Below are positions 1-64,000 of a DNA stretch of 64,000 nucleotides, one piece after another. The notes beneath the pieces are model-generated. The model did not search any database. It was given only the letters and a program-made list of their open reading frames with translations, and was not told the origin of the DNA. The translations under genes were made by a program, and so were the position numbers. Where the stretch lies: the NCBI GenBank assembly GCA_003697085.1, contig RFFU01000078.1:47680-111679 (forward strand), given 5' to 3'. Position 1 is the first letter of the stretch; each line of letters opens with the position of its first letter. Origin of the DNA: Candidatus Hydrogenedentota bacterium (lineage in GTDB: Bacteria; UBA8481; J006).

Positions 1-188
1 CCTTCGTGATGGCGGTCCTTTACGCCGCAATCTATACCTTCATCACGCCCTACAGTTACACCGTCAACATTATGATCGCCTCCGCGGGAAATTATCGAGC
101 CCGCGATTTCGTTCGTCACGGAATCGGTTTGCTTCTTCTCTTCTACATCCTCGGCCCCCTTTTTCTCCCTATTCTCTTTCCATTTTAG
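1..188 (+). CDS. C-terminal end of an SLC13/DASS-type anion permease (5' truncated by window edge)
   Basis: The open frame is already running at the left edge (first full codon at base 3) and stops at 188, so only about 61 C-terminal residues are visible. They read as one or two hydrophobic helices around a polar stretch with a Pro-Tyr-Ser-Tyr-Thr-Val-Asn segment followed by a glycine/aspartate-containing turn. That arrangement is typical of the last conserved block of sodium:dicarboxylate/sulfate symporters, where Pro and Asn line the substrate and sodium site. The family call rests on this short block only. The gene converges on the PilZ gene downstream, with an 86-base spacer that holds a GC-rich hairpin but no T-run. 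Confidence 0.5.
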   Translation, partial: FVMAVLYAAIYTFITPYSYTVNIMIASAGNYRARDFVRHGIGLLLLFYILGPLFLPILFPF

Positions 189-274
189 CAATGAAAAGAA
201 CGGGGGCGTATGGCTCTTTTTCGCCCGGGAACCGGGCAGAACAAAGGAAGCGAAGACAGTTGGGTCGGGTCTCT

Positions 275-907
275 TTATTTTTCCGATTTCAAATTGATTA
301 CGGGGGCGTCGAGAAGTCGTTCCATAATGGCCTCATTGATCAAATCCACATCTCGTGTCTCGATATGACTGAAGTGCAAGCCGTGTCCGAAAAGGCCGTT
401 GCCCTTCTCCTCACTCCAAACGACCATTGCAAAAGCCGAGATCGACTCCGGAATCGTCGGAAGTTCAAACTGAATTTCCAAAAGCGTCGATATCGGATAC
501 CGACTTCCCGTCACGATGTAAAGCCCGCCGGCCGAAAGGTTTTTGATATGCCCGGTTTCTGTTAAGGGCGCCGATTCCCGATACGGTTGTTCGGGGACCC
601 ATAGCACACGATAAAACGCTGATATCTCGATCGGAATTCTACGAAAACGTCTTCGTTCGGCGCCGCGCGGCTCCTCCTTTTCGGATTCGAGCGCGGATTC
701 TCGGTCTTGCGAGGGCAACCCGAGATATTTCTCGAGCCATTTTTCGTAATAGCGATCGAGCCACAGAACCGTTGCTTCCCGCAGGGAAAGGTTCTTCCCT
801 TGGTTATTCTTCCGCTTCCGATACGCTTCGATCTCCTCGCGCATCTTCGGAATAATCACCGTAAAATCCATCGCTTTTCTACCCGAGGAATCCATGTTGT
901 CGAGCAT
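275..907 (-). CDS. PilZ-domain protein (probable c-di-GMP effector)
   Basis: 210 residues. The N-terminal ~80 residues are charged and probably helical. A PilZ domain follows at about residues 84-200, with the arginine-rich RxxxR element at 86-90 and the matching NxSxxG element (Asn123, Ser125, Gly128). Together these are the c-di-GMP contact residues of the family. No enzymatic or membrane domain is fused, so it probably acts by protein-protein contact. The longest start overlaps the end of leuD by 29 bases; an internal ATG at 871 would remove the overlap, and neither start has a strong ribosome site. It is the last gene of the leuC-leuD run, but nothing shows a functional tie to leucine synthesis. 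Confidence 0.75.
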   Translation of the reverse strand: MLDNMDSSGRKAMDFTVIIPKMREEIEAYRKRKNNQGKNLSLREATVLWLDRYYEKWLEKYLGLPSQDRESALESEKEEPRGAERRRFRRIPIEISAFYRVLWVPEQPYRESAPLTETGHIKNLSAGGLYIVTGSRYPISTLLEIQFELPTIPESISAFAMVVWSEEKGNGLFGHGLHFSHIETRDVDLINEAIMERLLDAPVINLKSEK

Positions 908-1418
908 AATTGAATATCCCGCCCGCGTCGAGTACCGGAAGCGCTTCTCCCAAGGGCATCAAGGAAACAATCGTTCCATCCTTCTCGTAGATCATCTTGT
1001 TCTCATCGAGATCGATCGTCACTTCGTCGCCCGTCTGGATCCTCGGGAGTTCTCCCGAGGGTTCCACGGGGATGATCTCTCCCGTCGCAATGCAGTTGCG
1101 ATAAAAGATCCGCGCGAAACTCCTCGCCACCACAACCGAACACCCCGCCGCTCCCAAGGCAATCGGAGCGTGCTCCCGTGAGGACCCGCAACCGAAGTTC
1201 TTTCCCGCCACGATGACGGAATACGGCGTCTTGTCCGCTCCCTCCGGAACAAAGCATTCTTCGCCCGGAAGACCGGCCAGAGCATAGCGGCCGAGTTCTT
1301 CATATTCTTTTGGAATCGTCGGCACCAAATTGAGATACTTCGCCGGAATAATTTGGTCCGTATCGATATTGTCTCCGACCACGAAGGCCGGCCCTTTTAT
1401 CCGATGCGTTCTCTTCAT
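879..1418 (-). CDS. leuD: 3-isopropylmalate dehydratase small subunit
   Basis: 179 residues, the size of the short archaeal/thermophile-type LeuD. This swivel-domain subunit pairs with LeuC to isomerise 2-isopropylmalate to 3-isopropylmalate; in citramalate-using organisms the same enzyme also processes citramalate. The N-terminal GDNIDTDQIIPA element (about residues 16-27) and the GKNFGCGSSREHA substrate loop (about 73-85) are both intact. An AAGGAG site lies 9 bases before the ATG. The gene starts 29 bases after the leuC stop codon, consistent with one transcript. With cimA elsewhere in the window, this subunit may serve both leucine and isoleucine synthesis. Confidence 0.93.
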   Translation of the reverse strand: MKRTHRIKGPAFVVGDNIDTDQIIPAKYLNLVPTIPKEYEELGRYALAGLPGEECFVPEGADKTPYSVIVAGKNFGCGSSREHAPIALGAAGCSVVVARSFARIFYRNCIATGEIIPVEPSGELPRIQTGDEVTIDLDENKMIYEKDGTIVSLMPLGEALPVLDAGGIFNYARQHGFLG

Positions 1419-1447
1419 CCTTCCGACTCCTTCCCGCTACAATTCCG

Positions 1448-2818
1448 TCAATCCCGCGGATCCGCTATATGACCGGCCAGTGCCGAAGCCGCAACCGTCG
1501 CCGGAGATGCCAGAATAACCCGGGAATCGCGGTGCCCCATCCTCCCTGGAAAGTTCCGGTTCGTGGCGCTGATGCACGTCATCGGTGAGTTGAGCCGACC
1601 GAAGGAATCTTCCGGACCCCCGAGGCAAGCGGCGCAAGAAGCGTTTTCCGTCATTCTCACGCCGGATTCCTCGAGAATCTCCCACACCGTCTTCTCCCCG
1701 AGTTGCGCTCTCTGAAGTTCTTCGACAACGCGCGGAGTTGCAGGAACTCCAAAGGTCGGAACCTTCACCTCCTTGCCCTTCACGATCCGGGCGAAGGCGA
1801 GAAAGTCACTCGTCTTTCCCCCCGTACAAGAACCTATGTATGCCCGGTCGATCTTGATGTCGGTTACTTCCCGCGCTTTCCGGCGGTTTCCTGGATTCGG
1901 GTGCAACGCCACCAAGGGTTCGAGCTCGGAAAGATCAATCCGATACTCCGCCTCCACCGGCGCTCCCAAATCCTGCTCCACCGGCTCGAACTCGCTCACC
2001 GTTCCCTCCGCCTCTGTTCTCTCCCTCACAAACGCCACCGTCGCTTCATCACACGGAAAGATTCCGTTCTTTCCCCCCGCTTCAATCGCCATATTCGCGA
2101 TGGTCATCCGATCATCCATCGTCAAGCCGCCCACTCCCTCCCCGCCGTATTCCATTGCTTTGTAAGTGGCTCCGTCGAAACCGATCATACCGATAATATG
2201 GAGGATGACGTCTTTCGCCATCACGCCGGAAGGAAGTTCTCCATCGAGAAGAAAGCGCAACGTGGGTGGAATCCGAAGAAGAATTCGACCGGTTCCGAGC
2301 ACGAATCCCGCATCCGTATTGCCGATTCCCGTCGCGAACTCGTTGAAGGCCCCTGCCGTGCATGTGTGGGAATCCGTCCCCAACAGAACCTCGCCCGGAC
2401 GTGTGTGCCCGTGTTCGGGCAACGCAGAATGGCAGACACCCGCGTATCGCGAACCATATTGTCGCTTGAACGGCCCCTTTTCGGCTTTGTATCGCCACCG
2501 CCCCTCGGAATCGTCGATCACGTCGTAGAAATACCGTATTCCCTGTTCCTTCGCAAATTCCCGAAGAATATCCACATTTCGATTCGCCAGAGAATCCGTG
2601 GTAAAAATGTAATGGTCCGGAATCAGTACCACTCGGTTCGGATCCCATACCCTCGCTTCCTTTCCGAATTCTCTCCGGAAAACCCCGATCGTCCCCGGCC
2701 CGCAAACGTCGTGCGTCATCAAAACATCCACATTCACCCAGACATTCTCCCCCGGCCGCACCTCCGCACGTCCGGATTTCCGGCAAAGAATCTTCTCCGT
2801 TAGTGTCATCTTAGGCAT
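1448..2818 (-). CDS. leuC: 3-isopropylmalate dehydratase large subunit, aconitase family
   Basis: 456 residues. It carries the three 4Fe-4S cysteine ligands expected of the family: Cys331 in GSCTGG, and Cys395 and Cys398 in CAACLGG. The DSHTCT substrate motif is at about 149-154. The start has GGAG six bases upstream. One oddity is an insertion of about 25 residues (about 101-126, rich in Arg, Lys, Tyr and Gly) between the Phe-Tyr-Asp-Val and Gly-Val-Cys-His motifs; these lie nearly adjacent in the LeuC proteins I know. The insertion is in frame, with intact flanking motifs, so the protein should be functional. Homoaconitase-like specificity cannot be excluded from sequence alone, but pairing with leuD and the nearby ilv/cimA genes favours LeuC. 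Confidence 0.92.
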   Translation of the reverse strand: MPKMTLTEKILCRKSGRAEVRPGENVWVNVDVLMTHDVCGPGTIGVFRREFGKEARVWDPNRVVLIPDHYIFTTDSLANRNVDILREFAKEQGIRYFYDVIDDSEGRWRYKAEKGPFKRQYGSRYAGVCHSALPEHGHTRPGEVLLGTDSHTCTAGAFNEFATGIGNTDAGFVLGTGRILLRIPPTLRFLLDGELPSGVMAKDVILHIIGMIGFDGATYKAMEYGGEGVGGLTMDDRMTIANMAIEAGGKNGIFPCDEATVAFVRERTEAEGTVSEFEPVEQDLGAPVEAEYRIDLSELEPLVALHPNPGNRRKAREVTDIKIDRAYIGSCTGGKTSDFLAFARIVKGKEVKVPTFGVPATPRVVEELQRAQLGEKTVWEILEESGVRMTENASCAACLGGPEDSFGRLNSPMTCISATNRNFPGRMGHRDSRVILASPATVAASALAGHIADPRD

Positions 2819-3066
2819 AAAATCTCCAACCGGCCTTTCCAGAGATTTCTCCTCTCGAGAAGAAACGCACCTCCCGTGAGAAGAAAAACATATTAGCAGA
2901 AGAAACGAAGGACTTCTTCCTTTTTTTGGCTCTTCGGAGGTATTTTTGGGTGAGGGATCGGTAAAATTCGAACTCCGAAAGGAAACCTCGGATATTATGC
3001 ATTCGCCTTTTTCTCTTTCCTACTTTCGCCCAGGGAAAGCCTTTTCTTCGGGGCTTACACTTCCTC

Positions 3067-3168
3067 TTCCTCTGTGACTTCTCGGTGTCCTCTGGGTTCT
3101 CAGTGGCTTCCTAATGCGAGTTGCAGAAGTTCCGCTGGGATTTATTTCGAATTTCGAAATTCGGATTT
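3067..3168. repeat. Compound intergenic word-repeat (CTCTGTG-type and TTTCGAA-type)
   Basis: The 510-base gap between leuC and the M23 gene has no convincing gene. At 3067-3111 the sequence repeats a 9-10 base word of the form CTCTGTGnC four to five times with drift. At 3142-3168 a second motif, TTTCGAATTTCGAAATTCGG, follows and contains the perfect 14-base palindrome GAATTTCGAAATTC at 3149-3162. Related word-repeats occur at 36.9-37.3 kb and 50.9 kb. The rest of the gap (2819-3066, 3169-3328) shows only the leuC ribosome site. Confidence 0.6.
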
Positions 3169-3328
3169 CTTGATTTGCTTTCTCATACATCCCATTCATT
3201 GCCAAAGAGAGACAACCATCTCCCACCCGCCAATTTTACTGATGAATCCATTTTTCTTTTTCGTGGCCGAAATCGTCGATCGCCGAGAAAACGGGTTTGA
3301 GGAAGAAAATTCCCCCTTTTGTCAACTG

Positions 3329-4399
3329 TTATCCGCGGCGTAACGCACCGTTCCAGGCTTTCAGAGGATTCAACCGTCTTCCGCCGCGGATAACCTCCAA
3401 GTGCAGGTGCGGGCCGGTCGAAAGCCCTGTCGAACCAACGCGTGCAATCGGCTGCCCCCCCGCAACCCTCTGTCCCCGCTTCACCAGAATCTTCGAATTA
3501 TGGGCGTAGCGGGTGATCGTTCCGTCCGCGTGGTGGATATCCACGAGATAACCATAACCGCGAACATAGCCGGCACGAATGACGCGGCCACCGCGGACCG
3601 CGTGGACGACTGTCCCCTTCGGCGCGGCGATATCGATTCCGGCGTGGAACCGCACCTTGTGTGTGATGGGATGACGACGGTATCCGAACCGCGAACTCAA
3701 CCTGCCGCCGCGAATCGGCCAATAGTACTTCACCGAGCCCTCCCGACCATGACCGGAGCGCGCCTTTGCCCCGGGAAGAAAGAGATACTGTCCCGCACGG
3801 ACGTTTCCCGCATCCTTCAATCCGTTCGCCTCAACGACATCTCCGATCTTCACATGATAGTAACGAGCCAAAGTCCAAAGATTCTCTCCCCGCCGGAGGC
3901 GAATTCGGATTCCCTTTCGGTTCGGTACCTTCAATCTCTTTCCCGGCCTCAGCACCGTTGATCGGAGTCCATTGACATTCATTATCGTGGCCACATCCAC
4001 TCCATATTTCCGCGCGATTCGCCCCAACGACTCGCCTCTCTTCACCTTGTGAATCACCATTCGAACACGACGGGAGGTAGGTTGGTGGGCAGAAGAGGAT
4101 TTCGTCTTTTTGGCTTTCTGTACGGGGGTCTTTTCCGCGTACCCCCCGCCCCAGTCTTCCTCCGGCTCCTCGGATTCCCGTCCTTCGATCAAATGGAATT
4201 CGACCTTCTTGAGAGCGTTGATCTCGAGTCCATCGCCCGCGGGATAGTCCAGATCCATTCCCGTCAACGCCAACGCCGGTTCGAGCGGTGCCGGCTCCTC
4301 CCGCTTCGCAAACGATGACGCTCCCCGCGAAAAACTCAAAAGAACAGCGGCGACTCCCGCGAGAAAAAAGGCTTGCTTGAGAAGTGTATTCTGGTTCAA
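3329..4399 (-). CDS. LysM-LysM-M23 peptidoglycan endopeptidase
   Basis: 356 residues. A hydrophobic N-terminal segment (about 8-28) is a signal peptide or signal anchor. A charged linker is followed by two LysM domains (about 115-158 and 165-208) that bind peptidoglycan, and then a C-terminal M23 domain (about 225-348). The zinc site is complete: His252 and Asp256 in HAGID, and His331/His333 in GPHLHLE. It is therefore probably an active lytic endopeptidase, not an EnvC/NlpD-type activator that has lost its ligands. It should act outside the inner membrane in wall remodelling. It stands alone, with a 152-base spacer to yggS. Confidence 0.9.
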   Translation of the reverse strand: MNQNTLLKQAFFLAGVAAVLLSFSRGASSFAKREEPAPLEPALALTGMDLDYPAGDGLEINALKKVEFHLIEGRESEEPEEDWGGGYAEKTPVQKAKKTKSSSAHQPTSRRVRMVIHKVKRGESLGRIARKYGVDVATIMNVNGLRSTVLRPGKRLKVPNRKGIRIRLRRGENLWTLARYYHVKIGDVVEANGLKDAGNVRAGQYLFLPGAKARSGHGREGSVKYYWPIRGGRLSSRFGYRRHPITHKVRFHAGIDIAAPKGTVVHAVRGGRVIRAGYVRGYGYLVDIHHADGTITRYAHNSKILVKRGQRVAGGQPIARVGSTGLSTGPHLHLEVIRGGRRLNPLKAWNGALRRG

Positions 4400-4551
4400 A
4401 TCAGCGGCTCCACGCTCTCTTTTCTCGGGAACGTTCCGTTCTTGCCGTGCCGCTCCCTCTCTCCATTATGTCGGCACGGAAGAAGGTTGTCTTGAATGCG
4501 CGTCTTTTCTTTTCTTTTCAAAATTCGACTTTTGGATCGAGAAGTTCGGCG

Positions 4552-5232
4552 TTATTTTCTTCTCGGGCCGAAGAGCGCTGTACCGATCCTCACCATCGTC
4601 GCCCCCTCCTCGATCGCCACCTCGAAGTCGTTCGACATTCCCATTGAAAGCCCCTCGATCTCCCACTCGCGAGCCAAATCCCGCAAAAGAGCGAAATATT
4701 TTCGGCTCTCTTCCGCCTCCTCGGCAAACGGCGGAATCGTCATCAATCCGCACAAACGTATCTTCGTCGCTTCGCGCGCCGCACGGACGAGCGCCCCCAA
4801 ACGGTCGGGAGGAACCCCCCCCTTCGTCTCTTCCCCGCCAACGTTAACCTCAAGGTAACATTCAACCGGCTCGGAAGCCCGCTTCTCAATCTCCCGAATC
4901 TCTTCCTCCCGACTGACAGATAATAAAGAACGACTATAGTTGAGAATTGTCCGTATCTTTCTTCGTTGAAGTCGGCCCTGGAAATGCCACCGCGCCGGTA
5001 TAACGGAAGCCTTCTCTTCGAGTTCCGAGAGATAATTCTCACCGAAATCCTCGACCCCGGCATCTTTGAGGACATGCACGGCCTCGACTCCATGCCCCTT
5101 GCTCACTGCGATCAACCGTACCGCATCCGGCGACCTGCCGGAACGTTCCGCCGCACGCCGAATCCGCTCCCGCACCATTTTCAAACGTTCCAACAACGCC
5201 GCGGTATCAATCTTTTCCTCAGTAGGGCTCAT
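4552..5232 (-). CDS. YggS/PROSC-family pyridoxal-phosphate homeostasis protein
   Basis: 226 residues, usual family length. The PLP lysine is Lys45 in the AVSKG motif, and the second hallmark appears as WHFQGRLQRRK, a small variation on the usual WHFIGxLQxNK. The C-terminal phosphate-binding region includes SMGMSNDFEVAI and RIGTALFG. Members are single-domain fold-type III PLP proteins that buffer PLP and influence amino and keto acid balance; no enzyme reaction is established. The ATG overlaps the 3' end of the upstream aldolase gene by 14 bases, so the two genes are probably co-transcribed. Confidence 0.92.
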   Translation of the reverse strand: MSPTEEKIDTAALLERLKMVRERIRRAAERSGRSPDAVRLIAVSKGHGVEAVHVLKDAGVEDFGENYLSELEEKASVIPARWHFQGRLQRRKIRTILNYSRSLLSVSREEEIREIEKRASEPVECYLEVNVGGEETKGGVPPDRLGALVRAAREATKIRLCGLMTIPPFAEEAEESRKYFALLRDLAREWEIEGLSMGMSNDFEVAIEEGATMVRIGTALFGPRRK

Positions 5233-5893
5233 CTTCGTTACACAAGGGAGCGGGATTTTGGAATCCGAGCCGGCGGCGTGTGTCCCTCAATTTTGCGACC
5301 TGTTCCGGGTTCAAGGCGTGCGGACCTCCCAGCGGCATTGAAGCGAGAAGAATTCGGGCGGCATGATCGAGCGATTCCATCTTGTAAAGCGCTTCGAAAA
5401 GGTCCGCGCCGACGGTGAGCGCGCCATGATTCTCGAGCAAAACGGCGTCGGCACCGCGAATGTATGGTTCGATCGATTCCGGAACCTCTTCCGTCGAGGG
5501 TGTGGCGTAAGGCGCAAGCGGAATCGCTCCCAACGCAACAATGATCTCGGGTATGACACAACCGGTAATCCCGCGACCCGCCACGGCGAACGCCGTCGCA
5601 TACGGCGGATGCGCGTGACAAATCGCCGCGACATCGGGACGAAGCCGGTACGTTGTCAGATGCATTCGGATCTCGGAAGAAGGCCGCTTTTTTCGTTCCC
5701 CGATTATTGTCCCGTCGAGGCGCATTTCCACGATGTCGCCGTCCTTCAAGAAGCCCTTTGCCACCCCGGACACCGTGGCCAGGATTCTTCCGTTCTTCAT
5801 TCGGATCGAAAGGTTGCCGTCGGTTCCGGAAACGAGTCCCCGTTGCCAAAGGCGTCTTCCCACTTCGATGATGTCGCGGCGTGTCATAACCAT
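5219..5893 (-). CDS. Class II aldolase/adducin-family protein (zinc aldolase)
   Basis: 224 residues. The zinc and catalytic residues of the L-fuculose-1-phosphate aldolase fold are all visible: Glu74 in SSE, His93 and His95 in HAHP, and His156 in ENHG. Conserved GNLSIR and TPSG-like phosphate-loop elements are present in the N-terminal half. Substrate cannot be assigned; fuculose, rhamnulose or ribulose phosphates and methylthioribulose phosphate are all used by relatives. The ATG at 5893 has a GGGGAG site 7 bases upstream and overlaps the manC stop by 10 bases. The neighbour suggests a sugar-phosphate role, but this is only context. Confidence 0.85.
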   Translation of the reverse strand: MVMTRRDIIEVGRRLWQRGLVSGTDGNLSIRMKNGRILATVSGVAKGFLKDGDIVEMRLDGTIIGERKKRPSSEIRMHLTTYRLRPDVAAICHAHPPYATAFAVAGRGITGCVIPEIIVALGAIPLAPYATPSTEEVPESIEPYIRGADAVLLENHGALTVGADLFEALYKMESLDHAARILLASMPLGGPHALNPEQVAKLRDTRRRLGFQNPAPLCNEDEPY

Positions 5894-6933
5894 TTTTCTT
5901 CTCCCCTCTCGCGCAACTTCTCCAGCACTTCCTTCACCCTCTGTTCCTCACCGCGCTTCATCACAAGGAGAATCTCCTCGCGCCGAACGATGACGAGGTC
6001 CTCCACACCGATCGTGGCGACAAGCCCCTCGTCGGAATCCAGAACGAGATTTCGCGAATCGATCAGAAGCGTCGAGAAACCGGAGGAAGCCGTGACGTTG
6101 CCGTCCGCGTCCGGATCTCGCACGCGCCTCACCGCTTCCCAATCACCAAGGTCATCCCAGGGAAACATCCCCCGTACAACGCCCGTCCTTTCGCTCTTCT
6201 CCATAATGCCGCGATCCACGGAGATACTCGGGCATTCGGAAAAGCCGTCCAGCGAACCCGTAGTCCGATAACGGCGACAAAATTCCGCCCACACGGGAAG
6301 ATGTTCCTCGAGAAGCCCCTCGTACACCCCCGCACGCACGATGAAGATACCCGCGTTCCACAGAGCACCCTTGGCAAGGAGCTTCCTAGCCACTTCCTTC
6401 GCCGGTTTCTCCACGAACCGTTCGATTCTCCGAACCCGGTCCCTTCCCCCCAAGGGCTCACCGGGAATAATGTAGCCATATCCGGTCGCGGGTCGGTCGG
6501 GTTCCACTCCCAAAGCAAGAATAATTTCCTCGTTGCGGGCCGTTTCAACGGCTTCCGAGACGGCTTCACGAAAACGTTCCCCGTCCGGAATATGGTGGTC
6601 CGCCGGTAGGGCGATGAGGACATCTTCACTCGAAACACCCCGCATTCCAAGAACGATCGCCGGGGCCGTGGAACGACCGCAGGGCTCCTCAATAACCTTC
6701 AACGTATTTGCCCAACCTGCCGCCGTAATGATCTCCCCGGCTCGGGGGGCGAGATCCGTTCCCGTAATGAGAACACCCTTCCCGGCGATCTTCGAAATCC
6801 GCTTCCAGGTCTCCTCGAGAAAGGTCTTTCCATCCGGAGCCGAGAGAAACTGTTTCGGTCGCCTTCGCCGGGACCATGGCCACAGCCGTTCTCCGCGCCC
6901 GCCTGCCAGGATGACCGCTACGATCTCACTCAT
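5884..6933 (-). CDS. manC: Mannose-1-phosphate guanylyltransferase
   Basis: About 349 residues. It transfers GMP from GTP to mannose-1-phosphate to give GDP-mannose. The N-terminal nucleotide-binding loop (GGRGERLWP followed by PKQF) and a downstream CGRSTAPAI block are typical of the family, as are the ALPADHHI and VEKP motifs. The length matches monofunctional GMPs lacking the C-terminal isomerase domain. I chose the ATG at 6933, which has GGGA 5 bases upstream, over a GTG three codons earlier. It heads a run with the aldolase and yggS. The GDP-fucose synthase-like gene at 47.6 kb could use a product derived from GDP-mannose, although no GDP-mannose 4,6-dehydratase is in the window. Confidence 0.9.
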   Translation of the reverse strand: MSEIVAVILAGGRGERLWPWSRRRRPKQFLSAPDGKTFLEETWKRISKIAGKGVLITGTDLAPRAGEIITAAGWANTLKVIEEPCGRSTAPAIVLGMRGVSSEDVLIALPADHHIPDGERFREAVSEAVETARNEEIILALGVEPDRPATGYGYIIPGEPLGGRDRVRRIERFVEKPAKEVARKLLAKGALWNAGIFIVRAGVYEGLLEEHLPVWAEFCRRYRTTGSLDGFSECPSISVDRGIMEKSERTGVVRGMFPWDDLGDWEAVRRVRDPDADGNVTASSGFSTLLIDSRNLVLDSDEGLVATIGVEDLVIVRREEILLVMKRGEEQRVKEVLEKLRERGEEKWL

Positions 6934-6942
6934 CGTTCCCAC

Positions 6943-7453
6943 TCTTCCGATCGTGAAAGAATTTCAATGGAAAGAGACCCTCTCTCTCCTGTCCGCCTTT
7001 TTATCTTAGGCATTATTGACTCCTCCCGAAACAATAACCTTTTCTTCGCTCCAAAAAAAGGACGGAACAGGACGTCCAGCCAAAAATCGCTCCCATTGTT
7101 CCGGAGTAGGGTTCGACTCGAATTGTGGCGTTATGGCGCCCTCTAACTCAAGAAGGCATTGTCCTCCACAAAATGTTTTTCAGAAGGACCTCGATGACGG
7201 GCTGTCAAAACGGAAGGATAAAAAACCGAAGATTTTCCGAGGCGCTTTCCCGTGTCCTCTTCCTTTCTTCCCACGTTCTGAGCGGCTGTTTTAAGCTAAC
7301 CCAATAGTAATCAGCCGTTTTACCCCAAACCCGTAGAGAGGAGAGATCACACTCTCGTTCAAGAGGGAGAAAACTGAAAGCCGCCACGCTCTTCCCACGA
7401 AACGTTTAACGTCACCGCATAAAATTTCCTGCAATGATGTCAGTCCAATCTTC
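6943..7453. other. Gene-free spacer between manC and the ligase fusion gene
   Basis: About 510 bases in which no frame resembles a known protein or shows a ribosome site. Composition is more AT-rich than the neighbouring genes. It must contain the manC promoter and the 3' end signal of the upstream cassette, but I see no clear hairpin with a T-run and no clear -35/-10 pair. A stretch near 7110 resembles a tRNA T-loop but does not fold. Confidence 0.5.
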
Positions 7454-9205
7454 TCAACAATCACGCGATATTTGCCGGCCGGTTTGTTCCTCCTCGAGAC
7501 GCCGACGGACTTGCTCCACTTCGCGATAGTATTCGTTGTCCAAGTCGACGCCCTTCTGCGCCATAAGTGCATAGAGAATCCTATCAAATCCCCAGCCGAC
7601 GCACCCGGAACAGCGCCGAACATCGTTCGGAGCGGAAAGTTCGAACTCGAACCGCGAATAGAATACTTGTCCATGGTTGTTAACGGAAACCGCCGCGATG
7701 CGTTTTCCGAGATGTGGTATGGTTAATCGAAACTCCATTTTCGATTCTTCCAGTAATTGGGCCGATTGCTTGATCTTGGAATCCTCACCAAAAAACGGGT
7801 CGGCCGCGGTATAGATCCCAAAATCGAGATCGAGGATATCCCGAAACCACAACCGAGTTTTCTCCAGAATTTCTTCCAGTCGTTCCTTGCAGAAAGCGGC
7901 ATCACCGACGACAACGATTTCCCGCATCCAGAAATTGCGAAGCCGATCGAGAATATCACCCTCGCTCTGTTCATTTCGAAAACAATTCGAAGCCGAAGTA
8001 AAAATCAAACCATTATGAGGAACCCTTTTTTTCGCCAAAGAGCTAAATATGTGGTAGCATACTGTTGGACTCGCTAGACCTCTGAAATGGCTTTCGGGAA
8101 GCACGGATTGCACCGTAAGGGCTTGGTGTTTAAAGGAATTGAGATACTGGCTTCGTGCGGCATTGGTTTGGTCGAGAATCGCCGGAACCTTTACCTCTTT
8201 CGCTCCAAGTTCTTTTGCCATCTGAAGAATAAAAAAATCGAGAGTAGAGAAGAGTCGCGTCACCTTCGAGCCATAGACCACCAACCCATCTCCCACCGGC
8301 CGGATTTCATCGTATTCCCGGAGAAGCCGTGGAAAATCCGATGTCTTCTTGACGGTCCCGACGTTTTCGTATTTGACACGCGAACGCGCCGTTCGAAGCC
8401 ATTTTCTCTGCTCCCTCGGCCGCGATAAAAAGGAGATCAGATAAAAGCGATCTTCTTTCAGTTTCTCGCCTATGACGCGATCTATATCTCGCGCTCGGAA
8501 GAGCACCAATGGCGCTCCATGAAACGTCGTTCTGCGGGCCAAATCGCGGCGGACGAGTTCCTCTTCCAAATCCTGCCAGCTGTCATCTATGTCCAGTTCC
8601 CGATATCGAACGTAGTAACGGCTTTTGACTCGAAATTCCTCCGTACCGTCCTTGATCGGTCCCCAGAAATCCTTGTAATAACGATAGGGCACGCCATATT
8701 TTTCTTCCGAAGCATAGACGCACGTGGCCCCTTTTTGGATGGGTATCCCAAACATCAAGTAGAGAAAGTCGTGTTCGAACATCTTAGCGAAAAAGGACTT
8801 CGGTCCAAAACACTCGTAACTATCGATTCGCAACAATTCATCCGCGGCCGGACCCAAGCCCGCATAGGAGAAGATCGGATGGCGCGACCGCTTTACTCCC
8901 GGATAGCGACGAAAATAGTCGGTAAGCGCTCCGACCGTGGAGGGGGTCTCCGCGACATCATAAAGTTCGCCGGAACACGCCGAATATGTGAAGGTCGGCA
9001 TCAATAACGTTCCGGCTCTTCCCACCGCAGCGATGAGCGTCTCAGTATAGACCCTGAACAGCGCCTCAACCCCCTCTTTCGCGACCAAAGGGCGTAAATC
9101 CTTGGGCACTCCGAAAGCGGAAGCATCGCTGTGCACCGCAACGACGTCTCCTTCTTTCAACCCCAAGCTTCTTAAAACGTCCAGAAGTTCTTCATATACC
9201 GTCAT
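7454..9205 (-). CDS. Fusion: AAC(3)-family acyltransferase + class II synthetase-like amino acid:carrier-protein ligase
   Basis: 583 residues in two recognisable parts. Residues ~1-265 are an aminoglycoside 3-N-acetyltransferase-family domain, with LLMPTFTYS at 67-75 and RSRHPIFSYAGLG at 106-118. Residues ~275-570 look like the catalytic core of atypical seryl-tRNA synthetases and amino acid:[carrier protein] ligases. Motif 2-like CFRNE lies at 408-412 and motif 3-like GWGFDR at 537-542. Cys383, Glu429 and Cys532 (or Cys535) are spaced as the Cys/Glu/Cys zinc ligands of that group. No tRNA-binding arm is present. Such ligases load an amino acid onto a phosphopantetheine carrier, and a carrier gene lies 9 bases upstream. 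The AAC(3) domain could then pass the aminoacyl group to an amine. Family parts are seen; the combined reaction is inferred. Confidence 0.8.
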   Translation of the reverse strand: MTVYEELLDVLRSLGLKEGDVVAVHSDASAFGVPKDLRPLVAKEGVEALFRVYTETLIAAVGRAGTLLMPTFTYSACSGELYDVAETPSTVGALTDYFRRYPGVKRSRHPIFSYAGLGPAADELLRIDSYECFGPKSFFAKMFEHDFLYLMFGIPIQKGATCVYASEEKYGVPYRYYKDFWGPIKDGTEEFRVKSRYYVRYRELDIDDSWQDLEEELVRRDLARRTTFHGAPLVLFRARDIDRVIGEKLKEDRFYLISFLSRPREQRKWLRTARSRVKYENVGTVKKTSDFPRLLREYDEIRPVGDGLVVYGSKVTRLFSTLDFFILQMAKELGAKEVKVPAILDQTNAARSQYLNSFKHQALTVQSVLPESHFRGLASPTVCYHIFSSLAKKRVPHNGLIFTSASNCFRNEQSEGDILDRLRNFWMREIVVVGDAAFCKERLEEILEKTRLWFRDILDLDFGIYTAADPFFGEDSKIKQSAQLLEESKMEFRLTIPHLGKRIAAVSVNNHGQVFYSRFEFELSAPNDVRRCSGCVGWGFDRILYALMAQKGVDLDNEYYREVEQVRRRLEEEQTGRQISRDC

Positions 9206-9214
9206 ATTCTCGAT

Positions 9215-9472
9215 TCAGCCCGTTGCTCTCTCCACATAATCGACGAGGTCTGAAAATGTTCCTATCTCCCTGAACTCCTCCGGTCCGATTTCAATATCAA
9301 AACGCTCCTCAATCGCCATTAAATAGGTTAAATGCTTGAAAGAATCCCACCCTGGTAAATTTCTGATCTCCGTCGAAAGCGAATATTTCTCGATATCCGA
9401 AAGGTGGAATGGTAAAGTCGCCAAAACGTTTTTCAACTCCGCGAATATGTCGCTCGAATTCTGTTTCGTCAT
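9215..9472 (-). CDS. Acyl/aminoacyl carrier protein
   Basis: 85 residues, acidic, with the four-helix carrier-protein pattern. Ser44 in the GWDSF motif is the expected 4'-phosphopantetheine attachment site; the usual DSL is DSF here, a common variation in specialised carriers. The ATG overlaps the stop of the upstream VOC gene as ATGA (9469-9472), indicating translational coupling. The ligase fusion starts 9 bases after its stop. It is not next to fatty acid synthesis genes, so it is more likely a dedicated carrier for the adjacent ligase than the housekeeping AcpP. Confidence 0.85.
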   Translation of the reverse strand: MTKQNSSDIFAELKNVLATLPFHLSDIEKYSLSTEIRNLPGWDSFKHLTYLMAIEERFDIEIGPEEFREIGTFSDLVDYVERATG

Positions 9473-9909
9473 TGTCCCTCCCTCTTCCGACCCGTGATCT
9501 CTATTAAACCAACATGCGGATGGAAAAAGTGAGCCGCCCAGAAACCCGGCGTCACTTGCGACGCAAATGGTTCCGTTACGAGAAAGAACCCCTGCTTCTG
9601 AAGCCGCTCCTTATCTCGCGAAAAATCCGTTACCGCGAAGCAAATATGATACAGTTGGCTCTCTCGTGTTTCAATAAGATTCTCGACCGGATTCCCTTTC
9701 TCCGCCGGTTCGACAAGTTCAATCTTGTGGTCAGTCCAGGGTGCTCCAAGATATGTGATGAAAACCTTTTGTTCTGGCTCAAGCTTCTTGTAAGTCCTTA
9801 TTTCAGGATAAAAAATCGAAAAAAACCTTATCGCGGCGTCGGTAGAACGCACCGCATAAGCAATATGATCGAGTTGGCCCCCGGGAAAAATATTTGAAAC
9901 ATCACCCAT
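9469..9909 (-). CDS. VOC-superfamily (glyoxalase/epimerase-like) metalloprotein
   Basis: 146 residues from the ATG at 9909; a longer frame back to 9984 adds 25 basic residues with no family support. Two beta-alpha-beta-beta-beta modules are visible, with the four metal-ligand positions of the superfamily occupied: His15, Glu64, His88 and Glu137. Relatives include methylmalonyl-CoA epimerase and dioxygenases, and none can be preferred here. It is the first gene of the three-gene cassette and is translationally coupled to the carrier protein, so it may modify a carrier-bound group. That role is inference from position. Confidence 0.8.
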   Translation of the reverse strand: MGDVSNIFPGGQLDHIAYAVRSTDAAIRFFSIFYPEIRTYKKLEPEQKVFITYLGAPWTDHKIELVEPAEKGNPVENLIETRESQLYHICFAVTDFSRDKERLQKQGFFLVTEPFASQVTPGFWAAHFFHPHVGLIEITGRKREGQ

Positions 9910-10177
9910 GGAAGTTTCGCCCCCAAAGGGAGTCCGCGGTGCCTTCGCCGGTCGTCTCCTTTTTCTCCATCGCTTCCGAACCACTCACACGATCCTGGCC
10001 CAAGAAAACCATCGCCTTCTCCTTCAATTCCTTCCGCCAGCGCGAAAAACGGCATAAACCACGTTGGTGAACTTACAGAAACCGATTCGTCTTGTCCACT
10101 GCGAAGATTTCGCACGGGACTGTTTCATCGAAAATTCCTCTTGAAGGAAGACAATAGCAGGTCTAGAGTCCGACCTT

Positions 10178-10678
10178 ATGGTTCGAAGGCACACCATATC
10201 GGTATTGGTGGAAAACCAGCATGGGGTCTTGGCGCGGATCGCGGGGCTCTTCGCCGCCCGCGGATTCAACATTGATTCTCTCACCGTCGGAAGAACCAAG
10301 GACGATACGCTTTCGCGGATGACAATCGTGGTTCTGGCCGATGACGAGACGCTCGAACAGATCGTCAAACAACTCGATCGGCTCGTGACAACCGTCCGCG
10401 TCGAGGACTACGTGGGACAGGACATCGTCGAACGGGAACTGATTCTTTTAAAGGTGCAGCCGGAGCCGGAGAAACGGAACGAGGTCTTCCAGATCGTCGA
10501 AATATTCCGCGGAAAGGTCGTCGACCTCAACCCGCGTAATCTCGTGATCGAGATCACCGGTTCCGAGGGAAAACTTGCGGCGATCATCGAAGCCCTGAAG
10601 CCGTACAATGTTCAAGAACTGGCGCGTTCCGGAAAGATCGCGATGGCGCGGGGAAAGACGCTGAGAGATCCTCTTTGA
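10178..10678 (+). CDS. ilvH: Acetolactate synthase small (regulatory) subunit
   Basis: 166 residues. The N-terminal ACT domain (about 3-75, HTISVLVENQ then GVLARIAGLF) binds the feedback amino acid, and the C-terminal ALS_ss_C domain (about 85-160) contacts the catalytic subunit. The length is typical of IlvH. The catalytic subunit IlvB is not adjacent and not in the window, which is unusual because the two are commonly neighbours. ilvC follows 129 bases downstream on the same strand, so the pair probably forms a partial ilv operon. The 193-base divergent region to the VOC gene must hold promoters for both directions. Confidence 0.92.
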   Translation: MVRRHTISVLVENQHGVLARIAGLFAARGFNIDSLTVGRTKDDTLSRMTIVVLADDETLEQIVKQLDRLVTTVRVEDYVGQDIVERELILLKVQPEPEKRNEVFQIVEIFRGKVVDLNPRNLVIEITGSEGKLAAIIEALKPYNVQELARSGKIAMARGKTLRDPL

Positions 10679-10807
10679 ACAGGGGCGGAGAAACGCGCGC
10701 GAGAGGCGGCATGGAGGGGAGAAGGAAGAGAACATAAGGAAGCCAAGTTTTTAGGATGCGGAAAGTCGCATCCGATGAATTTGAAAGATTATTGAGGAGG
10801 CGAAGGA

Positions 10808-11806
10808 ATGGCCAGGATTTATTACGAAAAGGATGCGGATTTGCGTCTGATTCGCAAGCGGACGGTTGCGGTTTTGGGGTACGGCTCGCAGGGGCACGCG
10901 CACGCGCTCAACCTGCGCGACTCCGGCGTCGATGTGATCGTGGCGCAGAGAAAGGGTTCGGAGAATTACCGCCGAGCGGTGAAGGACGGCTTCAAGCCGG
11001 TCAGTGTCGCGGAAGCCTCGGAAAGGGCCGATGTGATCATGGTCCTCCTTCCGGACGAGGTACAAGCCGCGGTGTATCGCGAGGACATTTTGCCGCATCT
11101 CTCTCCGGGGAAAACGTTGGGATTCGGCCATGGATTCAACATTCGGTTCGGTCTGATCGACCCTCCGAAGGGCGTCAACGTTTTTCTGATGGCTCCAAAA
11201 GCGCCGGGACACCTGGTCCGGAGAACGTTTGCTGACGGCAAAGGCGTCCCGATGCTCGTCGCGGTCGAACGGGATCCGTCACGGACGACTTTGCGGCTGG
11301 CTCTCTCCTACGCCAAGGCGATCGGCGGGACACGGGCCGGCGTCATCAAGACGACCTTCGCCGAGGAAACGGAGACGGATCTTTTCGGCGAACAAGTGGT
11401 TCTGTGCGGCGGAATCACGGCCCTGATAAAGAGCTCCTTTGATACGCTCGTGGAAGCCGGGTATCAACCGGAGGTGGCCTATTTCGAATGCTGCCACGAG
11501 ATGAAATTGATCGTGGACATGATCAACGAGGGGGGACTCCAATGGATGCGCTACTCGATCTCGGATACCGCGGAATATGGCGATTATACGCGAGGTCCTC
11601 GGATCATCACGGACCGCACGCGCCGGGAGATGAAGAAAATTCTCCGGGACGTTCAGTCAGGAAAGTTTGCAAAGGAGTGGGTCAGGGAAGCCACTGTCAA
11701 CAAGAAACGCAACTTTCACAAGATGCGAAAGGCCGCCGAGAAGGAATTGATCGAACGCGTGGGAGCGAAGCTGCGCAAGATGATGGCGTGGTTGAAGAAG
11801 GGATAG
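10808..11806 (+). CDS. ilvC: Ketol-acid reductoisomerase (NADP+), class I
   Basis: 332 residues, standard class I length. The N-terminal Rossmann motif GYGSQG lies at about 23-28, and the knotted C-terminal domain carries the conserved acidic magnesium ligands around the Glu/Asp-rich block [13 protein letters not shown]. It isomerises and reduces acetolactate or acetohydroxybutyrate on the valine/leucine and isoleucine branches. The start is fixed by a strong GAGGAGGCGAAGGA ribosome site just upstream. It converges on the DapA-family gene with 10 bases between stop codons. Confidence 0.95.
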
Positions 11807-11816
11807 AAGCCCGTCG

Positions 11817-12704
11817 TTACTCCACGGTCGTGTCGCGAAGTCCTCGAACGTAGTTCTTCTGCTCCTTCGAAAGCGGCATCAGAGGGGGACGAACCGTTCC
11901 GAGCGGGATTCCTTCGAGTGTAAGCCAGTATTTCATCGCGGCGGCGGTCGGAAGAATTTTAAGGCGTTCTTTTACAAGCGCCACTCTCTTTTGAAGTACC
12001 GCGGCGGCTGATTCGTCCTCCTCGTATTTCTCGATGATCTCCCGAATACGCGTTCCCTGGATGTTTGCTCCCGCCGAGATGATCCCCTGAACCCCCAACT
12101 TCAGACCGCTCAGAATCATCGTATCCGAACCGAGAAGAACGCGTCCCGGAGGCGCGGCAAGATAACGGGCGGTTTGGCGGAGATTCCCTCCGGTATCCTT
12201 GATCCCCCACAGGCTTTCGAAGCGTGTCAAGCGCTCCAACAACGGTCGCGAGAGGGGAATCGCCGTATACATCGGCACGTGGTAGAGAATGACCGGGAGC
12301 CCGGCCTCCTCGAGGAAGGACGCGAAGAAACGTTCCAATCCGTCATCCTTGATGGTGCGGAAATAATACGGCGGAGGAAGAAGAAGGGCATCGGCACCTT
12401 TTCTTCGCGCGTATTCCGCCAGAGCAAGGGACTCCCACAGTGCCGTAGAACCGCATCCGGCTATCACCTTCAATCCTGCTCGACACATCATCACTTCATC
12501 CAAAATCGAACACTTCTCATCGAAGGTGAGAGAAGGAAATTCTCCCGTGCTGCCCAAGACCAAAACGCCATCGATTCCCCTCTCCTCGAGAAACGAAAGG
12601 TAAGGCCCCAACGCACCTTGGATCACGTTTCCGTCTTCGTCGAAAGGCGTCAGAAGCGCCGTGATCAGCGGTTTCGACCCCTCGCGGCTCCATTCTTCCA
12701 GCAT
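11817..12704 (-). CDS. DapA-family (DHDPS/N-acetylneuraminate lyase) class I aldolase
   Basis: 295 residues, a TIM-barrel class I aldolase. The GSTGE pyruvate-binding loop is at 51-55, the catalytic Tyr141 is in YHVP, and the Schiff-base Lys169 is in GIKDTGG. In true dihydrodipicolinate synthases the tyrosine motif continues with an arginine (YNVPxRT) that holds aspartate semialdehyde. Here it reads YHVPMYT and the arginine is missing. I therefore do not call it dapA; a ketodeoxy-sugar acid aldolase or another pyruvate lyase is as likely. It is not in an operon with lysC. Confidence 0.85.
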   Translation of the reverse strand: MLEEWSREGSKPLITALLTPFDEDGNVIQGALGPYLSFLEERGIDGVLVLGSTGEFPSLTFDEKCSILDEVMMCRAGLKVIAGCGSTALWESLALAEYARRKGADALLLPPPYYFRTIKDDGLERFFASFLEEAGLPVILYHVPMYTAIPLSRPLLERLTRFESLWGIKDTGGNLRQTARYLAAPPGRVLLGSDTMILSGLKLGVQGIISAGANIQGTRIREIIEKYEEDESAAAVLQKRVALVKERLKILPTAAAMKYWLTLEGIPLGTVRPPLMPLSKEQKNYVRGLRDTTVE

Positions 12705-12856
12705 TTCACGTCCTCATTCATCGAAACGATTTTCTCTTTCGGAAGAAGAAGCATACACGAAATCGAAAGAACCTTGTGGAAAAAAGGGGGCTTGGCGTCC
12801 GGCGGCCCGTAGAATTGTCTCCTCTCACTTCGACAAGACCGTATTCTACAAAGCCG

Positions 12857-14521
12857 TCATCCAAAGACGACCCAGCGCCAAAGGTGCGGCACCGAGAGGA
12901 AAATCCAGTCCCACAGAAGTTGGACGCCGAGAAGAAGTGAAAAGATTCGTTCTCCACGCCTCGTTCCGCAAAACACCTTCACTTTCACGGCCCAAAAAGG
13001 AATCCACAAGGGAAGAACGGGAATGAGGTATCTCAGATGCGGCCAGGAATCGAAGGTGTGGGGATAGGTGATAATCACCGCAAGGTAGAGCAGGGATATC
13101 CAGAGGAAGGAGCGCACCAGGCGCCGCTCCTCATTCCGGCATCGTGATTCCCCCGCTATCCTCCGGCGTCGCCAGGGAAACAAGAGAACGAGCCAGGGGG
13201 GAAGATGGACGAAGAGCCCGATCTCGACGGAAAAGAGGTGGGCGTAGATCGCGCGGACCCATCGAGTCGGCTCCCAGAAATGCACTCCCTTGAGGCCGTA
13301 GGCGTGCGGGAGATGGTGGGGAAAGGAAAAACCAAATATCGCCGCCAAGCCCAAGAACGACGGAACCGCCCCGAGACCGAGTCCGGCCAGAACCCGGCGG
13401 CGCTTCCGAGAGAACCAGAAGAACGCAATCAGAAACGGCAATCCCACGAGCCCGAGGCGTTCGTGAAAGATTGGTGTGACCGTTGCCAGAAAGCTGCCTG
13501 GAAAGGGATCGGCATTGGTCCGAATAATTCGTTCGAGTGCGAACATCAAGGCGGGGACAATCGCGAAAAAAAGGCCTTCCGGTTGGGTATTCGTCGTGTA
13601 ATAGAGAAAGGGGGTCATGGAACCGACCGCGATGAATACGGGGAGCGAAAAAAGATCCAATTCAACAAGCATTTTCGTCAGGAAGAAGATTCCGATTGCG
13701 TAGGAAAACAGCGTGGGAAGATAGGCGATCCACCATCGGACCATCGGCACGGGAACGTGGGAGGCAACCGCGACGAAGGGAGCCAACAGCAGGGGGTATC
13801 CGAAGGGACGTTTCGACCAAAGATAAATCGGCGTGCCTCTTTCGAGGTTGAAGGTGTACCACGTGAACGAAGACGGGATCTTGCCGAAGTAGAATTCTGT
13901 CATTTTTCCTTCCCTTGTCACTCCATCGACACGCGGAACGCCGTGGTCGGCGATTCCCAGCGCTGCCGCCACATAATCTCCCTCGTCGGATTCGTTCGGC
14001 GGCTGCGTCGAGACCGCGAACGAAAGGAGAAAGACACCGAAAAAGAGGGCGGAGATAAGGCGCTTGGCGTCAGGCCTTGTTGTTTCTCGAAGGGTATGCT
14101 TCATAAGAAGCGCGGTGGCTGTTCCCGTTCCGAAAATCCACGCGGCGGAGAGGAAATGCTTGGCTGGTCCCAGCGGCGTCCCCGTCATCCCGTACCGTCC
14201 CTCGGGAAAAAGAAAAATCCCCCAAGGAAGAAGCACCGCCCCCCACGGCAGCCATGCTTCGATCATATTTTCCGTCTCCGCCTTGAAAAGCCACGCGAGC
14301 AAGGCGGTCCAAAGGATTGAGAGGCAGAAGCCGCCGGACGCGAGAATGGTTCCGGCGCGGATCATTATCTTCGTGGGAACCGCCGTGGGATGAGAACAGA
14401 CGTGGCCCGCGGCAAGGGGAAGATAGAGAGCAAGCAAGAGTCCGGCCGTCAACCCCGGCAGGCCGCGATTAAGAAGGCGTTTCAAACTATTCTTTCCTGT
14501 CTCGCTGTTATCGAGAAACAT
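12857..14521 (-). CDS. GT-C-type multi-pass membrane glycosyltransferase-like protein
   Basis: About 554 residues from the ATG at 14521; longer reading back to 14836 would run into the oppositely oriented DCC gene and gives an implausible N-terminus. It has roughly 10-12 hydrophobic segments with large loops. The acidic DEGDY in the first periplasmic loop matches the Asp/Glu pair that GT-C enzymes (PMT/ArnT/GT39-like) use near the polyprenyl-phosphate sugar donor. Donor and acceptor are unknown. It is one of four such proteins in this window. It is divergent from the DCC gene over a 168-base spacer. Confidence 0.7.
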   Translation of the reverse strand: MFLDNSETGKNSLKRLLNRGLPGLTAGLLLALYLPLAAGHVCSHPTAVPTKIMIRAGTILASGGFCLSILWTALLAWLFKAETENMIEAWLPWGAVLLPWGIFLFPEGRYGMTGTPLGPAKHFLSAAWIFGTGTATALLMKHTLRETTRPDAKRLISALFFGVFLLSFAVSTQPPNESDEGDYVAAALGIADHGVPRVDGVTREGKMTEFYFGKIPSSFTWYTFNLERGTPIYLWSKRPFGYPLLLAPFVAVASHVPVPMVRWWIAYLPTLFSYAIGIFFLTKMLVELDLFSLPVFIAVGSMTPFLYYTTNTQPEGLFFAIVPALMFALERIIRTNADPFPGSFLATVTPIFHERLGLVGLPFLIAFFWFSRKRRRVLAGLGLGAVPSFLGLAAIFGFSFPHHLPHAYGLKGVHFWEPTRWVRAIYAHLFSVEIGLFVHLPPWLVLLFPWRRRRIAGESRCRNEERRLVRSFLWISLLYLAVIITYPHTFDSWPHLRYLIPVLPLWIPFWAVKVKVFCGTRRGERIFSLLLGVQLLWDWIFLSVPHLWRWVVFG

Positions 14522-14689
14522 CTTTGTATCCGGAGTGTGGGCTGCCGGACTTCGAAACTCGATGGAGTCTGCCGAAATCTCTCGAAAAATTTTTTCCCCC
14601 CGAACCTCTTTGCTTGATCCCGGTTTTCGTTTCTCCCCTTCGGAATCTTTCCCTTTGGAAATTTTTTTTGGCAAAATAGGGATTCTGAA

Positions 14690-15064
14690 ATGGAACAGAG
14701 GACTCCAAAAGAGGGGCGCGTTCCCGTGGCCGTTTACGATGGCCGCTGCGGGCTCTGCAGGAACTTCGCGGCATTGTTGCGGAAGCAGATTCCACTCGAG
14801 GATCTCGATGTTGTCCCCTGTGGGTCGCCTCTCCAAAAGAAGCTGGCGCCCGAGGCGAACGAAGCCTGCCGAACATCATTCGTGATTGTTGAGCCCGACG
14901 GTCGCGTTCTCTCGGGAGGAGACGCGGCGGCGCGCGCCGTGGCGATGGCACCCCGCCTGAAGCCGTTCCGTTGGATGATCGACAGCCGCGCGGGACGAAG
15001 CGTCGCCCGGCGCGTCTATCGGGGAACGCAATGGTTGCGCCGCCGACGGCGCTGTTGTGAATAA
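14690..15064 (+). CDS. DCC-family (DUF393) thiol-disulfide-like protein
   Basis: 124 residues with the family signature: Asp17 followed by Cys20 and Cys23 in DGRCGLC, immediately after the first beta strand. Members have a thioredoxin-like fold and are proposed, not proven, to act as thiol oxidoreductases. The C-terminal end is very basic and ends with a Cys-Cys pair. It is a single gene, convergent with ftsX 45 bases downstream. Confidence 0.82.
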   Translation: MEQRTPKEGRVPVAVYDGRCGLCRNFAALLRKQIPLEDLDVVPCGSPLQKKLAPEANEACRTSFVIVEPDGRVLSGGDAAARAVAMAPRLKPFRWMIDSRAGRSVARRVYRGTQWLRRRRRCCE

Positions 15065-15109
15065 CATCGGGAAAGAACACCTGGAGTTCGGGAGATAAAA
15101 CCGAAAAAC

Positions 15110-15976
15110 TCACTCCCCATTTCGGCCGCTCTCCGCGCCCGAAATCGCCCCCGCAAGCCCCCATAGTCCGCAGAAAAGGACGACGGTTGCGGCCGCCGGG
15201 GTGACGTCGAGACGGAGGCTCGACAAGAACGGTGTTCCTCGGGAATAGATTTTGAAAAGCAGATAGGCCAGAAGTAAACCGAATTCGGAGCCGAGAATTC
15301 CGATCAAGGCACCCTCGCCGATCAGCGGACCCCGAACGGCGAGCTCGCTTCCCCCGAGAGAGCGGATCACGGCGATCACCGAACTCCGTAACGCGAAACG
15401 GAGTCTTCCGGCTATCAAGATCACCACGAGAAGTCCGGCGACCCACACAATGCGTACGATGCCCAAAACGGAGGAAAAGCGCCGACGGTCCCGCTCGGCC
15501 CGAAGATAACCGCGCCGAGCATAGATCACTTCACGAACTCCCGGTCCGGATTGCAACAGGGAAGCAATGCGCTCGGGGGAACATGCGCCAGCATCGATCG
15601 CCATCTCGATGAACGGCGGAACGGCGGGAGCATCAACGGCGTTTTCGATCCCCTGCGCGACGCTGTCACCCGCCACTTCCCGGAAGAAGGCAAACGTCTG
15701 GGCGCTCGAAAAATATTCGATCGACTCGACACAAGGGAGGCTGGAGACACGGGACGAAACGGGGACGGCGTCCTCTTCTCCCTCGAGAACGATTTCCAAC
15801 TCGAATCCCTTCATTCGTTCGGTGAGTCGGCGGTCGACTTCCGCGGAGACGATGAGCAACGTCACGGTTGCGAGGGAAAGAACGGCGGTCAGAAGAACAA
15901 CCCCGACGAAGGCCGCGGGATTTTCCTTCACGGACTGGAAAATCTCGCGAGCCGTAAAGCGAAGCAAGCGCATCAC
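15110..15976 (-). CDS. ftsX: FtsX-type cell-division permease
   Basis: 288 residues. An N-terminal cytoplasmic segment is followed by one transmembrane helix (about 23-45), a periplasmic loop of about 120 residues and three C-terminal helices. This is the four-helix FtsX topology, not that of an MacB-type exporter. FtsX recruits or activates wall hydrolases through its periplasmic loop, driven by FtsE. Its ATG overlaps the ftsE stop as ATGA, and it is the last gene of the prfB operon. The LysM/M23 hydrolase at 3.3 kb is one possible client, but that is speculative. Confidence 0.85.
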   Translation of the reverse strand: MMRLLRFTAREIFQSVKENPAAFVGVVLLTAVLSLATVTLLIVSAEVDRRLTERMKGFELEIVLEGEEDAVPVSSRVSSLPCVESIEYFSSAQTFAFFREVAGDSVAQGIENAVDAPAVPPFIEMAIDAGACSPERIASLLQSGPGVREVIYARRGYLRAERDRRRFSSVLGIVRIVWVAGLLVVILIAGRLRFALRSSVIAVIRSLGGSELAVRGPLIGEGALIGILGSEFGLLLAYLLFKIYSRGTPFLSSLRLDVTPAAATVVLFCGLWGLAGAISGAESGRNGE

Positions 15977-16734
15977 GGTATTTCTCCTCGGCCGTCTCCC
16001 GCCTCGGTTACGCTTCTATAAACCTCGCCGTTCTCGATATATAACCGTATTCCCTCCAGAGCCTCGACCTTTTCCGGATCGCTCAAGGCCACCACGATCT
16101 CCCTTCCTGCTTCCCGCAGAGCGAGAATTCGCTGAAGGATGAGGCGGCCTTCCGCGGGAGCGAGTCCCAGGAAAGGCTCGTCGAGAACGAGCATAGGGTA
16201 GGGCAACGCGGTCACGAGAAAGACGGCCGCCAACCTCTGCTCGCGATAGGAGAAGGCGCCAAGCGGCCTTCGAGAGCCGAGATCGAGCCCGAAGGTTTCC
16301 GCTGCTTCCTTCACACCATCGTCTTTCAGTCTTTTTTCGCCGAGACCGAGGAGTCGGCCGCGAAAGAGAAGATTTTCCCTCAGCGTTCGTTCCGGGAGGA
16401 AGCCTCCCGTTTGCGGCAGATACCCCACGACTTTCCGAAGCCGTCTGTTTCGAAAAATCCCCCTGCCCGGTCCGATGCGGAATTGCATAACCTTGACATC
16501 TCCCGATAAATGGGGCCACCTCCCGGAAAGCGTACGGAGAAAGAGGCTCTTTCCGGACCCTCGAGGACCGTGAAGAAGCACCACACGGCCGACCTCGATT
16601 CCCAGGACAATCCGTTGAAGAACAGGAACGCGATGGCGGCGATCGGAATAGATCGTCACGCCGGAGAAAGAAAAAAGCCTGATCTGAATCCGCGGCGGCA
16701 CCACGCAAACCCTTTCCACCTGTTCGTACCTCAT
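15973..16734 (-). CDS. ftsE: FtsE-like ABC ATPase with divergent signature and H-loop
   Basis: 253 residues. The Walker A motif GPRGSGKS lies at 56-63, Q-loop Gln108 in YLPQ, and Walker B MLVLDEP at 181-187 with the catalytic glutamate present. The ABC signature normally reading LSGGQ is FSYREQR at 161-167, and the switch histidine after the next strand is Ser218 (ALSDPE). Position between trpC and ftsX, with ATGA-type overlaps on both sides, identifies it as the FtsX partner. The divergence means ATP hydrolysis could be slow or altered. About 20 extra residues precede the first strand. Confidence 0.78.
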   Translation of the reverse strand: MRYEQVERVCVVPPRIQIRLFSFSGVTIYSDRRHRVPVLQRIVLGIEVGRVVLLHGPRGSGKSLFLRTLSGRWPHLSGDVKVMQFRIGPGRGIFRNRRLRKVVGYLPQTGGFLPERTLRENLLFRGRLLGLGEKRLKDDGVKEAAETFGLDLGSRRPLGAFSYREQRLAAVFLVTALPYPMLVLDEPFLGLAPAEGRLILQRILALREAGREIVVALSDPEKVEALEGIRLYIENGEVYRSVTEAGDGRGEIP

Positions 16735-17507
16735 CGGGGATCCCCGGCGCGGCTCGTCCGAAATTTCTCGACGAGGCTCTTTACCTCGCCGAATCGCCGG
16801 ACATGGCGGAGAAAAGCGCCACCGATCAGAACGGCGTCGGCCCGCTGCGGCAGATCCTCCGGGCTTTCATAGCCTGACTCGGCGACAAGAAGGTAGCCGG
16901 CAGGAACATCCCGCGCCAGTTCCCGCGCTCGATTTGCATCGGTTTCGTACGAAGGACTCGAAAGATCGCGATTGTTGATCCCGACGATCTCGGTGTTTCG
17001 TGGAAGGCGTTTCAGGTCCTCGGCCGAATGGATCTCGACGAGAACATCGAGTTGCGCGTCGCGTGCCTCGTCCAAGAGGGCTTCTAGGACCGCGTCCTCG
17101 AGAAAAGCGACGATGACGAGAACGGCGTCGGCTCCGAGCACTACGGATTCGCGGATCTGTTCGGGCGCGAGGAGAAAATCCTTGCGGAGAACGGGCAGCG
17201 ACGTCTTCGCCGCCAGGTCTTCGAATTCCTCCGGGCTCATTCCAAAATGTCGATCCGAGAGGATCGAAAGGGCGTCGACTCCGGCCGCCTCGTATGCCTC
17301 CAACACCGGCCTCGGCTCGACCTCAAAGGAACCGGTGGACGGAGAGGAACGTTTGATCTCGGCGATGATGGAAAGACCGTCACGTGCCAACGCCTTCCGA
17401 AAGGAATATCGCCCCCGCCTCCGAGAACGCTTTTCCCACGGGCGCTCCTTCCGAAGACGTTCCACCTCCGCCTGTTTGGCCTCGAGGATTGTCTCGACGG
17501 AAATCAT
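16731..17507 (-). CDS. trpC: Indole-3-glycerol-phosphate synthase
   Basis: 258 residues, a TIM barrel. The catalytic lysine motifs are IIAEIKRSSPS (strand 1) and LRKDFLL (strand 4), followed by the VGINNRDL and VAESGY phosphate-site motifs. It closes the indole ring in tryptophan synthesis. No other trp gene is nearby. Instead it overlaps membrane-protein and ftsE genes at its start and stop (both ATGA), so it must be expressed with a cell-envelope operon. Confidence 0.95.
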   Translation of the reverse strand: MISVETILEAKQAEVERLRKERPWEKRSRRRGRYSFRKALARDGLSIIAEIKRSSPSTGSFEVEPRPVLEAYEAAGVDALSILSDRHFGMSPEEFEDLAAKTSLPVLRKDFLLAPEQIRESVVLGADAVLVIVAFLEDAVLEALLDEARDAQLDVLVEIHSAEDLKRLPRNTEIVGINNRDLSSPSYETDANRARELARDVPAGYLLVAESGYESPEDLPQRADAVLIGGAFLRHVRRFGEVKSLVEKFRTSRAGDPR

Positions 17508-18865
17508 CTTTCCTCCATCTGTACCAGCGTTTTTGTCACGCCGCGGATGAGAACATCAGAGTATTTCCAAAGGCAGCCAAATGCCAGCGCAACAAGACTC
17601 GTTCCCGCAAAGGATACGACGTAATGAAGAGACGGCGGGGTTATCGCCGGCAGAAAATCCGGATAACCTTCGAGGAGAATTCCGAAGGAAAAGAGGGCCC
17701 ACGTCACTTTCATAGTGCCAAGTCCGTAGTTGAAGAGCACCGGTGGCAGCGACAGGAAGACGATGCTGTCGAGGAGAAGAATCGCCGTTGTTGCCATTGA
17801 AGAAAAACGGGGAAAGGGGAGAAAGGGAGCCGGTTGCAGGAGAAAAAGCACGAGCAGGACAAAGGTCGCCGAAGCAACAGCCACAACGAACATCACCATC
17901 ACCTGAATAACGGGAAATCCCCATCGCAGATATTGTCGCAGGATGAAGAGGGAGGCGAGGACGAGCGTGCCGCGGGAGAAGAGACGAAGAGTGGGGATAA
18001 TCGTGGGATTCGCGAAGACCGGACCGAAGACTTGGTTTACGGAACCGGCCAGAAAAGAGGCCAGCAAAAGCACGAGGAACATCCGCATACTTCGGGAGTC
18101 GAAGTGATTCAGGAGAAGAATAAGGAGAAAGACGGTAAGAAGAGAGACTCCGGAGAGGGCAATCCGAGCCAAGGTCAAGAAATACGGTATCGGAAGAAAC
18201 GGAGGCACCGCGCTGAAGAGCACAACGAGAAAGAGGCCCCGCCGGACGAAGACCCGCACCTCCGAATAGGTAAATTCGTGCTCGGGATCCGACCGAAGGT
18301 GAAGCCCCGCCAGAAAGAAGAGTTCGAAGGCGGAAAGAGCCAAGGTGGGAAGCGCGAGGGAGAGCGCGGTTTTTTGTTCGAGAAAGGCAAAAAGGAGAAG
18401 GAAAAAGAGGCTTGGCGCGGTTCCTAGAACGATGACCCGCGTTCGGACGATGACGTCGATATCGCGTGACCGTCCCGGCGCGCCTGCAAGTATGAGCGGA
18501 ACGAGGAACCCGAAGAATCCGGCAAGAAAGAGTCCGTAACGAGGAAAGAGGGCGAAGACGGAAAGGAGATACCACGAATTCCTCCACCGGCCCGTTCGGA
18601 AATAAGAGGCCAGAGCGACACAGAAAGAGAGCCCCAAACCCAAGGGAAGAGCGATAACCGGTGAAAACCAGGAGGGAAGCAATGATTCCGTAAATCGTGA
18701 AAAAGCGGCGGAAAAAAGAAGGAGGATTTTGAAGAGAAGGAAGGTCCAGGTTTGAGCCAGAAGGACGGCGCGAGTCCGGCGGGCGGTCGTTCCGTGATGG
18801 CGCAGAATTCCGAAAAGGTAGATCGTGACGGCGAGATTGACGATGAGAAGAAGAACGAGATCCAT
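17504..18865 (-). CDS. Multi-pass membrane protein, unrecognised
   Basis: 453 residues from the ATG at 18865, which overlaps the upstream stop as TGATG and has GGAGG just before it; a longer frame to 19084 only reads the neighbour in another phase. Some 13-14 hydrophobic segments cover nearly the whole chain, with short charged loops and one longer arginine-rich loop near residues 210-225. I see no motif that assigns a family. It sits between another membrane protein and trpC, with overlaps on both sides. A role in envelope assembly with the FtsEX pair is possible but not shown. Confidence 0.72.
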   Translation of the reverse strand: MDLVLLLIVNLAVTIYLFGILRHHGTTARRTRAVLLAQTWTFLLFKILLLFSAAFSRFTESLLPSWFSPVIALPLGLGLSFCVALASYFRTGRWRNSWYLLSVFALFPRYGLFLAGFFGFLVPLILAGAPGRSRDIDVIVRTRVIVLGTAPSLFFLLLFAFLEQKTALSLALPTLALSAFELFFLAGLHLRSDPEHEFTYSEVRVFVRRGLFLVVLFSAVPPFLPIPYFLTLARIALSGVSLLTVFLLILLLNHFDSRSMRMFLVLLLASFLAGSVNQVFGPVFANPTIIPTLRLFSRGTLVLASLFILRQYLRWGFPVIQVMVMFVVAVASATFVLLVLFLLQPAPFLPFPRFSSMATTAILLLDSIVFLSLPPVLFNYGLGTMKVTWALFSFGILLEGYPDFLPAITPPSLHYVVSFAGTSLVALAFGCLWKYSDVLIRGVTKTLVQMEER

Positions 18866-20385
18866 CACACCGCCTCCTTCCGCCGTCTTTCGGTCTTCCC
18901 CACGAACGGGACCAACACTGCAAGAAGAGTTCCCGCTGCAAGGAGCTGTGCGCCTTTTTCGCTTTGCGTCCACATTTCCAAACCCGCAAGCGGAAAAGAA
19001 AAGAGAAAGATTTGTCTTATTAGGGAGCGGGGAACCCGTCCGAGGAAGAGCCCCAGACTGACAAACGTAAGAGGCAGCGTCCACCAGGGCGAAAGAGGGA
19101 TGAGGTCCAGAAAGAGGAAGAGAAGAAGGGGGAGAAGGAGACGAAGGTCCTTCTTGTCAGGCAATTCCGTCGAGAAGAAGAAAGCGAGAGAGAGAGCCGA
19201 GGCGGCCGCAAAGGAGTAGGAGGGTTGACCTGCTCCACGCGCGAGGAAAAGACCGGAAACGACGGCCGGTAGAAGCGTCAAAGCGGCCGCGTACCGGACC
19301 TTTTCATACGTCATTGCCAAGGCTGCGGGGGGAAAGGAGGCCGTGAGAAGAAGAAGACCTTCCCGCTCCCGTTCCGGCTGAAAGAAGAAAATGAGAAAGA
19401 GCAGAGCGGCGAGGGCGACACCGTTGCGCGCCCCTCCGCGGAAGCCCGACACCGCGAGGGAAAAGACGAGGCACCAAAGCAGAACGATCCAGGAGTAGAT
19501 CCATCGGGCCGAAGAAGTCTGCCTTGGCACGGGTGCACCAGCAACCTGCTGTATCTCGCGAATCGGCAAAACGCGGATTCCCGCGTTTCGAATCCTCTTC
19601 CAGACCTCTGGAAGGTCACGCTCCTCCGCCACGACGACCGAAACGCTATCTTCCTTTCTCCATGAGGCCGCGTCGCGTCCAACCAGTGAGTTGTCTTGCG
19701 AAAGAAAAAGCCTGTAGGAACGGACGGTCTTACCGCCGGGACCCCGCGAAATTACAAAGGAGTAGGAGGACGTTCCCCCCGGTGGAAAATCGGGATGGAA
19801 GACCTCCAGCCCGTAGTCTCTTAGGAGCCTTTCCGGAAGGGGCCCGCCGGTTCGGAGAATTTTGCGGACGGCGGAGACCGGTGCGTCGATTTCGAGGATA
19901 TAATTTCCCGGGAGATCGCCTCCAAAATTCCAGTTTCCATCGGAATAGGGGCGGACAGCTGAGGAACCGAGCGATTCGGAAAGGTCCTTGCGAAAGGTCT
20001 TGAAGAGAAGTGGATTTCCGGTAAAGAAGTATGCGGCTTCCGGGCGGATCGGTTTATCTCGAATCTGTTCCCACATATAGACATTCACGATTCCTTCCAT
20101 ACGGAAAAGCCGCAGGATCTCCGCACCGGACGCGACAGCGTAATCTCGTCCCGTTCCCTTGTTCGAGGAGGCGGCGATTAAAACGGCCGAAACGGGGATC
20201 TTCTCGATCATCGAAAGGGATCCCGTATCCTCGAGGATCGCGGTCGCCGAGGGCAGCCGTAGTGCCAAGGCCACCGCCTTCGGATGACGCGCGCTCGGGG
20301 CGGAAGGGAGGAGTGCATACTCGATCACTCCGAAAGCCAAGAGCAGACAGCCGAGAAGCGAGAGAATACGGGGAGAAGACGTCAC
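18865..20385 (-). CDS. Membrane protein with extracytoplasmic N-terminal domain (possibly DUF5693-like)
   Basis: 506 residues if it starts at the GTG at 20385. That start is set by an AGGAGGAGAAGG site and lies one base after the prfB stop; an ATG at 20472 would sit deep inside prfB. One N-terminal helix is followed by about 270 residues of soluble domain, then about eight helices. The soluble part alternates strands and helices and contains repeated mentions of a leucine-rich amphipathic block. The overall plan recalls DUF5693 proteins found beside polysaccharide pyruvyltransferases, but I hold that only weakly. It is strictly co-linear with prfB and the next membrane gene. Confidence 0.7.
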   Translation of the reverse strand: MTSSPRILSLLGCLLLAFGVIEYALLPSAPSARHPKAVALALRLPSATAILEDTGSLSMIEKIPVSAVLIAASSNKGTGRDYAVASGAEILRLFRMEGIVNVYMWEQIRDKPIRPEAAYFFTGNPLLFKTFRKDLSESLGSSAVRPYSDGNWNFGGDLPGNYILEIDAPVSAVRKILRTGGPLPERLLRDYGLEVFHPDFPPGGTSSYSFVISRGPGGKTVRSYRLFLSQDNSLVGRDAASWRKEDSVSVVVAEERDLPEVWKRIRNAGIRVLPIREIQQVAGAPVPRQTSSARWIYSWIVLLWCLVFSLAVSGFRGGARNGVALAALLFLIFFFQPEREREGLLLLTASFPPAALAMTYEKVRYAAALTLLPAVVSGLFLARGAGQPSYSFAAASALSLAFFFSTELPDKKDLRLLLPLLLFLFLDLIPLSPWWTLPLTFVSLGLFLGRVPRSLIRQIFLFSFPLAGLEMWTQSEKGAQLLAAGTLLAVLVPFVGKTERRRKEAV

Positions 20386-20386
20386 G

Positions 20387-21491
20387 CTATCCTTCTCCTC
20401 CTCGCAACCGCCATTGGACGGTTGCGTTGATGAATGCATCGAGATCGCCGTCCAGAACTCGCTGAACATCACCCCTTTCGACGTTGGTTCGATGATCTTT
20501 CACAAGCGTGTACGGTTGCAAGACGTACGAGCGGATCTGGCTTCCCCAGGCTATCTCCTTCTTTTCTCCCTGAATTTCTTGCAGCGTTTCCGCGCGTTCC
20601 CGAATCATGCGTTCATAGATTCTGGAACGGAGAATCTTCATTGCGGTGGCGCGGTTCTTGATTTGAGAGCGTTCTTTCTGGCAGGTCACGACGATGCCGG
20701 TAGGGAGGTGCGTGATCCGCACGGCCGAATCGGTGACGTTAACGTGTTGACCACCGGCTCCCGACGAACGGTAGGTATCGATCTTGAGGTCTTCGTCGCG
20801 AATCTCGACCGTGACTTCGTCCTCGACTTCCGGCATCACCTCGACCGAAGCGAAGGAGGTGTGGCGGCGGGCCGAGGCGTCGAAGGGCGAGATTCTCACG
20901 AGCCGGTGCACTCCGGCCTCGCCCCGGAGCTTTCCATAGCCGTACGGTCCCTTGACCAGAAAGGTGACCGACTTAATACCGGCTTCCTCACCGGGGAGCC
21001 GATCGAGTTCTTCCGTCACGTACCCGGAAGCCTCCGCCCATCGGAGGTACATCCGGTAGAGCATCGCCGCCCAATCGCAGGACTCCGTTCCGCCGGCGCC
21101 GGGGTGGATCGAGAGAATAGCATTGTTTTGGTCGTAGTCCTCGTGAAACGAGGCTTCCACGAGAGATTTCTCGATGGCTTCACTCAGTGAGCGGATCTCC
21201 GCCTCGCACTCACTCAGTATTCCCTGCTCTCCTTCCTCGATCGCCATCCGCGACAACTCCGAAAGGTCATCGAGCCTGCGCGAGTATTCCTCGAAGACGT
21301 CAACCTTCGACCGAACAGCGTTCAATTCCTTCATCGTTTTCGCCGCGGCGGCCGGATCATTCCAAAGAGCCGGTTCCTCCGAAGCCTTTTTCAGTTCGGC
21401 GAGGCGTCTCTTCAAACGATCGACGTCAAAGACGGTCTCCGAGTTCCGAAAGGGTCTTCCGCAAGGATGAAATTTGAGAATTGATCTCCAC
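20387..21491 (-). CDS. prfB: Peptide chain release factor 2, expressed by programmed +1 frameshift
   Basis: RF2 recognises UAA/UGA. The main frame (20387 to about 21427) has the SPF anticodon-like tripeptide in RISPFD and the GGQ catalytic motif in GAGGQHVN. The true start is a GTG at 21491 with GGAGGAG 5 bases upstream. It encodes [21 protein letters not shown] and then meets an in-frame TGA at 21426-21428. Slipping one base at CTTTGAC continues as DVDRLKRRL into the main frame, giving about 367 residues, close to the usual length. The coding join is 21491-21429 and then 21427-20387. It heads the operon running to ftsX. Confidence 0.95.
21425..21431 (-). promoter_or_regulatory. RF2 programmed frameshift site CTTTGAC
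   Basis: Read on the minus strand, CTT (21431-21429) is followed by TGA and C, the canonical slippage heptamer of bacterial prfB. A GGAG lies about 5 bases upstream of CTT and can act as the internal stimulatory Shine-Dalgarno, a little farther away than in E. coli. Low RF2 lets the ribosome slip +1 and make more RF2, so the gene is autoregulated. Confidence 0.93.
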
Positions 21492-21663
21492 GGATCTCCT
21501 CCACGTAGAATTGACGCCGGAGTCTAGCGGTTTCCCGTTTCAAGAACAAGTCCCGGCTTTTGGGAGACGTTTCCGCCTCTCGAAACGAATGCTGGAGAAC
21601 GGCAAGTCGGAAACCGGCGACCGCCAAAACCAGGAGATCCCTGCCACCTGTGATTTTTTTCCC

Positions 21664-21691
21664 TTTACAGCCTTCGAGTTTTCTTTAGAAT
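21664..21691 (+). promoter_or_regulatory. Sigma70-type promoter of mdh, near-leaderless
   Basis: TTTACA at 21664-21669 and TAGAAT at 21686-21691 are separated by 16 bases. Transcription would begin around 21698, only 2-4 bases before the ATG at 21701, and there is no Shine-Dalgarno. The mRNA is predicted to be leaderless or nearly so. Confidence 0.6.
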
Positions 21692-21700
21692 CCGCCCGTT

Positions 21701-22690
21701 ATGGGAAACACGATCACGGTCACGGTTACCGGAGCCGCCGGACAGATCGGATACAGTATCCTACCCCGGATCGCTTCCGGCGAGGTCTTCGGTCCGGAGA
21801 CGCGAATTCGGTTGCGCCTTCTGGAGATCACGCCGGCGATGCCGGCACTGGAAGGCGTGGTAATGGAACTGGATGATTGCGCCTTTCCTCTCCTCGAATC
21901 GATCACGCCCACCGACGACCCGGAGACGGCCTTCGACGGCGTGAACTGGGCCCTGTTGATCGGCTCCCGGCCTCGGACGAAGGGAATGGAACGGAACGAT
22001 CTCATCCGCGTCAACGGTCCGATCTTCGTGGGACAGGGGCAGGCGCTTCAGTCGAAGGCGGCTTCCGACGTTCGCGTCGTCGTCGTCGGCAATCCCTGCA
22101 ACACGAATTGTCTCATTGCGATGCGGAACGCGCCCGAAATTCCCTCGAATCGCTTCAGCGCAATGACTTTTCTCGACCAGAATCGCGCCCAGGCACAGCT
22201 GGCCAAAAAAGCCGGAGTCCCCGTCTCCGACGTCACCAATGTCACCATCTGGGGCAACCACTCCGCCACGCAATATCCCGACGCCTACAACGCCCGAATC
22301 CGGGGGAAACCGGCCGCGGAAGTGATCGGAGACGAAGGATGGATCCGATCGACCTTTCTCGAGACGGTACAGAAGCGGGGAGCGGCCATTATCGCCGCAC
22401 GAGGACTCTCTTCGGCAATGTCCGCGGCCAACGCCGCGATCGATCATGTCCGCGCTTTTCTGAACCCTACCCGCAACGGGACGTGGTTCTCCGCCGCCGT
22501 TCCCAGCGACGGCTCTTATGGCGTGGACGAAGGTCTTGTTTTCTCCTTCCCTCTCACAAGCGACGGTCAAGGAGGTTACCGGATCGTTCCCGAAATCCCG
22601 TGGAACGATTTCGCCCGCGAGAAAATCAGTGCGACCCTGGAAGAACTCCGAAAGGAAAAGTCCGTCGTAACCGATCTTCTTCCGACCTGA
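21701..22690 (+). CDS. mdh: Malate dehydrogenase (cytosolic, type 2)
   Basis: 329 residues, the long MDH type related to the cytosolic enzyme and not to the LDH-like MDH. The NAD loop is GAAGQIG at 11-17. Substrate-binding arginines are in [19 protein letters not shown] follows, and the catalytic histidine lies in [13 protein letters not shown]. It interconverts malate and oxaloacetate. The gene stands alone, divergent from prfB, and has no ribosome site. Its predicted promoter lies so close that translation probably starts on a leaderless message. Confidence 0.94.
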
Positions 22691-22841
22691 TCGTTCTTCC
22701 TTTCCGGCGTACTCTCTCCTTCTCACCGTCGCGGTCGAGCAAGACAGGCCGGATTTTCGGACCGGCCGGTTCCGTCAAGCGAAAAATGCCCCCCTTTTCA
22801 TGCCCCCGGAATGGAGGCCTCTGAAAGACACTGATTATTGC

Positions 22842-22870
22842 TTGAACATTTGTTCAATTGATGCTATATT
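22842..22870 (+). promoter_or_regulatory. Promoter with overlapping SmtB/CzrA-type zinc operator
   Basis: TTGAACATTTGTTCAA at 22842-22857 is a perfect 7-2-7 inverted repeat matching the TGAACA-N2-TGTTCA core of ArsR/SmtB metal-sensor operators. Its left arm doubles as a -35 (TTGAAC, 22842-22847), with a -10 TATATT at 22865-22870 after 17 bases. Repressor binding would block polymerase directly. It lies about 255 bases before the repressor gene, so the transcript has a long leader with no convincing gene in it. Confidence 0.85.
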
Positions 22871-23125
22871 GTCGATGATGCCGGAATGGCGATACCGCAC
22901 CACACGAAAAGAAGCCCCCGCTTTTTGCTCCATTTTTCTACTCCCGGCCTCCGCCCTCTCCCTTTCACCGTCTTCTTTGCCGAACTGAGGCTCTCTCCAA
23001 GCCCGTTCCTTTCTTTTTTTCAAAAAATTCCATCTGCTCCTCGATTCTTTCACTCCCCCCAAGTCCCGTTGGGAATTCCTATGCCCCCCTGCATAAACCC
23101 CCGTGACAGAAAGGAGATGTAGTTT

Positions 23126-23569
23126 ATGCCGCAAAGACGAAAGAACGCTCGTGAAAGAAAAACAAAACGGAAGCGAAATGTTTCAAGAAGCAACAAAGCG
23201 CACGGAATAGGAATGGTGGCAACCGAGATCTGCGAGGAATTCCTCCTCCATCCCAGGAACCTCGCGCACGTACGAAAGCGCCGGCTTTCCTCCGAGGACG
23301 CCCGGCATTTAGCGGAACTCTTCAAGATCCTCGGGGATCCGACGCGGGTGCGGATTCTTCAAGCGTTGCTCTGGAAGAAACTGTGTGTCTGCGATATATC
23401 CGCGCTCTTGGAGATCTCCGTCTCCGCTGTCTCTCACCAACTACGCCTTCTTCGCTCCGCCCGCTTGGTTCGTTCGGAGCGGAGAGGAAAGTATATCTTC
23501 TACGCTCTCGACGATTCGCACGTCGCGACGTTGTTCGAAGAAGGAAGAAGACATGTCGAACACGGCTAG
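23126..23569 (+). CDS. ArsR/SmtB-family metal-responsive repressor (zinc/cobalt or cadmium sensor)
   Basis: 147 residues. A winged-helix domain spans about 55-130. The alpha5 metal site Asp130, His132, His143 and His146 has the D-x-H...H-x2-H spacing of CzrA. Cys87 and Cys89 in CVCD, together with Cys36 in the N-terminal arm, are the kind of ligands used by CadC for its alpha3N site, so both sites may exist. The N-terminal ~29 residues are unusually basic. The start has AAGGAG 9 bases upstream. The operator at 22842 and the ATPase gene overlapping its 3' end by 17 bases make it the autoregulated repressor of this unit. Confidence 0.9.
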   Translation: MPQRRKNARERKTKRKRNVSRSNKAHGIGMVATEICEEFLLHPRNLAHVRKRRLSSEDARHLAELFKILGDPTRVRILQALLWKKLCVCDISALLEISVSAVSHQLRLLRSARLVRSERRGKYIFYALDDSHVATLFEEGRRHVEHG

Positions 23570-25685
23570 AAAGTATCTGCTCGAAGGTTTGGACTGCCCG
23601 AACTGCGCCGGAAGGATCGAGAAGAAGATTTCCGCGATTACAGGAGGAGTCTCCGGGGCGGTGAACTTCCTGGAAAAATCCGTCGTCTTCGATCCCCGCT
23701 ATGAAAAGGAGGTGCGGAAGGCGGTGGACGAAATCGAGCCCGGCGTCACGGTTCTTCCTTTTGAAGAACGCCGGAGCGAAGAACGGGAGCAATCGCGGTG
23801 GTTTTTCCGTACCGGTTTTAGGATAACAGCGTCTTTCCTCCTCTTTCTTGGAGGATTGTACTTTCGTCAAAAAATTCATCAGCGCCTGGAATGGCTGGAA
23901 TGGGGCGTTTTTCTTTCCGCCTATCTCCTCGTTGGAGCGCCGGTTCTTTTCAACGCGGTGAAGAATCTCGTCAACCGCAAGCCCTTCAGCGAACACTTTC
24001 TGATGACGATCGCGACATTGGGGGCGATCGCCATCCATCAATTGCCCGAGGCGGTCGGGGTGATGCTCTTCTATACCGTGGGGGAGTTCTTCCAGAAGAT
24101 GGCCGTGGGACGTTCGCGGCGCTCCATCAAGGCGTTGCTCGATGTTCGACCGGACGAGGCGCGCGTGCTTCTTCCCGAAGGAAGCCGGATTGTTCCTCCG
24201 TCCGATGTGGCCGTGGGCGCGGAGATCGAGGTCCGACCGGGCGAGAGAATTCCCTTGGACGGAACCGTCTTGGAGGGAACGGCGCGCCTGGACACCTCGG
24301 CCTTGACCGGTGAGTCGGTGCCGCGGGGGACGCATCCGGGAGACGCGGTCTTGGCGGGAATGATCAATCTCAACGGGAACCTTCGGATTCGTGTCGCGCG
24401 CCCCTTCGCGGAATCCTCCGTGGCGAAGATTTTGCGGCTGGTTCAGGAAGCGGCGGGAAGAAAAGCGCCGACGGAGCGTTTCATCAGGAGTTTCGCGGCG
24501 ATCTATACCCCCATCGTTGTTCTTTTGGCCGGGTTGATCGCCGTTATTCCTCCGCTACTCTTCAGCGCGGATTGGTCCGTCTGGCTCTACCGCTCCTTGG
24601 TGCTTCTGGTGATCTCTTGTCCCTGCGCCTTGGTTGTCTCCGTCCCGTTGAGTTATTTTTCCGGATTGGGCGCCGCTTCGCGCGCCGGCATCCTGATCAA
24701 AGGTGGCCAATTCCTCGACGCTCTTACGGCTTTGACGACCGTCGTTCTCGACAAGACCGGAACGCTGACCAAGGGGGTCTTCGAACTGATCGAGGTTTTC
24801 CCCGAGCAGGGTTACACCGCCGAAGAGGTACTGAAGTTCGCGGCTCTGGCCGAGTCGTGTTCGAATCATCCGGTGGCGGAGGCGATCCTCGCCGCCGCGC
24901 CGTCGGCTCCGCGCGACGACGTGGAAGAGTTCGAGGAAATTTCGGGGCACGGAATCAAGGTAAAAATGTCGGATGGACGAACGCTCATAACCGGAAACGA
25001 CCGGATCCTTCACAGGGAGAATATCCCTCATTCCGACTGTCTTTCAGAAGGAACGGTTGTTTACGTGGCCTTGGAAAAGCGTTTGATAGGGAAGATCATC
25101 CTCGGTGATCGGATTAAGGACGACTCCGTCGAGGCCGTGGCGGAACTGCGCCGAACCGGAGTCGAGCAGGTGGTGATGTTGACCGGTGACAATGCCTCAT
25201 CGGCCAAGGGAATCGCTCGTGCTTGTTCCCTCGATGCCTTTTACTCGGATCTTCTTCCCGAAGACAAGGTGAGGAAAGTGGAAGAGTTGAAGGCGGCGTC
25301 GCGAGATGAAAACGGCAAACTGGCCTTTGTCGGCGACGGGATCAACGACGCCCCCGTCTTGGCCTTGGCGGACGTTGGCGTGGCCATGGGGGCGTTGGGT
25401 TCCGACGCGGCAGTTGAATCCGCGGATGTCGTTCTGATGAACGACCGGGTTTCCCAACTCGTGGACGCCGTTCGAATCGCTCGAAGAATCCGCGCCATCG
25501 TTCGTCAGAATATCGGAATGATCATGGCTGTGAAGATTTTTTTCATCGGAGCCGGCGCGCTCGGCACAGCGGGAATGTGGGAGGCCGTCTTCGCCGACGT
25601 CGGTATCACCGTCATCGCCGTCTTCAATTCAATCAGAGGCCTGAGGATTTCGATGTTTGGAGAAGAGAGGAAAGATCCGAAATAG
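23553..25685 (+). CDS. P1B-2-type heavy-metal (Zn/Cd/Pb) exporting ATPase
   Basis: 710 residues from the ATG at 23553; the frame extends upstream but only as a shadow of the repressor gene. An N-terminal HMA domain carries Cys15 and Cys18. The actuator motif TGES is at 252-255, the membrane CPC motif at 356-358, the phosphorylated Asp400 in DKTGT, and the hinge GDGINDAP in the P domain. The last helices contain FADVG, the Asp-x-Gly of the zinc/cadmium/lead (P1B-2, ZntA/CadA) group, so it is not a copper pump. It should export divalent metal across the inner membrane under control of the upstream repressor. Confidence 0.93.
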   Translation: MSNTARKYLLEGLDCPNCAGRIEKKISAITGGVSGAVNFLEKSVVFDPRYEKEVRKAVDEIEPGVTVLPFEERRSEEREQSRWFFRTGFRITASFLLFLGGLYFRQKIHQRLEWLEWGVFLSAYLLVGAPVLFNAVKNLVNRKPFSEHFLMTIATLGAIAIHQLPEAVGVMLFYTVGEFFQKMAVGRSRRSIKALLDVRPDEARVLLPEGSRIVPPSDVAVGAEIEVRPGERIPLDGTVLEGTARLDTSALTGESVPRGTHPGDAVLAGMINLNGNLRIRVARPFAESSVAKILRLVQEAAGRKAPTERFIRSFAAIYTPIVVLLAGLIAVIPPLLFSADWSVWLYRSLVLLVISCPCALVVSVPLSYFSGLGAASRAGILIKGGQFLDALTALTTVVLDKTGTLTKGVFELIEVFPEQGYTAEEVLKFAALAESCSNHPVAEAILAAAPSAPRDDVEEFEEISGHGIKVKMSDGRTLITGNDRILHRENIPHSDCLSEGTVVYVALEKRLIGKIILGDRIKDDSVEAVAELRRTGVEQVVMLTGDNASSAKGIARACSLDAFYSDLLPEDKVRKVEELKAASRDENGKLAFVGDGINDAPVLALADVGVAMGALGSDAAVESADVVLMNDRVSQLVDAVRIARRIRAIVRQNIGMIMAVKIFFIGAGALGTAGMWEAVFADVGITVIAVFNSIRGLRISMFGEERKDPK

Positions 25686-25751
25686 GCAAAGCCCCCGTGT
25701 TTCTTGAGGTTGCTTTTCCGAGCCGGGCCATCTATTCTACGGCGGAATTTT

Positions 25752-26993
25752 ATGTTATCCGTGCAAAAATTCGGCGGTTCCAGCGTGGCGAACGTGGACC
25801 GCATTCAGAAGGTCGCCGAACGTGTATCCCGTACGGTCGAAAGAGGCCATCGTGTCGTCGCCGTCGTCTCGGCGATGGGAGATACGACGGACGAGTTGAT
25901 CGATCTGCTCGCGCAAGTCACCGATCGGCCTCCGGACCGTGAATACGACGTTCTTGTCTCGACCGGAGAAATCGTTTCGGCGGCGCTGCTCGCCTGCGCT
26001 CTGCGTACCCGCGGTCATAACGCCGTCTCGATGACAGGGCCGCAGATCGGAATCCACACGGATGGGGTGTACCGCAAGGCGAAGATCGTCAAGATCCGAG
26101 CGGACCGCATCCGCGAGGCACTCGATGCCGGCTGTGTGGTAACGGTCGCCGGATTCCAGGGAATCAACGAAGCGGGCGAGATCACCACATTGGGGCGGGG
26201 AGGCTCGGACACGACGGCGGTGGCGTTGGCGGTGGCGCTTGAGGCGGACGTGTGCGAGATTTTCACGGACGTAGAGGGCGTCTTCAGCGCGGATCCGCGT
26301 CTCGTACCGCGTGCGCGGAAGATTCCGCGGATCGCCTACGACGAAATGCTGGAGTTGGCGACGGCGGGAGCGCGCGTGATGCAGTCCCGCGCGGTCGAAT
26401 TTGGAGCGAAATTCGGTGTCCGCATTCACGTGCGGTCATCGTTCAGCGAGGGAGAAGGAACTATGATCGAAAACGTCGAGACGAACGGATGGGGCGAAGC
26501 CGGAATGGAACGTGTTTTCATTCGCGGTGTCGCCCACGACGCGAATCAGGCCAAGATCACGGTTGCGGGGGTACCGGACAAGCCGGGGGTTGCGGCCACG
26601 CTCTTCGGCGCGCTGGCCGACGAACGCATCAATGTCGATGTCATCGTTCAATCGGCCACAGCCGTGGACAAGAACGATATTTCCTTCACCGTGAACCGAG
26701 ACGATCTCGATCGCGCGATCGAGATCTCCAAATCCGCCTCCGAAGAACTCGGGGGCGGGGAAGTGACAGCCGACGAGAACATCGCAAAGGTCTCGATCGT
26801 GGGAATCGCGATGGCGCAGCACGCCGGTGTCGCGGCGACGATGTTTCGAACGCTTGCTTCCCACGGTATCAATATCCAGATGATCTCGACCTCCGAGATT
26901 CGAATCTCCGTCATCGTCGAGCGTTCTCAGATGGAGGAAGCCGTGCGCGCGCTTCACTCCGCGTTCGGACTCGACGCGCCGGAAGGAGCGTGA
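25752..26993 (+). CDS. lysC: Aspartate kinase
   Basis: 413 residues from the ATG at 25752, which begins the conserved KFGGSSV motif two to three residues in and has GGCGGA upstream. Kinase motifs VVSAMG and GRGGSDTTA are intact. Two C-terminal ACT domains (about 265-410) provide feedback control by lysine and/or threonine. It phosphorylates aspartate at the head of the lysine, threonine and methionine pathways. cimA starts 8 bases after its stop, so isoleucine and aspartate-family synthesis share a transcript. Confidence 0.95.
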   Translation: MLSVQKFGGSSVANVDRIQKVAERVSRTVERGHRVVAVVSAMGDTTDELIDLLAQVTDRPPDREYDVLVSTGEIVSAALLACALRTRGHNAVSMTGPQIGIHTDGVYRKAKIVKIRADRIREALDAGCVVTVAGFQGINEAGEITTLGRGGSDTTAVALAVALEADVCEIFTDVEGVFSADPRLVPRARKIPRIAYDEMLELATAGARVMQSRAVEFGAKFGVRIHVRSSFSEGEGTMIENVETNGWGEAGMERVFIRGVAHDANQAKITVAGVPDKPGVAATLFGALADERINVDVIVQSATAVDKNDISFTVNRDDLDRAIEISKSASEELGGGEVTADENIAKVSIVGIAMAQHAGVAATMFRTLASHGINIQMISTSEIRISVIVERSQMEEAVRALHSAFGLDAPEGA

Positions 26994-27000
26994 TGCCGTT

Positions 27001-28683
27001 ATGGGAGTGAAAATCTACGACACCACCTTGCGGGACGGAACGCAGGCGGAAGGAATCGCCTTCAATGTGGAGGCGAAGGTCCGGGTTGCAAAAATGCTCG
27101 ATGATCTCGGTATCCATTATCTCGAAGGCGGCTGGCCCGGATCGAATCCAAACTCCATCGAATTTTTCGAACGGATCCGCTCCGTACCGCTCAAGCATAT
27201 CCGCGTCGCCGCCTTCGGATCGACCCGGCATAAGCGCAATACCCCGGCGCGCGATCCGAACATCCGCGCTCTGCTCGAAACGCAAATGCCGGTCGTGACT
27301 ATCTTCGGAAAGTCCTGGGATCTCCACGTGCGGGATGCCCTGCGGGTCTCCCTCCAAGACAACCTCGCTATGATCTCGTCCACCGTGGCGTATCTGAAGA
27401 AGAAGGGGCGTGAAGTAATTTACGATGCCGAACATTTCTTCGACGGATTCAAGGCAAACCCGGAGTATGCCCTCTCCACCCTCGACGCCGCGGCGAAGGC
27501 CGGCGCTGATTGCCTCGTGCTCTGCGAGACGAACGGCGGAGCGATTCCGAGTGAGGTCGCCGCGATCGTCCGCGAGGTTCGAAAACGATTCCCGGAAGCC
27601 GAACTCGGAATCCATACTCACAATGACAGCGGCTGCGGGGTGGCGAATGCGTTGGCCGCCGTGGAAGAGGGCGCCAACCATGTCCAGGGAACGATCAATG
27701 GTTACGGGGAGCGCTGTGGCAACGCCAACCTGATCCCGATCATCGCAAACCTCGAACTGAAAATGAATCGGAACGTGATCGGCAAACGCCGCCTGCGTTT
27801 GCTCACCCCTGTCTCCCGCGGAGTCGATGAACTGGCGAACCAGATTCCCGATGTCCGAGCCCCGTTCGTCGGCAGCACCGCCTTCGCTCACAAGGGCGGC
27901 ATCCATGTCTCGGCTGTGTTGCGCAACGCGCGATGTTACGAACACGTTGAGCCGGAAGCGGTCGGGAACCGGCGGCGCGTCCTCATCTCCGACCAATCGG
28001 GGCGAGCCAATCTCGCCTACAAGATTGGCGAACTCGGTCTCGATGCCGACCCGAGCGATCCTGAAGTCGCAGCCGTCCTCCGCGAAGTCAAGGAACTGGA
28101 GAACCGCGGTTATGAATTCGAAAGTGCCGAGGCGAGCTTCATTCTGATGCTGGAGAAGGCCAAACGTCGCCTTCCCCTCTTCTTTGAAAACGCGACATGG
28201 CGGATTCTCAACGAATCGATCGATGGGGAGAACTTCGTACTTGGGATCGTCAAGGTCACGGTCGATGGTAAGGAAGAACATGCGGTTGCGGAAGGAGACG
28301 GACCGGTGAACGCTCTCGATCTCGCTTTGCGGCGCGCCCTCTCCCCCTTCTTCCCCGAACTCTCCTCCGTCCATCTCGTCGATTACAACGTCCGCGTCCT
28401 CAATGCGCAAGAAGCCACCGCCGCCGCCGTGCGTGTGCTTATCCTCTCGTCGGACGGGCACGAAACGTGGGGAACCGTCGGCGTCTCTCCCAATATCATC
28501 GACGCCTCCTGGCGCGCCCTCACCGACTCCCTCGTCTATTTTCTCTGGAAGCGGTCCCGCAAAAAAACCCGGCCCCGGGGAGGGAACAACCGGACCCGCG
28601 GAGGAAATAACCGACCCCGCAAAAAGAGCCGCCGCTCCTGGGAAAAGGAGACCCGTGGAAAAAGGTCGGGAGGCGAACGCTGA
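27001..28683 (+). CDS. cimA: (R)-citramalate synthase
   Basis: 560 residues. It condenses pyruvate and acetyl-CoA to citramalate for threonine-independent isoleucine synthesis. The DTTLRDG motif lies at 7-13 and the HTHND metal motif near 202. The sequence FFDGFKANPEYAL and the C-terminal LeuA regulatory domain (about 385-510) are typical of the long CimA group, not of isopropylmalate or homocitrate synthase. Odd feature: residues 516-560 form a very basic tail containing two RGGNNR repeats that seems to be a lineage-specific addition. LeuCD at 0.9-2.8 kb would take the product onward. Confidence 0.93.
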   Translation: MGVKIYDTTLRDGTQAEGIAFNVEAKVRVAKMLDDLGIHYLEGGWPGSNPNSIEFFERIRSVPLKHIRVAAFGSTRHKRNTPARDPNIRALLETQMPVVTIFGKSWDLHVRDALRVSLQDNLAMISSTVAYLKKKGREVIYDAEHFFDGFKANPEYALSTLDAAAKAGADCLVLCETNGGAIPSEVAAIVREVRKRFPEAELGIHTHNDSGCGVANALAAVEEGANHVQGTINGYGERCGNANLIPIIANLELKMNRNVIGKRRLRLLTPVSRGVDELANQIPDVRAPFVGSTAFAHKGGIHVSAVLRNARCYEHVEPEAVGNRRRVLISDQSGRANLAYKIGELGLDADPSDPEVAAVLREVKELENRGYEFESAEASFILMLEKAKRRLPLFFENATWRILNESIDGENFVLGIVKVTVDGKEEHAVAEGDGPVNALDLALRRALSPFFPELSSVHLVDYNVRVLNAQEATAAAVRVLILSSDGHETWGTVGVSPNIIDASWRALTDSLVYFLWKRSRKKTRPRGGNNRTRGGNNRPRKKSRRSWEKETRGKRSGGER

Positions 28684-28740
28684 AGGAACGAGTCTCTCCG
28701 GTTCCGCTTCGGAACCGCGCCCGCTGATCCGCGAATTCCG

Positions 28741-30108
28741 ATGATGCGAAGCAAGGCGGAACAGTTGAAGGCGCCGCGCGGGACCCGTGACCTCGTCGGT
28801 CCTCTCCAGGATCTCTTCGAAAAGATCGAGGCAAGTGGACGGCGGGCGGCGGAAGCCGCCGGCTATCGAAGAATTTCGACTCCGATCTTTGAAAACGCCG
28901 CTCTCTTTGTGCGAAGCGTCGGGGAAGAAACCGACGTCGTTGGGAAAGAGATGTACCTTCTTCAGGATCGAAAGGGACGGCGGCTTGCTCTGCGGCCCGA
29001 GGGAACGGCTCCGGTCGTTCGCGCCTTCATCGAGCGCAACCTCGCTTCCGCGGGGCTCCCCGTCCGGCTTTACTACCTCGGCCCGATGTTCCGCTACGAA
29101 CGTCCTCAAGGGGGACGCTACCGCCAGTTTCACCAATTCGGATGCGAACTCTTCGGTTCCTCCTCGCCGGCTGCGGACTTCGAGGTGGTGGGAGTCGCGC
29201 GGAGGTTCCTCGAAGACCTCGGCGTCGCTTCCCACCTCGTGCTCAATCATCTCGGTTGTCCGCGCTGTAAGGAAGCTTTCGCGCGCTCACTCGCTGATTT
29301 CGCCAAGACCATCTCCGACCGGCTCTGCCCCGATTGCCGCCGGCGCGCGGAGCGCAACCCGTTACGTCTTCTCGATTGTAAGGTTCCCGATTGTCGCGAT
29401 CTCCACAGTCTGGCGCCGGAAATGGAACTGTGCGAGGCCTGCTCCGCCAACGCCGCCTCGATCAAGAACGCCCTGCGGGAAGCCGGGATCGAATTTTCCT
29501 GGGATTCCCGCCTCGTGCGGGGGCTGGATTATTACACGGGAGTTGTCTTCGAATTCCGTTCAGCGGATCTCGGTGCGCAGGATGCCGTCTTGGGCGGCGG
29601 GCGATACGACGAACTCGTCGAGGCGCTTGGTGGGCCGTCCACTCCCGCCGTGGGATTCGCCGCCGGCATCGACCGCCTCGCTCTTCTTCTCGAAAGAACC
29701 TCTTCCTCCCCCCTTCGCCCTTTCGTGGTGATTCTTCCGATGGAAGAGAGGCAGACCCTTGCGGCGGCGGAATTAGCGGACGGATTGCGGGCGGCCGCAA
29801 GAAAAGAACTCCCGAAGCATTGCTCCGACCGGGAACCGGTGATACTGTCCGCTCTTCGCGCCCGAAGGCTCAAAACCGCGCTGGCCGAAGCAGCCGAAGC
29901 GGGAGCCCGATTCGTCGTGATTCTCGGCGAAAACGAAATGGCACGCGGGAGTGTCACTGTCAAGAACCTCGACACGCGGGAACAATGGAGCGTTTCCGTC
30001 GAGGATTATTCGAGGGCGGGCGGTACGAATCTGGCTCACTTTCTTCGTGAGCACAGTGTTCCTCGAAAGAAGGCTGAACAGGAAACGATAAGTGGAGGGA
30101 AAGATTGA
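28741..30108 (+). CDS. hisS: Histidyl-tRNA synthetase
   Basis: 455 residues. Class II motif 2 (FRYERPQGGRYRQFHQ) and the histidine motifs (LVRGLDYYTG, then GGGRYDELVEALGG) are present, with the C-terminal anticodon-binding domain at about 335-430. The insertion domain carries paired cysteines (CPRC, CPDC, CEAC), a pattern seen in many bacterial HisRS. The N-terminal KAPRGTRD motif fixes the frame; two adjacent ATGs are possible starts and neither has a strong ribosome site. aspS begins 2 bases after its stop, the common hisS-aspS pairing. Confidence 0.96.
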   Translation: MMRSKAEQLKAPRGTRDLVGPLQDLFEKIEASGRRAAEAAGYRRISTPIFENAALFVRSVGEETDVVGKEMYLLQDRKGRRLALRPEGTAPVVRAFIERNLASAGLPVRLYYLGPMFRYERPQGGRYRQFHQFGCELFGSSSPAADFEVVGVARRFLEDLGVASHLVLNHLGCPRCKEAFARSLADFAKTISDRLCPDCRRRAERNPLRLLDCKVPDCRDLHSLAPEMELCEACSANAASIKNALREAGIEFSWDSRLVRGLDYYTGVVFEFRSADLGAQDAVLGGGRYDELVEALGGPSTPAVGFAAGIDRLALLLERTSSSPLRPFVVILPMEERQTLAAAELADGLRAAARKELPKHCSDREPVILSALRARRLKTALAEAAEAGARFVVILGENEMARGSVTVKNLDTREQWSVSVEDYSRAGGTNLAHFLREHSVPRKKAEQETISGGKD

Positions 30109-30109
30109 G

Positions 30110-31912
30110 ATGAGCACGGATACGCAAGCGGTGTGGAAACCCGCGGGTTCCCTTTCGAAGGACATGATCGATCAACGCGTCTCCGTCCGAGGATGGGCGG
30201 CGACACAAAGAGACCACGGAGGTCTCGTCTTCGTGGATCTGCGGGATCGCTCGGGCATCGTCCAGTTGGTCTTCGATCCCGAGCGTTCGGGGAAGGAGGT
30301 TCATTCCGCGGCACATCGGATTCGCTCGGAAACGGTCTTGCGCGCGGAAGGAACGGTGCGCAAGAGAAGTGAAGAGACGATTAATCCCAAGATCCCCACG
30401 GGTGAAGTAGAGATTGTCGTGGAGAAGTTGGAGATTCTGGCGACCTCGAAACCATTGCCGTTCGAGATAGAGGATGAAGTCTCGGCGGGGGAAGAGGTAC
30501 GACTGCGCTTCCGTTATCTCGATCTCCGCCGCCCGGTCATGTTCCGCCGTCTGGCCCAGCGCCATCAAATCTGCCGCGCCGTACGCTCCGCCCTCGATGA
30601 CGCCGGCTTTATCGAGGTCGAGACGCCGATGCTGATGCGCTCGACTCCCGAAGGCGCACGCGATTATCTCGTTCCCTCCCGGGTTCAACCGGGCCGTTTC
30701 TTCGCCCTCCCTCAATCTCCGCAGCTGATCAAACAGATTCTGATGGTGGGTGGAATCGAGCGATACTATCAAATCGTAAAATGCTTTCGGGACGAGGACC
30801 TGCGGGCGGACCGGCAGCCTGAGTTCACGCAGATCGACATCGAGATGTCGTTCATCGAGGAGGAGGACCTTTTTGCGGTCTGCGAACGGATGTTGCGCGC
30901 GGCCTTTGCGGCAGGCGGCATCGAAATCACGGTCCCGTTTCCTCGGATTCCCTATGCCGAAGCGATCGAAAAATACGGAACGGACAAACCCGATCTTCGC
31001 TTCGCCCTCGAGATCGTTCCGATCACCAGACTGGCCGCGGAAAGCGGATTCAAGGTGTTCCGCGAGGTCGTGGACGCAGGGGGCCTCGTCGCCGGCTTGC
31101 GGATTCCCGGCGGCTCGCAGGCAATGTCTCGCAAAGATATCGATGACCTAACGGCGTTCGCGAATCGCCACGGCGCGAAGGGAATGGCGTATTTTCACGC
31201 GAAGGAAGGCCGTTTGACTTCGAATATCGCCAAGTACTTCGAAGACGGTTTGCTGGAAAGGATCCGCGAAGCCTTCGGGGCGGAGGAGGGGGATCTCGTC
31301 GTTTTCGTCGCCGATCGGCCCAAGATCGCTTATCCTGCTCTCGCGGCCTTGCGGAACAGGATCGCAAAGGATCGTGGTCTCGTCCGAGACGAACAGGCGT
31401 TCTGCTGGATCGTGGACTTTCCGTTGTTGGAATGGGATGAAGAATCCGGGCGGTTCGCGGCGATGCATCATCCCTTCACCTCTCCCCACCCCGACGATCT
31501 GGAACGGCTCGAATCCGACCCGGGCTCGATAAGAGCCCGCGCCTACGATTGCGTTCTGAATGGAAATGAAATCGGCGGCGGGTCGATCCGTATTCATACT
31601 CCCGATCTTCAATGCCGAATGTTTCGAATTCTGGGAATCGATGACGAAGAAGCACGAGAGAAGTTCGGTTTTCTTCTCGATGCGCTTTCCTACGGCGCAC
31701 CGCCGCATGGCGGGATCGCCTTTGGACTCGATCGAATCGTAATGCTGATTACCGGGGGCAACTCTCTCCGCGATGTCATCGCCTTTCCGAAGACTCAAAA
31801 CGCCTCCTGTCCGCTCACCCGTGCTCCGGGGAGAGTCTCGCGCGAACAGTTGGAGGAATTGCATTTGATAAGCACGGCCCTTGACGATGACGCCCCGGAA
31901 GCGACAGAATAA
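30110..31912 (+). CDS. aspS: Aspartyl-tRNA synthetase (bacterial type)
   Basis: 600 residues. It has an N-terminal OB anticodon-binding domain (about 20-110), class II motifs (FRDEDLRADRQPEFTQ as motif 2, FGLDRIVML as motif 3) and the bacterial GAD insertion domain (about 290-400). I chose the ATG at 30110, which follows a GGAGGG site and the hisS stop, over an upstream in-frame GTG inside hisS. The bacterial architecture is clear; whether it discriminates Asn-tRNA is not decided here. Confidence 0.96.
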   Translation: MSTDTQAVWKPAGSLSKDMIDQRVSVRGWAATQRDHGGLVFVDLRDRSGIVQLVFDPERSGKEVHSAAHRIRSETVLRAEGTVRKRSEETINPKIPTGEVEIVVEKLEILATSKPLPFEIEDEVSAGEEVRLRFRYLDLRRPVMFRRLAQRHQICRAVRSALDDAGFIEVETPMLMRSTPEGARDYLVPSRVQPGRFFALPQSPQLIKQILMVGGIERYYQIVKCFRDEDLRADRQPEFTQIDIEMSFIEEEDLFAVCERMLRAAFAAGGIEITVPFPRIPYAEAIEKYGTDKPDLRFALEIVPITRLAAESGFKVFREVVDAGGLVAGLRIPGGSQAMSRKDIDDLTAFANRHGAKGMAYFHAKEGRLTSNIAKYFEDGLLERIREAFGAEEGDLVVFVADRPKIAYPALAALRNRIAKDRGLVRDEQAFCWIVDFPLLEWDEESGRFAAMHHPFTSPHPDDLERLESDPGSIRARAYDCVLNGNEIGGGSIRIHTPDLQCRMFRILGIDDEEAREKFGFLLDALSYGAPPHGGIAFGLDRIVMLITGGNSLRDVIAFPKTQNASCPLTRAPGRVSREQLEELHLISTALDDDAPEATE

Positions 31913-31976
31913 GAGACGTGAGGGAGAATGAATAGGAACGAGCCGGGAACGGTGCCGGAGTCGGGTTAGACTTCCG

Positions 31977-34100
31977 ATGGCAAAACCGAATTCCCGAAAG
32001 CGCGGGGGCCTGATGCCTTCTCGATTCCTCGGCCGGCCCCCCTTGCGGCGGAACTGGTTGCGGTTCCGGCAGGACCGACTGGGGGTCTTCGTCTTCCTGC
32101 TGGTTTGTTCCACCCTGATCCTCTGGCCCGCGATGCCGTCGGCTCAGAACGTCCCGCGCACCGGCGACATTGCGATAGCCGATGTCTTCGCGCCGCGGGG
32201 ATTCGTCTTCGTGGACAATGCTTCCGCGCGTCGGCGCTGGGAAAGCCTCTATCGCTCCGTTCCGGCGCCGTATCGCTTACGCACCGAGGGGTTCGAAGCG
32301 GCCGCGCGAAGATTGCGCGGCGCTTTGACCGCTTCTCTTCCGGACACACATCCTCTTTCCTCTCCCCGTCGGCGGCAAGTTGCGATCCTCCAGGTGAACC
32401 GTCTCTTGAGGAAAATGCGGTCCCGAGGATACTCCGATTCGGACATCCACGCGGACCGTCTCTCGATTCTTCTTCCGAATGGAAAACGACGGATTGTCGA
32501 AGCCTCGTCCGTCGTTCAAAAAAAGAGGCTCATCGAGGAACTTCCGGATCTGACGCGGCGCGAGGCGGAGGCGGTGGCGCGGCTGATCTCCGAATACATC
32601 CCACCGACACTCGTCTTCGACTCCGCCGAGGCGAACCGGATTCTCGAGAAGATCCGCCAAGAGAACCCGCCGGCCCGCACACGCTTCGCGCCGGAAAAGG
32701 CCGTCATCGTCGCGGGGCAGCGTCTGGCTGAACGCGATGTCGAACTGATTCGCCAGTTGAACGAGTACAACCGCAAACGAAACCTCCAAGCCATCGGACT
32801 TCTCCTCCTCTTTCAGATTCTTTTGCTCTCCTTCGCCGCTTTGTATATGAAGCGGTATCTCTTCGAGCAGTATGAAAACACGCGGGATATCTGGGGCATC
32901 GCCTTCACCTTTCTCGCTTCCCTCTTCCTTTGCCTTGTCGTTCTCGTAATCGTCGAACGTGCCTCCTGGGGGAGATGGCGTTTGACCCCCGCCGTTCTTC
33001 CCGTGCCCGCGCTGGCGATGACTCTGACTCTCCTTTACGGCGTCCGCCTGGCCTTCATCGCCACAATGTTTTTGAGCCTTTTGGCATCCACGGTGATGGC
33101 TCCCCGTGTCTCGATTCTGGCAATGTTTCTGTTGGGGGCCATGACCGCTTCCTTCGCTGCGGTCCATGCGAGAAAACGAAGCGATCTCGCCCGAGCCGGA
33201 CTCTGGACCGGACTCGTGCAGGCCTTCGTCATCGTCAGCCTCGGGATCATCTATTCTCAACCATGGTCGGCCTTGCGCGCCGAGATTATCTCCGGGTTCG
33301 GCTCGGGCATCCTCTCCTCCCTCCTCGTCTCCGTGCTTCTCCTGCCGCTCGAGGTTCTCTCGCACCGCCCCTCTTCCTTCCGCCTCCTCGAGTTGACGGA
33401 TCCGCAACATCCCGTGCTTCAACAGCTGCTCCGAACCGCTCCCGGAACCTTCCAGCATTCGCAACACGTTGCTTTGCTGGCGCAGACGGCGGCGGAAACG
33501 ATCGGTGCCAACGCCCTGCTGACGCGCGTCGGCGCTTATTTTCACGATATCGGGAAGATGAAGAAGCCCGAATACTTTACCGAAAACCAACAAAAGGGAG
33601 CCAATCCCCACGATTCCCTCTCACCGACGATGTCTGCGACCATCCTGAAAGCTCACGTGACCGATGGAGCACAGATGGCGCGGGTCGCCAAATTGCCCGA
33701 CGCCGTCATCGACTTCATCTGGGAACATCACGGAACGACATTAATGAGCGTCTTTTACGCTCGCGCCCTGGAGCAAGCGGGGGACGAGGACGTGGACAAG
33801 AGCAAATACCGCTATCCCGGGCCGCGCCCGCAAAGTGTTGAAACGGCCCTGGTGATGTTGGCGGACTCCGTCGAGGCCGCTTCCCGTTCCCTCGAACGCC
33901 CCACACCCAACCGCCTCGAACGCCTCGTCAAAAAGATCATCACGGACAAATTTGAGGAGGAACAGCTCGACGACTGCGGGCTGACGCTGCGCGAACTCAA
34001 CCTCATCGCTGATGAGTTCACGCGCGTTCTCTCCGGACTCTACCACTCCCGAAACGTCGTCTATCCCGAAAAAAGCGGAGGTGAAAGGAAAAAAAGTTGA
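31977..34100 (+). CDS. pgpH: 7TM-HD family phosphodiesterase (PgpH/YqfF type)
   Basis: 707 residues. An N-terminal helix is followed by an extracytoplasmic domain of about 200 residues, seven clustered helices (about 265-470) and a C-terminal HD domain. HD metal residues are visible in HSQHVALL, YFHDIGKM, EHHG and, farther on, the aspartate in MLADSVEAA. Relatives such as PgpH hydrolyse cyclic di-AMP. No diadenylate cyclase is in the window to confirm that signal here. The gene is followed by ybeY with a stop/start overlap, a conserved order in many bacteria; the usual phoH upstream is absent. Confidence 0.9.
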   Translation: MAKPNSRKRGGLMPSRFLGRPPLRRNWLRFRQDRLGVFVFLLVCSTLILWPAMPSAQNVPRTGDIAIADVFAPRGFVFVDNASARRRWESLYRSVPAPYRLRTEGFEAAARRLRGALTASLPDTHPLSSPRRRQVAILQVNRLLRKMRSRGYSDSDIHADRLSILLPNGKRRIVEASSVVQKKRLIEELPDLTRREAEAVARLISEYIPPTLVFDSAEANRILEKIRQENPPARTRFAPEKAVIVAGQRLAERDVELIRQLNEYNRKRNLQAIGLLLLFQILLLSFAALYMKRYLFEQYENTRDIWGIAFTFLASLFLCLVVLVIVERASWGRWRLTPAVLPVPALAMTLTLLYGVRLAFIATMFLSLLASTVMAPRVSILAMFLLGAMTASFAAVHARKRSDLARAGLWTGLVQAFVIVSLGIIYSQPWSALRAEIISGFGSGILSSLLVSVLLLPLEVLSHRPSSFRLLELTDPQHPVLQQLLRTAPGTFQHSQHVALLAQTAAETIGANALLTRVGAYFHDIGKMKKPEYFTENQQKGANPHDSLSPTMSATILKAHVTDGAQMARVAKLPDAVIDFIWEHHGTTLMSVFYARALEQAGDEDVDKSKYRYPGPRPQSVETALVMLADSVEAASRSLERPTPNRLERLVKKIITDKFEEEQLDDCGLTLRELNLIADEFTRVLSGLYHSRNVVYPEKSGGERKKS

Positions 34101-34615
34101 GCGGGGGCTCGCAAGATCAATCCGAACGTTCGGCTTCTCGGCTCAGAAAGCGAAAGGGAGGAGTCGTCTTTCAGAATGCCGCCGGCCGGGCCGCCCCGGC
34201 GCATACCGAATATTGGATTCGGCGGGTCCTGCAATGCGAGATTCGCGCTCGTGGGCTTCCTCCGGACTGCGAGGACGGGATCACCGTCCGACTCGTCGAT
34301 GACGCCACGATGCGTTCCTTCAACTCTCGTTACAAACAGAGACGCACGACAACCGACGTGCTCGCTTTTTCCACCGGTGACATTCTGATCTCGCTCGATC
34401 GAGCGTCGGTCCAGGCCCGGGACGAAAACCATTCCGTCAGGCGCGAGGTGCTTCATCTCGCCCTCCACGGCTGGCTTCACCTCAACGGATTCCGTGACGC
34501 GCGCCCGGACGAGGCCGCACGAATGGAAAGGGAAATAGAAGAGATTCTAAATCGTTTTCCGAAACTGCGGAAGGCGCAAAGCAGACGTCGAGCGTTGAAA
34601 CGAACCGGTGCTTGA
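34097..34615 (+). CDS. ybeY: YbeY-type rRNA-processing metalloendoribonuclease with an altered ligand
   Basis: 172 residues, starting at a TTG that overlaps the pgpH stop. The core motif reads HLALHGWLHLNGFRD where the family has HxxxHGxLHLxGYDH, so the last zinc-ligand histidine aligns with aspartate. The alignment continues without gaps into the acidic MEREIEEIL helix, so this is a substitution and not a frame error. Aspartate can bind zinc, so activity may persist. YbeY trims 16S rRNA 3' ends and takes part in ribosome quality control. The neighbours pgpH and the CBS genes are its usual ones. Confidence 0.88.
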   Translation: MSGGSQDQSERSASRLRKRKGGVVFQNAAGRAAPAHTEYWIRRVLQCEIRARGLPPDCEDGITVRLVDDATMRSFNSRYKQRRTTTDVLAFSTGDILISLDRASVQARDENHSVRREVLHLALHGWLHLNGFRDARPDEAARMEREIEEILNRFPKLRKAQSRRRALKRTGA

Positions 34616-35663
34616 TTCTTACCTCTTGACCGCAATCTTTTTGGCGCTTCTCTATGCTCTCTCCGCTCTCATCTCCGGTTCTGAAACGGCTCTCTTTTCC
34701 CTCAAACCTCATCATCGAGAGAACCTTGGGAACCGCCGCGCCCGGATTGATCACCTCCTCCGACAACCCAAGCGCCTCCTCATCACGATTCTCCTTGCCA
34801 ATCTCCTTGTCAACACCGCGGCCGCCTCCCTGATGGAAACGACACTGCATCGACTTTTGGGAGGTTACAGCGTAGCCGCCGCGGTCGCCGTCGGCTCGAT
34901 TTTCATCCTCGTCTTCGGGGAGGTGTTGCCGAAGACGGCCGCGATCCGTCATAACGTTCGTTTCGCTCTTCTCACCTTTCCACTTGTTGATTTTCTCAGG
35001 ATTCTCTCTCGCCCCTTGACGGCTCCCCTCGTGGCTTTGGCGCGCGCGGTCGAACACGGGATCGGCGCGGAAAAAGAAACTGCCGTGACGGAAGAGGATA
35101 TTCGCAGCCTCGTCTCCCACGGCGAGGATATGGGCGTGCTCGACCGTGAAGAGGAACGTTGGATTCATTCGATCTTCGAACTGGACAAGATGCGTGCGAA
35201 TGACCTGATGCGTCCGCGAGACAAGATCGTGGCTCTCCCACGCTCCGCCGACTTCGAAACCGCATTGAAAACCATCCGGGAATCCGGTTTTTCCCGCATC
35301 CCCATCTATTCCGATTCCATCGACAGAATCATCGGCATTCTCCACGCCAAGGACCTCGTCCTCGCCCATCTCCAAGGTCGCAAGATTCCCCCGGCAAAGT
35401 GTCTTCGGAACGCCGTCTTCGTGCCTCGCTGGCGGCGTTGCGACGATCTCCTTCGCGATCTCCAAACCCGCAGGACGCATATCGCCATCGTCGTCAACGA
35501 ATTCGGTAACACCGCGGGACTGGTCACCTTGGAAGATCTTCTCGAAGCCATCGTGGGTGACATCCGCGATATGCGTCAGGAGGAAGCGCAAACCAACTCG
35601 CTGGAAAACTCCTCTTCCCCTTCCGAAGACAGCGTTGTCGAAAGAAAGAAGTCACCTTCATGA
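34608..35663 (+). CDS. CNNM/DUF21-CBS membrane protein lacking the CorC_HlyC domain
   Basis: 351 residues. A DUF21/CNNM transmembrane domain (about 1-180) is followed by a CBS pair (about 200-325), and the chain ends in a polar serine-rich tail where a CorC_HlyC domain would normally follow. CNNM/CorC proteins are linked to magnesium/cobalt homeostasis and transport. The GTG start overlaps the end of ybeY by 8 bases. The full-length paralogue follows immediately (ATGA overlap), so the two may form a heterodimer; this is inference from adjacency. Confidence 0.85.
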   Translation: MLDSYLLTAIFLALLYALSALISGSETALFSLKPHHRENLGNRRARIDHLLRQPKRLLITILLANLLVNTAAASLMETTLHRLLGGYSVAAAVAVGSIFILVFGEVLPKTAAIRHNVRFALLTFPLVDFLRILSRPLTAPLVALARAVEHGIGAEKETAVTEEDIRSLVSHGEDMGVLDREEERWIHSIFELDKMRANDLMRPRDKIVALPRSADFETALKTIRESGFSRIPIYSDSIDRIIGILHAKDLVLAHLQGRKIPPAKCLRNAVFVPRWRRCDDLLRDLQTRRTHIAIVVNEFGNTAGLVTLEDLLEAIVGDIRDMRQEEAQTNSLENSSSPSEDSVVERKKSPS

Positions 35664-36889
35664 TCCCCGCCTTCCTCGTCGCCATCCTGACTCTCATCCT
35701 CTTCAGCGCCTTCTTCTCCGGCATCGAGACCGGGTTTCTCTCCGCCTCGCCCGGTCGTATGCGCACTCTTCAAGAAAAAGGCGATCCCCGTGCCGACATC
35801 GTTCTCCATTACCTTAATTTCCCTGACGAGTACATCGGAACCGTGCTCGTCGGAGTCAATCTTTGCAACGTCGCGATCTCCGTTCTCGTTACGTGGGGAT
35901 TCCAAACCCTCTTCGGCGATCCCAAACGAGCGGTTCTCTTGACAATGACCACCGTCACCCCTGTGTTGCTCGTCTTCGCCGAGGTCCTGCCGAAATCGAT
36001 CTTTCGAAGCCGCCCCAATTCCCTCTGCCTCGCCTTTGCGCGTCTCTTCCGGGCAACACACATCCTGCTGCTGCCTGTCAGCAGCACCGTCGTTCGGCTC
36101 AGCCGAGCTCTGCTCCCGCTCGCCGTCACCGAGGCAAAGCGGGATTATCTGGCCAGGCGCGCCGAAATTCAGGCGCTCGTCCGCGAAGGAGAACGGATCG
36201 GCGCCGTCGAGGACGACGAACTGGAGATGATCGAGTCGGTCTTCGAACTGTCGGAAACGACCGTGAAGGAGGTGATGGTTCCCCGCGTCTCGATGGCCGC
36301 CATCGCCGACGATGATTCGCTTGAGAATATCCGCAACTTTGTCGTGAACCGCCGTTTTACCCGGTATCCCGTCTACCACGAAACCCCCGATTCAATCCGC
36401 GGGATCCTTCACGTCCTGGATCTTCTGGAGGAACAAGAGATCTTTTCCCGTTTGATGCCTCCGATCTATCTCGCCGAAACGATGACCGTCGATGATGCAC
36501 TCGAGTACCTCAGAAAAGCCGGTCATCCGATGGCCATCGTCGTCGATGAATACGGCGGGACGGCCGGGCTCGTCACGATCGAGGACCTTCTCGAGGAACT
36601 GGTGGGCGAGATCGAAGATGAATTCGACACCGTGGAAGAGAAGATCGTCGAACTGGACCGCGGACGCTGGCTCGTCCACGGCACCACCGACCTCGATGAA
36701 CTCGTCGAGCGGATCGGAATCGCCATCCCTCTGGAAGAGTTCGAGTCGGAGACGGTGGGAGGCCTCGTCATGGAAAACCTCGGGCGCATTCCGAAGGTCG
36801 GAGAGACGATCTTCTTCGGGAAACATTATTTACGCGTCACAGCCTCCGACGAACGCCACGTCATCCGCGTCGAAATCGGCCTGCGGTGA
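35660..36889 (+). CDS. CNNM/DUF21-CBS-CorC_HlyC membrane protein
   Basis: 409 residues with the full architecture: transmembrane CNNM domain (about 1-175), two CBS motifs (about 205-325, including VMVPRVSMAAI and GGTAGLVTIEDLLEE) and a C-terminal CorC_HlyC domain (about 335-408). It is probably involved in divalent cation efflux or homeostasis. It overlaps the stop of the preceding paralogue by 4 bases and ends the plus-strand housekeeping run. Repeats fill the following spacer. Confidence 0.88.
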   Translation: MIPAFLVAILTLILFSAFFSGIETGFLSASPGRMRTLQEKGDPRADIVLHYLNFPDEYIGTVLVGVNLCNVAISVLVTWGFQTLFGDPKRAVLLTMTTVTPVLLVFAEVLPKSIFRSRPNSLCLAFARLFRATHILLLPVSSTVVRLSRALLPLAVTEAKRDYLARRAEIQALVREGERIGAVEDDELEMIESVFELSETTVKEVMVPRVSMAAIADDDSLENIRNFVVNRRFTRYPVYHETPDSIRGILHVLDLLEEQEIFSRLMPPIYLAETMTVDDALEYLRKAGHPMAIVVDEYGGTAGLVTIEDLLEELVGEIEDEFDTVEEKIVELDRGRWLVHGTTDLDELVERIGIAIPLEEFESETVGGLVMENLGRIPKVGETIFFGKHYLRVTASDERHVIRVEIGLR

Positions 36890-36917
36890 CACCGCAGGTT
36901 ATCCCTTCATCCTCCGT

Positions 36918-37013
36918 TTTCGTTCACCGTTCTTCGTTTTTCGCTACGGTATATGGAACGGCAGAAATCGAGGTTCAAACGTTAAACGGTGGATGAAAAA
37001 CGGTGAACGAAAT
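36918..37013. repeat. Long-arm inverted repeat around CGTTCACCGTT
   Basis: TTTCGTTCACCGTTCTTC near 36918-36935 returns in reverse complement at about 36996-37013 (core ACGGTGAACG at 37000-37009) with one mismatch in 18. The two arms are separated by about 60 bases that contain a further CGTTTAAC-like word. It lies after the last CBS gene and carries no T-run, so I do not call it an intrinsic terminator. Confidence 0.65.
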
Positions 37014-37016
37014 TTC

Positions 37017-37070
37017 CTTTTTCCTTTTGCCTTCTGCCTTTTGACTTTTGCCTTTTTCCTTTCTTTTTCC
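37017..37070. repeat. TTTTGCC-type 7-base word array
   Basis: About seven tandem, imperfect copies of TTTTGCC (variants TTCTGCC, TTTTGAC, TTTTTCC) lie directly after the inverted repeat. No gene is visible in this 36890-37416 spacer apart from the ribosome site of the DUF2203 gene at its end. Confidence 0.7.
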
Positions 37071-37178
37071 AAATCCTTCCGCCGCCCGTGCGGCCAAGAT
37101 GGCCCCGCTCCCAGACTCCCCTCTTTTTCTCCTTCTCTCCGGGCCCTTGCGCTTGGCCTTCTCCTTGCCCTCCCTTTT

Positions 37179-37285
37179 TCCGTGTCATTCGGTGTGCTCC
37201 GTGGTCCCCCTTCTTCCGTGTTGTTCCGTGTCTTCCGTGGTTCACCTCTCTTCGGCGGCCGTCCGCGTCTTCCGCGGTCTCGGCA
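37179..37285. repeat. TTCCGTGTC-type 10-base word array
   Basis: Eight or nine imperfect copies of a 10-base word with consensus TTCCGTGTnn/TCCGTGGTnn, the last two drifting to TCCGCG. It is the longest of three related arrays in the window (others at 3067 and 50884). Apparent reading frames through it are only translations of the repeat. Confidence 0.75.
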
Positions 37286-37416
37286 ATTGGAATGGGGTTC
37301 CGGAAAAATATTTGCGATCGCTTCCTTCCCCGGTTTTAATTAACGTTGTGGAAACGGCCTGCTCGGCGTTTTGTCCGGCCGGCGGAATCTTCGCCGTCTC
37401 CCGACGAGGAACCAAA

Positions 37417-37797
37417 ATGTACGAACGCAGACTCTTCACCTTCGAGGAAGCCAATCGCTTGGTCGAACCGATCAGCCTTCTTACGGCACGGGCGCGCGAG
37501 GAAATGGAACACATCTGGGAAAGCCTCAACCTCGATGTCACCGAGCGCGAACTTTCCGAAGGCTATCAGCGAATCAATGCCGCTAAACGACGCTGGTATG
37601 CGCGAATCCGCGAGCATGGGGCCGTGCCCCGTCGGCTCTGGGAAGTTGATTTCGAGACGGAATACGGCCTTGCGTTTTCCTGGCGCTTCGGGGAAAAGGA
37701 AATCCGTTATTGCCACTCCCTCCACGACTTCGGCCCCTTTCCGTTCCGCATTCCCATTCCGGCGCGACTCCTTGCCGGTAATCTCGGCGAGGTGTGA
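37417..37797 (+). CDS. DUF2203-family protein
   Basis: 126 residues from the ATG at 37417, preceded by GAGGA; the longer open frame to the left only translates the repeats. The family hallmarks are an N-terminal FTFEEANRLVEPI helix, a long charged central helix, and a C-terminal block with WRFGEKEIRYCHSLHDFGPF and an arginine-proline-rich end. Function is unknown. Its TGA overlaps the GTG of the following membrane protein. Confidence 0.8.
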   Translation: MYERRLFTFEEANRLVEPISLLTARAREEMEHIWESLNLDVTERELSEGYQRINAAKRRWYARIREHGAVPRRLWEVDFETEYGLAFSWRFGEKEIRYCHSLHDFGPFPFRIPIPARLLAGNLGEV

Positions 37798-39461
37798 GGG
37801 CCGAGACGTACTCCGACGAAGGATCGTCCCCGCCGCCGCGAACATCCGCGATTTCCGGAACAATTCTCTTCTTCGCCGTCATCGCGCTGGTTCTCTATGC
37901 CTACCTTCCTTCTCTCCGGCACATTCCCCGCGCCGACCAAATCTACTACTTCTGCGAGGCTTCCCGCTTCACCAATCCTCTTCATCCTGACATCCTCTCT
38001 CTCTCACTTGGTACACTCTCCTTCAATCGAACGAGAATTTTCGCGCCCGGGGATTATCTCCTCTTCCGCCCCCTCTTCTTTCTCTTCCTGGCGTTGGAAT
38101 ACACATTTTTCCGCGGAAACGCATTTCCGTACCAACTCACCGGCCTTCTTCTTCATCTCATTCTTCTCTGGCGCTTCGCCGTTTTGCTCCGCCGCCTCTT
38201 TCCGGACCCGCTCCATGGCGTTTTCGTCATCTTCTTCTCGGTTCTTTCCGTATCCGCGGAGGCCGTCATCTGGCAGCACGTCAACGGATATATCCTCTTC
38301 GAGATTCTTCTCCTTCTCTTCTTCGACCGTTTCTTCCTCTGGCTTCGAACCGCCCGCCTCTGGTATCTTCGCGTCGCCACCGCCTGGCTGATCCTGGCCG
38401 GATTCACTTACGAACTTGGAGTCGTCGTCGCGGCGTTGGGATTCGCGCTCTCCTTCTCCCTCCCGTGTCCTCGAGATGGTGCCGCCGCGAGAAGACACTT
38501 TTCCTTCGCCTTTTTCCTGCTTGCCGGACTCAATCTTCTCGATCTCATCGTCCGCTGGCCGCATATTCCGATGGCTCCTTCCGGTTTTCAAACGCTCCCT
38601 TCATCGTTTTCCAAGATTCTCCTACCGTTCCTCTTCCTTCCCGGCTACTGGATTCGCGCGGCCTTGCTTCCCGCGACGAATTATCGCTTTCTCACGCTTC
38701 CTCGACTGACAATCCTCCCGCGGCACGTTGTCGGCTCTTCGACGTCGTCTTTTCTTTCCGCGGCGTTTCTGGCGCTTGCTCTCTTTGCTCTCATCCTCCT
38801 TGCGCTTCGAGAGGTTCTCCTTTCGCGAAACAAAACTTCCCGAGCAGATCGTTCTTTTCTCTCCTTCGCTGGTTGCTTTCTCTTTCTCCTAAATGGCGCC
38901 TATCTGCTTCTCATCTCCGCAGGAAGAATCCTGCCTCGGGAAATCACCTACGTCTTCTGGAATCCCAATTGGAGCTCCCCCTTCTGGCTCTATCTCCTTC
39001 TCTTCCTGGCGGTTGTTATGAACCTGGCCCGGGTGGGTTTGGCGCGCACCTTCCCTCCCGAGCGCCGCGCTCTGGCCGCGGTCCTTTTCACTCTCTTCCT
39101 CTTGCTCACCGCCGACAACGCCGCTCTCACCCGCCAAATCAATCTCCGTTACGCGGATGAAATGGCTCCGCAACGAAGGTTTCTCGCGGCGCTCTCCCGT
39201 TTCGTCGAACGTCACCGGAACGAACCGGATTTCTCCTTCGCCTGGACGCGCATTCCGCGCATGGATTCGACGGGATACACACCGAACGTTGTTCGACCGG
39301 ACGGGAGTTACGCGCCGCAGCCCCTCTTCTACGCCCAATCTCTTTATGGTTCCCTGATCTCCACCGACCCGAAATACCGCGTCCGCTACGATCCAAAGAA
39401 AGGGGAAATCGACGAAGAGGTCGTCGTCAACGAGACCTCTCTTCCACCGGCACGACCGTGA
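37794..39461 (+). CDS. GT-C-like multi-pass membrane protein
   Basis: 555 residues starting at a GTG overlapping the DUF2203 stop. An N-terminal helix is followed by a loop with Asp-Gln and Tyr-Tyr and a pattern like that of GT-C glycosyltransferases, then about ten more helices and a soluble C-terminal segment of about 100 residues. There is no clear Asp-Glu pair in the first loop, so catalysis is uncertain. It is translationally coupled to DUF2203. Its 3' end overlaps the convergent lipoprotein gene by 35 bases. Confidence 0.65.
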   Translation: MRAETYSDEGSSPPPRTSAISGTILFFAVIALVLYAYLPSLRHIPRADQIYYFCEASRFTNPLHPDILSLSLGTLSFNRTRIFAPGDYLLFRPLFFLFLALEYTFFRGNAFPYQLTGLLLHLILLWRFAVLLRRLFPDPLHGVFVIFFSVLSVSAEAVIWQHVNGYILFEILLLLFFDRFFLWLRTARLWYLRVATAWLILAGFTYELGVVVAALGFALSFSLPCPRDGAAARRHFSFAFFLLAGLNLLDLIVRWPHIPMAPSGFQTLPSSFSKILLPFLFLPGYWIRAALLPATNYRFLTLPRLTILPRHVVGSSTSSFLSAAFLALALFALILLALREVLLSRNKTSRADRSFLSFAGCFLFLLNGAYLLLISAGRILPREITYVFWNPNWSSPFWLYLLLFLAVVMNLARVGLARTFPPERRALAAVLFTLFLLLTADNAALTRQINLRYADEMAPQRRFLAALSRFVERHRNEPDFSFAWTRIPRMDSTGYTPNVVRPDGSYAPQPLFYAQSLYGSLISTDPKYRVRYDPKKGEIDEEVVVNETSLPPARP

Positions 39462-40410
39462 CGCGGACCGAGTTGCGCGCTCGCCCTCCGGCTCCCTCCG
39501 CCTCGATGGAGAACGACCGTGTTTTCTTCGGCGTCAGAAGCATCGTTCCGTAGGAGGACAGCGTCTTTCCTTCGAACGTCACCGTGTCCGCTCCACTCGT
39601 ACGCCACTGCAACAACACCGCCTCACCCGGCCGGATTTCACGCGGGCGGAGTCTCAAGAGGATCTTCGGAGGAGAAGGCCGCGGCGGGACGGGGCGCGGT
39701 GGAAGGACCGAGAGAACAAGCGTTCGCGAGGTAATGAAATCCGCCGACTGGCAACTTAATTCGTAAGCCGCGTCCGCAACGGGATGAACGACTGTTTCGC
39801 CCTCCGGAGAAACGCCCAGGCCGTTGAGGTGTACGGTCGATTTTCCGGGAACACGCCAGCGCAAAACAGCCGTCTCCCCGCGCGCAATGCGCTCCGGAGC
39901 GACCGAAAAGAATATCTCCCGTTCCTCTTCAGGGGCGGGAACCGACTCGAGGAATTCCCGGCTCTTCGCGAGATAACGGTCAACCAGTCGCAGAAGAGGG
40001 GAATCGGTTTCGAGCTCGTAGGAGACGAGATGAAGGGCGACGGCGGCGCGCCGGGCCGGTATCACCTGCTCCCAATCCTTCCGCAGAAACGCCTTCAAAA
40101 GCCGCTCCCGGGATTCTTCATATTCTCGATAACGTCTCGGATAGCGCCGTTCCACCCCTCGGGAAAGCATTCGCGGAAGAATCAATTTTTCGGACCGCCC
40201 GACCGTTGCAATCCATTCCGCACCGCGTTGATGGCCTTCCTTTTCGAGATCGTGAACCGCCTTTTTGGTGAATGCATCTTGAATCACCCTTCCGGAATTC
40301 CGCGTTTCGCGGCAAGAGAAGAGGGGTACGAGAAGGCACAGAACGAGGAGAACTCCGGTTCTTCGAAGACGAGTGCTTCTCCAACGGAGCCTCAACCGAC
40401 GTAAAATCAT
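39427..40410 (-). CDS. Lipoprotein with two Ig-like beta-sandwich repeats
   Basis: 327 residues from the ATG at 40410, which overlaps the glgB stop as ATGA. A basic N-terminus and hydrophobic stretch end in a lipobox-like Leu-Phe-Ser-Cys, so it is probably lipidated and exported. A helical middle section (about 30-150) is followed by two similar repeats (about 165-225 and 245-310). Each contains an R-x-G-E-x-x-x-L-x-W core, an Ig-like or PKD-like beta pattern, joined by a proline-rich linker. Function is unknown. Coupling to trehalose and glycogen genes is unexpected for an envelope protein. Confidence 0.75.
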
Positions 40411-42761
40411 CGCGTATCCCGCGGAACCTCGAGCCAAAGGGTTGCCAAGGGGGGCAGAGTCAATGTCGCCGAACAGGGAAGTCCGTGGGACGGTGATTCC
40501 ACGGCTTGGATGCCTCCTCCGTTCCCGACGTTGCTTCCGCCGTAGTACAAAGAATCGGTATTGAGAATTTCACGATAGAATCCCTTCCGCGGAAGCCCGA
40601 TCCGGTAATGGTGTCTCACGACCGGGGAAAAATTTCCGATCACGACCATTTCCCGTCCTGTGGACGGCGAAATTCTTCGAAAGGCGATCGTGTTCGTGTC
40701 CGCGCCGTGGGTATCGATCCATTGAAATCCGGCCGGATCATTGTCCCGCTCCCAAAGTTCCGGCGACGCCAGATAATGCCGATTGAGATCCCGAACGAGG
40801 TTGAAGACGCCCCGGTGCGGCGCCCAGTCCAGCAGGCTCCAATCCAGCGCTTGGTAATACCGCCACTCCCTCCTTTGCGCAAACTCGTTCCCCATAAAAA
40901 GCAACTTCTTCCCCGGATGACTCCACATGTACGCATAAAGCGCTCTCAAATTCGCAAATTTCTGCCACTCGTCGCCCGGCATCTTGCCCAAAAGCGACCC
41001 CTTTCCGTGGACGACCTCGTCGTGGGAGAACGGGAGGATGAAATTCTCGTTCCAAGCATAGACCAACCCGAAGGTAAGGTTGTCATGGTGATAACGCCTG
41101 AAGATCGGATCGAGGTGAAAGTAATGGAGAGTGTCGTGCATCCATCCCATATTCCATTTGAAGGTAAACCCGAGTCCCCCCAAATAGGTCGGGCGGCTCA
41201 CACCCGGCCATGCCGTCGATTCCTCCGCGATCATCATCGCGCCGGGAAACCGTTCGTGCGCGATCTCATTGAGGCGTTTGAGGAATTCGACGGCATCGAG
41301 GTTCTCTCGTCCCCCGTACCGGTTCGGTACCCACTCACCGGGTTTTCTCGAATAGTCGAGGTAGAGCATCGAGGCGACGGCATCGATTCGCAAACCGTCC
41401 GCGTGAAACTCCTTGAGCCAATAGAGCGCATTGGCGAAGAGAAAATTTTGAACCTCCTTCCGCCCATAATTGAATATGAATGTATTCCAGTCCGGATGCT
41501 CGCCTTGCCGCGGATCGAGGTGTTCATAAAGCGCCGTGCCGTCGAAGCGACCGAGCGCAAAGCCGTCCTTCGGAAAATGAGCCGGCACCCAATCCAGAAT
41601 CACTCCGATCCCGCGCGAATGAAGATGATCGATGAAAAAGCGGAAATCGTCCGGGTCCCCATACCGGCTCGTCGGAGCGAAATAGCCGGTGACCTGATAG
41701 CCCCACGATCCGTCGAACGGGTACTCCATCACCGGCAGCAGTTCGACGTGGGTGAAACCGAGATGGGAGAGGTAATCGCCCAACTCCGGCGCCAGTTCCC
41801 GGTAACTCAGCGGACGGCCGCCTTCTTCCTCACGTCGCCGCCAGGAACCGAGATGCATCTCGTAAATCGTCATCGGCGTTCCCAACGGGTCCCGCTTTCG
41901 TCTCGCCGCCATCCAGTCGTCGTCGGTGAATCGATACCGCGAATGAAAAACGCATGAAGCACGCTTCGGAGGATGTTCGGCGTATCGCGCATAGGGGTCC
42001 GCCTTCTGAAACACATCCCCCTCCCGCGTCCGAATTTCGTATTTGTAAAGCACGCCGGGTTTCAAATCCGGAATAAAAATTTCCCGAATACCCGAGGCCC
42101 CCAACGGCCGCATTACGTGGTAACGAGCGTCCCAGTCGTTCCACTCGCCCACCACGCTCACCCCGGCCGCGTTCGGTGCCCAAACGGCGAAAGACACTCC
42201 TCGCACGTTATCGACACGGCGGTAATGCGCTCCCAACTTCTCGTAGATCCGCTCATGCCTTCCTTCCGCGAGAAAATAGAGATCGAGTTCCCCTACTGTC
42301 GGAAGAAAGGCATAGGGATCGCGGATCGAAAAGCGCGTTCCGTCCGCGCGCTCGATCTCGAGACGGTACCGAAAGAGTGTTTTCCGGCGCGGCAAGGCCG
42401 CCTCGAAAAAGCCCCACTCATGGCATTTCAACATCGGAACACGCCGTACCCGCGACTTCTCCTCGATCAGCAACTTCATCGAGACGGCATCCGGCCGATA
42501 GGCGCGTACGATGACCCCGGCCGAGGTGGGGTGGATGCCGAGAACGGAATGAGGATCGGGGTGGTTGAGCGAAAGAATCCGCCCGATTTCGTGCACCGAC
42601 ACGGTGGCTTCGACAAGGAGGCGCAGAGGTGGCCGCCGCCGAAGACGCCGCTTTTTTCCGGCCTTCCGCGCGGTCCTGGATCCGACGTAAACCCGCGTCG
42701 TCCGCCGCAGCGGTCGCTGCGGATCATTCCTCCCCCGCCGCGCCTTTCCCTCTCTCTTCAC
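40407..42761 (-). CDS. glgB: 1,4-alpha-glucan branching enzyme
   Basis: 784 residues, GH13. An N-terminal carbohydrate-binding region precedes the catalytic barrel, whose nucleophile is in LRIDAVASM, acid/base in IAEEST and transition-state aspartate in FSHDEV. A basic extension of about 40 residues starts the protein. It makes alpha-1,6 branches in glycogen. It overlaps treZ by 4 bases (ATGA), forming a treY-treZ-glgB operon that would convert linear maltodextrin either into branched glucan or into trehalose. Confidence 0.96.
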
Positions 42762-44656
42762 GCGATCTCTCCTTCGCCGGAATTCCGCTGTATATAGATA
42801 ACCGCCGTCCGCGGTGCAAGCGAAACTTCCTTCTCACGCTCCGCCGTCTCTGGAAATCGGATTCGGAACGGCCCCTCGGGAATCCACCCGCTTCCCCCGT
42901 AACGTTCTTCCTCCGAACAGAGCACCGGCTCCCACCGCCCCGGCAATCGGGGCCACGGTAGGATCCCTTCCTTCTCCGAAAAATTGGCGGCGGTCACGGC
43001 AAACCCCGTTTCTCGATCCCCCAACAGAACCAAGCACCACGATTCATCCTCATCTCCGATCACCGTACATCTCCGCCGGTCGCAGGAAGCCAAGACCGGA
43101 ATCCGCCGGCGCAACCGCAACAGGTCGCGCACGAGATTCCGGTGATGCGCGCCGGGGGGACGCAACGACGCGGAACGATCCAAGCGACAGAGAGCAAACG
43201 TCTCCGGATCGCTTGGATCCGGAGGGGCCTCCCGAAAGAGTCCGGCGTATTCTCTCGCCCGACCGATTCGAATCCTCTCGAGAAGCGCCGCGTCCGGATA
43301 ATCGACGAAATAATGAAACGGCGCCCGCTCCCCATACTCCTGCCCCATAAAAAGCATTGGAAGGTACGGCGCCGTCAGTAAGATCACCGTGGAGCAACGA
43401 AGAAGCGCCGGCTCCAGCAACTCCACCTCCCGCCTCCCCCCCGATGCGTTCGCCACTTGATCATGATTCTGTGTGAAGATCACGAAACGCTTCCCCGAAC
43501 AATCACCGGGAGACCGACCGTGCCGTCGCCCTCGATACCTGGAATACTGCCCCGTAAAGACATACCCCTCCGAAAGCGCCTGCGCCAGTTCCTGCAACGA
43601 CCCGAAATCCTGGAAGTACCCGGAACGATCTCCCGTCAGGTAGGTCCTCAGCGAATGGTGGAAATCGTCGTTCCACTGTGCATCCAGACCGTACCCTCCC
43701 TTGGAAGAAGGGCGTATCACGCGGGGATCGTTCCGGTCCGACTCAGCGATCAAATACGCCTTTCTCCCCAGTCGGTCCGCCTCCGAATGAAAGCGTTCCG
43801 CCAATTCCTCGAGAAACGGATACGCACTCCGGTCGAAGATCGCGTGGACGGCGTCGAGCCGAAGAGCGTCCACGTGATAATCGCGCAACCACATCAGCGC
43901 ATTCTCGATGAAGTACGCCCTGACCGCGTCTGAACCGGGGCCGTCGAAATTAATCGCGTGCCCCCAGGGCGTACGATAGCGATCCGTAAAGTAGGGGGCA
44001 CAGAGCGGAAGAACATTTCCCATCGGGCCCAGATGGTTGTAAACGACGTCGAGGACGAGGCAGAGACCGTGAGCGTGACAGGCGTCCGCCAGCGCCGCAA
44101 ATCCACGCGGTCCGCCGTAGGAAGCCTGCACCGCATAGGGAAACACCCCGTCGTAACCCCAATTCCTCTCTCCCGGAAACGCCGCGATCGGCATCACTTC
44201 GACGGCCGTCACGCCAATGTCCGCCAGCGACGGCAGAGCCTCGATGATCCCCTCGAATCTTCCGGAAGGCGAAAAGAGCCCGGTGTGAACCTCGTAGAAG
44301 ACGTATTCCTCCAGCGGTCGTCCGCTCCATTCCCCGTCCGTCCACGAAAAATTTTCCGGGGCTACGACCTCCGAATCCCCCTCCACACCCTCCGGTTGAA
44401 ACCGCGAAGCAGGATCGGGCAGGAGGATCTTCTCGTCGCCGAGAAACTTGTAACGAAACCCCTCTTCCACCCCGGAAAGCGTAACTCCGTGCCAGCCGTC
44501 CCCGAGCGGTTCGAGCGGAATCGGAGATCTCTGCTTCAGAGCCGGCACGAGGCTGACCGAAGAGAAGGAGGGCGCCCAAATTTGAAACCGCGTTCCTTCT
44601 CCAACCCGCACCGCGCCGTGCAACGGAAGCGGAGGTGTATCGAACGGCTCGTTCAT
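42758..44656 (-). CDS. treZ: Malto-oligosyltrehalose trehalohydrolase
   Basis: About 632 residues from the ATG at 44656, which gives an ATGA overlap with treY; five codons upstream is a less likely GTG. GH13 subfamily with an N-terminal beta domain. Catalytic motifs are [20 protein letters not shown] and FTQNHDQ. The YNHLGPMGN and GPGSDAVR segments are characteristic of TreZ. It releases trehalose from maltooligosyl trehalose made by TreY. Confidence 0.94.
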
Positions 44657-47535
44657 CCTTCGTGATACCACAACGCAACGGGCAGATCCGAGAAAAGCCG
44701 CGCGGCCTCGAGACTAGCGACGCCTGGAGGGACGTCCTTCTTCCATCCACTCAAGACATCCGTCCAACCGCCCGCGGGAAGATCCTCGGAAAACGTCAAC
44801 CGTGTGTCTCCCCAGAACCTCTCTCCGATGGGAAGTGTCTCCGCCGCGCCCGCGCGTAACGGATGGCGCAAAACCGCGCAGAGAACCGTTTCCCGCACCG
44901 CGGAACGAATGAAACCAACGATGTGCGTCTCTTTCTCTCCGGATGAATCCGCGGGGCGGTAACCGCCCTCTTGAAAAGGAAGCGGATGTTCCCTTCGAAA
45001 TCGTAGTCCGGATCGCATCAGAAACAATTTTATCCGCCCATCGAATCGCGACGCCAATAATTCCGAGAGGGACTCCTTCCGGAGAGGCAAAGTGGGAAGA
45101 TCGCGCAACAGTGCTTTCCGAAGCTTAAAATCGACGGGACGGCGGTTGTCCGGATCGACAAGAGAAAAGTCCCAGAGTTCCGTTCCGCGATAGAAATCGG
45201 GAATTCCGGGAGCCGCAATCTTGAGAAGGAGTCCGGACAACGAATTCCAGATTCCGGATTCTTGGAGTGGGCGCGCAAAACGCACGATCGATGTACGGAA
45301 CCCCTCCTCTCCATCGTCGGAAAGCGTTTTGTCCACAAAACGCTCCAAGGCCGCTTCGTATTCCACGTTCGGATGAATCCAACTCGACCGAATCTTCGCC
45401 TCGCGAACCGCCTTGCGGAGGTATTCCTTGATCCGACCGCGGAAAGCATCATTGATTTCGGTTTCCGAGAAAGGAAGCGTTCCGATCAGGGTCTGATAAT
45501 AAAGATATTCATCGTTTCGGCTCGGATATTCCTCTCCTTCGACGAGCACCTTCCAGCGCCGGTTCCGTTCCATCCACGCCGCGCAAGCCCTATGCCACTC
45601 CGAAGGAATCTCAGAAAGCGCATTGATCCTGGCGCGGACATCCTCCGATCGTTTCGTGTCATGCGTAGAGGCGGCATTCAAGGTGAACGGTGTTTCCCGG
45701 GCCCGCTTCGCGAGAAACTCGTGAAACTCGTCCAACCCCACGCCGAAGGAGCGCGGTTCACCTCCAACCTCGTTGAGCGATGCGAGCGGAAACGCGCGGT
45801 AGAAGGCCGTGTCCTCGACCCCCTTCGCCATCACGGGAGCCGTCAATTGCTGGAACCGCATCACGAATCGCCGAACCTCCTCCCGAAATCCCTCTTCCGC
45901 CTCTTCCCCTTCCAACAACAACAGCCGTTCGATGAAGGCGTAAATACTCGGATCGACCGCGGGGTTGAGCATTCGAGCCGTACGGACGGCCGTCCGTATG
46001 GCCGCTCGATCTTCTTCCCGAACCACCCGACACCGGGCGTCGATGTAACTCCGATAGACAGGAAAAGAAACGATGATCTCCGTCAAGGCCTCCCGGAGCC
46101 CCCGCGGAGTGAAATCCCGCGAGGCCCGGCCCCGCTTTGCGATTCGCAGGAGCAGATTGGCCAGGACCTGAAGTTCACTGCTCAATGTCACGTCCAGGAT
46201 CAGGGTTCGAGATTCCCTCGAGATCCGCGGAAAGTTCGAGGAACCTCCGGTCAAGCGGTAGTAAAGATCACGAAAGGCTCCCTGGGCGTCGCGGACAACC
46301 TGTATCCCGTCCGCGTGATACAGGAAATCATAGCCCGTCGTTCCGTGCACCGGCCACGAGTCGCACAGTCTCTCCCGCGGCGACAAGATCTTCTCCACCA
46401 CGACGAAAAGAGCGTCTTCCGCCCTCTTGCTCGATCCGCTCCCCGCCAAGAGCCGCTCCCGCTCCCCCTGAATCCGCTCCAGGTACCCCTTGGGATCGTT
46501 GAGGCCGTCGATATGATCGATCCGAAGTCCCGTCACCAACCCCCTCGCAATCCACTCCAGAATCTTCGCGTGGGTTGCGTGGAACACTTCCGGGTCCTCC
46601 ACGCGAATCGCCGCCAGATCGTTGACATCGAAAAATCGGCGGTAATTGATCTCCTCCGCCGCCACGTGCCAAAAACTCAAGCGGTACGCCTGATCCGATA
46701 ACAAGCGTTCAAGGCGATTGAAACTCCGCGGCCGTCCCGGCACCCCGTTCAGTTCAGCCAATGCGGATTCGAGCACCGATGACAGGGTCGGGTTCCCTTG
46801 GAAAATCTCCCGAAGCCGCGCGACGCACTCCTCCTTCAATTCCCCTCGCGCTCCAACGAGCTCCCGATCCGTCTCCCAAGGCCGCGCCGTCCGCCGGATT
46901 CTCTCGTGGAGAGAAGAAATATCTCGGAACACGGCGTCTTCAGGCGATAGGACTCGCCTCGCCCGTCGCAGAAGGATCGAAAGCGGAATCGCCCAGGAAC
47001 GAAGCGCAAGCGGCAGGATACGTTCGTCACAGCGAAGACGAAAAGCCCCGTCGTCCCACACCACCCGGATCCGTCCCGACTCCAGAACCCTTCCAAACTG
47101 ATCGTCGAGGATCGGAAGAAGCACGCGCCCTCGCATGTCCGGGAGGTCCGACTCCCAATCGATATCGAAATAATGCGCATATCGACTTCCCGGACCGTTC
47201 TCCAGAACGTCTTCCCACCAAGGATTCGCTCCTCCACCGATCCCCATATGATTGGGAACGACATCGAGAAGCAATCCCATTCCGCGCCGGCGAAGATCCT
47301 CCGTCAGATGAAGGAAGGATGCGTCGCCGCCGAGTTCCGGATTGATGCGATCGTGGCGGACAATGTCGTAGCCATGCCGACTTCCGGGAACCGGTTCGAG
47401 AAGCGGCGAAGCGTAAAGGTCCGTGATTCCGAGTTCCTGAAGATAATCGAGAAGGTTCCGAGCGTCGTTCAGCGTGAACTCCGGAGAAAACTGGAGCCGG
47501 TACGTCGCTCCGGGGATTCTCGACGGCCGCCTCAA
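44653..47535 (-). CDS. treY: Maltooligosyl trehalose synthase
   Basis: 960 residues, the long GH13 type. The N-terminal TYRLQF and HGYDIVRHD blocks and the LRIDHIDGL motif are diagnostic, with [11 protein letters not shown]-like sequence (here [11 protein letters not shown]) in the middle. It isomerises the terminal alpha-1,4 bond of maltodextrins to alpha,alpha-1,1. The start is a TTG with GGGAG six bases upstream and lies 97 bases after the neighbouring epimerase gene, so the tre operon probably has its own promoter there. Confidence 0.95.
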
Positions 47536-47632
47536 TTTATCTCCCTTGCCTTCCCCTTCGCCTCCAAGAAATGGCCGCGGATTTTGGAAATCGAGTCGGC
47601 GCGAACGTCTTCGCCCTCCTCCTCACGTTCGT

Positions 47633-48658
47633 TCACTCCGCTTCTTCGAAGATCGCACGCCCATTCGGCATCTGGAAAGCGCCACTCCCCCTATCTTCGC
47701 CGGAAAATCTTTGATAGTAATCCTCGATCGTCTTGCGGAGCCCTTCGCGAAAATCGGTCTTTGCCGTCCAGCCAAACCGTTGCCGGGCACTGGTGGCATC
47801 CACGCAACGCCTTGGTTGACCGTCCGGCTTGGTCTCGTCCCAAACGATCTTCCCTTCGTACTTGATCAAATAAGCAATCTCCTCGGCCAATTCTCGAATC
47901 GAGATTTCCCGATTGCAGCCGAGATTCACCGGATCCGGACTGTCGTATCTCTCGAGAGCCGTCACCAGCCCCTCGGCGCAATCCTCCACGTAAAGAAACT
48001 CCCGCGTAGGCCGTCCCGAGCCCCACGCCACAACCTCCCTCGCTCCGTTTCGTTTCGCCTCCGCGATCTTTCGGATCAAGGCCGGAATCACGTGGCTCCG
48101 CTCCGGCTCGAAATGGTCCCCCGGTCCGTAGAGATTCACCGGCATCAGGAAGATGGACCTCAGGCCGTACTGACTCCGATAGGCATTGGCGAGGACGTGA
48201 AGCGTCTTCTTGGCGATCCCGTAGGGCGCGTTCGTCTCCTCAGGATATCCGTTCCAGAGATCATCCTCCCGAAACGGAAGAGGAACGATCTTGGGATAAC
48301 AACAAATCGTTCCCGTAATGAGAAGTTTACGGACACTGAAACGGCGGGACTCCTCGATCACGTGCGCTCCCATCATCAGGTTTTCGTAACAGAAACGCCC
48401 GGGTTCCGCGCGGTTGGCGCCGATCCCGCCCACGACCGCGGCCAAATGAATCACGAGATCCGGGCGCGTTCGGTCGAAAAGTTCGGAACACCGCCGCGCC
48501 TTGGTCAGATCGTACTCAGAGCGGCGCGGAACAACTATCTCGGCCGTCCCCCGCCGCTTCAATTCCGCCACCACGTGGCGCCCGAGAAACCCCGAGCCCC
48601 CCGTCACCAACACCCGCGACCGGCGGAGATCGATTTCTTCCGTTGCGCTTCGCGTCAT
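47633..48658 (-). CDS. GDP-L-fucose synthase-like NAD-dependent epimerase/reductase
   Basis: 341 residues from the ATG at 48658; a longer frame adds about 95 residues of translated intergenic sequence. The Rossmann motif TGGSGFLG is near residues 18-25. The catalytic pair is Tyr and Lys in YGIAKK, preceded by the CCYPK segment characteristic of GDP-fucose synthase (usually S-C-I-Y-P-K). Substrate would be GDP-4-keto-6-deoxymannose, from GDP-mannose via a dehydratase that is not in the window. Length and motifs favour Fcl/WcaG over other epimerases. Confidence 0.85.
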
Positions 48659-48738
48659 ACCGACTTTATACACTCTTCTTCCCGGTCCGCAAAGAGCAAC
48701 GCGTACTCCACCGGAACGTCGTGCCCTCTTCCGGCCCT

Positions 48739-50094
48739 TCAGCGAATCTCTACGATCTTTCCGTCTTTTCTTTTCGGGACGCCGACAATGATTCCCTGTC
48801 TTTGAAAGAAGCGCCCGAAATACTCCCGCTCCATCGGTAACAACTGACTCGTCCAGATTTCGGGATCGAGAAATTTTCTTTTGAAGGAAGGGGGGGCGTA
48901 CCGGACCGCGGCCATCGCCGCGGGAAAAGTACGAAAATACCATTGCGCCTCGGAACCGTTGGTCTCCGCCAGTTTCGAAAATTCCACCGCGTAACGCCGG
49001 GTCCGTGGCGTGTTCCAGTTATAGGGGAAAGCGGGCTGAAAATAGAGCGACAGGATCCACAGATACGAAAGAAGCATTCCTCCGAGAACAATCCACCGCA
49101 AAAACCTTACTTTGATCTTCGCTAGACCCAAGCCGCTCAAAAGAACCAATAAGAGCGACGAGGGAAAGAACGCACGATAGGTAAAGCCGCTGTCGATAAA
49201 GAACTGGACGGGATAGTAGAAGGCAAGCGGTGAAAGCGCGCCCACAAAAAGCCTTCGTTCCCACGAACGCTTCTTCTCCCGCAATCCACCGAGAAGAAAG
49301 AGCAATCCCGCGCTTCCCAGTGCTGTAGCGGTAAGTATGGCGAGGCGAATTCGCGGCCGCGTCGTCAGGGCGTTACCGGCCAGGCTCTGTTTCAAAAAGA
49401 CGATTGCCGTGTGAGGCGTCAAGCGATCGAAGGTATGTGCGCCGGGATGGGAACGGGAATAATACAGTGCGGGAAGAAGCCAAAGAAGAACGATACCGAA
49501 GCCGCACAACAGCGGAACGGCTCTCTCCTTCCACCGCCGACGAAGCGCTTCCCACAGCAGCCACGGAAAATAGAAGATCGCGTAGGGAAAGGTATAAAAG
49601 GCGGCCGCCGGCAGAAGCATCCACCCCCAAAAACTCAACCGCTCCGAAAGAACCAAGAGAATCATAAGCGTTACGAGCAAGCCATAAAGGGCGTACATCC
49701 GAACCTCGCGACTCCAATAGACGGCCAGAGGATTTAAGGCCAGAAGAAGCCCCACGAGCCCTCCCTCTCGAATTCCACGCCGCCGGATCACGAAATGCGT
49801 GAGAATCCCGACTGTTGTAATCCCAAAGAGAACAGAAGGAAGTCGAAAAGCGATATCCGAGGCATCGGCTGGAAGAAACGAAATGAGGAGAAAATACAGC
49901 GGCGCGTGCGGTAATGTCGTGGAAGGCCAAAAGATCTCACTTCTCGGCGTTATCGCAAAGGCATAGGAGAAGAGTTCGTCGAGCCAAAGTTCGCGCTGGC
50001 CGAGAAACAGCAACCGCGCCACGGCCGCCACCCCCAGAACGATCAGGAAAACCGTTCCGGCTGAACGATGAGGGCCTCCCGCTTCCCTACTCAA
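48739..50094 (-). CDS. GT-C/GT39-like membrane glycosyltransferase
   Basis: 451 residues with about 10-11 transmembrane helices. The first extracytoplasmic loop carries LWLDELFS with Asp39 and Glu40, the acidic pair of ArnT/PMT-like enzymes; a later loop has the family-typical HAPLYFLL. It probably transfers a sugar from a polyprenyl-phosphate carrier to an envelope or glycan target. The start overlaps the end of the upstream methyltransferase gene by 8 bases, so both are co-expressed. Confidence 0.8.
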
Positions 50095-50668
50095 AACGCC
50101 AAATCCCCAAGAGATCCCTCCCTAAATTCCGAACCTCCGTCACCCCGTGCCGTTCCCACAATTCTCTCAGTTCCCTTTCCGTGAACCGCGTCTCCACCGG
50201 CCCTTCTCCGTAGTCGGTCAATTCGGCCGCCAGCCATCGCACTATCTTCCAACGATGTGATGCAACGTTTCTTACCGGTTCGAGAATCGAAAGAATCTTT
50301 GCCTTCCGACGAGCCTGGTCAACCAAAGATTCTAAAAACGCAGGAAATTGATAGAGCGAGTCGAGCAGCAGCACGACGTCGCACAGCGGGAACGCGTATT
50401 CGCGGACATCGGCCTTCTCCGCTGAGAGTCCCCGCCTTCGAGCATACCGCACGAAAGTTTCGTTTATGTCAACAGCATGATAGGAAACCTCTTTCCGCAC
50501 CAAGGCTTCTTCGTAAACCGCACAGTCGCCCGCGCAGAGATCGATCACGGACGCCCCTTCCTCGACCATTTCCGCAAGCACCTCGAATCGTTTCCCGTAA
50601 TCCCGCCCGTACAGAATCCTCATCACCATTCGATAAAGCCACGGTGAACGATAAATGGGAGACGTCAT
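50087..50668 (-). CDS. Class I SAM-dependent methyltransferase
   Basis: 193 residues. Motif I reads VIDLCAGDCAVYE (about 41-53), with an acidic residue after the next strand in HAVDINE and a motif IV-like DVVLLLDS. The fold is a minimal Rossmann methyltransferase with no recognition domain. The substrate is unknown. The following GT-C gene overlaps its end by 8 bases, which suggests glycan or glycolipid methylation. Confidence 0.75.
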   Translation of the reverse strand: MTSPIYRSPWLYRMVMRILYGRDYGKRFEVLAEMVEEGASVIDLCAGDCAVYEEALVRKEVSYHAVDINETFVRYARRRGLSAEKADVREYAFPLCDVVLLLDSLYQFPAFLESLVDQARRKAKILSILEPVRNVASHRWKIVRWLAAELTDYGEGPVETRFTERELRELWERHGVTEVRNLGRDLLGIWRFE

Positions 50669-50883
50669 CCGGAAAACCGCTCCTTTCCTTTCCCGGCCCC
50701 CCGCGAATCGTCCGCATCACGGTTACTCGTTTTCGGCCCCCGCTTCCAGCGTATCCCTCGAAAGTGCTGAGTCTTTACCATTCTCACTCTTGCTTCTTTC
50801 TCTCCCCCTTTTTTCGTTCCGTTTCTCCCCGTACTCGTTTAAATTCTAACTGGAAAAATGTACAGCGCACATCCAAAACGTCG

Positions 50884-50960
50884 GAATTCGCGGAGAGCGC
50901 GGAAGAAATGAAGAACCACGACATTCCACGGAATACGCGAACGGGTAAGACCCGCGAAAC
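50884..50960. repeat. CCGTGG/CTCCGCG-type word array, reverse orientation
   Basis: Read as reverse complement, this stretch shows TTCCGTGGAA, GTCGTGGTTC, TTCCGCGCTCTCCGCG and similar 9-10 base words, matching the array at 37179-37285 in word and order. It fills part of the 364-base divergent spacer between the methyltransferase and the family 2 glycosyltransferase; the rest of that spacer shows no gene. Confidence 0.65.
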
Positions 50961-51032
50961 AGACAGAGAATTTGGGAAAGTCGCAAAGAGAGGATGGAAG
51001 AGAAACTCTTCTCTCCGTCCTGGTTGTGAGCG

Positions 51033-51797
51033 ATGAAGCCTGACCTCTCCCTCGTGATCGCCTGTTATCGCGACGCAAACCATCTCGAACGCAATGTCAT
51101 TCAGATTCGCGATCTTCTCGCCGCAACCCGATGGAAGGTCGAGTGGATTTTCGTCGAGGATGCTGGAGAAGATGGTTCGCTCGAGATCATCCGCCGACTG
51201 GCAAAGGAGACCGTTCCGGGGGCCAAGATGATTTTTCACGAGAAAAACTCCGGCCGCGGAAAGGCCGTGCGCGATGGATTCGCCGTCGCAAACGGCCGGG
51301 TTCTGGGCTTCATCGACATCGATCTGGCCGTCGGTCCCGTTTATATTCCTTTGATGGTTCACCGAATCCTTCACGATGGATACGATGTCGCCGTCGCCTG
51401 GCGCATCTATCGAACATCCTTTCATCCCTCCAACCTCGTCCGGGATTTCCTCTCCTACGGCTACCGGCTTCTCACAAGAATCGTTCTTTCCCTCCCCTTT
51501 CACGATACGGAAGCCGGCTACAAGTTCTTTCGAGCCGAATGCCTTCCCGACCTCCTCCGACACGCCACCAATCCCGGTTGGTTCTGGGATACCGAATTGA
51601 TGCTCTATTCCCATCTGCTTGGACTGAAGGTGATCGAGGAACCCTGCCTCTATCGTCGCGACAAGGATAAAGCCTCCACCGTCCATATCTTCGCTGACAC
51701 CTTTCACTACCTAAAAAACCTCCACCACCTCCGGAAAAGGGGTCATTCTTCCAATTTGTCAATTTCGCGATCTCCAGAGCCCCGGCATAAAGATTGA
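51033..51797 (+). CDS. Family 2 glycosyltransferase (dolichyl-phosphate-mannose-synthase-like)
   Basis: 254 residues, a GT-A fold. LSLVIACYRD starts the nucleotide-binding domain, VEDAGEDGS carries the second acidic group, and the metal-binding DxD is in FIDIDLA. HDTEAGYKFF and an arginine-rich RRDKDKAS near the end are typical of enzymes that charge polyprenyl phosphate. Such a donor would serve the GT-C transferases nearby. No C-terminal membrane helices are present. Confidence 0.85.
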   Translation: MKPDLSLVIACYRDANHLERNVIQIRDLLAATRWKVEWIFVEDAGEDGSLEIIRRLAKETVPGAKMIFHEKNSGRGKAVRDGFAVANGRVLGFIDIDLAVGPVYIPLMVHRILHDGYDVAVAWRIYRTSFHPSNLVRDFLSYGYRLLTRIVLSLPFHDTEAGYKFFRAECLPDLLRHATNPGWFWDTELMLYSHLLGLKVIEEPCLYRRDKDKASTVHIFADTFHYLKNLHHLRKRGHSSNLSISRSPEPRHKD

Positions 51798-52360
51798 TTC
51801 CCTTCTCCTACGGGCTCCCAGTAGTGACACTCGAGGACTTCTCCGCCGCAATTCTCCTTTCTTCAACCCGACCGCTTCACGTGCTGTTTCCCAATCTTCA
51901 AAATCTCTTAGAAGCGGTTTCATAAGTACCGTTATGACCTCGGAAATACTGAAATTCCAAAAAGGCAGAAAACCTTATAAAACGATTTCTAGAACGATCT
52001 GAAATAATTTGAAATTTTTTGAAACATCTTGTTGACAACGTCGGAAAAAGGACGGTAACTTCTTTCTGCGTGGAACATTTCCGCATTTCTCGCGCGAAGA
52101 ATCGGCTCCTTGCCTTTAAAAGCCGGAATCAGAAAAGAAATGAGCGGTGAATGCGGGTGGACCATGTGGCATTAGATTTCGAAAAGAATGTATTTGAGTT
52201 CGCTGCTTTTTTACGCCGCAGACTTCGTTTCGAAGGCCGCGCAATGAACTTCAGGGTCCTGTTCGGGTCCGGACGGAACCTTACTCCCGCCCGCATTCCC
52301 GTTTGATTTGCGAGCGGCCCGTGGAAAAAGAACAAAGACACCGTGGTGGAGAAGAATAGT
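51798..52360. other. AT-rich gene-free stretch
   Basis: About 560 bases with no supportable gene. Between roughly 51900 and 52060 the composition is markedly more AT-rich than the surroundings, with repeated TGAAAT words and phased short A/T tracts. A TTGACA at 52032-52037 followed 18 bases later by TAACTT is a possible plus-strand promoter with no gene downstream on that strand. Confidence 0.45.
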
Positions 52361-52391
52361 AAAAAAAGAAAGGGCCTGCTCCCGCAAGCCC
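52361..52391 (-). terminator. Rho-independent terminator of the H1-like gene
   Basis: On the minus strand GGGCTTGC-GGGA-GCAGGCCC forms an 8-bp stem (one G-U pair) with a 4-base loop and is followed by TTTCTTTTTTT. It lies about 90 bases past the stop of the small lysine-rich gene. Confidence 0.85.
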
Positions 52392-52478
52392 TCGTCTTCT
52401 CTTCCCTCCAGTTTGATACCTTTGGGAAGAATCCGCACGACGGATTTTCTCGACGAAAATCCGCCGTGTCATTCCGAA

Positions 52479-52619
52479 TTACCGACGCCTCTTCTTCGAG
52501 GTCTTCTTCTTGGCCGTCTTCTTTTTGGCGGTCTTCTTCTTGGCCGTCTTCTTTTTGGCGGTCTTCTTCTTGGCCGTCTTCTTCTTCGCCGCCTTCTTGG
52601 CCGTCTTCTTCTTCGCCAT
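52479..52619 (-). CDS. 46-residue histone-H1-like lysine-rich protein
   Basis: A short frame from the ATG at 52619 to the TAA at 52479. It consists of an MA start, six KKKTA units and one KKKTS unit interrupted once by KKAA, and an end of KKRRR; 25 of 46 residues are lysine. This is the (K)KTAKK composition of bacterial histone-H1-like DNA-binding tails (Hc1, AlgP type), without any globular domain. An AAGGAAAGGGGTG sequence lies upstream, and a strong terminator follows. The other reading frames through the same DNA give acidic or leucine-arginine strings with no resemblance to known proteins. Two 30-base units (52501-52530 and 52531-52560) are identical, showing recent expansion. A role in nucleoid compaction is inference. 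Confidence 0.78.
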   Translation of the reverse strand: MAKKKTAKKAAKKKTAKKKTAKKKTAKKKTAKKKTAKKKTSKKRRR

Positions 52620-52826
52620 TTCGCATTTCACCCCTTTCCTTGGAAGTTTCCCATACCCCGTAGGGTCCCACGCTCTTTACTGACCAAAGCGTGGTCTATA
52701 TTTTCATTCCAACCTTTCCGGGCCCTGCGATCACCTCCGGCAGGACAGTTTCTTTCCCGCTGTCCCCATCCTTCAGACTAAAGAATAATTTTTTTTTCTA
52801 TGCCGACAACCTAATTTCTCTTTTTT

Positions 52827-53141
52827 CTACGCCTTTTCTTCCACAGCCTCCGTTTCACTTTCAAAAGCCTTTTTTCCCGCATCGACCGCCGACGCGAACC
52901 GATCCTTCACTTCCTCCACTTCTTGTTTGACCCGCGCCAGCCGTTCCGACGCATTTTCCCGAACCGCGCTCACCCTGTCCACTGCGCGGTCCGCCGCTTC
53001 CTCGGCGTAAAACCGCAATCTCCGACGCATCTCCTCTCCCGAACTCGGCGCATAAAGGATACCAAACAGCGCTCCGACAACGCCTCCCAGCAGGAAAGCC
53101 AACAACGCATTCATTCCCCCGTCATCACAGCTCCGACTCAT
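52827..53141 (-). CDS. YtxH-domain membrane-associated protein
   Basis: 104 residues. One N-terminal glycine-rich helix (about 11-30, LLAFLLGGVVGALFGILYAP) is followed by a long charged coiled-coil-like region with alternating Glu/Arg/Ala. This matches the YtxH family, which includes general-stress proteins of unknown mechanism. AAGGAGG lies upstream of the ATG at 53141. The DUF948 gene precedes it by 27 bases, the same pairing seen in other bacteria. Confidence 0.8.
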   Translation of the reverse strand: MSRSCDDGGMNALLAFLLGGVVGALFGILYAPSSGEEMRRRLRFYAEEAADRAVDRVSAVRENASERLARVKQEVEEVKDRFASAVDAGKKAFESETEAVEEKA

Positions 53142-53168
53142 CTCCGTTTTGCCTCCTTCTCTCGCTCT

Positions 53169-53525
53169 CTATGAAGATTTCTTCTTCCCAAAGAAAACAT
53201 TTGCCGCCGTCCGCACCCCGCTGCCCAAACCGGCAAGCAGAACCGCAGGACGAGCGACGGCCCGATTATAGAGTTCCACCGTCTTTCCCACACTGGCGAC
53301 CATTTCCTTTGTTTGGGCGGTAATGTTATCGACCCGAGCGGTTTGCACGGTCACTTGCCGGGTGATCTCCTCCACGTTCGCCGCGACTCTCCGTAACGTG
53401 GGTTCCATCTCACGGTAGGTCCGAAGCGTCGCCTCCAATTCATTTAATGTTGAACGAACCTTGAGAACCAGCGCCGCCCCCAGGATTCCGAAGACCACGA
53501 CCGCCGTCCAGGCCACCGTTTCCAT
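53169..53525 (-). CDS. DUF948-family protein
   Basis: 118 residues from the ATG at 53525, which has AAGGAGAG upstream; an upstream extension to 53669 is not supported. An N-terminal transmembrane helix (about 5-22) is followed by a long alpha-helical coiled region with repeated Thr/Val/Glu heptads, the DUF948 pattern. It forms an operon with the YtxH gene and is divergent from the MerR-like regulator. Function is unknown; a link to envelope stress is family lore only. Confidence 0.8.
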   Translation of the reverse strand: METVAWTAVVVFGILGAALVLKVRSTLNELEATLRTYREMEPTLRRVAANVEEITRQVTVQTARVDNITAQTKEMVASVGKTVELYNRAVARPAVLLAGLGSGVRTAANVFFGKKKSS

Positions 53526-53808
53526 GCTTTCACTCTCCTTTTCCCTATCGGCCGCATTTACCACCGCGCCTTCATTAACCGAAACTAAACACGCAACCGC
53601 TTTTCTTGTCAACCCTCTAACAAGAACTTCTTCTTCCTTTCGTGGAAAACTTCCTTCTTTACCGACCACGCCCTTTTTGTTGTTCCTTCGTCCTTTCTCC
53701 GATTATTCTTCTGTTTAGGCAACGATCCTGTGCAGGGCGTTATCCCTTCTTCCCACCCCGCCTGGTTCGTTGGCCGACAACACAAACAACTCGGAAAAGG
53801 AGGAGACC

Positions 53809-54282
53809 ATGAACCCCGGACTCACCATCGAAGCCGTCCGGAAAGAAACAGGCATCTCGTTCCGCAATATCAAATACTGGACGGCCCTCTATGAACTTCC
53901 GTTCCAAAAAAAAGGCCGGCGGAATTACTACCCGCCGGATACGGTGGAACTCCTTCGCGCCATCGCGCTTCTCTCCCGCTTCCATGTCTTCTCCTCCCGT
54001 TATATTCGCTGGCTCATCGACCTCAAACTCGAACGTCCCCTCAAGGAAGAGTCATCCTACATCGCTTTCCTCGCCGAGGAACCGTTTCTCGTTTCACTCT
54101 TCGGTATCCACGCGCCCCGTTCCCCGTCAACCACGGTACCCCAGCACTCTTCTTCTTCCTCTTCCTCCTTCTCACCCTCCTTCTCCGCGAAGGGGGATCA
54201 CGTTCACAACAACCCCTCCGATTCCTCCTTTCCTACCGCTTTTTCACGTACCGTATCCCCCGACGATGACGTTATCCTCTGA
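53809..54282 (+). CDS. MerR-like HTH regulator with serine-rich tail
   Basis: 157 residues from the ATG at 53809, fixed by AAAAGGAGGAG. Residues ~5-75 form a MerR-type winged helix (LTIEAVRKETGI, then NIKYWTALYELPF, then RRNYYPPDTVELLRAI). The region after it is not the usual dimerisation coiled coil: it soon becomes a Ser/Pro/Thr-rich low-complexity tail with a run of seven serines. No effector-binding domain is visible. It is divergent from the DUF948-YtxH operon and could control it. Confidence 0.75.
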   Translation: MNPGLTIEAVRKETGISFRNIKYWTALYELPFQKKGRRNYYPPDTVELLRAIALLSRFHVFSSRYIRWLIDLKLERPLKEESSYIAFLAEEPFLVSLFGIHAPRSPSTTVPQHSSSSSSSFSPSFSAKGDHVHNNPSDSSFPTAFSRTVSPDDDVIL

Positions 54283-54570
54283 AGTACGAAGAAACCCCCG
54301 CGTTACAATAAGTTTGTTCCACCGCTGAAGATCGTCTCGTCTCGCCCCGTTAGACCCGCGAAGAAGGCAGAGTCGGCGTCGTCCGGTTCGCTCCCGAACA
54401 GCAGCGAAAAAAGGAACGGCTGGAACGAAACAGGCTCGAAATTCCCACTGCCTTTTCTCTTCTCATTCTTCCCGTTTCCCCTCTCCCTTTTCCCATCTCC
54501 CTTTAACCATATGATTTACCGACCCGTTTCCGGGTCTTCCCTCTCTTCCTGCCGGAGAAGAAAATTGATT

Positions 54571-55470
54571 TCAATCGATCTCGGAAACGACTCCGGAATC
54601 AGCGGCATCCCGCAGGCGTGCTCCGCTCAAAAACCCCCACCCTTCCAATTCCGCCAGTTCGACCACCAACTTCCCATCTCGGCAAGGCACTTCCGGTCCT
54701 TCTCCCCCTTCCTTGACACCAAAGATTTTCATTCTCAACCCGCCTAACCGGGCCAGCATTCCATAAAAAGGATTCCCGGCTCGCACCCGATTTTTCGTTT
54801 CCTCCCGCGTCCATCTCTTCGAGAATTTCGTTTCCTCGATTCCCACTCGCGGCGCACGAGGAAAATCCCCTCTTTCCTGAGGTGTCTCCTCGATTTTCCC
54901 ACAAGCGATCTTCTCCAGGGCCTCAAGCACGGCCTCACCCCCCAATAACGCCAACCGGTTCCAGAGTCGGCCGATCGTTTCCTCTTTTTCAATCGGAATC
55001 CGCTTTCTCAACAGAATCGGACCGGCGTCGAATTCTTCCGTGAGGTGATGGATGGTTACTCCGGTCTCCTGCTCCCCTCTGGCCAAAACCCAAAAATAGG
55101 GATTGTGTCCGCGGTATCGAGGAAGCAGCGACGGATGGACATTCCAACCTCCGAGGAGCGGAACCGAATACCAGGACTCCGGTATTTTCCACTCCCACCC
55201 CGCCACAAAAAACGTCTCGATTCTTTCCTGGATCAACCGCCTCCGCACCACGTCCTCCTTTTCCTTTGCTTCGCCGACAACGATCGAAGGACAGGGGACG
55301 GAAAAACGATCCGCATCCCGAGCAAAAATTACAAGGGAAGGAGGTTTCCCGGCCGAAAGCACCGCATTCAAGACACCGTTCAGAGGGCCCGGCAAACCAA
55401 GGAGTGCGTAGCGCGGCGGCTTCTTCAACGCTTTTCGAATACCACCATCACGTTTCGGAAGACGAATCAA
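54571..55470 (-). CDS. Formyltransferase-fold protein (probable sugar or amine N-formyltransferase)
   Basis: 299 residues. The catalytic triad of formyltetrahydrofolate-dependent transferases is present: Asn110, His112 in NVHPSLLPRYRG, and Asp148 in FDAGPIL. The C-terminal half lacks the methionyl-tRNA-binding OB domain of Fmt in recognisable form. A specialised sugar N-formyltransferase is therefore more likely than housekeeping Fmt. The start is a TTG at 55470 without a good ribosome site and overlaps the cupin gene by 23 bases, so a slightly later start is possible. Confidence 0.75.
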   Translation of the reverse strand: MIRLPKRDGGIRKALKKPPRYALLGLPGPLNGVLNAVLSAGKPPSLVIFARDADRFSVPCPSIVVGEAKEKEDVVRRRLIQERIETFFVAGWEWKIPESWYSVPLLGGWNVHPSLLPRYRGHNPYFWVLARGEQETGVTIHHLTEEFDAGPILLRKRIPIEKEETIGRLWNRLALLGGEAVLEALEKIACGKIEETPQERGDFPRAPRVGIEETKFSKRWTREETKNRVRAGNPFYGMLARLGGLRMKIFGVKEGGEGPEVPCRDGKLVVELAELEGWGFLSGARLRDAADSGVVSEID

Positions 55471-55822
55471 GGATTGTTATCCGATCCGCGTCGGCGGGAA
55501 CCACGCAAAGGAAAACGAATGGCTCCTCACCCAATGTCTCATAGGAGTGTTCCACTCCACCAGGGATGAAAACCACGTCTCCCTCCTCAACCATGAAATC
55601 CTCGCCACCAATCACAACCCGAGCTCTGCCGGAAAGAACATATTGTCCATGCTCGACCGAATTCGTGTGAAGAGGCATACTTCCCCCAGGCCCAATCGTA
55701 AAACAGCGAAGAATAAAATTCCTCGCCCCATCCGAGGGCCCGATCAGGATTTGTCGCTCAATTCCGGCCCCGGTGCCGACCTCTTCCTTCTTGATATCCT
55801 TCGCTTTTCGAACAATGATCAT
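55448..55822 (-). CDS. Small cupin protein
   Basis: 124 residues, a single cupin barrel. Motif 1 is around His52 and His58 (PLHTNSVEHGQYVLSG) and motif 2 around His92 (GDVVFIPGGVEHS). These are probable metal ligands. The GGGAGGAT site upstream supports the ATG at 55822. It is co-transcribed with the formyltransferase and divergent from the HAD gene by 98 bases. An isomerase or epimerase role in sugar modification is possible; nothing specific can be read. Confidence 0.82.
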   Translation of the reverse strand: MIIVRKAKDIKKEEVGTGAGIERQILIGPSDGARNFILRCFTIGPGGSMPLHTNSVEHGQYVLSGRARVVIGGEDFMVEEGDVVFIPGGVEHSYETLGEEPFVFLCVVPADADRITILDSSSET

Positions 55823-55920
55823 AAACGTAACATATCCTCCCTTCCCGTCTTTGCAACCCGCTTTCTTCGCCGGAAAAGTTTCCGTGGCGGGAGAGAGAAA
55901 AACGAGATAGGTTTCTCGAA

Positions 55921-56646
55921 ATGAGTCCCAGAATCAAAACAATCGTATTTGATTTCGACGACACGCTGGTTGAAACCGGAGTTCTTTTTCACGAAGTTCT
56001 TGATTCCCTCGTCTCCACGATTACAAGCGCTCTCCCCGGAACACCACCTCCGGCAGCGGACATCCTTAAGACTCAGAGCCGTTTCGATATCGAACTCGTC
56101 GAACAAATGGGGGTGGTTCCCGAACGTTTCGCTCAGTCTCTCATTCGGACCTATCGGTTCTATCTTGAAAAATACGGTCTTTCATCGGAGCCTGAACGGG
56201 AAGCATTTCTCGAGCGCGAGGGAGCCCGCGCTTTTCACGACCTTCCCGCGCTCTCCGAGGATACTCTGATGGTCCTCAAGACACTGAAGGACCGTGAAAA
56301 GATTCTCTACACGTGGGGACTTCCCGAAATTCAGATGCGACGCCTCGGTCGGTTGCATCTCACATCGTATTTTTCCGAAATTCACTGCGTCCCGGCGAAG
56401 ACCACAACGGCGATGAAACGCGTGATTGGAACGCGAGACCCGGATTCCGTTCTCATCTGCGGTGATTCGCTTCGATCGGAAATCGCCCCCGCCCTGGAAC
56501 TCGGCTGCCACGCAGCCCATCTCCGCCGACCGGACGGCTGGGACTACCACAACGTTCCCGTCAGCGGAAATTATCACCTTCTCTCGCGCCTCGGCGATCT
56601 CCTCGGCGTCATAGGCGACCTCGACGCGAAACCGGATTCTCGTTGA
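55921..56646 (+). CDS. HAD-superfamily hydrolase
   Basis: 241 residues. Motif I is DFDDT with nucleophile Asp11 and Asp13. A helical cap follows (about 20-110), then the lysine in PAKTTT and the motif IV acidic group in ICGDSLRSEI. The layout is that of a C1-capped phosphatase acting on a small phosphometabolite. The substrate is unknown. It is divergent from the cupin/formyltransferase pair and may belong to the same sugar pathway. Confidence 0.82.
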   Translation: MSPRIKTIVFDFDDTLVETGVLFHEVLDSLVSTITSALPGTPPPAADILKTQSRFDIELVEQMGVVPERFAQSLIRTYRFYLEKYGLSSEPEREAFLEREGARAFHDLPALSEDTLMVLKTLKDREKILYTWGLPEIQMRRLGRLHLTSYFSEIHCVPAKTTTAMKRVIGTRDPDSVLICGDSLRSEIAPALELGCHAAHLRRPDGWDYHNVPVSGNYHLLSRLGDLLGVIGDLDAKPDSR

Positions 56647-56806
56647 GCCGAAGCTCGCGATGCAACGGGCCCTTTCCTGGAACCGATTAAAGAGTCGAAA
56701 ATTCCATGGAATATCTTTTTGATTCGGCGACGAGCCGGCGTTCCTATGATTTAATCAAGATATTGACCTCCCGATAAAGACCCTCGACGAAAGGAGAACA
56801 ATCCTT

Positions 56807-57691
56807 ATGTGGATTTTTGCGAACGAAATTCGGAAGACAGGCGGGATCTGTTTTCTCGACATCGGCAGCGGCTGGCAATTGTCGGAACGTTGGAAGGCGA
56901 TTGAGCCTCTTATCAGTCTTTGGGGCTTCGATCCCAACCCGGAGGAATGCAAGCGGTTGGAACAAAATAAAAATTCCTTTCTCAGCGCCCGTTACCTTCC
57001 CTATGCCCTTTCCGATCAGAACGGTCGGGCGCGACTCTTTGTGACGAAAAGCGGTTACTGTGATTCCCTTCTGGAACCGAACACACCGTGGTTAAGTCGC
57101 TTTTCCTACAAAAGGCTTTTTGATGTGGTCGGCAGGAGAGAGATTGAAACTGTTCGGCTGGATCACGTTCCGGAACTTCAGGAAGTGGATGTTGATATCA
57201 TCAAATCGGATACTCAGGGAATGGAACTTCCCATTCTCTCAAAAGCGACCCGTTTCCTCAATCAAGCCTTTTACGTTGAGACGGAAACGGGGTTTCTCGA
57301 AAATTATTATGGAGAGACGACTTATTCCCAAATTGACGAATTTATGAGAAGCAGGGGGTTTCTTCTCTTCGATATGCGGATTCATAGAATGACCCGGGAT
57401 AACCCTTTCAAAGATTTGAAAACGACACGCGGACAAATCCTTTGGTGTGAGGCTGTTTGGCTCAAGGACTATCTCGCGTTGGAGACAAAAGGAAGTCTGG
57501 ACACTGCATCGTTGACACGGCGTAAAGCAATTCGTGCGCTGACTCTTTGCGCCCTCCAAAAGACTTTTGATTTCGGTTTGGAACTGGCGCGCTTTTTCCA
57601 TAAAAAATGCTTGCTCGATGACAGCGAAATGGAACGACTTGAAAGACCGGAGACGTGGATGTTACCAGAGGACTCTGTCGCCCGTTGGTAG
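56807..57691 (+). CDS. FkbM-family methyltransferase
   Basis: 294 residues. The SAM loop is FLDIGSGWQ (about 16-24). The FkbM block VDIIKSDTQGMELPILSKA (about 127-145) identifies the family, which O-methylates sugars or polyketides. The last ~60 residues are helical and specific to this protein. AAGGAGA precedes the ATG. It stands at the left of the glycan module but is separated from the next gene by 246 bases that contain a repeat. Codon choice looks less GC-biased than in the housekeeping genes. Confidence 0.85.
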   Translation: MWIFANEIRKTGGICFLDIGSGWQLSERWKAIEPLISLWGFDPNPEECKRLEQNKNSFLSARYLPYALSDQNGRARLFVTKSGYCDSLLEPNTPWLSRFSYKRLFDVVGRREIETVRLDHVPELQEVDVDIIKSDTQGMELPILSKATRFLNQAFYVETETGFLENYYGETTYSQIDEFMRSRGFLLFDMRIHRMTRDNPFKDLKTTRGQILWCEAVWLKDYLALETKGSLDTASLTRRKAIRALTLCALQKTFDFGLELARFFHKKCLLDDSEMERLERPETWMLPEDSVARW

Positions 57692-57732
57692 TCGTAGTTC
57701 CTCCCACCACGCCGTTTCTTGTATTCAAGAAA

Positions 57733-57845
57733 CCCGCGCTCCCAGGTCTCACCGCGGACGGGAGCGACCGTGCTCCACCGTTGGCAGGACGCTGGCGCAC
57801 CCAGGAAGGCTTATCTCACCGCGATTTGAATCCGCCCATAATCTG
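57733..57845. repeat. Degenerate interspersed repeat, left copy
   Basis: CCCGCGCTCCCAGG at 57733-57746, CCCAGGAAG at 57800-57808 and GCCCATAATCTG at 57834-57845 recur in the same order and strand at 62276-62426. The last two blocks are 34 and 33 bases apart in the two copies. No gene is visible between 57692 and 57937. Confidence 0.65.
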
Positions 57846-57907
57846 ACATCTCCCCCCAGAATGAAGTGGATTCGATCGTAAGAGTGCGATAACATTTTTA
57901 AACGGAC

Positions 57908-57929
57908 GGAGATCGACTGCCTGATCTCC
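57908..57929 (+). promoter_or_regulatory. Hairpin just upstream of the TylF-type gene
   Basis: GGAGATC (57908-57914) and GATCTCC (57923-57929) form a perfect 7-bp stem with an 8-base loop, ending 8 bases before the ATG. The left arm contains the only GGAG near the start, so folding would hide the ribosome site. A regulatory role is possible but unproven. Confidence 0.45.
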
Positions 57930-57937
57930 AACCGAAA

Positions 57938-58654
57938 ATGGGATACGTTGCCGAGGCGGATTCGGCTAGGGGGGCCTGGCAGAGTTGGTTCAGGTTGATT
58001 GAGGGCGTGGCGCTCCTTATGGATGATAATGCATTTTTGAAGAAGTGTCGGGAAAAGAGTCTGCTTTCGGAAGGGAAACTGCGGAATCTGGCTCGACTGG
58101 CCCGCCTGGTTAATCGGAATGAAGTGCCCGGAGACTTTGTCGAATGCGGTGTCTTCCGGGGTGGAAGCGCGGCGATTTTGAGCAGGGAACTGGGCTCTCG
58201 ACATCTTTGGCTTTATGACAGTTTCGAGGGGATGCCTCCAACGGAGGAAATCGACGGCCCCGGTGCCAAAGAGTGCGTCGGACTTTGTGTGGGAAGTGAA
58301 GAAGATGTCCACGAGATCCTTCGCTGCGCCGGTGTTACACAGGATCAATACGATCTTTGCGTTGGTCTTTTCGAGGAGACTTTCAAGAAGTATCTTCCGA
58401 ACAAGGTTGCTCTTCTTCATTGTGACGCGGATTGGTACCGTTCGGTTTCGGCGGTCTTGGACACATTTTATCCGCTGATGCCTCCCGGCTCCGTTGTCAT
58501 TCTGGATGATTTCGGATGTTGGGAAGGGTGCCGGGAAGCGTTTTACGACTTCTGCTTTCGAAATAACGAGAAGCCTCTCTTGGAACGGCTGGAATATGAT
58601 CAGGCGTACTGGATAAAAGGGCGCAAACACAACCGCACGCCGGAGGGGATCTGA
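57938..58654 (+). CDS. TylF/macrocin-O-methyltransferase-family protein
   Basis: 238 residues. Family motifs in order: VECGVFRGGSA (about 68-78, SAM site), YDSFEGMP (93-100), a metal-site aspartate block in HCDADWYRS, and ILDDFGCWEGCR near the C-terminus. TylF-type enzymes are magnesium-dependent sugar O-methyltransferases, also common in surface polysaccharide clusters. A hairpin may mask its ribosome site. It is followed 4 bases later by a glycosyltransferase gene. Confidence 0.88.
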   Translation: MGYVAEADSARGAWQSWFRLIEGVALLMDDNAFLKKCREKSLLSEGKLRNLARLARLVNRNEVPGDFVECGVFRGGSAAILSRELGSRHLWLYDSFEGMPPTEEIDGPGAKECVGLCVGSEEDVHEILRCAGVTQDQYDLCVGLFEETFKKYLPNKVALLHCDADWYRSVSAVLDTFYPLMPPGSVVILDDFGCWEGCREAFYDFCFRNNEKPLLERLEYDQAYWIKGRKHNRTPEGI

Positions 58655-58658
58655 AAAG

Positions 58659-59942
58659 GTGAAACGGCGTCTCAGAATCGCCCTCGTTAACACGTTTGAC
58701 GGAATCGGGGGAGCATCGCGTGCCGCGTTTCGTCTTCACCAGGGGTTGCTCGCCGCGGGCCACAAGAGTCGCGTGTTTGTCAAGCAGAAGCGACGCAGGG
58801 ATGAATCCGTGGTGGAGGTGTCTGAAAAAGAAAGCGCCGTCCGGGCGGCTGCTCTTCGGCGCCGCAAAGAGAAGGCGTTTCGGAACCGTCCTTCCGGATA
58901 CGAAGGATTCAACGAAGATTCCACCCCCTACGGGCGAAGCGCTTTCGATTTTGTCACGGAGGTTGACATCGTCAATCTCCATTGGGTCGCTCAATTTCTC
59001 GATTATGAATCCTTTTTTTCTCGTGGTCCGGATATGCCGCCCGTGGTTTGGACGCTTCACGATATGAACCCTTTTACGGGAGGATGTCACTACGATGACG
59101 GCTGTATGCGGTGGAGGCAAGGATGCGGTGCCTGCCCGCAGTTGGGATCGCGAAATGTTCGCGATTTATCCCGGCGGGTCTGGCGGAGAAAGAAGAGCAT
59201 TCTCGACCGCCTTCCCGACCAAACATTGTACATCGTGGCTCTCAATCGGTGGATGAAAGATCTGATTGAGAAAAGTCCGATTCTTGGTCGGTTCCCGGTC
59301 TCCATCATTCCCAACGGCCTGGATACCGATCTCTTCCGCCCCCGAGACAGAAAGGCCGCGCGGGGCATCTTGGGGATTCCCCAAACGGCCCGCGTGGTTC
59401 TCTTTGTCGCGGACTCTTTGGAAGTGCGCCGAAAGGGTATGCGTTTCCTTCTCGAGGCCCTTCGCGGAATCAGAATCCCGAATTTGTATCTGCTGACGAT
59501 GGGCCGGGGTGACCCCGCGCCAATCGAAAATTGTCTGGGGCGAAATCTTGGTGTCATCGAAGACGAACGCCTTATGTCCCATGTTTATAGTGCCGCGGAT
59601 ATCTTTGTCCTTCCGTCCTTGCAGGACAATCTCCCCAATACGGCGATTGAATCTCTATCTTGTGGCACGCCTGTCCTTGGATTTGACGTCGGCGGACTTC
59701 CCGACATAGTCCGGAATGAGGCGGTGGGCCGGCTGGTTCCCGCCGGGGACATCAATCTCCTCCGAGAAGGAATTAAAAAATCTCTGAACGGCCGTTTCTC
59801 CCGAGAAAAAGTTTCCGCCGCCTGCAGGAGATTGGCTTTGAAGGAATTTTCCTCGGCGGTTCAGGCGGATCGATATATCCGCCTTTTTCGTCGGGCCTTG
59901 CCGTCACGAGCGAAAAAATACCGGGGGAGGATTCATGGCTGA
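58659..59942 (+). CDS. Family 4-like glycosyltransferase
   Basis: 427 residues, GT-B fold, starting at a GTG behind GGAGGGG. The N-terminal glycine-rich loop GGAS precedes the acceptor domain. The donor-site region reads FVLPSLQDNLPNTAIESLSCGTPV, the variant of the E-x7-E motif found in a large group of polysaccharide transferases. It is a retaining sugar transferase using a nucleotide sugar; the specific sugar is unknown. It overlaps the following methyltransferase gene by 8 bases. Confidence 0.88.
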   Translation: MKRRLRIALVNTFDGIGGASRAAFRLHQGLLAAGHKSRVFVKQKRRRDESVVEVSEKESAVRAAALRRRKEKAFRNRPSGYEGFNEDSTPYGRSAFDFVTEVDIVNLHWVAQFLDYESFFSRGPDMPPVVWTLHDMNPFTGGCHYDDGCMRWRQGCGACPQLGSRNVRDLSRRVWRRKKSILDRLPDQTLYIVALNRWMKDLIEKSPILGRFPVSIIPNGLDTDLFRPRDRKAARGILGIPQTARVVLFVADSLEVRRKGMRFLLEALRGIRIPNLYLLTMGRGDPAPIENCLGRNLGVIEDERLMSHVYSAADIFVLPSLQDNLPNTAIESLSCGTPVLGFDVGGLPDIVRNEAVGRLVPAGDINLLREGIKKSLNGRFSREKVSAACRRLALKEFSSAVQADRYIRLFRRALPSRAKKYRGRIHG

Positions 59943-60858
59943 ATCGATTGACGAATCTTCCTGCATTCTTTGCGGACGTCCATCCGCCCCGCCTCGTGAA
60001 ACATTTTCGGTCGATGAACTCACTGAAGATTGGCGCCGTTCCTTTGCCGTCGATGTACGTCCCGAATTCGCGAATATTACGATGGTTTCCCTTTACCACT
60101 GTTCTTTCTGTGATCTGGATTTCTTCATCCCCGCCGTAACGGGTTCCTCGGAATTTTACGGAGAGTTGGCGAAGTTCCCCTGGTATTATATGTCCGACAA
60201 GTGGGAATTTTCGATGGCGGAGAAAGACGTCCCGCATCGAGCCAGTCTCGTTGAGTTTGGATGCGGAAAGGGGGATTTCCTCAAGCGAGTCCGCTCGCGG
60301 AAAAAAGCCGATGTTCTCGGAGTTGAACTCGGTACCCCGGTGGTGCCCGAAAGTGGAGAGCGGGACATTCCGATGATGCGGGCCGGCGAAGGACTGACCC
60401 GGCGGATAAGAGGGGTATTCCCCAAAGGAGTGGACGTTGTCTGCGCTTTTCAATTCCTCGAGCACGCAGCGAATCCGAGAGCGTTTATCGAAGACGTTCT
60501 CAGCGTGCTTCGTCCGGGGGGAAGACTTTTGATTTCCGTTCCCAATGACGCCGGTTTTCTTAAAGACATCAGACCCACGCTGCACACTCCTCCCCACCAT
60601 GTAACGCGCTGGAGCCCGCGGACGCTTGAAGCGGTTGCGGAACAATTTGCTCTCACATTGGATCACTTGGCGTATGAACCCTTGGCGCGCTACCATCGAG
60701 AGTTGTGGCTGGCCGCTTATGTGGCAAGAGCGCGGTCACTGGGAGTATCCCCCTTAGAACAAAAATTCCGTATGACAATGTTAAGTTTCTTCTTGAAGTC
60801 ACACCTCATAAGACGCTGGATTCGCGGGCACACAATTTATGCACGCTACACGGTCTGA
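59935..60858 (+). CDS. SAM methyltransferase with N-terminal zinc ribbon
   Basis: 307 residues. An N-terminal C-x2-C...C-x2-C ribbon (Cys10, Cys13, Cys56, Cys59) precedes a class I methyltransferase core with motif I VEFGCGKGDFL near 107-117, FQFLEHAANP and a LRPGGRLLISVPN strand. This zinc-ribbon plus Methyltransf_23 plan is frequent in sugar C- or O-methyltransferases of surface glycan clusters. It is coupled to both neighbours by overlaps. Confidence 0.85.
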   Translation: MAESIDESSCILCGRPSAPPRETFSVDELTEDWRRSFAVDVRPEFANITMVSLYHCSFCDLDFFIPAVTGSSEFYGELAKFPWYYMSDKWEFSMAEKDVPHRASLVEFGCGKGDFLKRVRSRKKADVLGVELGTPVVPESGERDIPMMRAGEGLTRRIRGVFPKGVDVVCAFQFLEHAANPRAFIEDVLSVLRPGGRLLISVPNDAGFLKDIRPTLHTPPHHVTRWSPRTLEAVAEQFALTLDHLAYEPLARYHRELWLAAYVARARSLGVSPLEQKFRMTMLSFFLKSHLIRRWIRGHTIYARYTV

Positions 60859-61051
60859 CGGAATCAAATTGGAGACGATCTTCGAATTTATGACACCGGA
60901 GGGGATATTGGTCAGCGATAACACGCACTGCTGTTCGGCGCTGAGCGATTTCTGTCAGGAGAAGGGGTGGAGGTATTATTACGTTCCCGAACGTTCACGA
61001 GGCCATTTTTACCCGGGGGCCGGCATCGGAATGGCGCGGCGGGATTCATGA
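60839..61051 (+). pseudogene. C-terminal remnant of a class I methyltransferase
   Basis: 70 residues only. The readable part, from EFMTPEGILVSDN to GAGIGMARR, has the form of the last strands of a class I methyltransferase (a GGxLxSDD-like strand, an aromatic-rich helix, then PGAGIG). The SAM-binding half is absent. It overlaps the gene before it by 20 bases and the one after by 4, so it is still within the transcript. I read it as a decayed copy, perhaps left by recombination in the module. It could alternatively be expressed as a small protein. Confidence 0.5.
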
Positions 61052-62148
61052 AAATTTTGATGTTGTGGGAGTACTATCCCGATTTTCTGGCCCACACGTA
61101 CCGGTCCCATCCGGAATTAAAAACCTATCCCTACAAAGAACAGAGGGAGGTGCTTCTCAACAGTCACTTTGGTTGGCCGGGCGAGGTATGTTCCTCTTTA
61201 CGCCGCTTGGGGATGGATGTGGAGTTTGTCATCGCCAATGCCGTGAGTTTGCAAACAAGGTGGTTCGAAGAACATAGGCCGAGAAATACTCTGGAGTCTT
61301 CGAGTGCCCAAGAAGTGGTTGCCCATCAGATCAAGGCTTTCCGCCCCGATATCGTTTTCTGCCCCGCGCTTCCCCGGTATTCCGGACGATTCTTTGATGA
61401 ATTACGGCCGTATTACCGCCACGTCGTGCTTTGGATCGGCTATGAAATCCCCCCTCGTTATGAATTCCGAAACTGTTCCGCGGTGTGCACTTCGTGGCCT
61501 TTTCTCGCCAAGCGATTTGATCCCGAACTTCGCGACGTCTTTCACGTCAAGGCCGGATTTGATCCAAACGTGTTGAATGAAATCGGGATCATTGAGAAAA
61601 CGCGATCGATCACCTTTGTCGGCAGTCTATCTGAATCCCATAAGAGGCGAGCGGAGTACCTCTCCACCCTCATTGAAGAAGGAGTGGAGGTCGAGTGTTT
61701 CGGGAAGATTGATTGGCATTCATCGGATGTTCGTTTACGGAAATCTTTTGAAGTGATCCAACCATGTCATCGCGGCGCTGTTTATGGTTTGGAGATGTAC
61801 CGTATTCTTGCGTCGTCTTTTGTAACGATAAATGTTCATTCGGAGGCCGCCGGGGCGTTGGCTGGAAATATGCGTCTCTTCGAGGCGACCGGTGTCGGAG
61901 CCTGTCTCGTAACCGAAGATGCGATCAACATCGCGGACTTCTATGTTCCGAACCAGGAGGTGGTTACATACACGTCCTTGGAGAATTTCGTCGAGGTTGT
62001 TCGGGAATTGGCGGCGGACAAGGAAAAGGCGTTGGCCGTCGGCCGGCGCGGTCAGAAGAGAACGTTACGAGAGCATACTACAGAGAGAATGGCTCGACGA
62101 ATCTCGTCCGTGTTTGAGCGGGTCATGAAGGAAGGGCCGAAGAAGTGA
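61048..62148 (+). CDS. CgeB-like glycosyltransferase
   Basis: 366 residues from the ATG at 61048, which overlaps the stop of the preceding fragment; a frame extending to 60967 is not supported. A short N-terminal domain starts with MKILMLWEYYP, and the C-terminal half carries FVGSLSESHKRR and RLFEATGVGACLVTED, the donor-site block of the Glyco_trans_1_2/CgeB group. It is probably the last transferase of the glycan module. No terminator hairpin follows; repeats do. Confidence 0.82.
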   Translation: MKILMLWEYYPDFLAHTYRSHPELKTYPYKEQREVLLNSHFGWPGEVCSSLRRLGMDVEFVIANAVSLQTRWFEEHRPRNTLESSSAQEVVAHQIKAFRPDIVFCPALPRYSGRFFDELRPYYRHVVLWIGYEIPPRYEFRNCSAVCTSWPFLAKRFDPELRDVFHVKAGFDPNVLNEIGIIEKTRSITFVGSLSESHKRRAEYLSTLIEEGVEVECFGKIDWHSSDVRLRKSFEVIQPCHRGAVYGLEMYRILASSFVTINVHSEAAGALAGNMRLFEATGVGACLVTEDAINIADFYVPNQEVVTYTSLENFVEVVRELAADKEKALAVGRRGQKRTLREHTTERMARRISSVFERVMKEGPKK

Positions 62149-62275
62149 GGTGCTCTTTTTCTTGAACCCGCAGTTCTTCCTCCAAAGTTCGAGAAAGTTC
62201 ATTGGCCGGAAAATCCAAACACGATCTGGACTCTCCCGACGCAAGCCGTACGAGGTCACTATTGCAGCCACGGCG

Positions 62276-62426
62276 CCCGCGCTTCCAGGAATGCGCGCTT
62301 CGGGCAGTAACCCTCGGGCAAGGTCCTGCGCTCCCAGAAATACACGCTTCGGGCAATAAACCTCGGGCACGGTCCTGTACTCCCAGGAAGCCTTCCTTAC
62401 CGGAATCTTTCTCTGCCCATAATCTG
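62276..62426. repeat. Degenerate interspersed repeat, right copy, with 49-base tandem unit
   Basis: CGCTTCGGGCA at 62296-62306 recurs at 62345-62355, a period of 49 bases, with surrounding CTCGGGCA and GGTCCTG words also repeated. The ends (CCCGCGCTTCCAGG at 62276-62289, CCCAGGAAG at 62382-62390, GCCCATAATCTG at 62415-62426) match the copy at 57733-57845. The spacer 62149-62515 contains no supportable gene. Confidence 0.7.
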
Positions 62427-62515
62427 TTATGACCCCGGACCTCCCCCGGTTCTCGGCCGCGTCATTTCCAGATTATCGAGGAGAAAATCGACGTTCGTCA
62501 TCCCGGCGTCTTCGC

Positions 62516-64000
62516 TCATATTTTGCTCCAATTCGTGGCATCTCTCCAAAGAAGCACTCCGGCTCCGCACATCCCGAGCACCAGGATAAGGAAGAAAGGA
62601 AGAATTCCCCAAAGCGGAACGCCCAGTTTCCAGGCATAAACCCACCAATAATCGAGACTTTTTCGGAGTCTTTGGTTCGGAGGCGTCGCTCCGACAGGAA
62701 CCCTCGTTCTGCCGAAACGGTATTTCGCGGGAAGACGCTCAAATTCGAGTCGTTTCCAGAGTTGGAAATGTCCGTACCACGGATTGTATCGGAATGTGCT
62801 CCAGGAAGCCTCGTATGGGATCCCGTGATCCCAAAGAAGATCGTTCCAGGAATCCGTCGAGACGGTGGAAGCAAAAAGTTGAAGCATAATCGCCGAAGAA
62901 ACGCCCAGAACTTTCGCCCAATGTTTCGAATCTTTCCATAACGGCCACAGCCCCAGGCTCAGGAGCGGCACAACGGCCCCGAGGTGTCGCGGCCCCCAGG
63001 CGGCCCCTCCGTTCCAAACGGAAAGAGAAGACGCAAAGAGAAGTTGAACTATGAAGCAGAGGAGGGCCGGAACGGCGATTTCCGGATGTTTCCGTTTCAG
63101 GTACGCCAATCCGAACAAACCGGCGACGGAAAGAGGAGAATACCAGATCAACCCGCGATTGGGGCCGAAGGTCAACCCCCAAAACCCCTCGAAGAAATCT
63201 CCTCGGAAGAGATTCGCCGTATCCGGGGAACCGGTCACCCACCACTCTCCAAAGCGGATGCCGTTATGAACCCCCACCACCACGACCGCCGGAATGAGGC
63301 CTGCAACGACACCGGCTCCCGCGCGTCCCCCGCCGCGCCGAGCGCAGGCCAGAACGAAGATCGGGAGAAAAAGCAACGCGTCATAGCGATAAAGGAAGGC
63401 TCCTCCCAGGCAGAGCCCGGCGAGAAACGCGCTCCGCGTTCGTACTTCGCCCGTCGAACAATAGAGCGCTGAAAGCAGAAACGTCCCGACGGGAAAATTG
63501 GTTGTAACCGTCCGGAACCCCATAAAGGAATACGTGCCGAAGTTGTGGAGCAACACGAGAAGAACCGCCTCGGTTTGAGTCGCCCCCAACCGCCGGAGGA
63601 GAACAAAAAGAAGGCCGGCTGTCAGGAGACTCCAGAAGACTCCCTGCAGCGAAAAACACGCCCGCGTCAGAAAGCGCTCCGGGAGTCTCAACAAACGAGC
63701 CGCCGAGCGCCCGACGAGATAAAACGGGATTCCGACGATACTCGTCGCGGGAGCATAATAGGCGTAAAACCGCCCGTCGCGTCCCCGAACGAGATTGAGA
63801 TGCTTTTCCTTCACCGGTTCCACGCTCCATGATCCTCGCTCGACAAGGGAGCGGATCACCCGAAAATGAGTTTCATCGTCGACGGAATAGAGGTGGCCGC
63901 CATGAAAAAGAAGGTTGCCGCAGAAGATAAAGATCAGAAGCGCGGCGGGAGGCCCGCCCGGCGAAGAACGCCGGTCCCCCCCCCGCCCACTATCTCCATC
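62516..64000 (-). CDS. GT-C-type membrane glycosyltransferase-like protein (5' end beyond the window)
   Basis: At least 494 residues. A GTG at 63857-63859 could serve as a start, but the frame stays open to the right edge. The extra sequence is clearly protein: a hydrophobic helix, a glycine-histidine turn and then SVDDETHFR. That is the acidic first-loop motif of this GT-C family, so the true N-terminus lies outside. About eleven further helices and a soluble loop near the C-terminus follow. It is the fourth GT-C-like protein in the window and lies tail-to-tail with the CgeB-like gene across the repeat spacer. Confidence 0.75.
   Translation of the reverse strand, partial: DGDSGRGGDRRSSPGGPPAALLIFIFCGNLLFHGGHLYSVDDETHFRVIRSLVERGSWSVEPVKEKHLNLVRGRDGRFYAYYAPATSIVGIPFYLVGRSAARLLRLPERFLTRACFSLQGVFWSLLTAGLLFVLLRRLGATQTEAVLLVLLHNFGTYSFMGFRTVTTNFPVGTFLLSALYCSTGEVRTRSAFLAGLCLGGAFLYRYDALLFLPIFVLACARRGGGRAGAGVVAGLIPAVVVVGVHNGIRFGEWWVTGSPDTANLFRGDFFEGFWGLTFGPNRGLIWYSPLSVAGLFGLAYLKRKHPEIAVPALLCFIVQLLFASSLSVWNGGAAWGPRHLGAVVPLLSLGLWPLWKDSKHWAKVLGVSSAIMLQLFASTVSTDSWNDLLWDHGIPYEASWSTFRYNPWYGHFQLWKRLEFERLPAKYRFGRTRVPVGATPPNQRLRKSLDYWWVYAWKLGVPLWGILPFFLILVLGMCGAGVLLWRDATNWSKI

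Follow-up and report, generated by a model that had tools for sequence, protein, structure and literature searches.

An AAC(3)-fold domain fused to an amino acid:[carrier protein] ligase-like domain in a Candidatus Hydrogenedentota bacterium: a candidate carrier-dependent N-acylation system

We describe a 583-residue protein that is a true two-domain fusion, in which a domain of the Antibiotic_NAT (AAC(3)) fold is followed by a domain resembling the amino acid:[carrier protein] ligases; its gene lies in a three-gene cassette with those for a carrier protein and a VOC-fold protein. As far as we have found, it is the sole example of an AAC(3)-ligase fusion. Our preferred reading, to which we assign a probability of roughly 55%, is that the cassette is an acquired, single-polypeptide form of a carrier-protein-based N-acylation system. 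The DNA comes from a Candidatus Hydrogenedentota bacterium (GTDB UBA8481; J006; assembly GCA_003697085.1), a member of a very sparsely sampled phylum, the genome of which is a draft in 145 contigs; the window, that is, the whole stretch analysed, comprises 64,000 nt (positions 47,680-111,679 of contig RFFU01000078.1), and the coordinates below are those of the window.

Two-domain architecture and the cassette

The gene for the fusion (7454..9205, minus strand) is one continuous open frame. Pfam places Antibiotic_NAT (PF02522) at residues 51-243 (E 5.6e-32; 111.6 bits against a cut-off of 25) and tRNA-synt_2b at residues 400-550 (E 5.8e-9). Among PDB sequences, the top match to the whole fusion is Bll0957 (3mey, E 4.4e-19), followed by AAC(3)-IVa, which matches the N-terminal half. 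With the fusion's sequence alone as input, AlphaFold2 reached a pLDDT of no more than 34.6; the model that we used drew on 15 AAC and 41 ligase homologues and has a mean pLDDT of 82.8. When this model was compared with known structures by VIA-align, residues 1-274 matched AAC(3)-IVa (6mn3) with Z 27.9, and residues 303-553 matched a glycine:[carrier protein] ligase with its carrier (4h2w, 4h2s) with Z 22.3, the related structure 3mf2 with Z 22 and the Methanosarcina SerRS with Z 19.0. We thus delimit, all on the minus strand, an AAC(3)-fold domain (residues 1-262; 8420..9205), a linker of low to middling model confidence (residues 263-302; 8300..8419; pLDDT 43-75 in the blocks covering residues 261-310) and a class II synthetase-type core of the amino acid:[carrier protein] ligase or atypical SerRS kind (residues 303-557; 7535..8299). 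Residues 341-376 are poorly predicted, and the sequence is shorter there than in other aligned ligases. A chance match of the two halves is excluded by these E-values and by the fit of each modelled half to its own structural relative. The first-pass annotation had read these 583 residues as an AAC(3)-family domain joined to a class II synthetase-like domain; Pfam, NCBIfam, PDB comparison and model all bear this out, both of the domains that it named (Antibiotic_NAT and tRNA-synt_2b) were matched, and the resemblance of residues 275-570 to SerRS-like ligases, on which it had staked its reading beforehand, was found (Z 22.3 to 4h2w/4h2s).

The top NCBIfam match of the C-terminal half is the amino acid--[acyl-carrier-protein] ligase family (PRK07080, E 9.1e-35), ahead of atypical serine--tRNA ligase; the score of 120 bits does not reach the equivalog cut-off of 357 bits, and a stand-alone Chloroflexota ligase also falls under it (168.6 bits). 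SerRS profiles align to this half by their C-terminal catalytic part only (for example, positions 318-498 of 518), which agrees with the earlier remark that the tRNA-binding arm is missing, and profile searches found no tRNA-binding domain in the fusion. Three zinc-type ligand residues, all encoded on the minus strand, align with those of 3mey: Cys383 (8057..8059), Glu429 in an MRE motif (7919..7921) and Cys535 in an SGC motif (7601..7603) that corresponds to the TGC of 3mey. Each is kept in 41 of 41 ligase rows of a trial alignment of homologous ligases. Residue 532 is also a Cys, but not at the conserved position, so that of the trio first proposed (Cys383/Glu429/Cys532) the first two members stand and the third gives way to Cys535. 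The arginines of motif 2 (R410) and motif 3 (R542) are likewise kept. Fold, metal-ligand residues, the arginines of the class II motifs and the carrier gene next door all agree, so that activation and carrier loading are well supported, as the first-pass annotation had supposed, and we think it likely that the C-terminal half would load an amino acid onto the neighbouring carrier. To our knowledge, the physiological role of the stand-alone amino acid:[carrier protein] ligases has been unclear ever since their discovery as synthetase relatives.

The order of genes in the cassette is VOC, carrier protein, fusion, all on the minus strand. The acyl/peptidyl carrier protein (ACP; 9215..9472; 85 residues; PF00550 above cut-off), with its predicted phosphopantetheine-bearing Ser44 in a GWDS motif, ends nine bases before the ATG of the fusion, and its start codon shares the four bases ATGA with the VOC stop codon; both the spacing and the coupling had been correctly noted at first pass. 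An ACPS-type phosphopantetheinyl transferase is encoded in the same genome. The surroundings are of a housekeeping kind, with ilvH/ilvC on one side and manC 512 bp downstream; glycan genes are not adjacent to the cassette, and no other biosynthetic genes lie inside it. The GC content of the cassette, 44 to 51%, lies below the window median of 57.7%, and the two halves of the fusion (52.0 and 49.2%) are low, as are the ACP and VOC genes beside them. In view of this low GC and of the position between ilvH/ilvC and manC, the cassette is probably an acquired island of horizontal origin. Elsewhere in the window, four long ORFs gave no hit to Pfam: 17504-19084, 18865-20472 and 37794-39461 at E 0.001, and 12857-14836, which reads as a glycosyltransferase-type membrane protein, at E 1. 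A run of three alpha-amylase-family genes, one of them GlgB-like (branching enzyme), occupies 40407-47535.

The third gene (9469..9909, minus strand) encodes a VOC-fold protein that profile and sequence comparison place near CmaC and methylmalonyl-CoA epimerase, both VOC enzymes acting on thioesters. Its closest annotated plasmid relatives are CmaC, to which it is 35% identical, and a Rahnella VOC protein within a carrier-protein cluster; a similar VOC gene stands between FkbH and AAC(3) in Clostridium tepidiprofundi (locus L103). Four putative metal-ligand residues (H15, E64, H88 and E137) align with the ligands of 1jc4; all four are kept in the Rahnella protein and the first three in that of L103. 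Where methylmalonyl-CoA epimerase has its second catalytic Glu (Glu48 of 1jc4), the protein has Ile51; assignment of the gene as a methylmalonyl-CoA epimerase was considered and dropped. CmaC reportedly closes the cyclopropane ring of coronamic acid while the amino acid is bound to a carrier (on this enzyme, PMC6050322 cites Kelly 2007); no halogenase gene was seen in the cassette. Taken together, the CmaC and Rahnella relatives and the VOC gene of L103 point to alpha-carbon chemistry on a carrier-bound acyl group, and suggest that the protein may act in this way, for instance as an epimerase, on a carrier-bound amino acid.

The AAC(3)-fold half, related loci and the rarity of the fusion

A key feature of the N-terminal half, unremarked in the first-pass annotation, is the loss of a catalytic residue. 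AAC(3) enzymes carry a TxxHxxE motif, the His of which deprotonates the amine and is stated to be completely conserved (PMC8956665). In the window this motif reads T161-C-V-Y164-A-S-E167: the Thr and Glu are kept, and the His is replaced by Tyr164 (codon TAT; 8714..8716, minus strand). The His is present in 69 of 73 aligned AAC domains; the four exceptions have Tyr (L032 and the domain in the window), Leu (L086) or Val (L023). The motif PYRYxKxFxG of the carrier-linked subfamily is kept, and the score against the NCBI AAC(3) profiles is 64 bits, against a cut-off of 420. With Tyr164 in place of the His, either some other residue must serve or the AAC half is weak or a mere scaffold. We lean slightly towards a role for this half in passing the amino acid to an amine, and regard the odds that the acceptor is an amino sugar as even. 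The first-pass annotation had proposed just such a transfer, perhaps to an amino sugar; the proposal gains from the genomic context of the AAC(3) subfamily and loses from Tyr164 and the housekeeping neighbours, and it is because of these last two features that we infer, rather than observe, both the transfer step and a glycan acceptor.

That context emerged when species genomes were scanned with a pair of peptide patterns, one for each half. The scan returned 80 loci; since it ranks loci higher when both halves match, the locus counts given here are not frequencies. Members of the same AAC(3) subfamily adjoin, or are fused with, carrier loaders of three kinds, namely FkbH, adenylation domains and the amino acid:[carrier protein] ligases. 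These partners recur across many phyla, and nonulosonate (NeuB), DUF4910 and glycan genes are frequent neighbours. Ligase and AAC(3) occur as separate neighbouring genes in 29 Chloroflexota loci, mainly from Anaerolineales, spaced by 14 to 1050 bp in 28 of them and by 2564 bp in the other; by a strict motif, 21 of the 29 have an ACP immediately upstream of the ligase. A frequent order is NeuA-NeuB-ACP-ligase-GNAT-AAC(3)-DUF4910, and the fuller loci hold NeuA, NeuB (confirmed with NCBIfam), a large glycan protein, in many cases a methyltransferase, then ACP, ligase, GNAT, AAC(3), DUF4910 and sulfotransferases. AAC(3) stands beside FkbH and ACP as separate genes in L063-L065, L067 and L103, is fused to FkbH in L116, L122, L124, L131 and Maritalea L021, and lies beside an adenylation domain in, for example, L066, L068, L069, L080, L083, L118, L141 and L023; the last of these, from Solidesulfovibrio, is a carrier-linked AAC(3), with adenylation domain and ACP, that also has no His (Val). 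Many stand-alone ligases have non-glycan neighbours (for example, L022, L024, L046 and L048). The theme common to the AAC(3) loci is a carrier loader together with an AAC(3) fold, often within nonulosonate or DUF4910 glycan loci.

Several of these loci merit description in their own right. The AAC(3)-FkbH fusions, from Pseudomonadota, are about 820-960 residues long (L021, 8001-10460; L116, 8818-11448; L122, 8944-11496; L124, 1948-4443; L131, 8977-11847); several lie near NeuB or DUF4910 genes, and they have the same design with a glyceryl-type loader. In L025 (6451-7653) and L065 (8527-9744), behind FkbH and ACP, the AAC(3) domain follows a MaoC/hotdog-like N-terminal domain in a protein of 400-405 residues, and in L026 (6876-8822), L027 (6627-8540) and L074 (8932-11067) a single ORF joins AAC(3) to a DUF4910-like peptidase domain. 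In L031 (5386-8499), from another sparsely sampled phylum, a stand-alone amino acid:[carrier protein] ligase occurs with an ACP and a formyltransferase-like gene, in surroundings that read as heptose and sugar-nucleotide genes. In Campylobacter jejuni (L068, 7685-10778) the order is DUF4910, AAC(3), adenylation domain, apparently in the Cj1295-Cj1297 region, which suggests that the AAC(3)-like gene there, annotated as an N-acetyltransferase, works with a carrier loader.

As to possible acceptors, other contigs of the same genome carry strong NeuB genes, many aminotransferase genes and a DUF4910 gene that adjoins one for a DegT aminotransferase; one NeuB cluster includes genes that we call PseG-like and NeuA-like from reading the sequence rather than from profile searches. 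There are documented O-antigens in which amino sugars bear N-acetylalanyl and N-acetylglycyl groups (PMC3210612), and Cj1295, a DUF4910-type gene, has been linked with a di-O-methylglyceric acid derivative of pseudaminic acid (PMC3068675). The system in the window may act on amino sugars of this sort.

A database scan for the same architecture, envisaged in the first-pass annotation, yielded no second AAC(3)-ligase fusion: none was found by whole-genome searches of about 830 other genomes, among plasmids and phages, in viral contigs (four scans) or in the only other genome of the same phylum that was compared, nor in one scan of 84,980 species genomes, which is weak evidence of absence because it was limited by its two peptide patterns. 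In phylogenetic trees, the AAC half of the window falls near AACs paired with FkbH and adenylation domains (96/67 support) and outside a well-supported Chloroflexota clade. Holding it together with the Chloroflexota AACs was rejected (AU p 0.0015); the same grouping test for the ligase half, itself a long branch, gave p 0.087. Bearing in mind that both halves sit on long branches, which makes their placement tentative, the AAC result argues that the AAC(3)-ligase pairing probably arose twice, independently.

Proposed mechanism and alternatives

We envisage a process in three steps. In the first, strongly supported by sequence and model, the ligase domain would activate an amino acid with ATP and load it onto the phosphopantetheine of ACP Ser44. 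In the second, the VOC protein may epimerise the amino acid, or otherwise alter it at its alpha carbon, while it is bound to the carrier. In the third, suggested by genomic context, the AAC(3)-fold domain would take the aminoacyl thioester and join its acyl group in amide linkage to an amine, most likely that of a sugar, nucleotide-activated or nonulosonate, destined for a surface glycan. Since the usual catalytic His is Tyr164, this last step would call for another general base or proceed weakly, or the domain might merely position carrier and acceptor. The complete scheme, in which an L-amino acid is loaded, epimerised on the ACP by the CmaC-like VOC protein and moved to an amino sugar by the Tyr164 AAC(3) fold, is quite unlikely to hold in every particular; if true, it would assign a definite function in vivo to an amino acid:[carrier protein] ligase and to a VOC-type aminoacyl-carrier epimerase.

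It is conceivable, if on the unlikely side, that the ligase half loads the carrier while the AAC-fold half is a catalytically dead module for docking or acceptor binding, and another transferase releases the amino acid. The position of Tyr164, at a general-base His kept in 69 of 73 domains, favours this, as does the use of His-to-Ala mutants as catalytically inactive or impaired AAC-fold enzymes (PMC8956665); against it stand the retention of T161, E167 and PYRYxKxFxG, the intact modelled fold, and the Solidesulfovibrio protein, which is carrier-linked and also lacks the His. We rate as unlikely a pathway to a small molecule or modified amino acid of the coronamic acid type, in which the VOC protein alters the loaded amino acid at its alpha carbon, the AAC half releases or amidates it, and no surface glycan is involved. 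The VOC protein's kinship to CmaC and to the Rahnella protein would suit such a pathway, as would the work of the AAC-fold enzyme FrbF in phosphonate biosynthesis (PMC8956665) and the non-glycan neighbours of many stand-alone ligases; the repeated association of the AAC half's subfamily with NeuB, DUF4910 and glycan genes, and the absence of other biosynthetic genes from the cassette, weigh against it.

An assembly or frameshift artefact of a metagenome-assembled genome seems very improbable: although the genome is a draft and no second fusion was found, the 583-residue frame is continuous, its halves are alike in their low GC, as are the flanking genes, and the AAC-FkbH fusions elsewhere have the same design. 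The notion that an aminoglycoside-resistance AAC(3) was joined by accident to a synthetase-like domain draws on the likeness of the fold to that of AAC(3)-IVa (Z 27.9) and is scarcely credible in the face of the absent His, scores far under the NCBI AAC(3) cut-offs and carrier-loading partners that recur across many phyla; plain aminoglycoside resistance was considered and dropped as a function.

Comparison with known systems

The closest structural counterpart of the ligase half is Bll0957 of Bradyrhizobium (3mey, 4h2s; PRK07080), with which it shares the class II core of atypical SerRS, the Cys/Glu/Cys set and the arginines of motifs 2 and 3; in common with ligases of this type, it has no tRNA-binding domain and an ACP next door. 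It differs in being about 26-28% identical in structural alignments, in standing behind an AAC(3) fold, in being shorter than the aligned ligases between residues 358 and 379, and in scoring under the NCBI equivalog cut-off. Through one such fusion and 29 Chloroflexota neighbourhoods, amino acid:[carrier protein] ligases are found in the company of both an acyltransferase fold and genes for nonulosonate glycans, and aminoacylation of surface sugars thereby becomes directly testable as a role for these ligases.

With the Antibiotic_NAT or AAC(3) enzymes (AAC(3)-IVa, FrbF and YokD) the N-terminal half shares the complete fold (Z up to 27.9) and the Thr and Glu of TxxHxxE; in contrast to them, it has Tyr164 for the His and is linked to a carrier and its loader, and its closest sequences are members of glycan clusters, not resistance enzymes. 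The ACP-ligase-(GNAT)-AAC(3) clusters of Chloroflexota (Anaerolineales; for example, L077, L097 and L104) unite the same three functions, but as separate genes in the opposite order, within NeuA/NeuB/DUF4910 glycan loci, and with the AAC His kept. The AAC(3)-FkbH fusions, and the operons of AAC(3) with FkbH and ACP, also have a loader joined to or beside AAC(3), often with DUF4910 or NeuB genes, but that loader is the HAD-type (glyceryl) FkbH, not an amino acid ligase. These comparisons suggest, for one AAC(3) subfamily whose annotation is antibiotic resistance, a general role in the carrier-dependent acylation of sugars, the loader being exchangeable: FkbH, an adenylation domain or an amino acid:[carrier protein] ligase.
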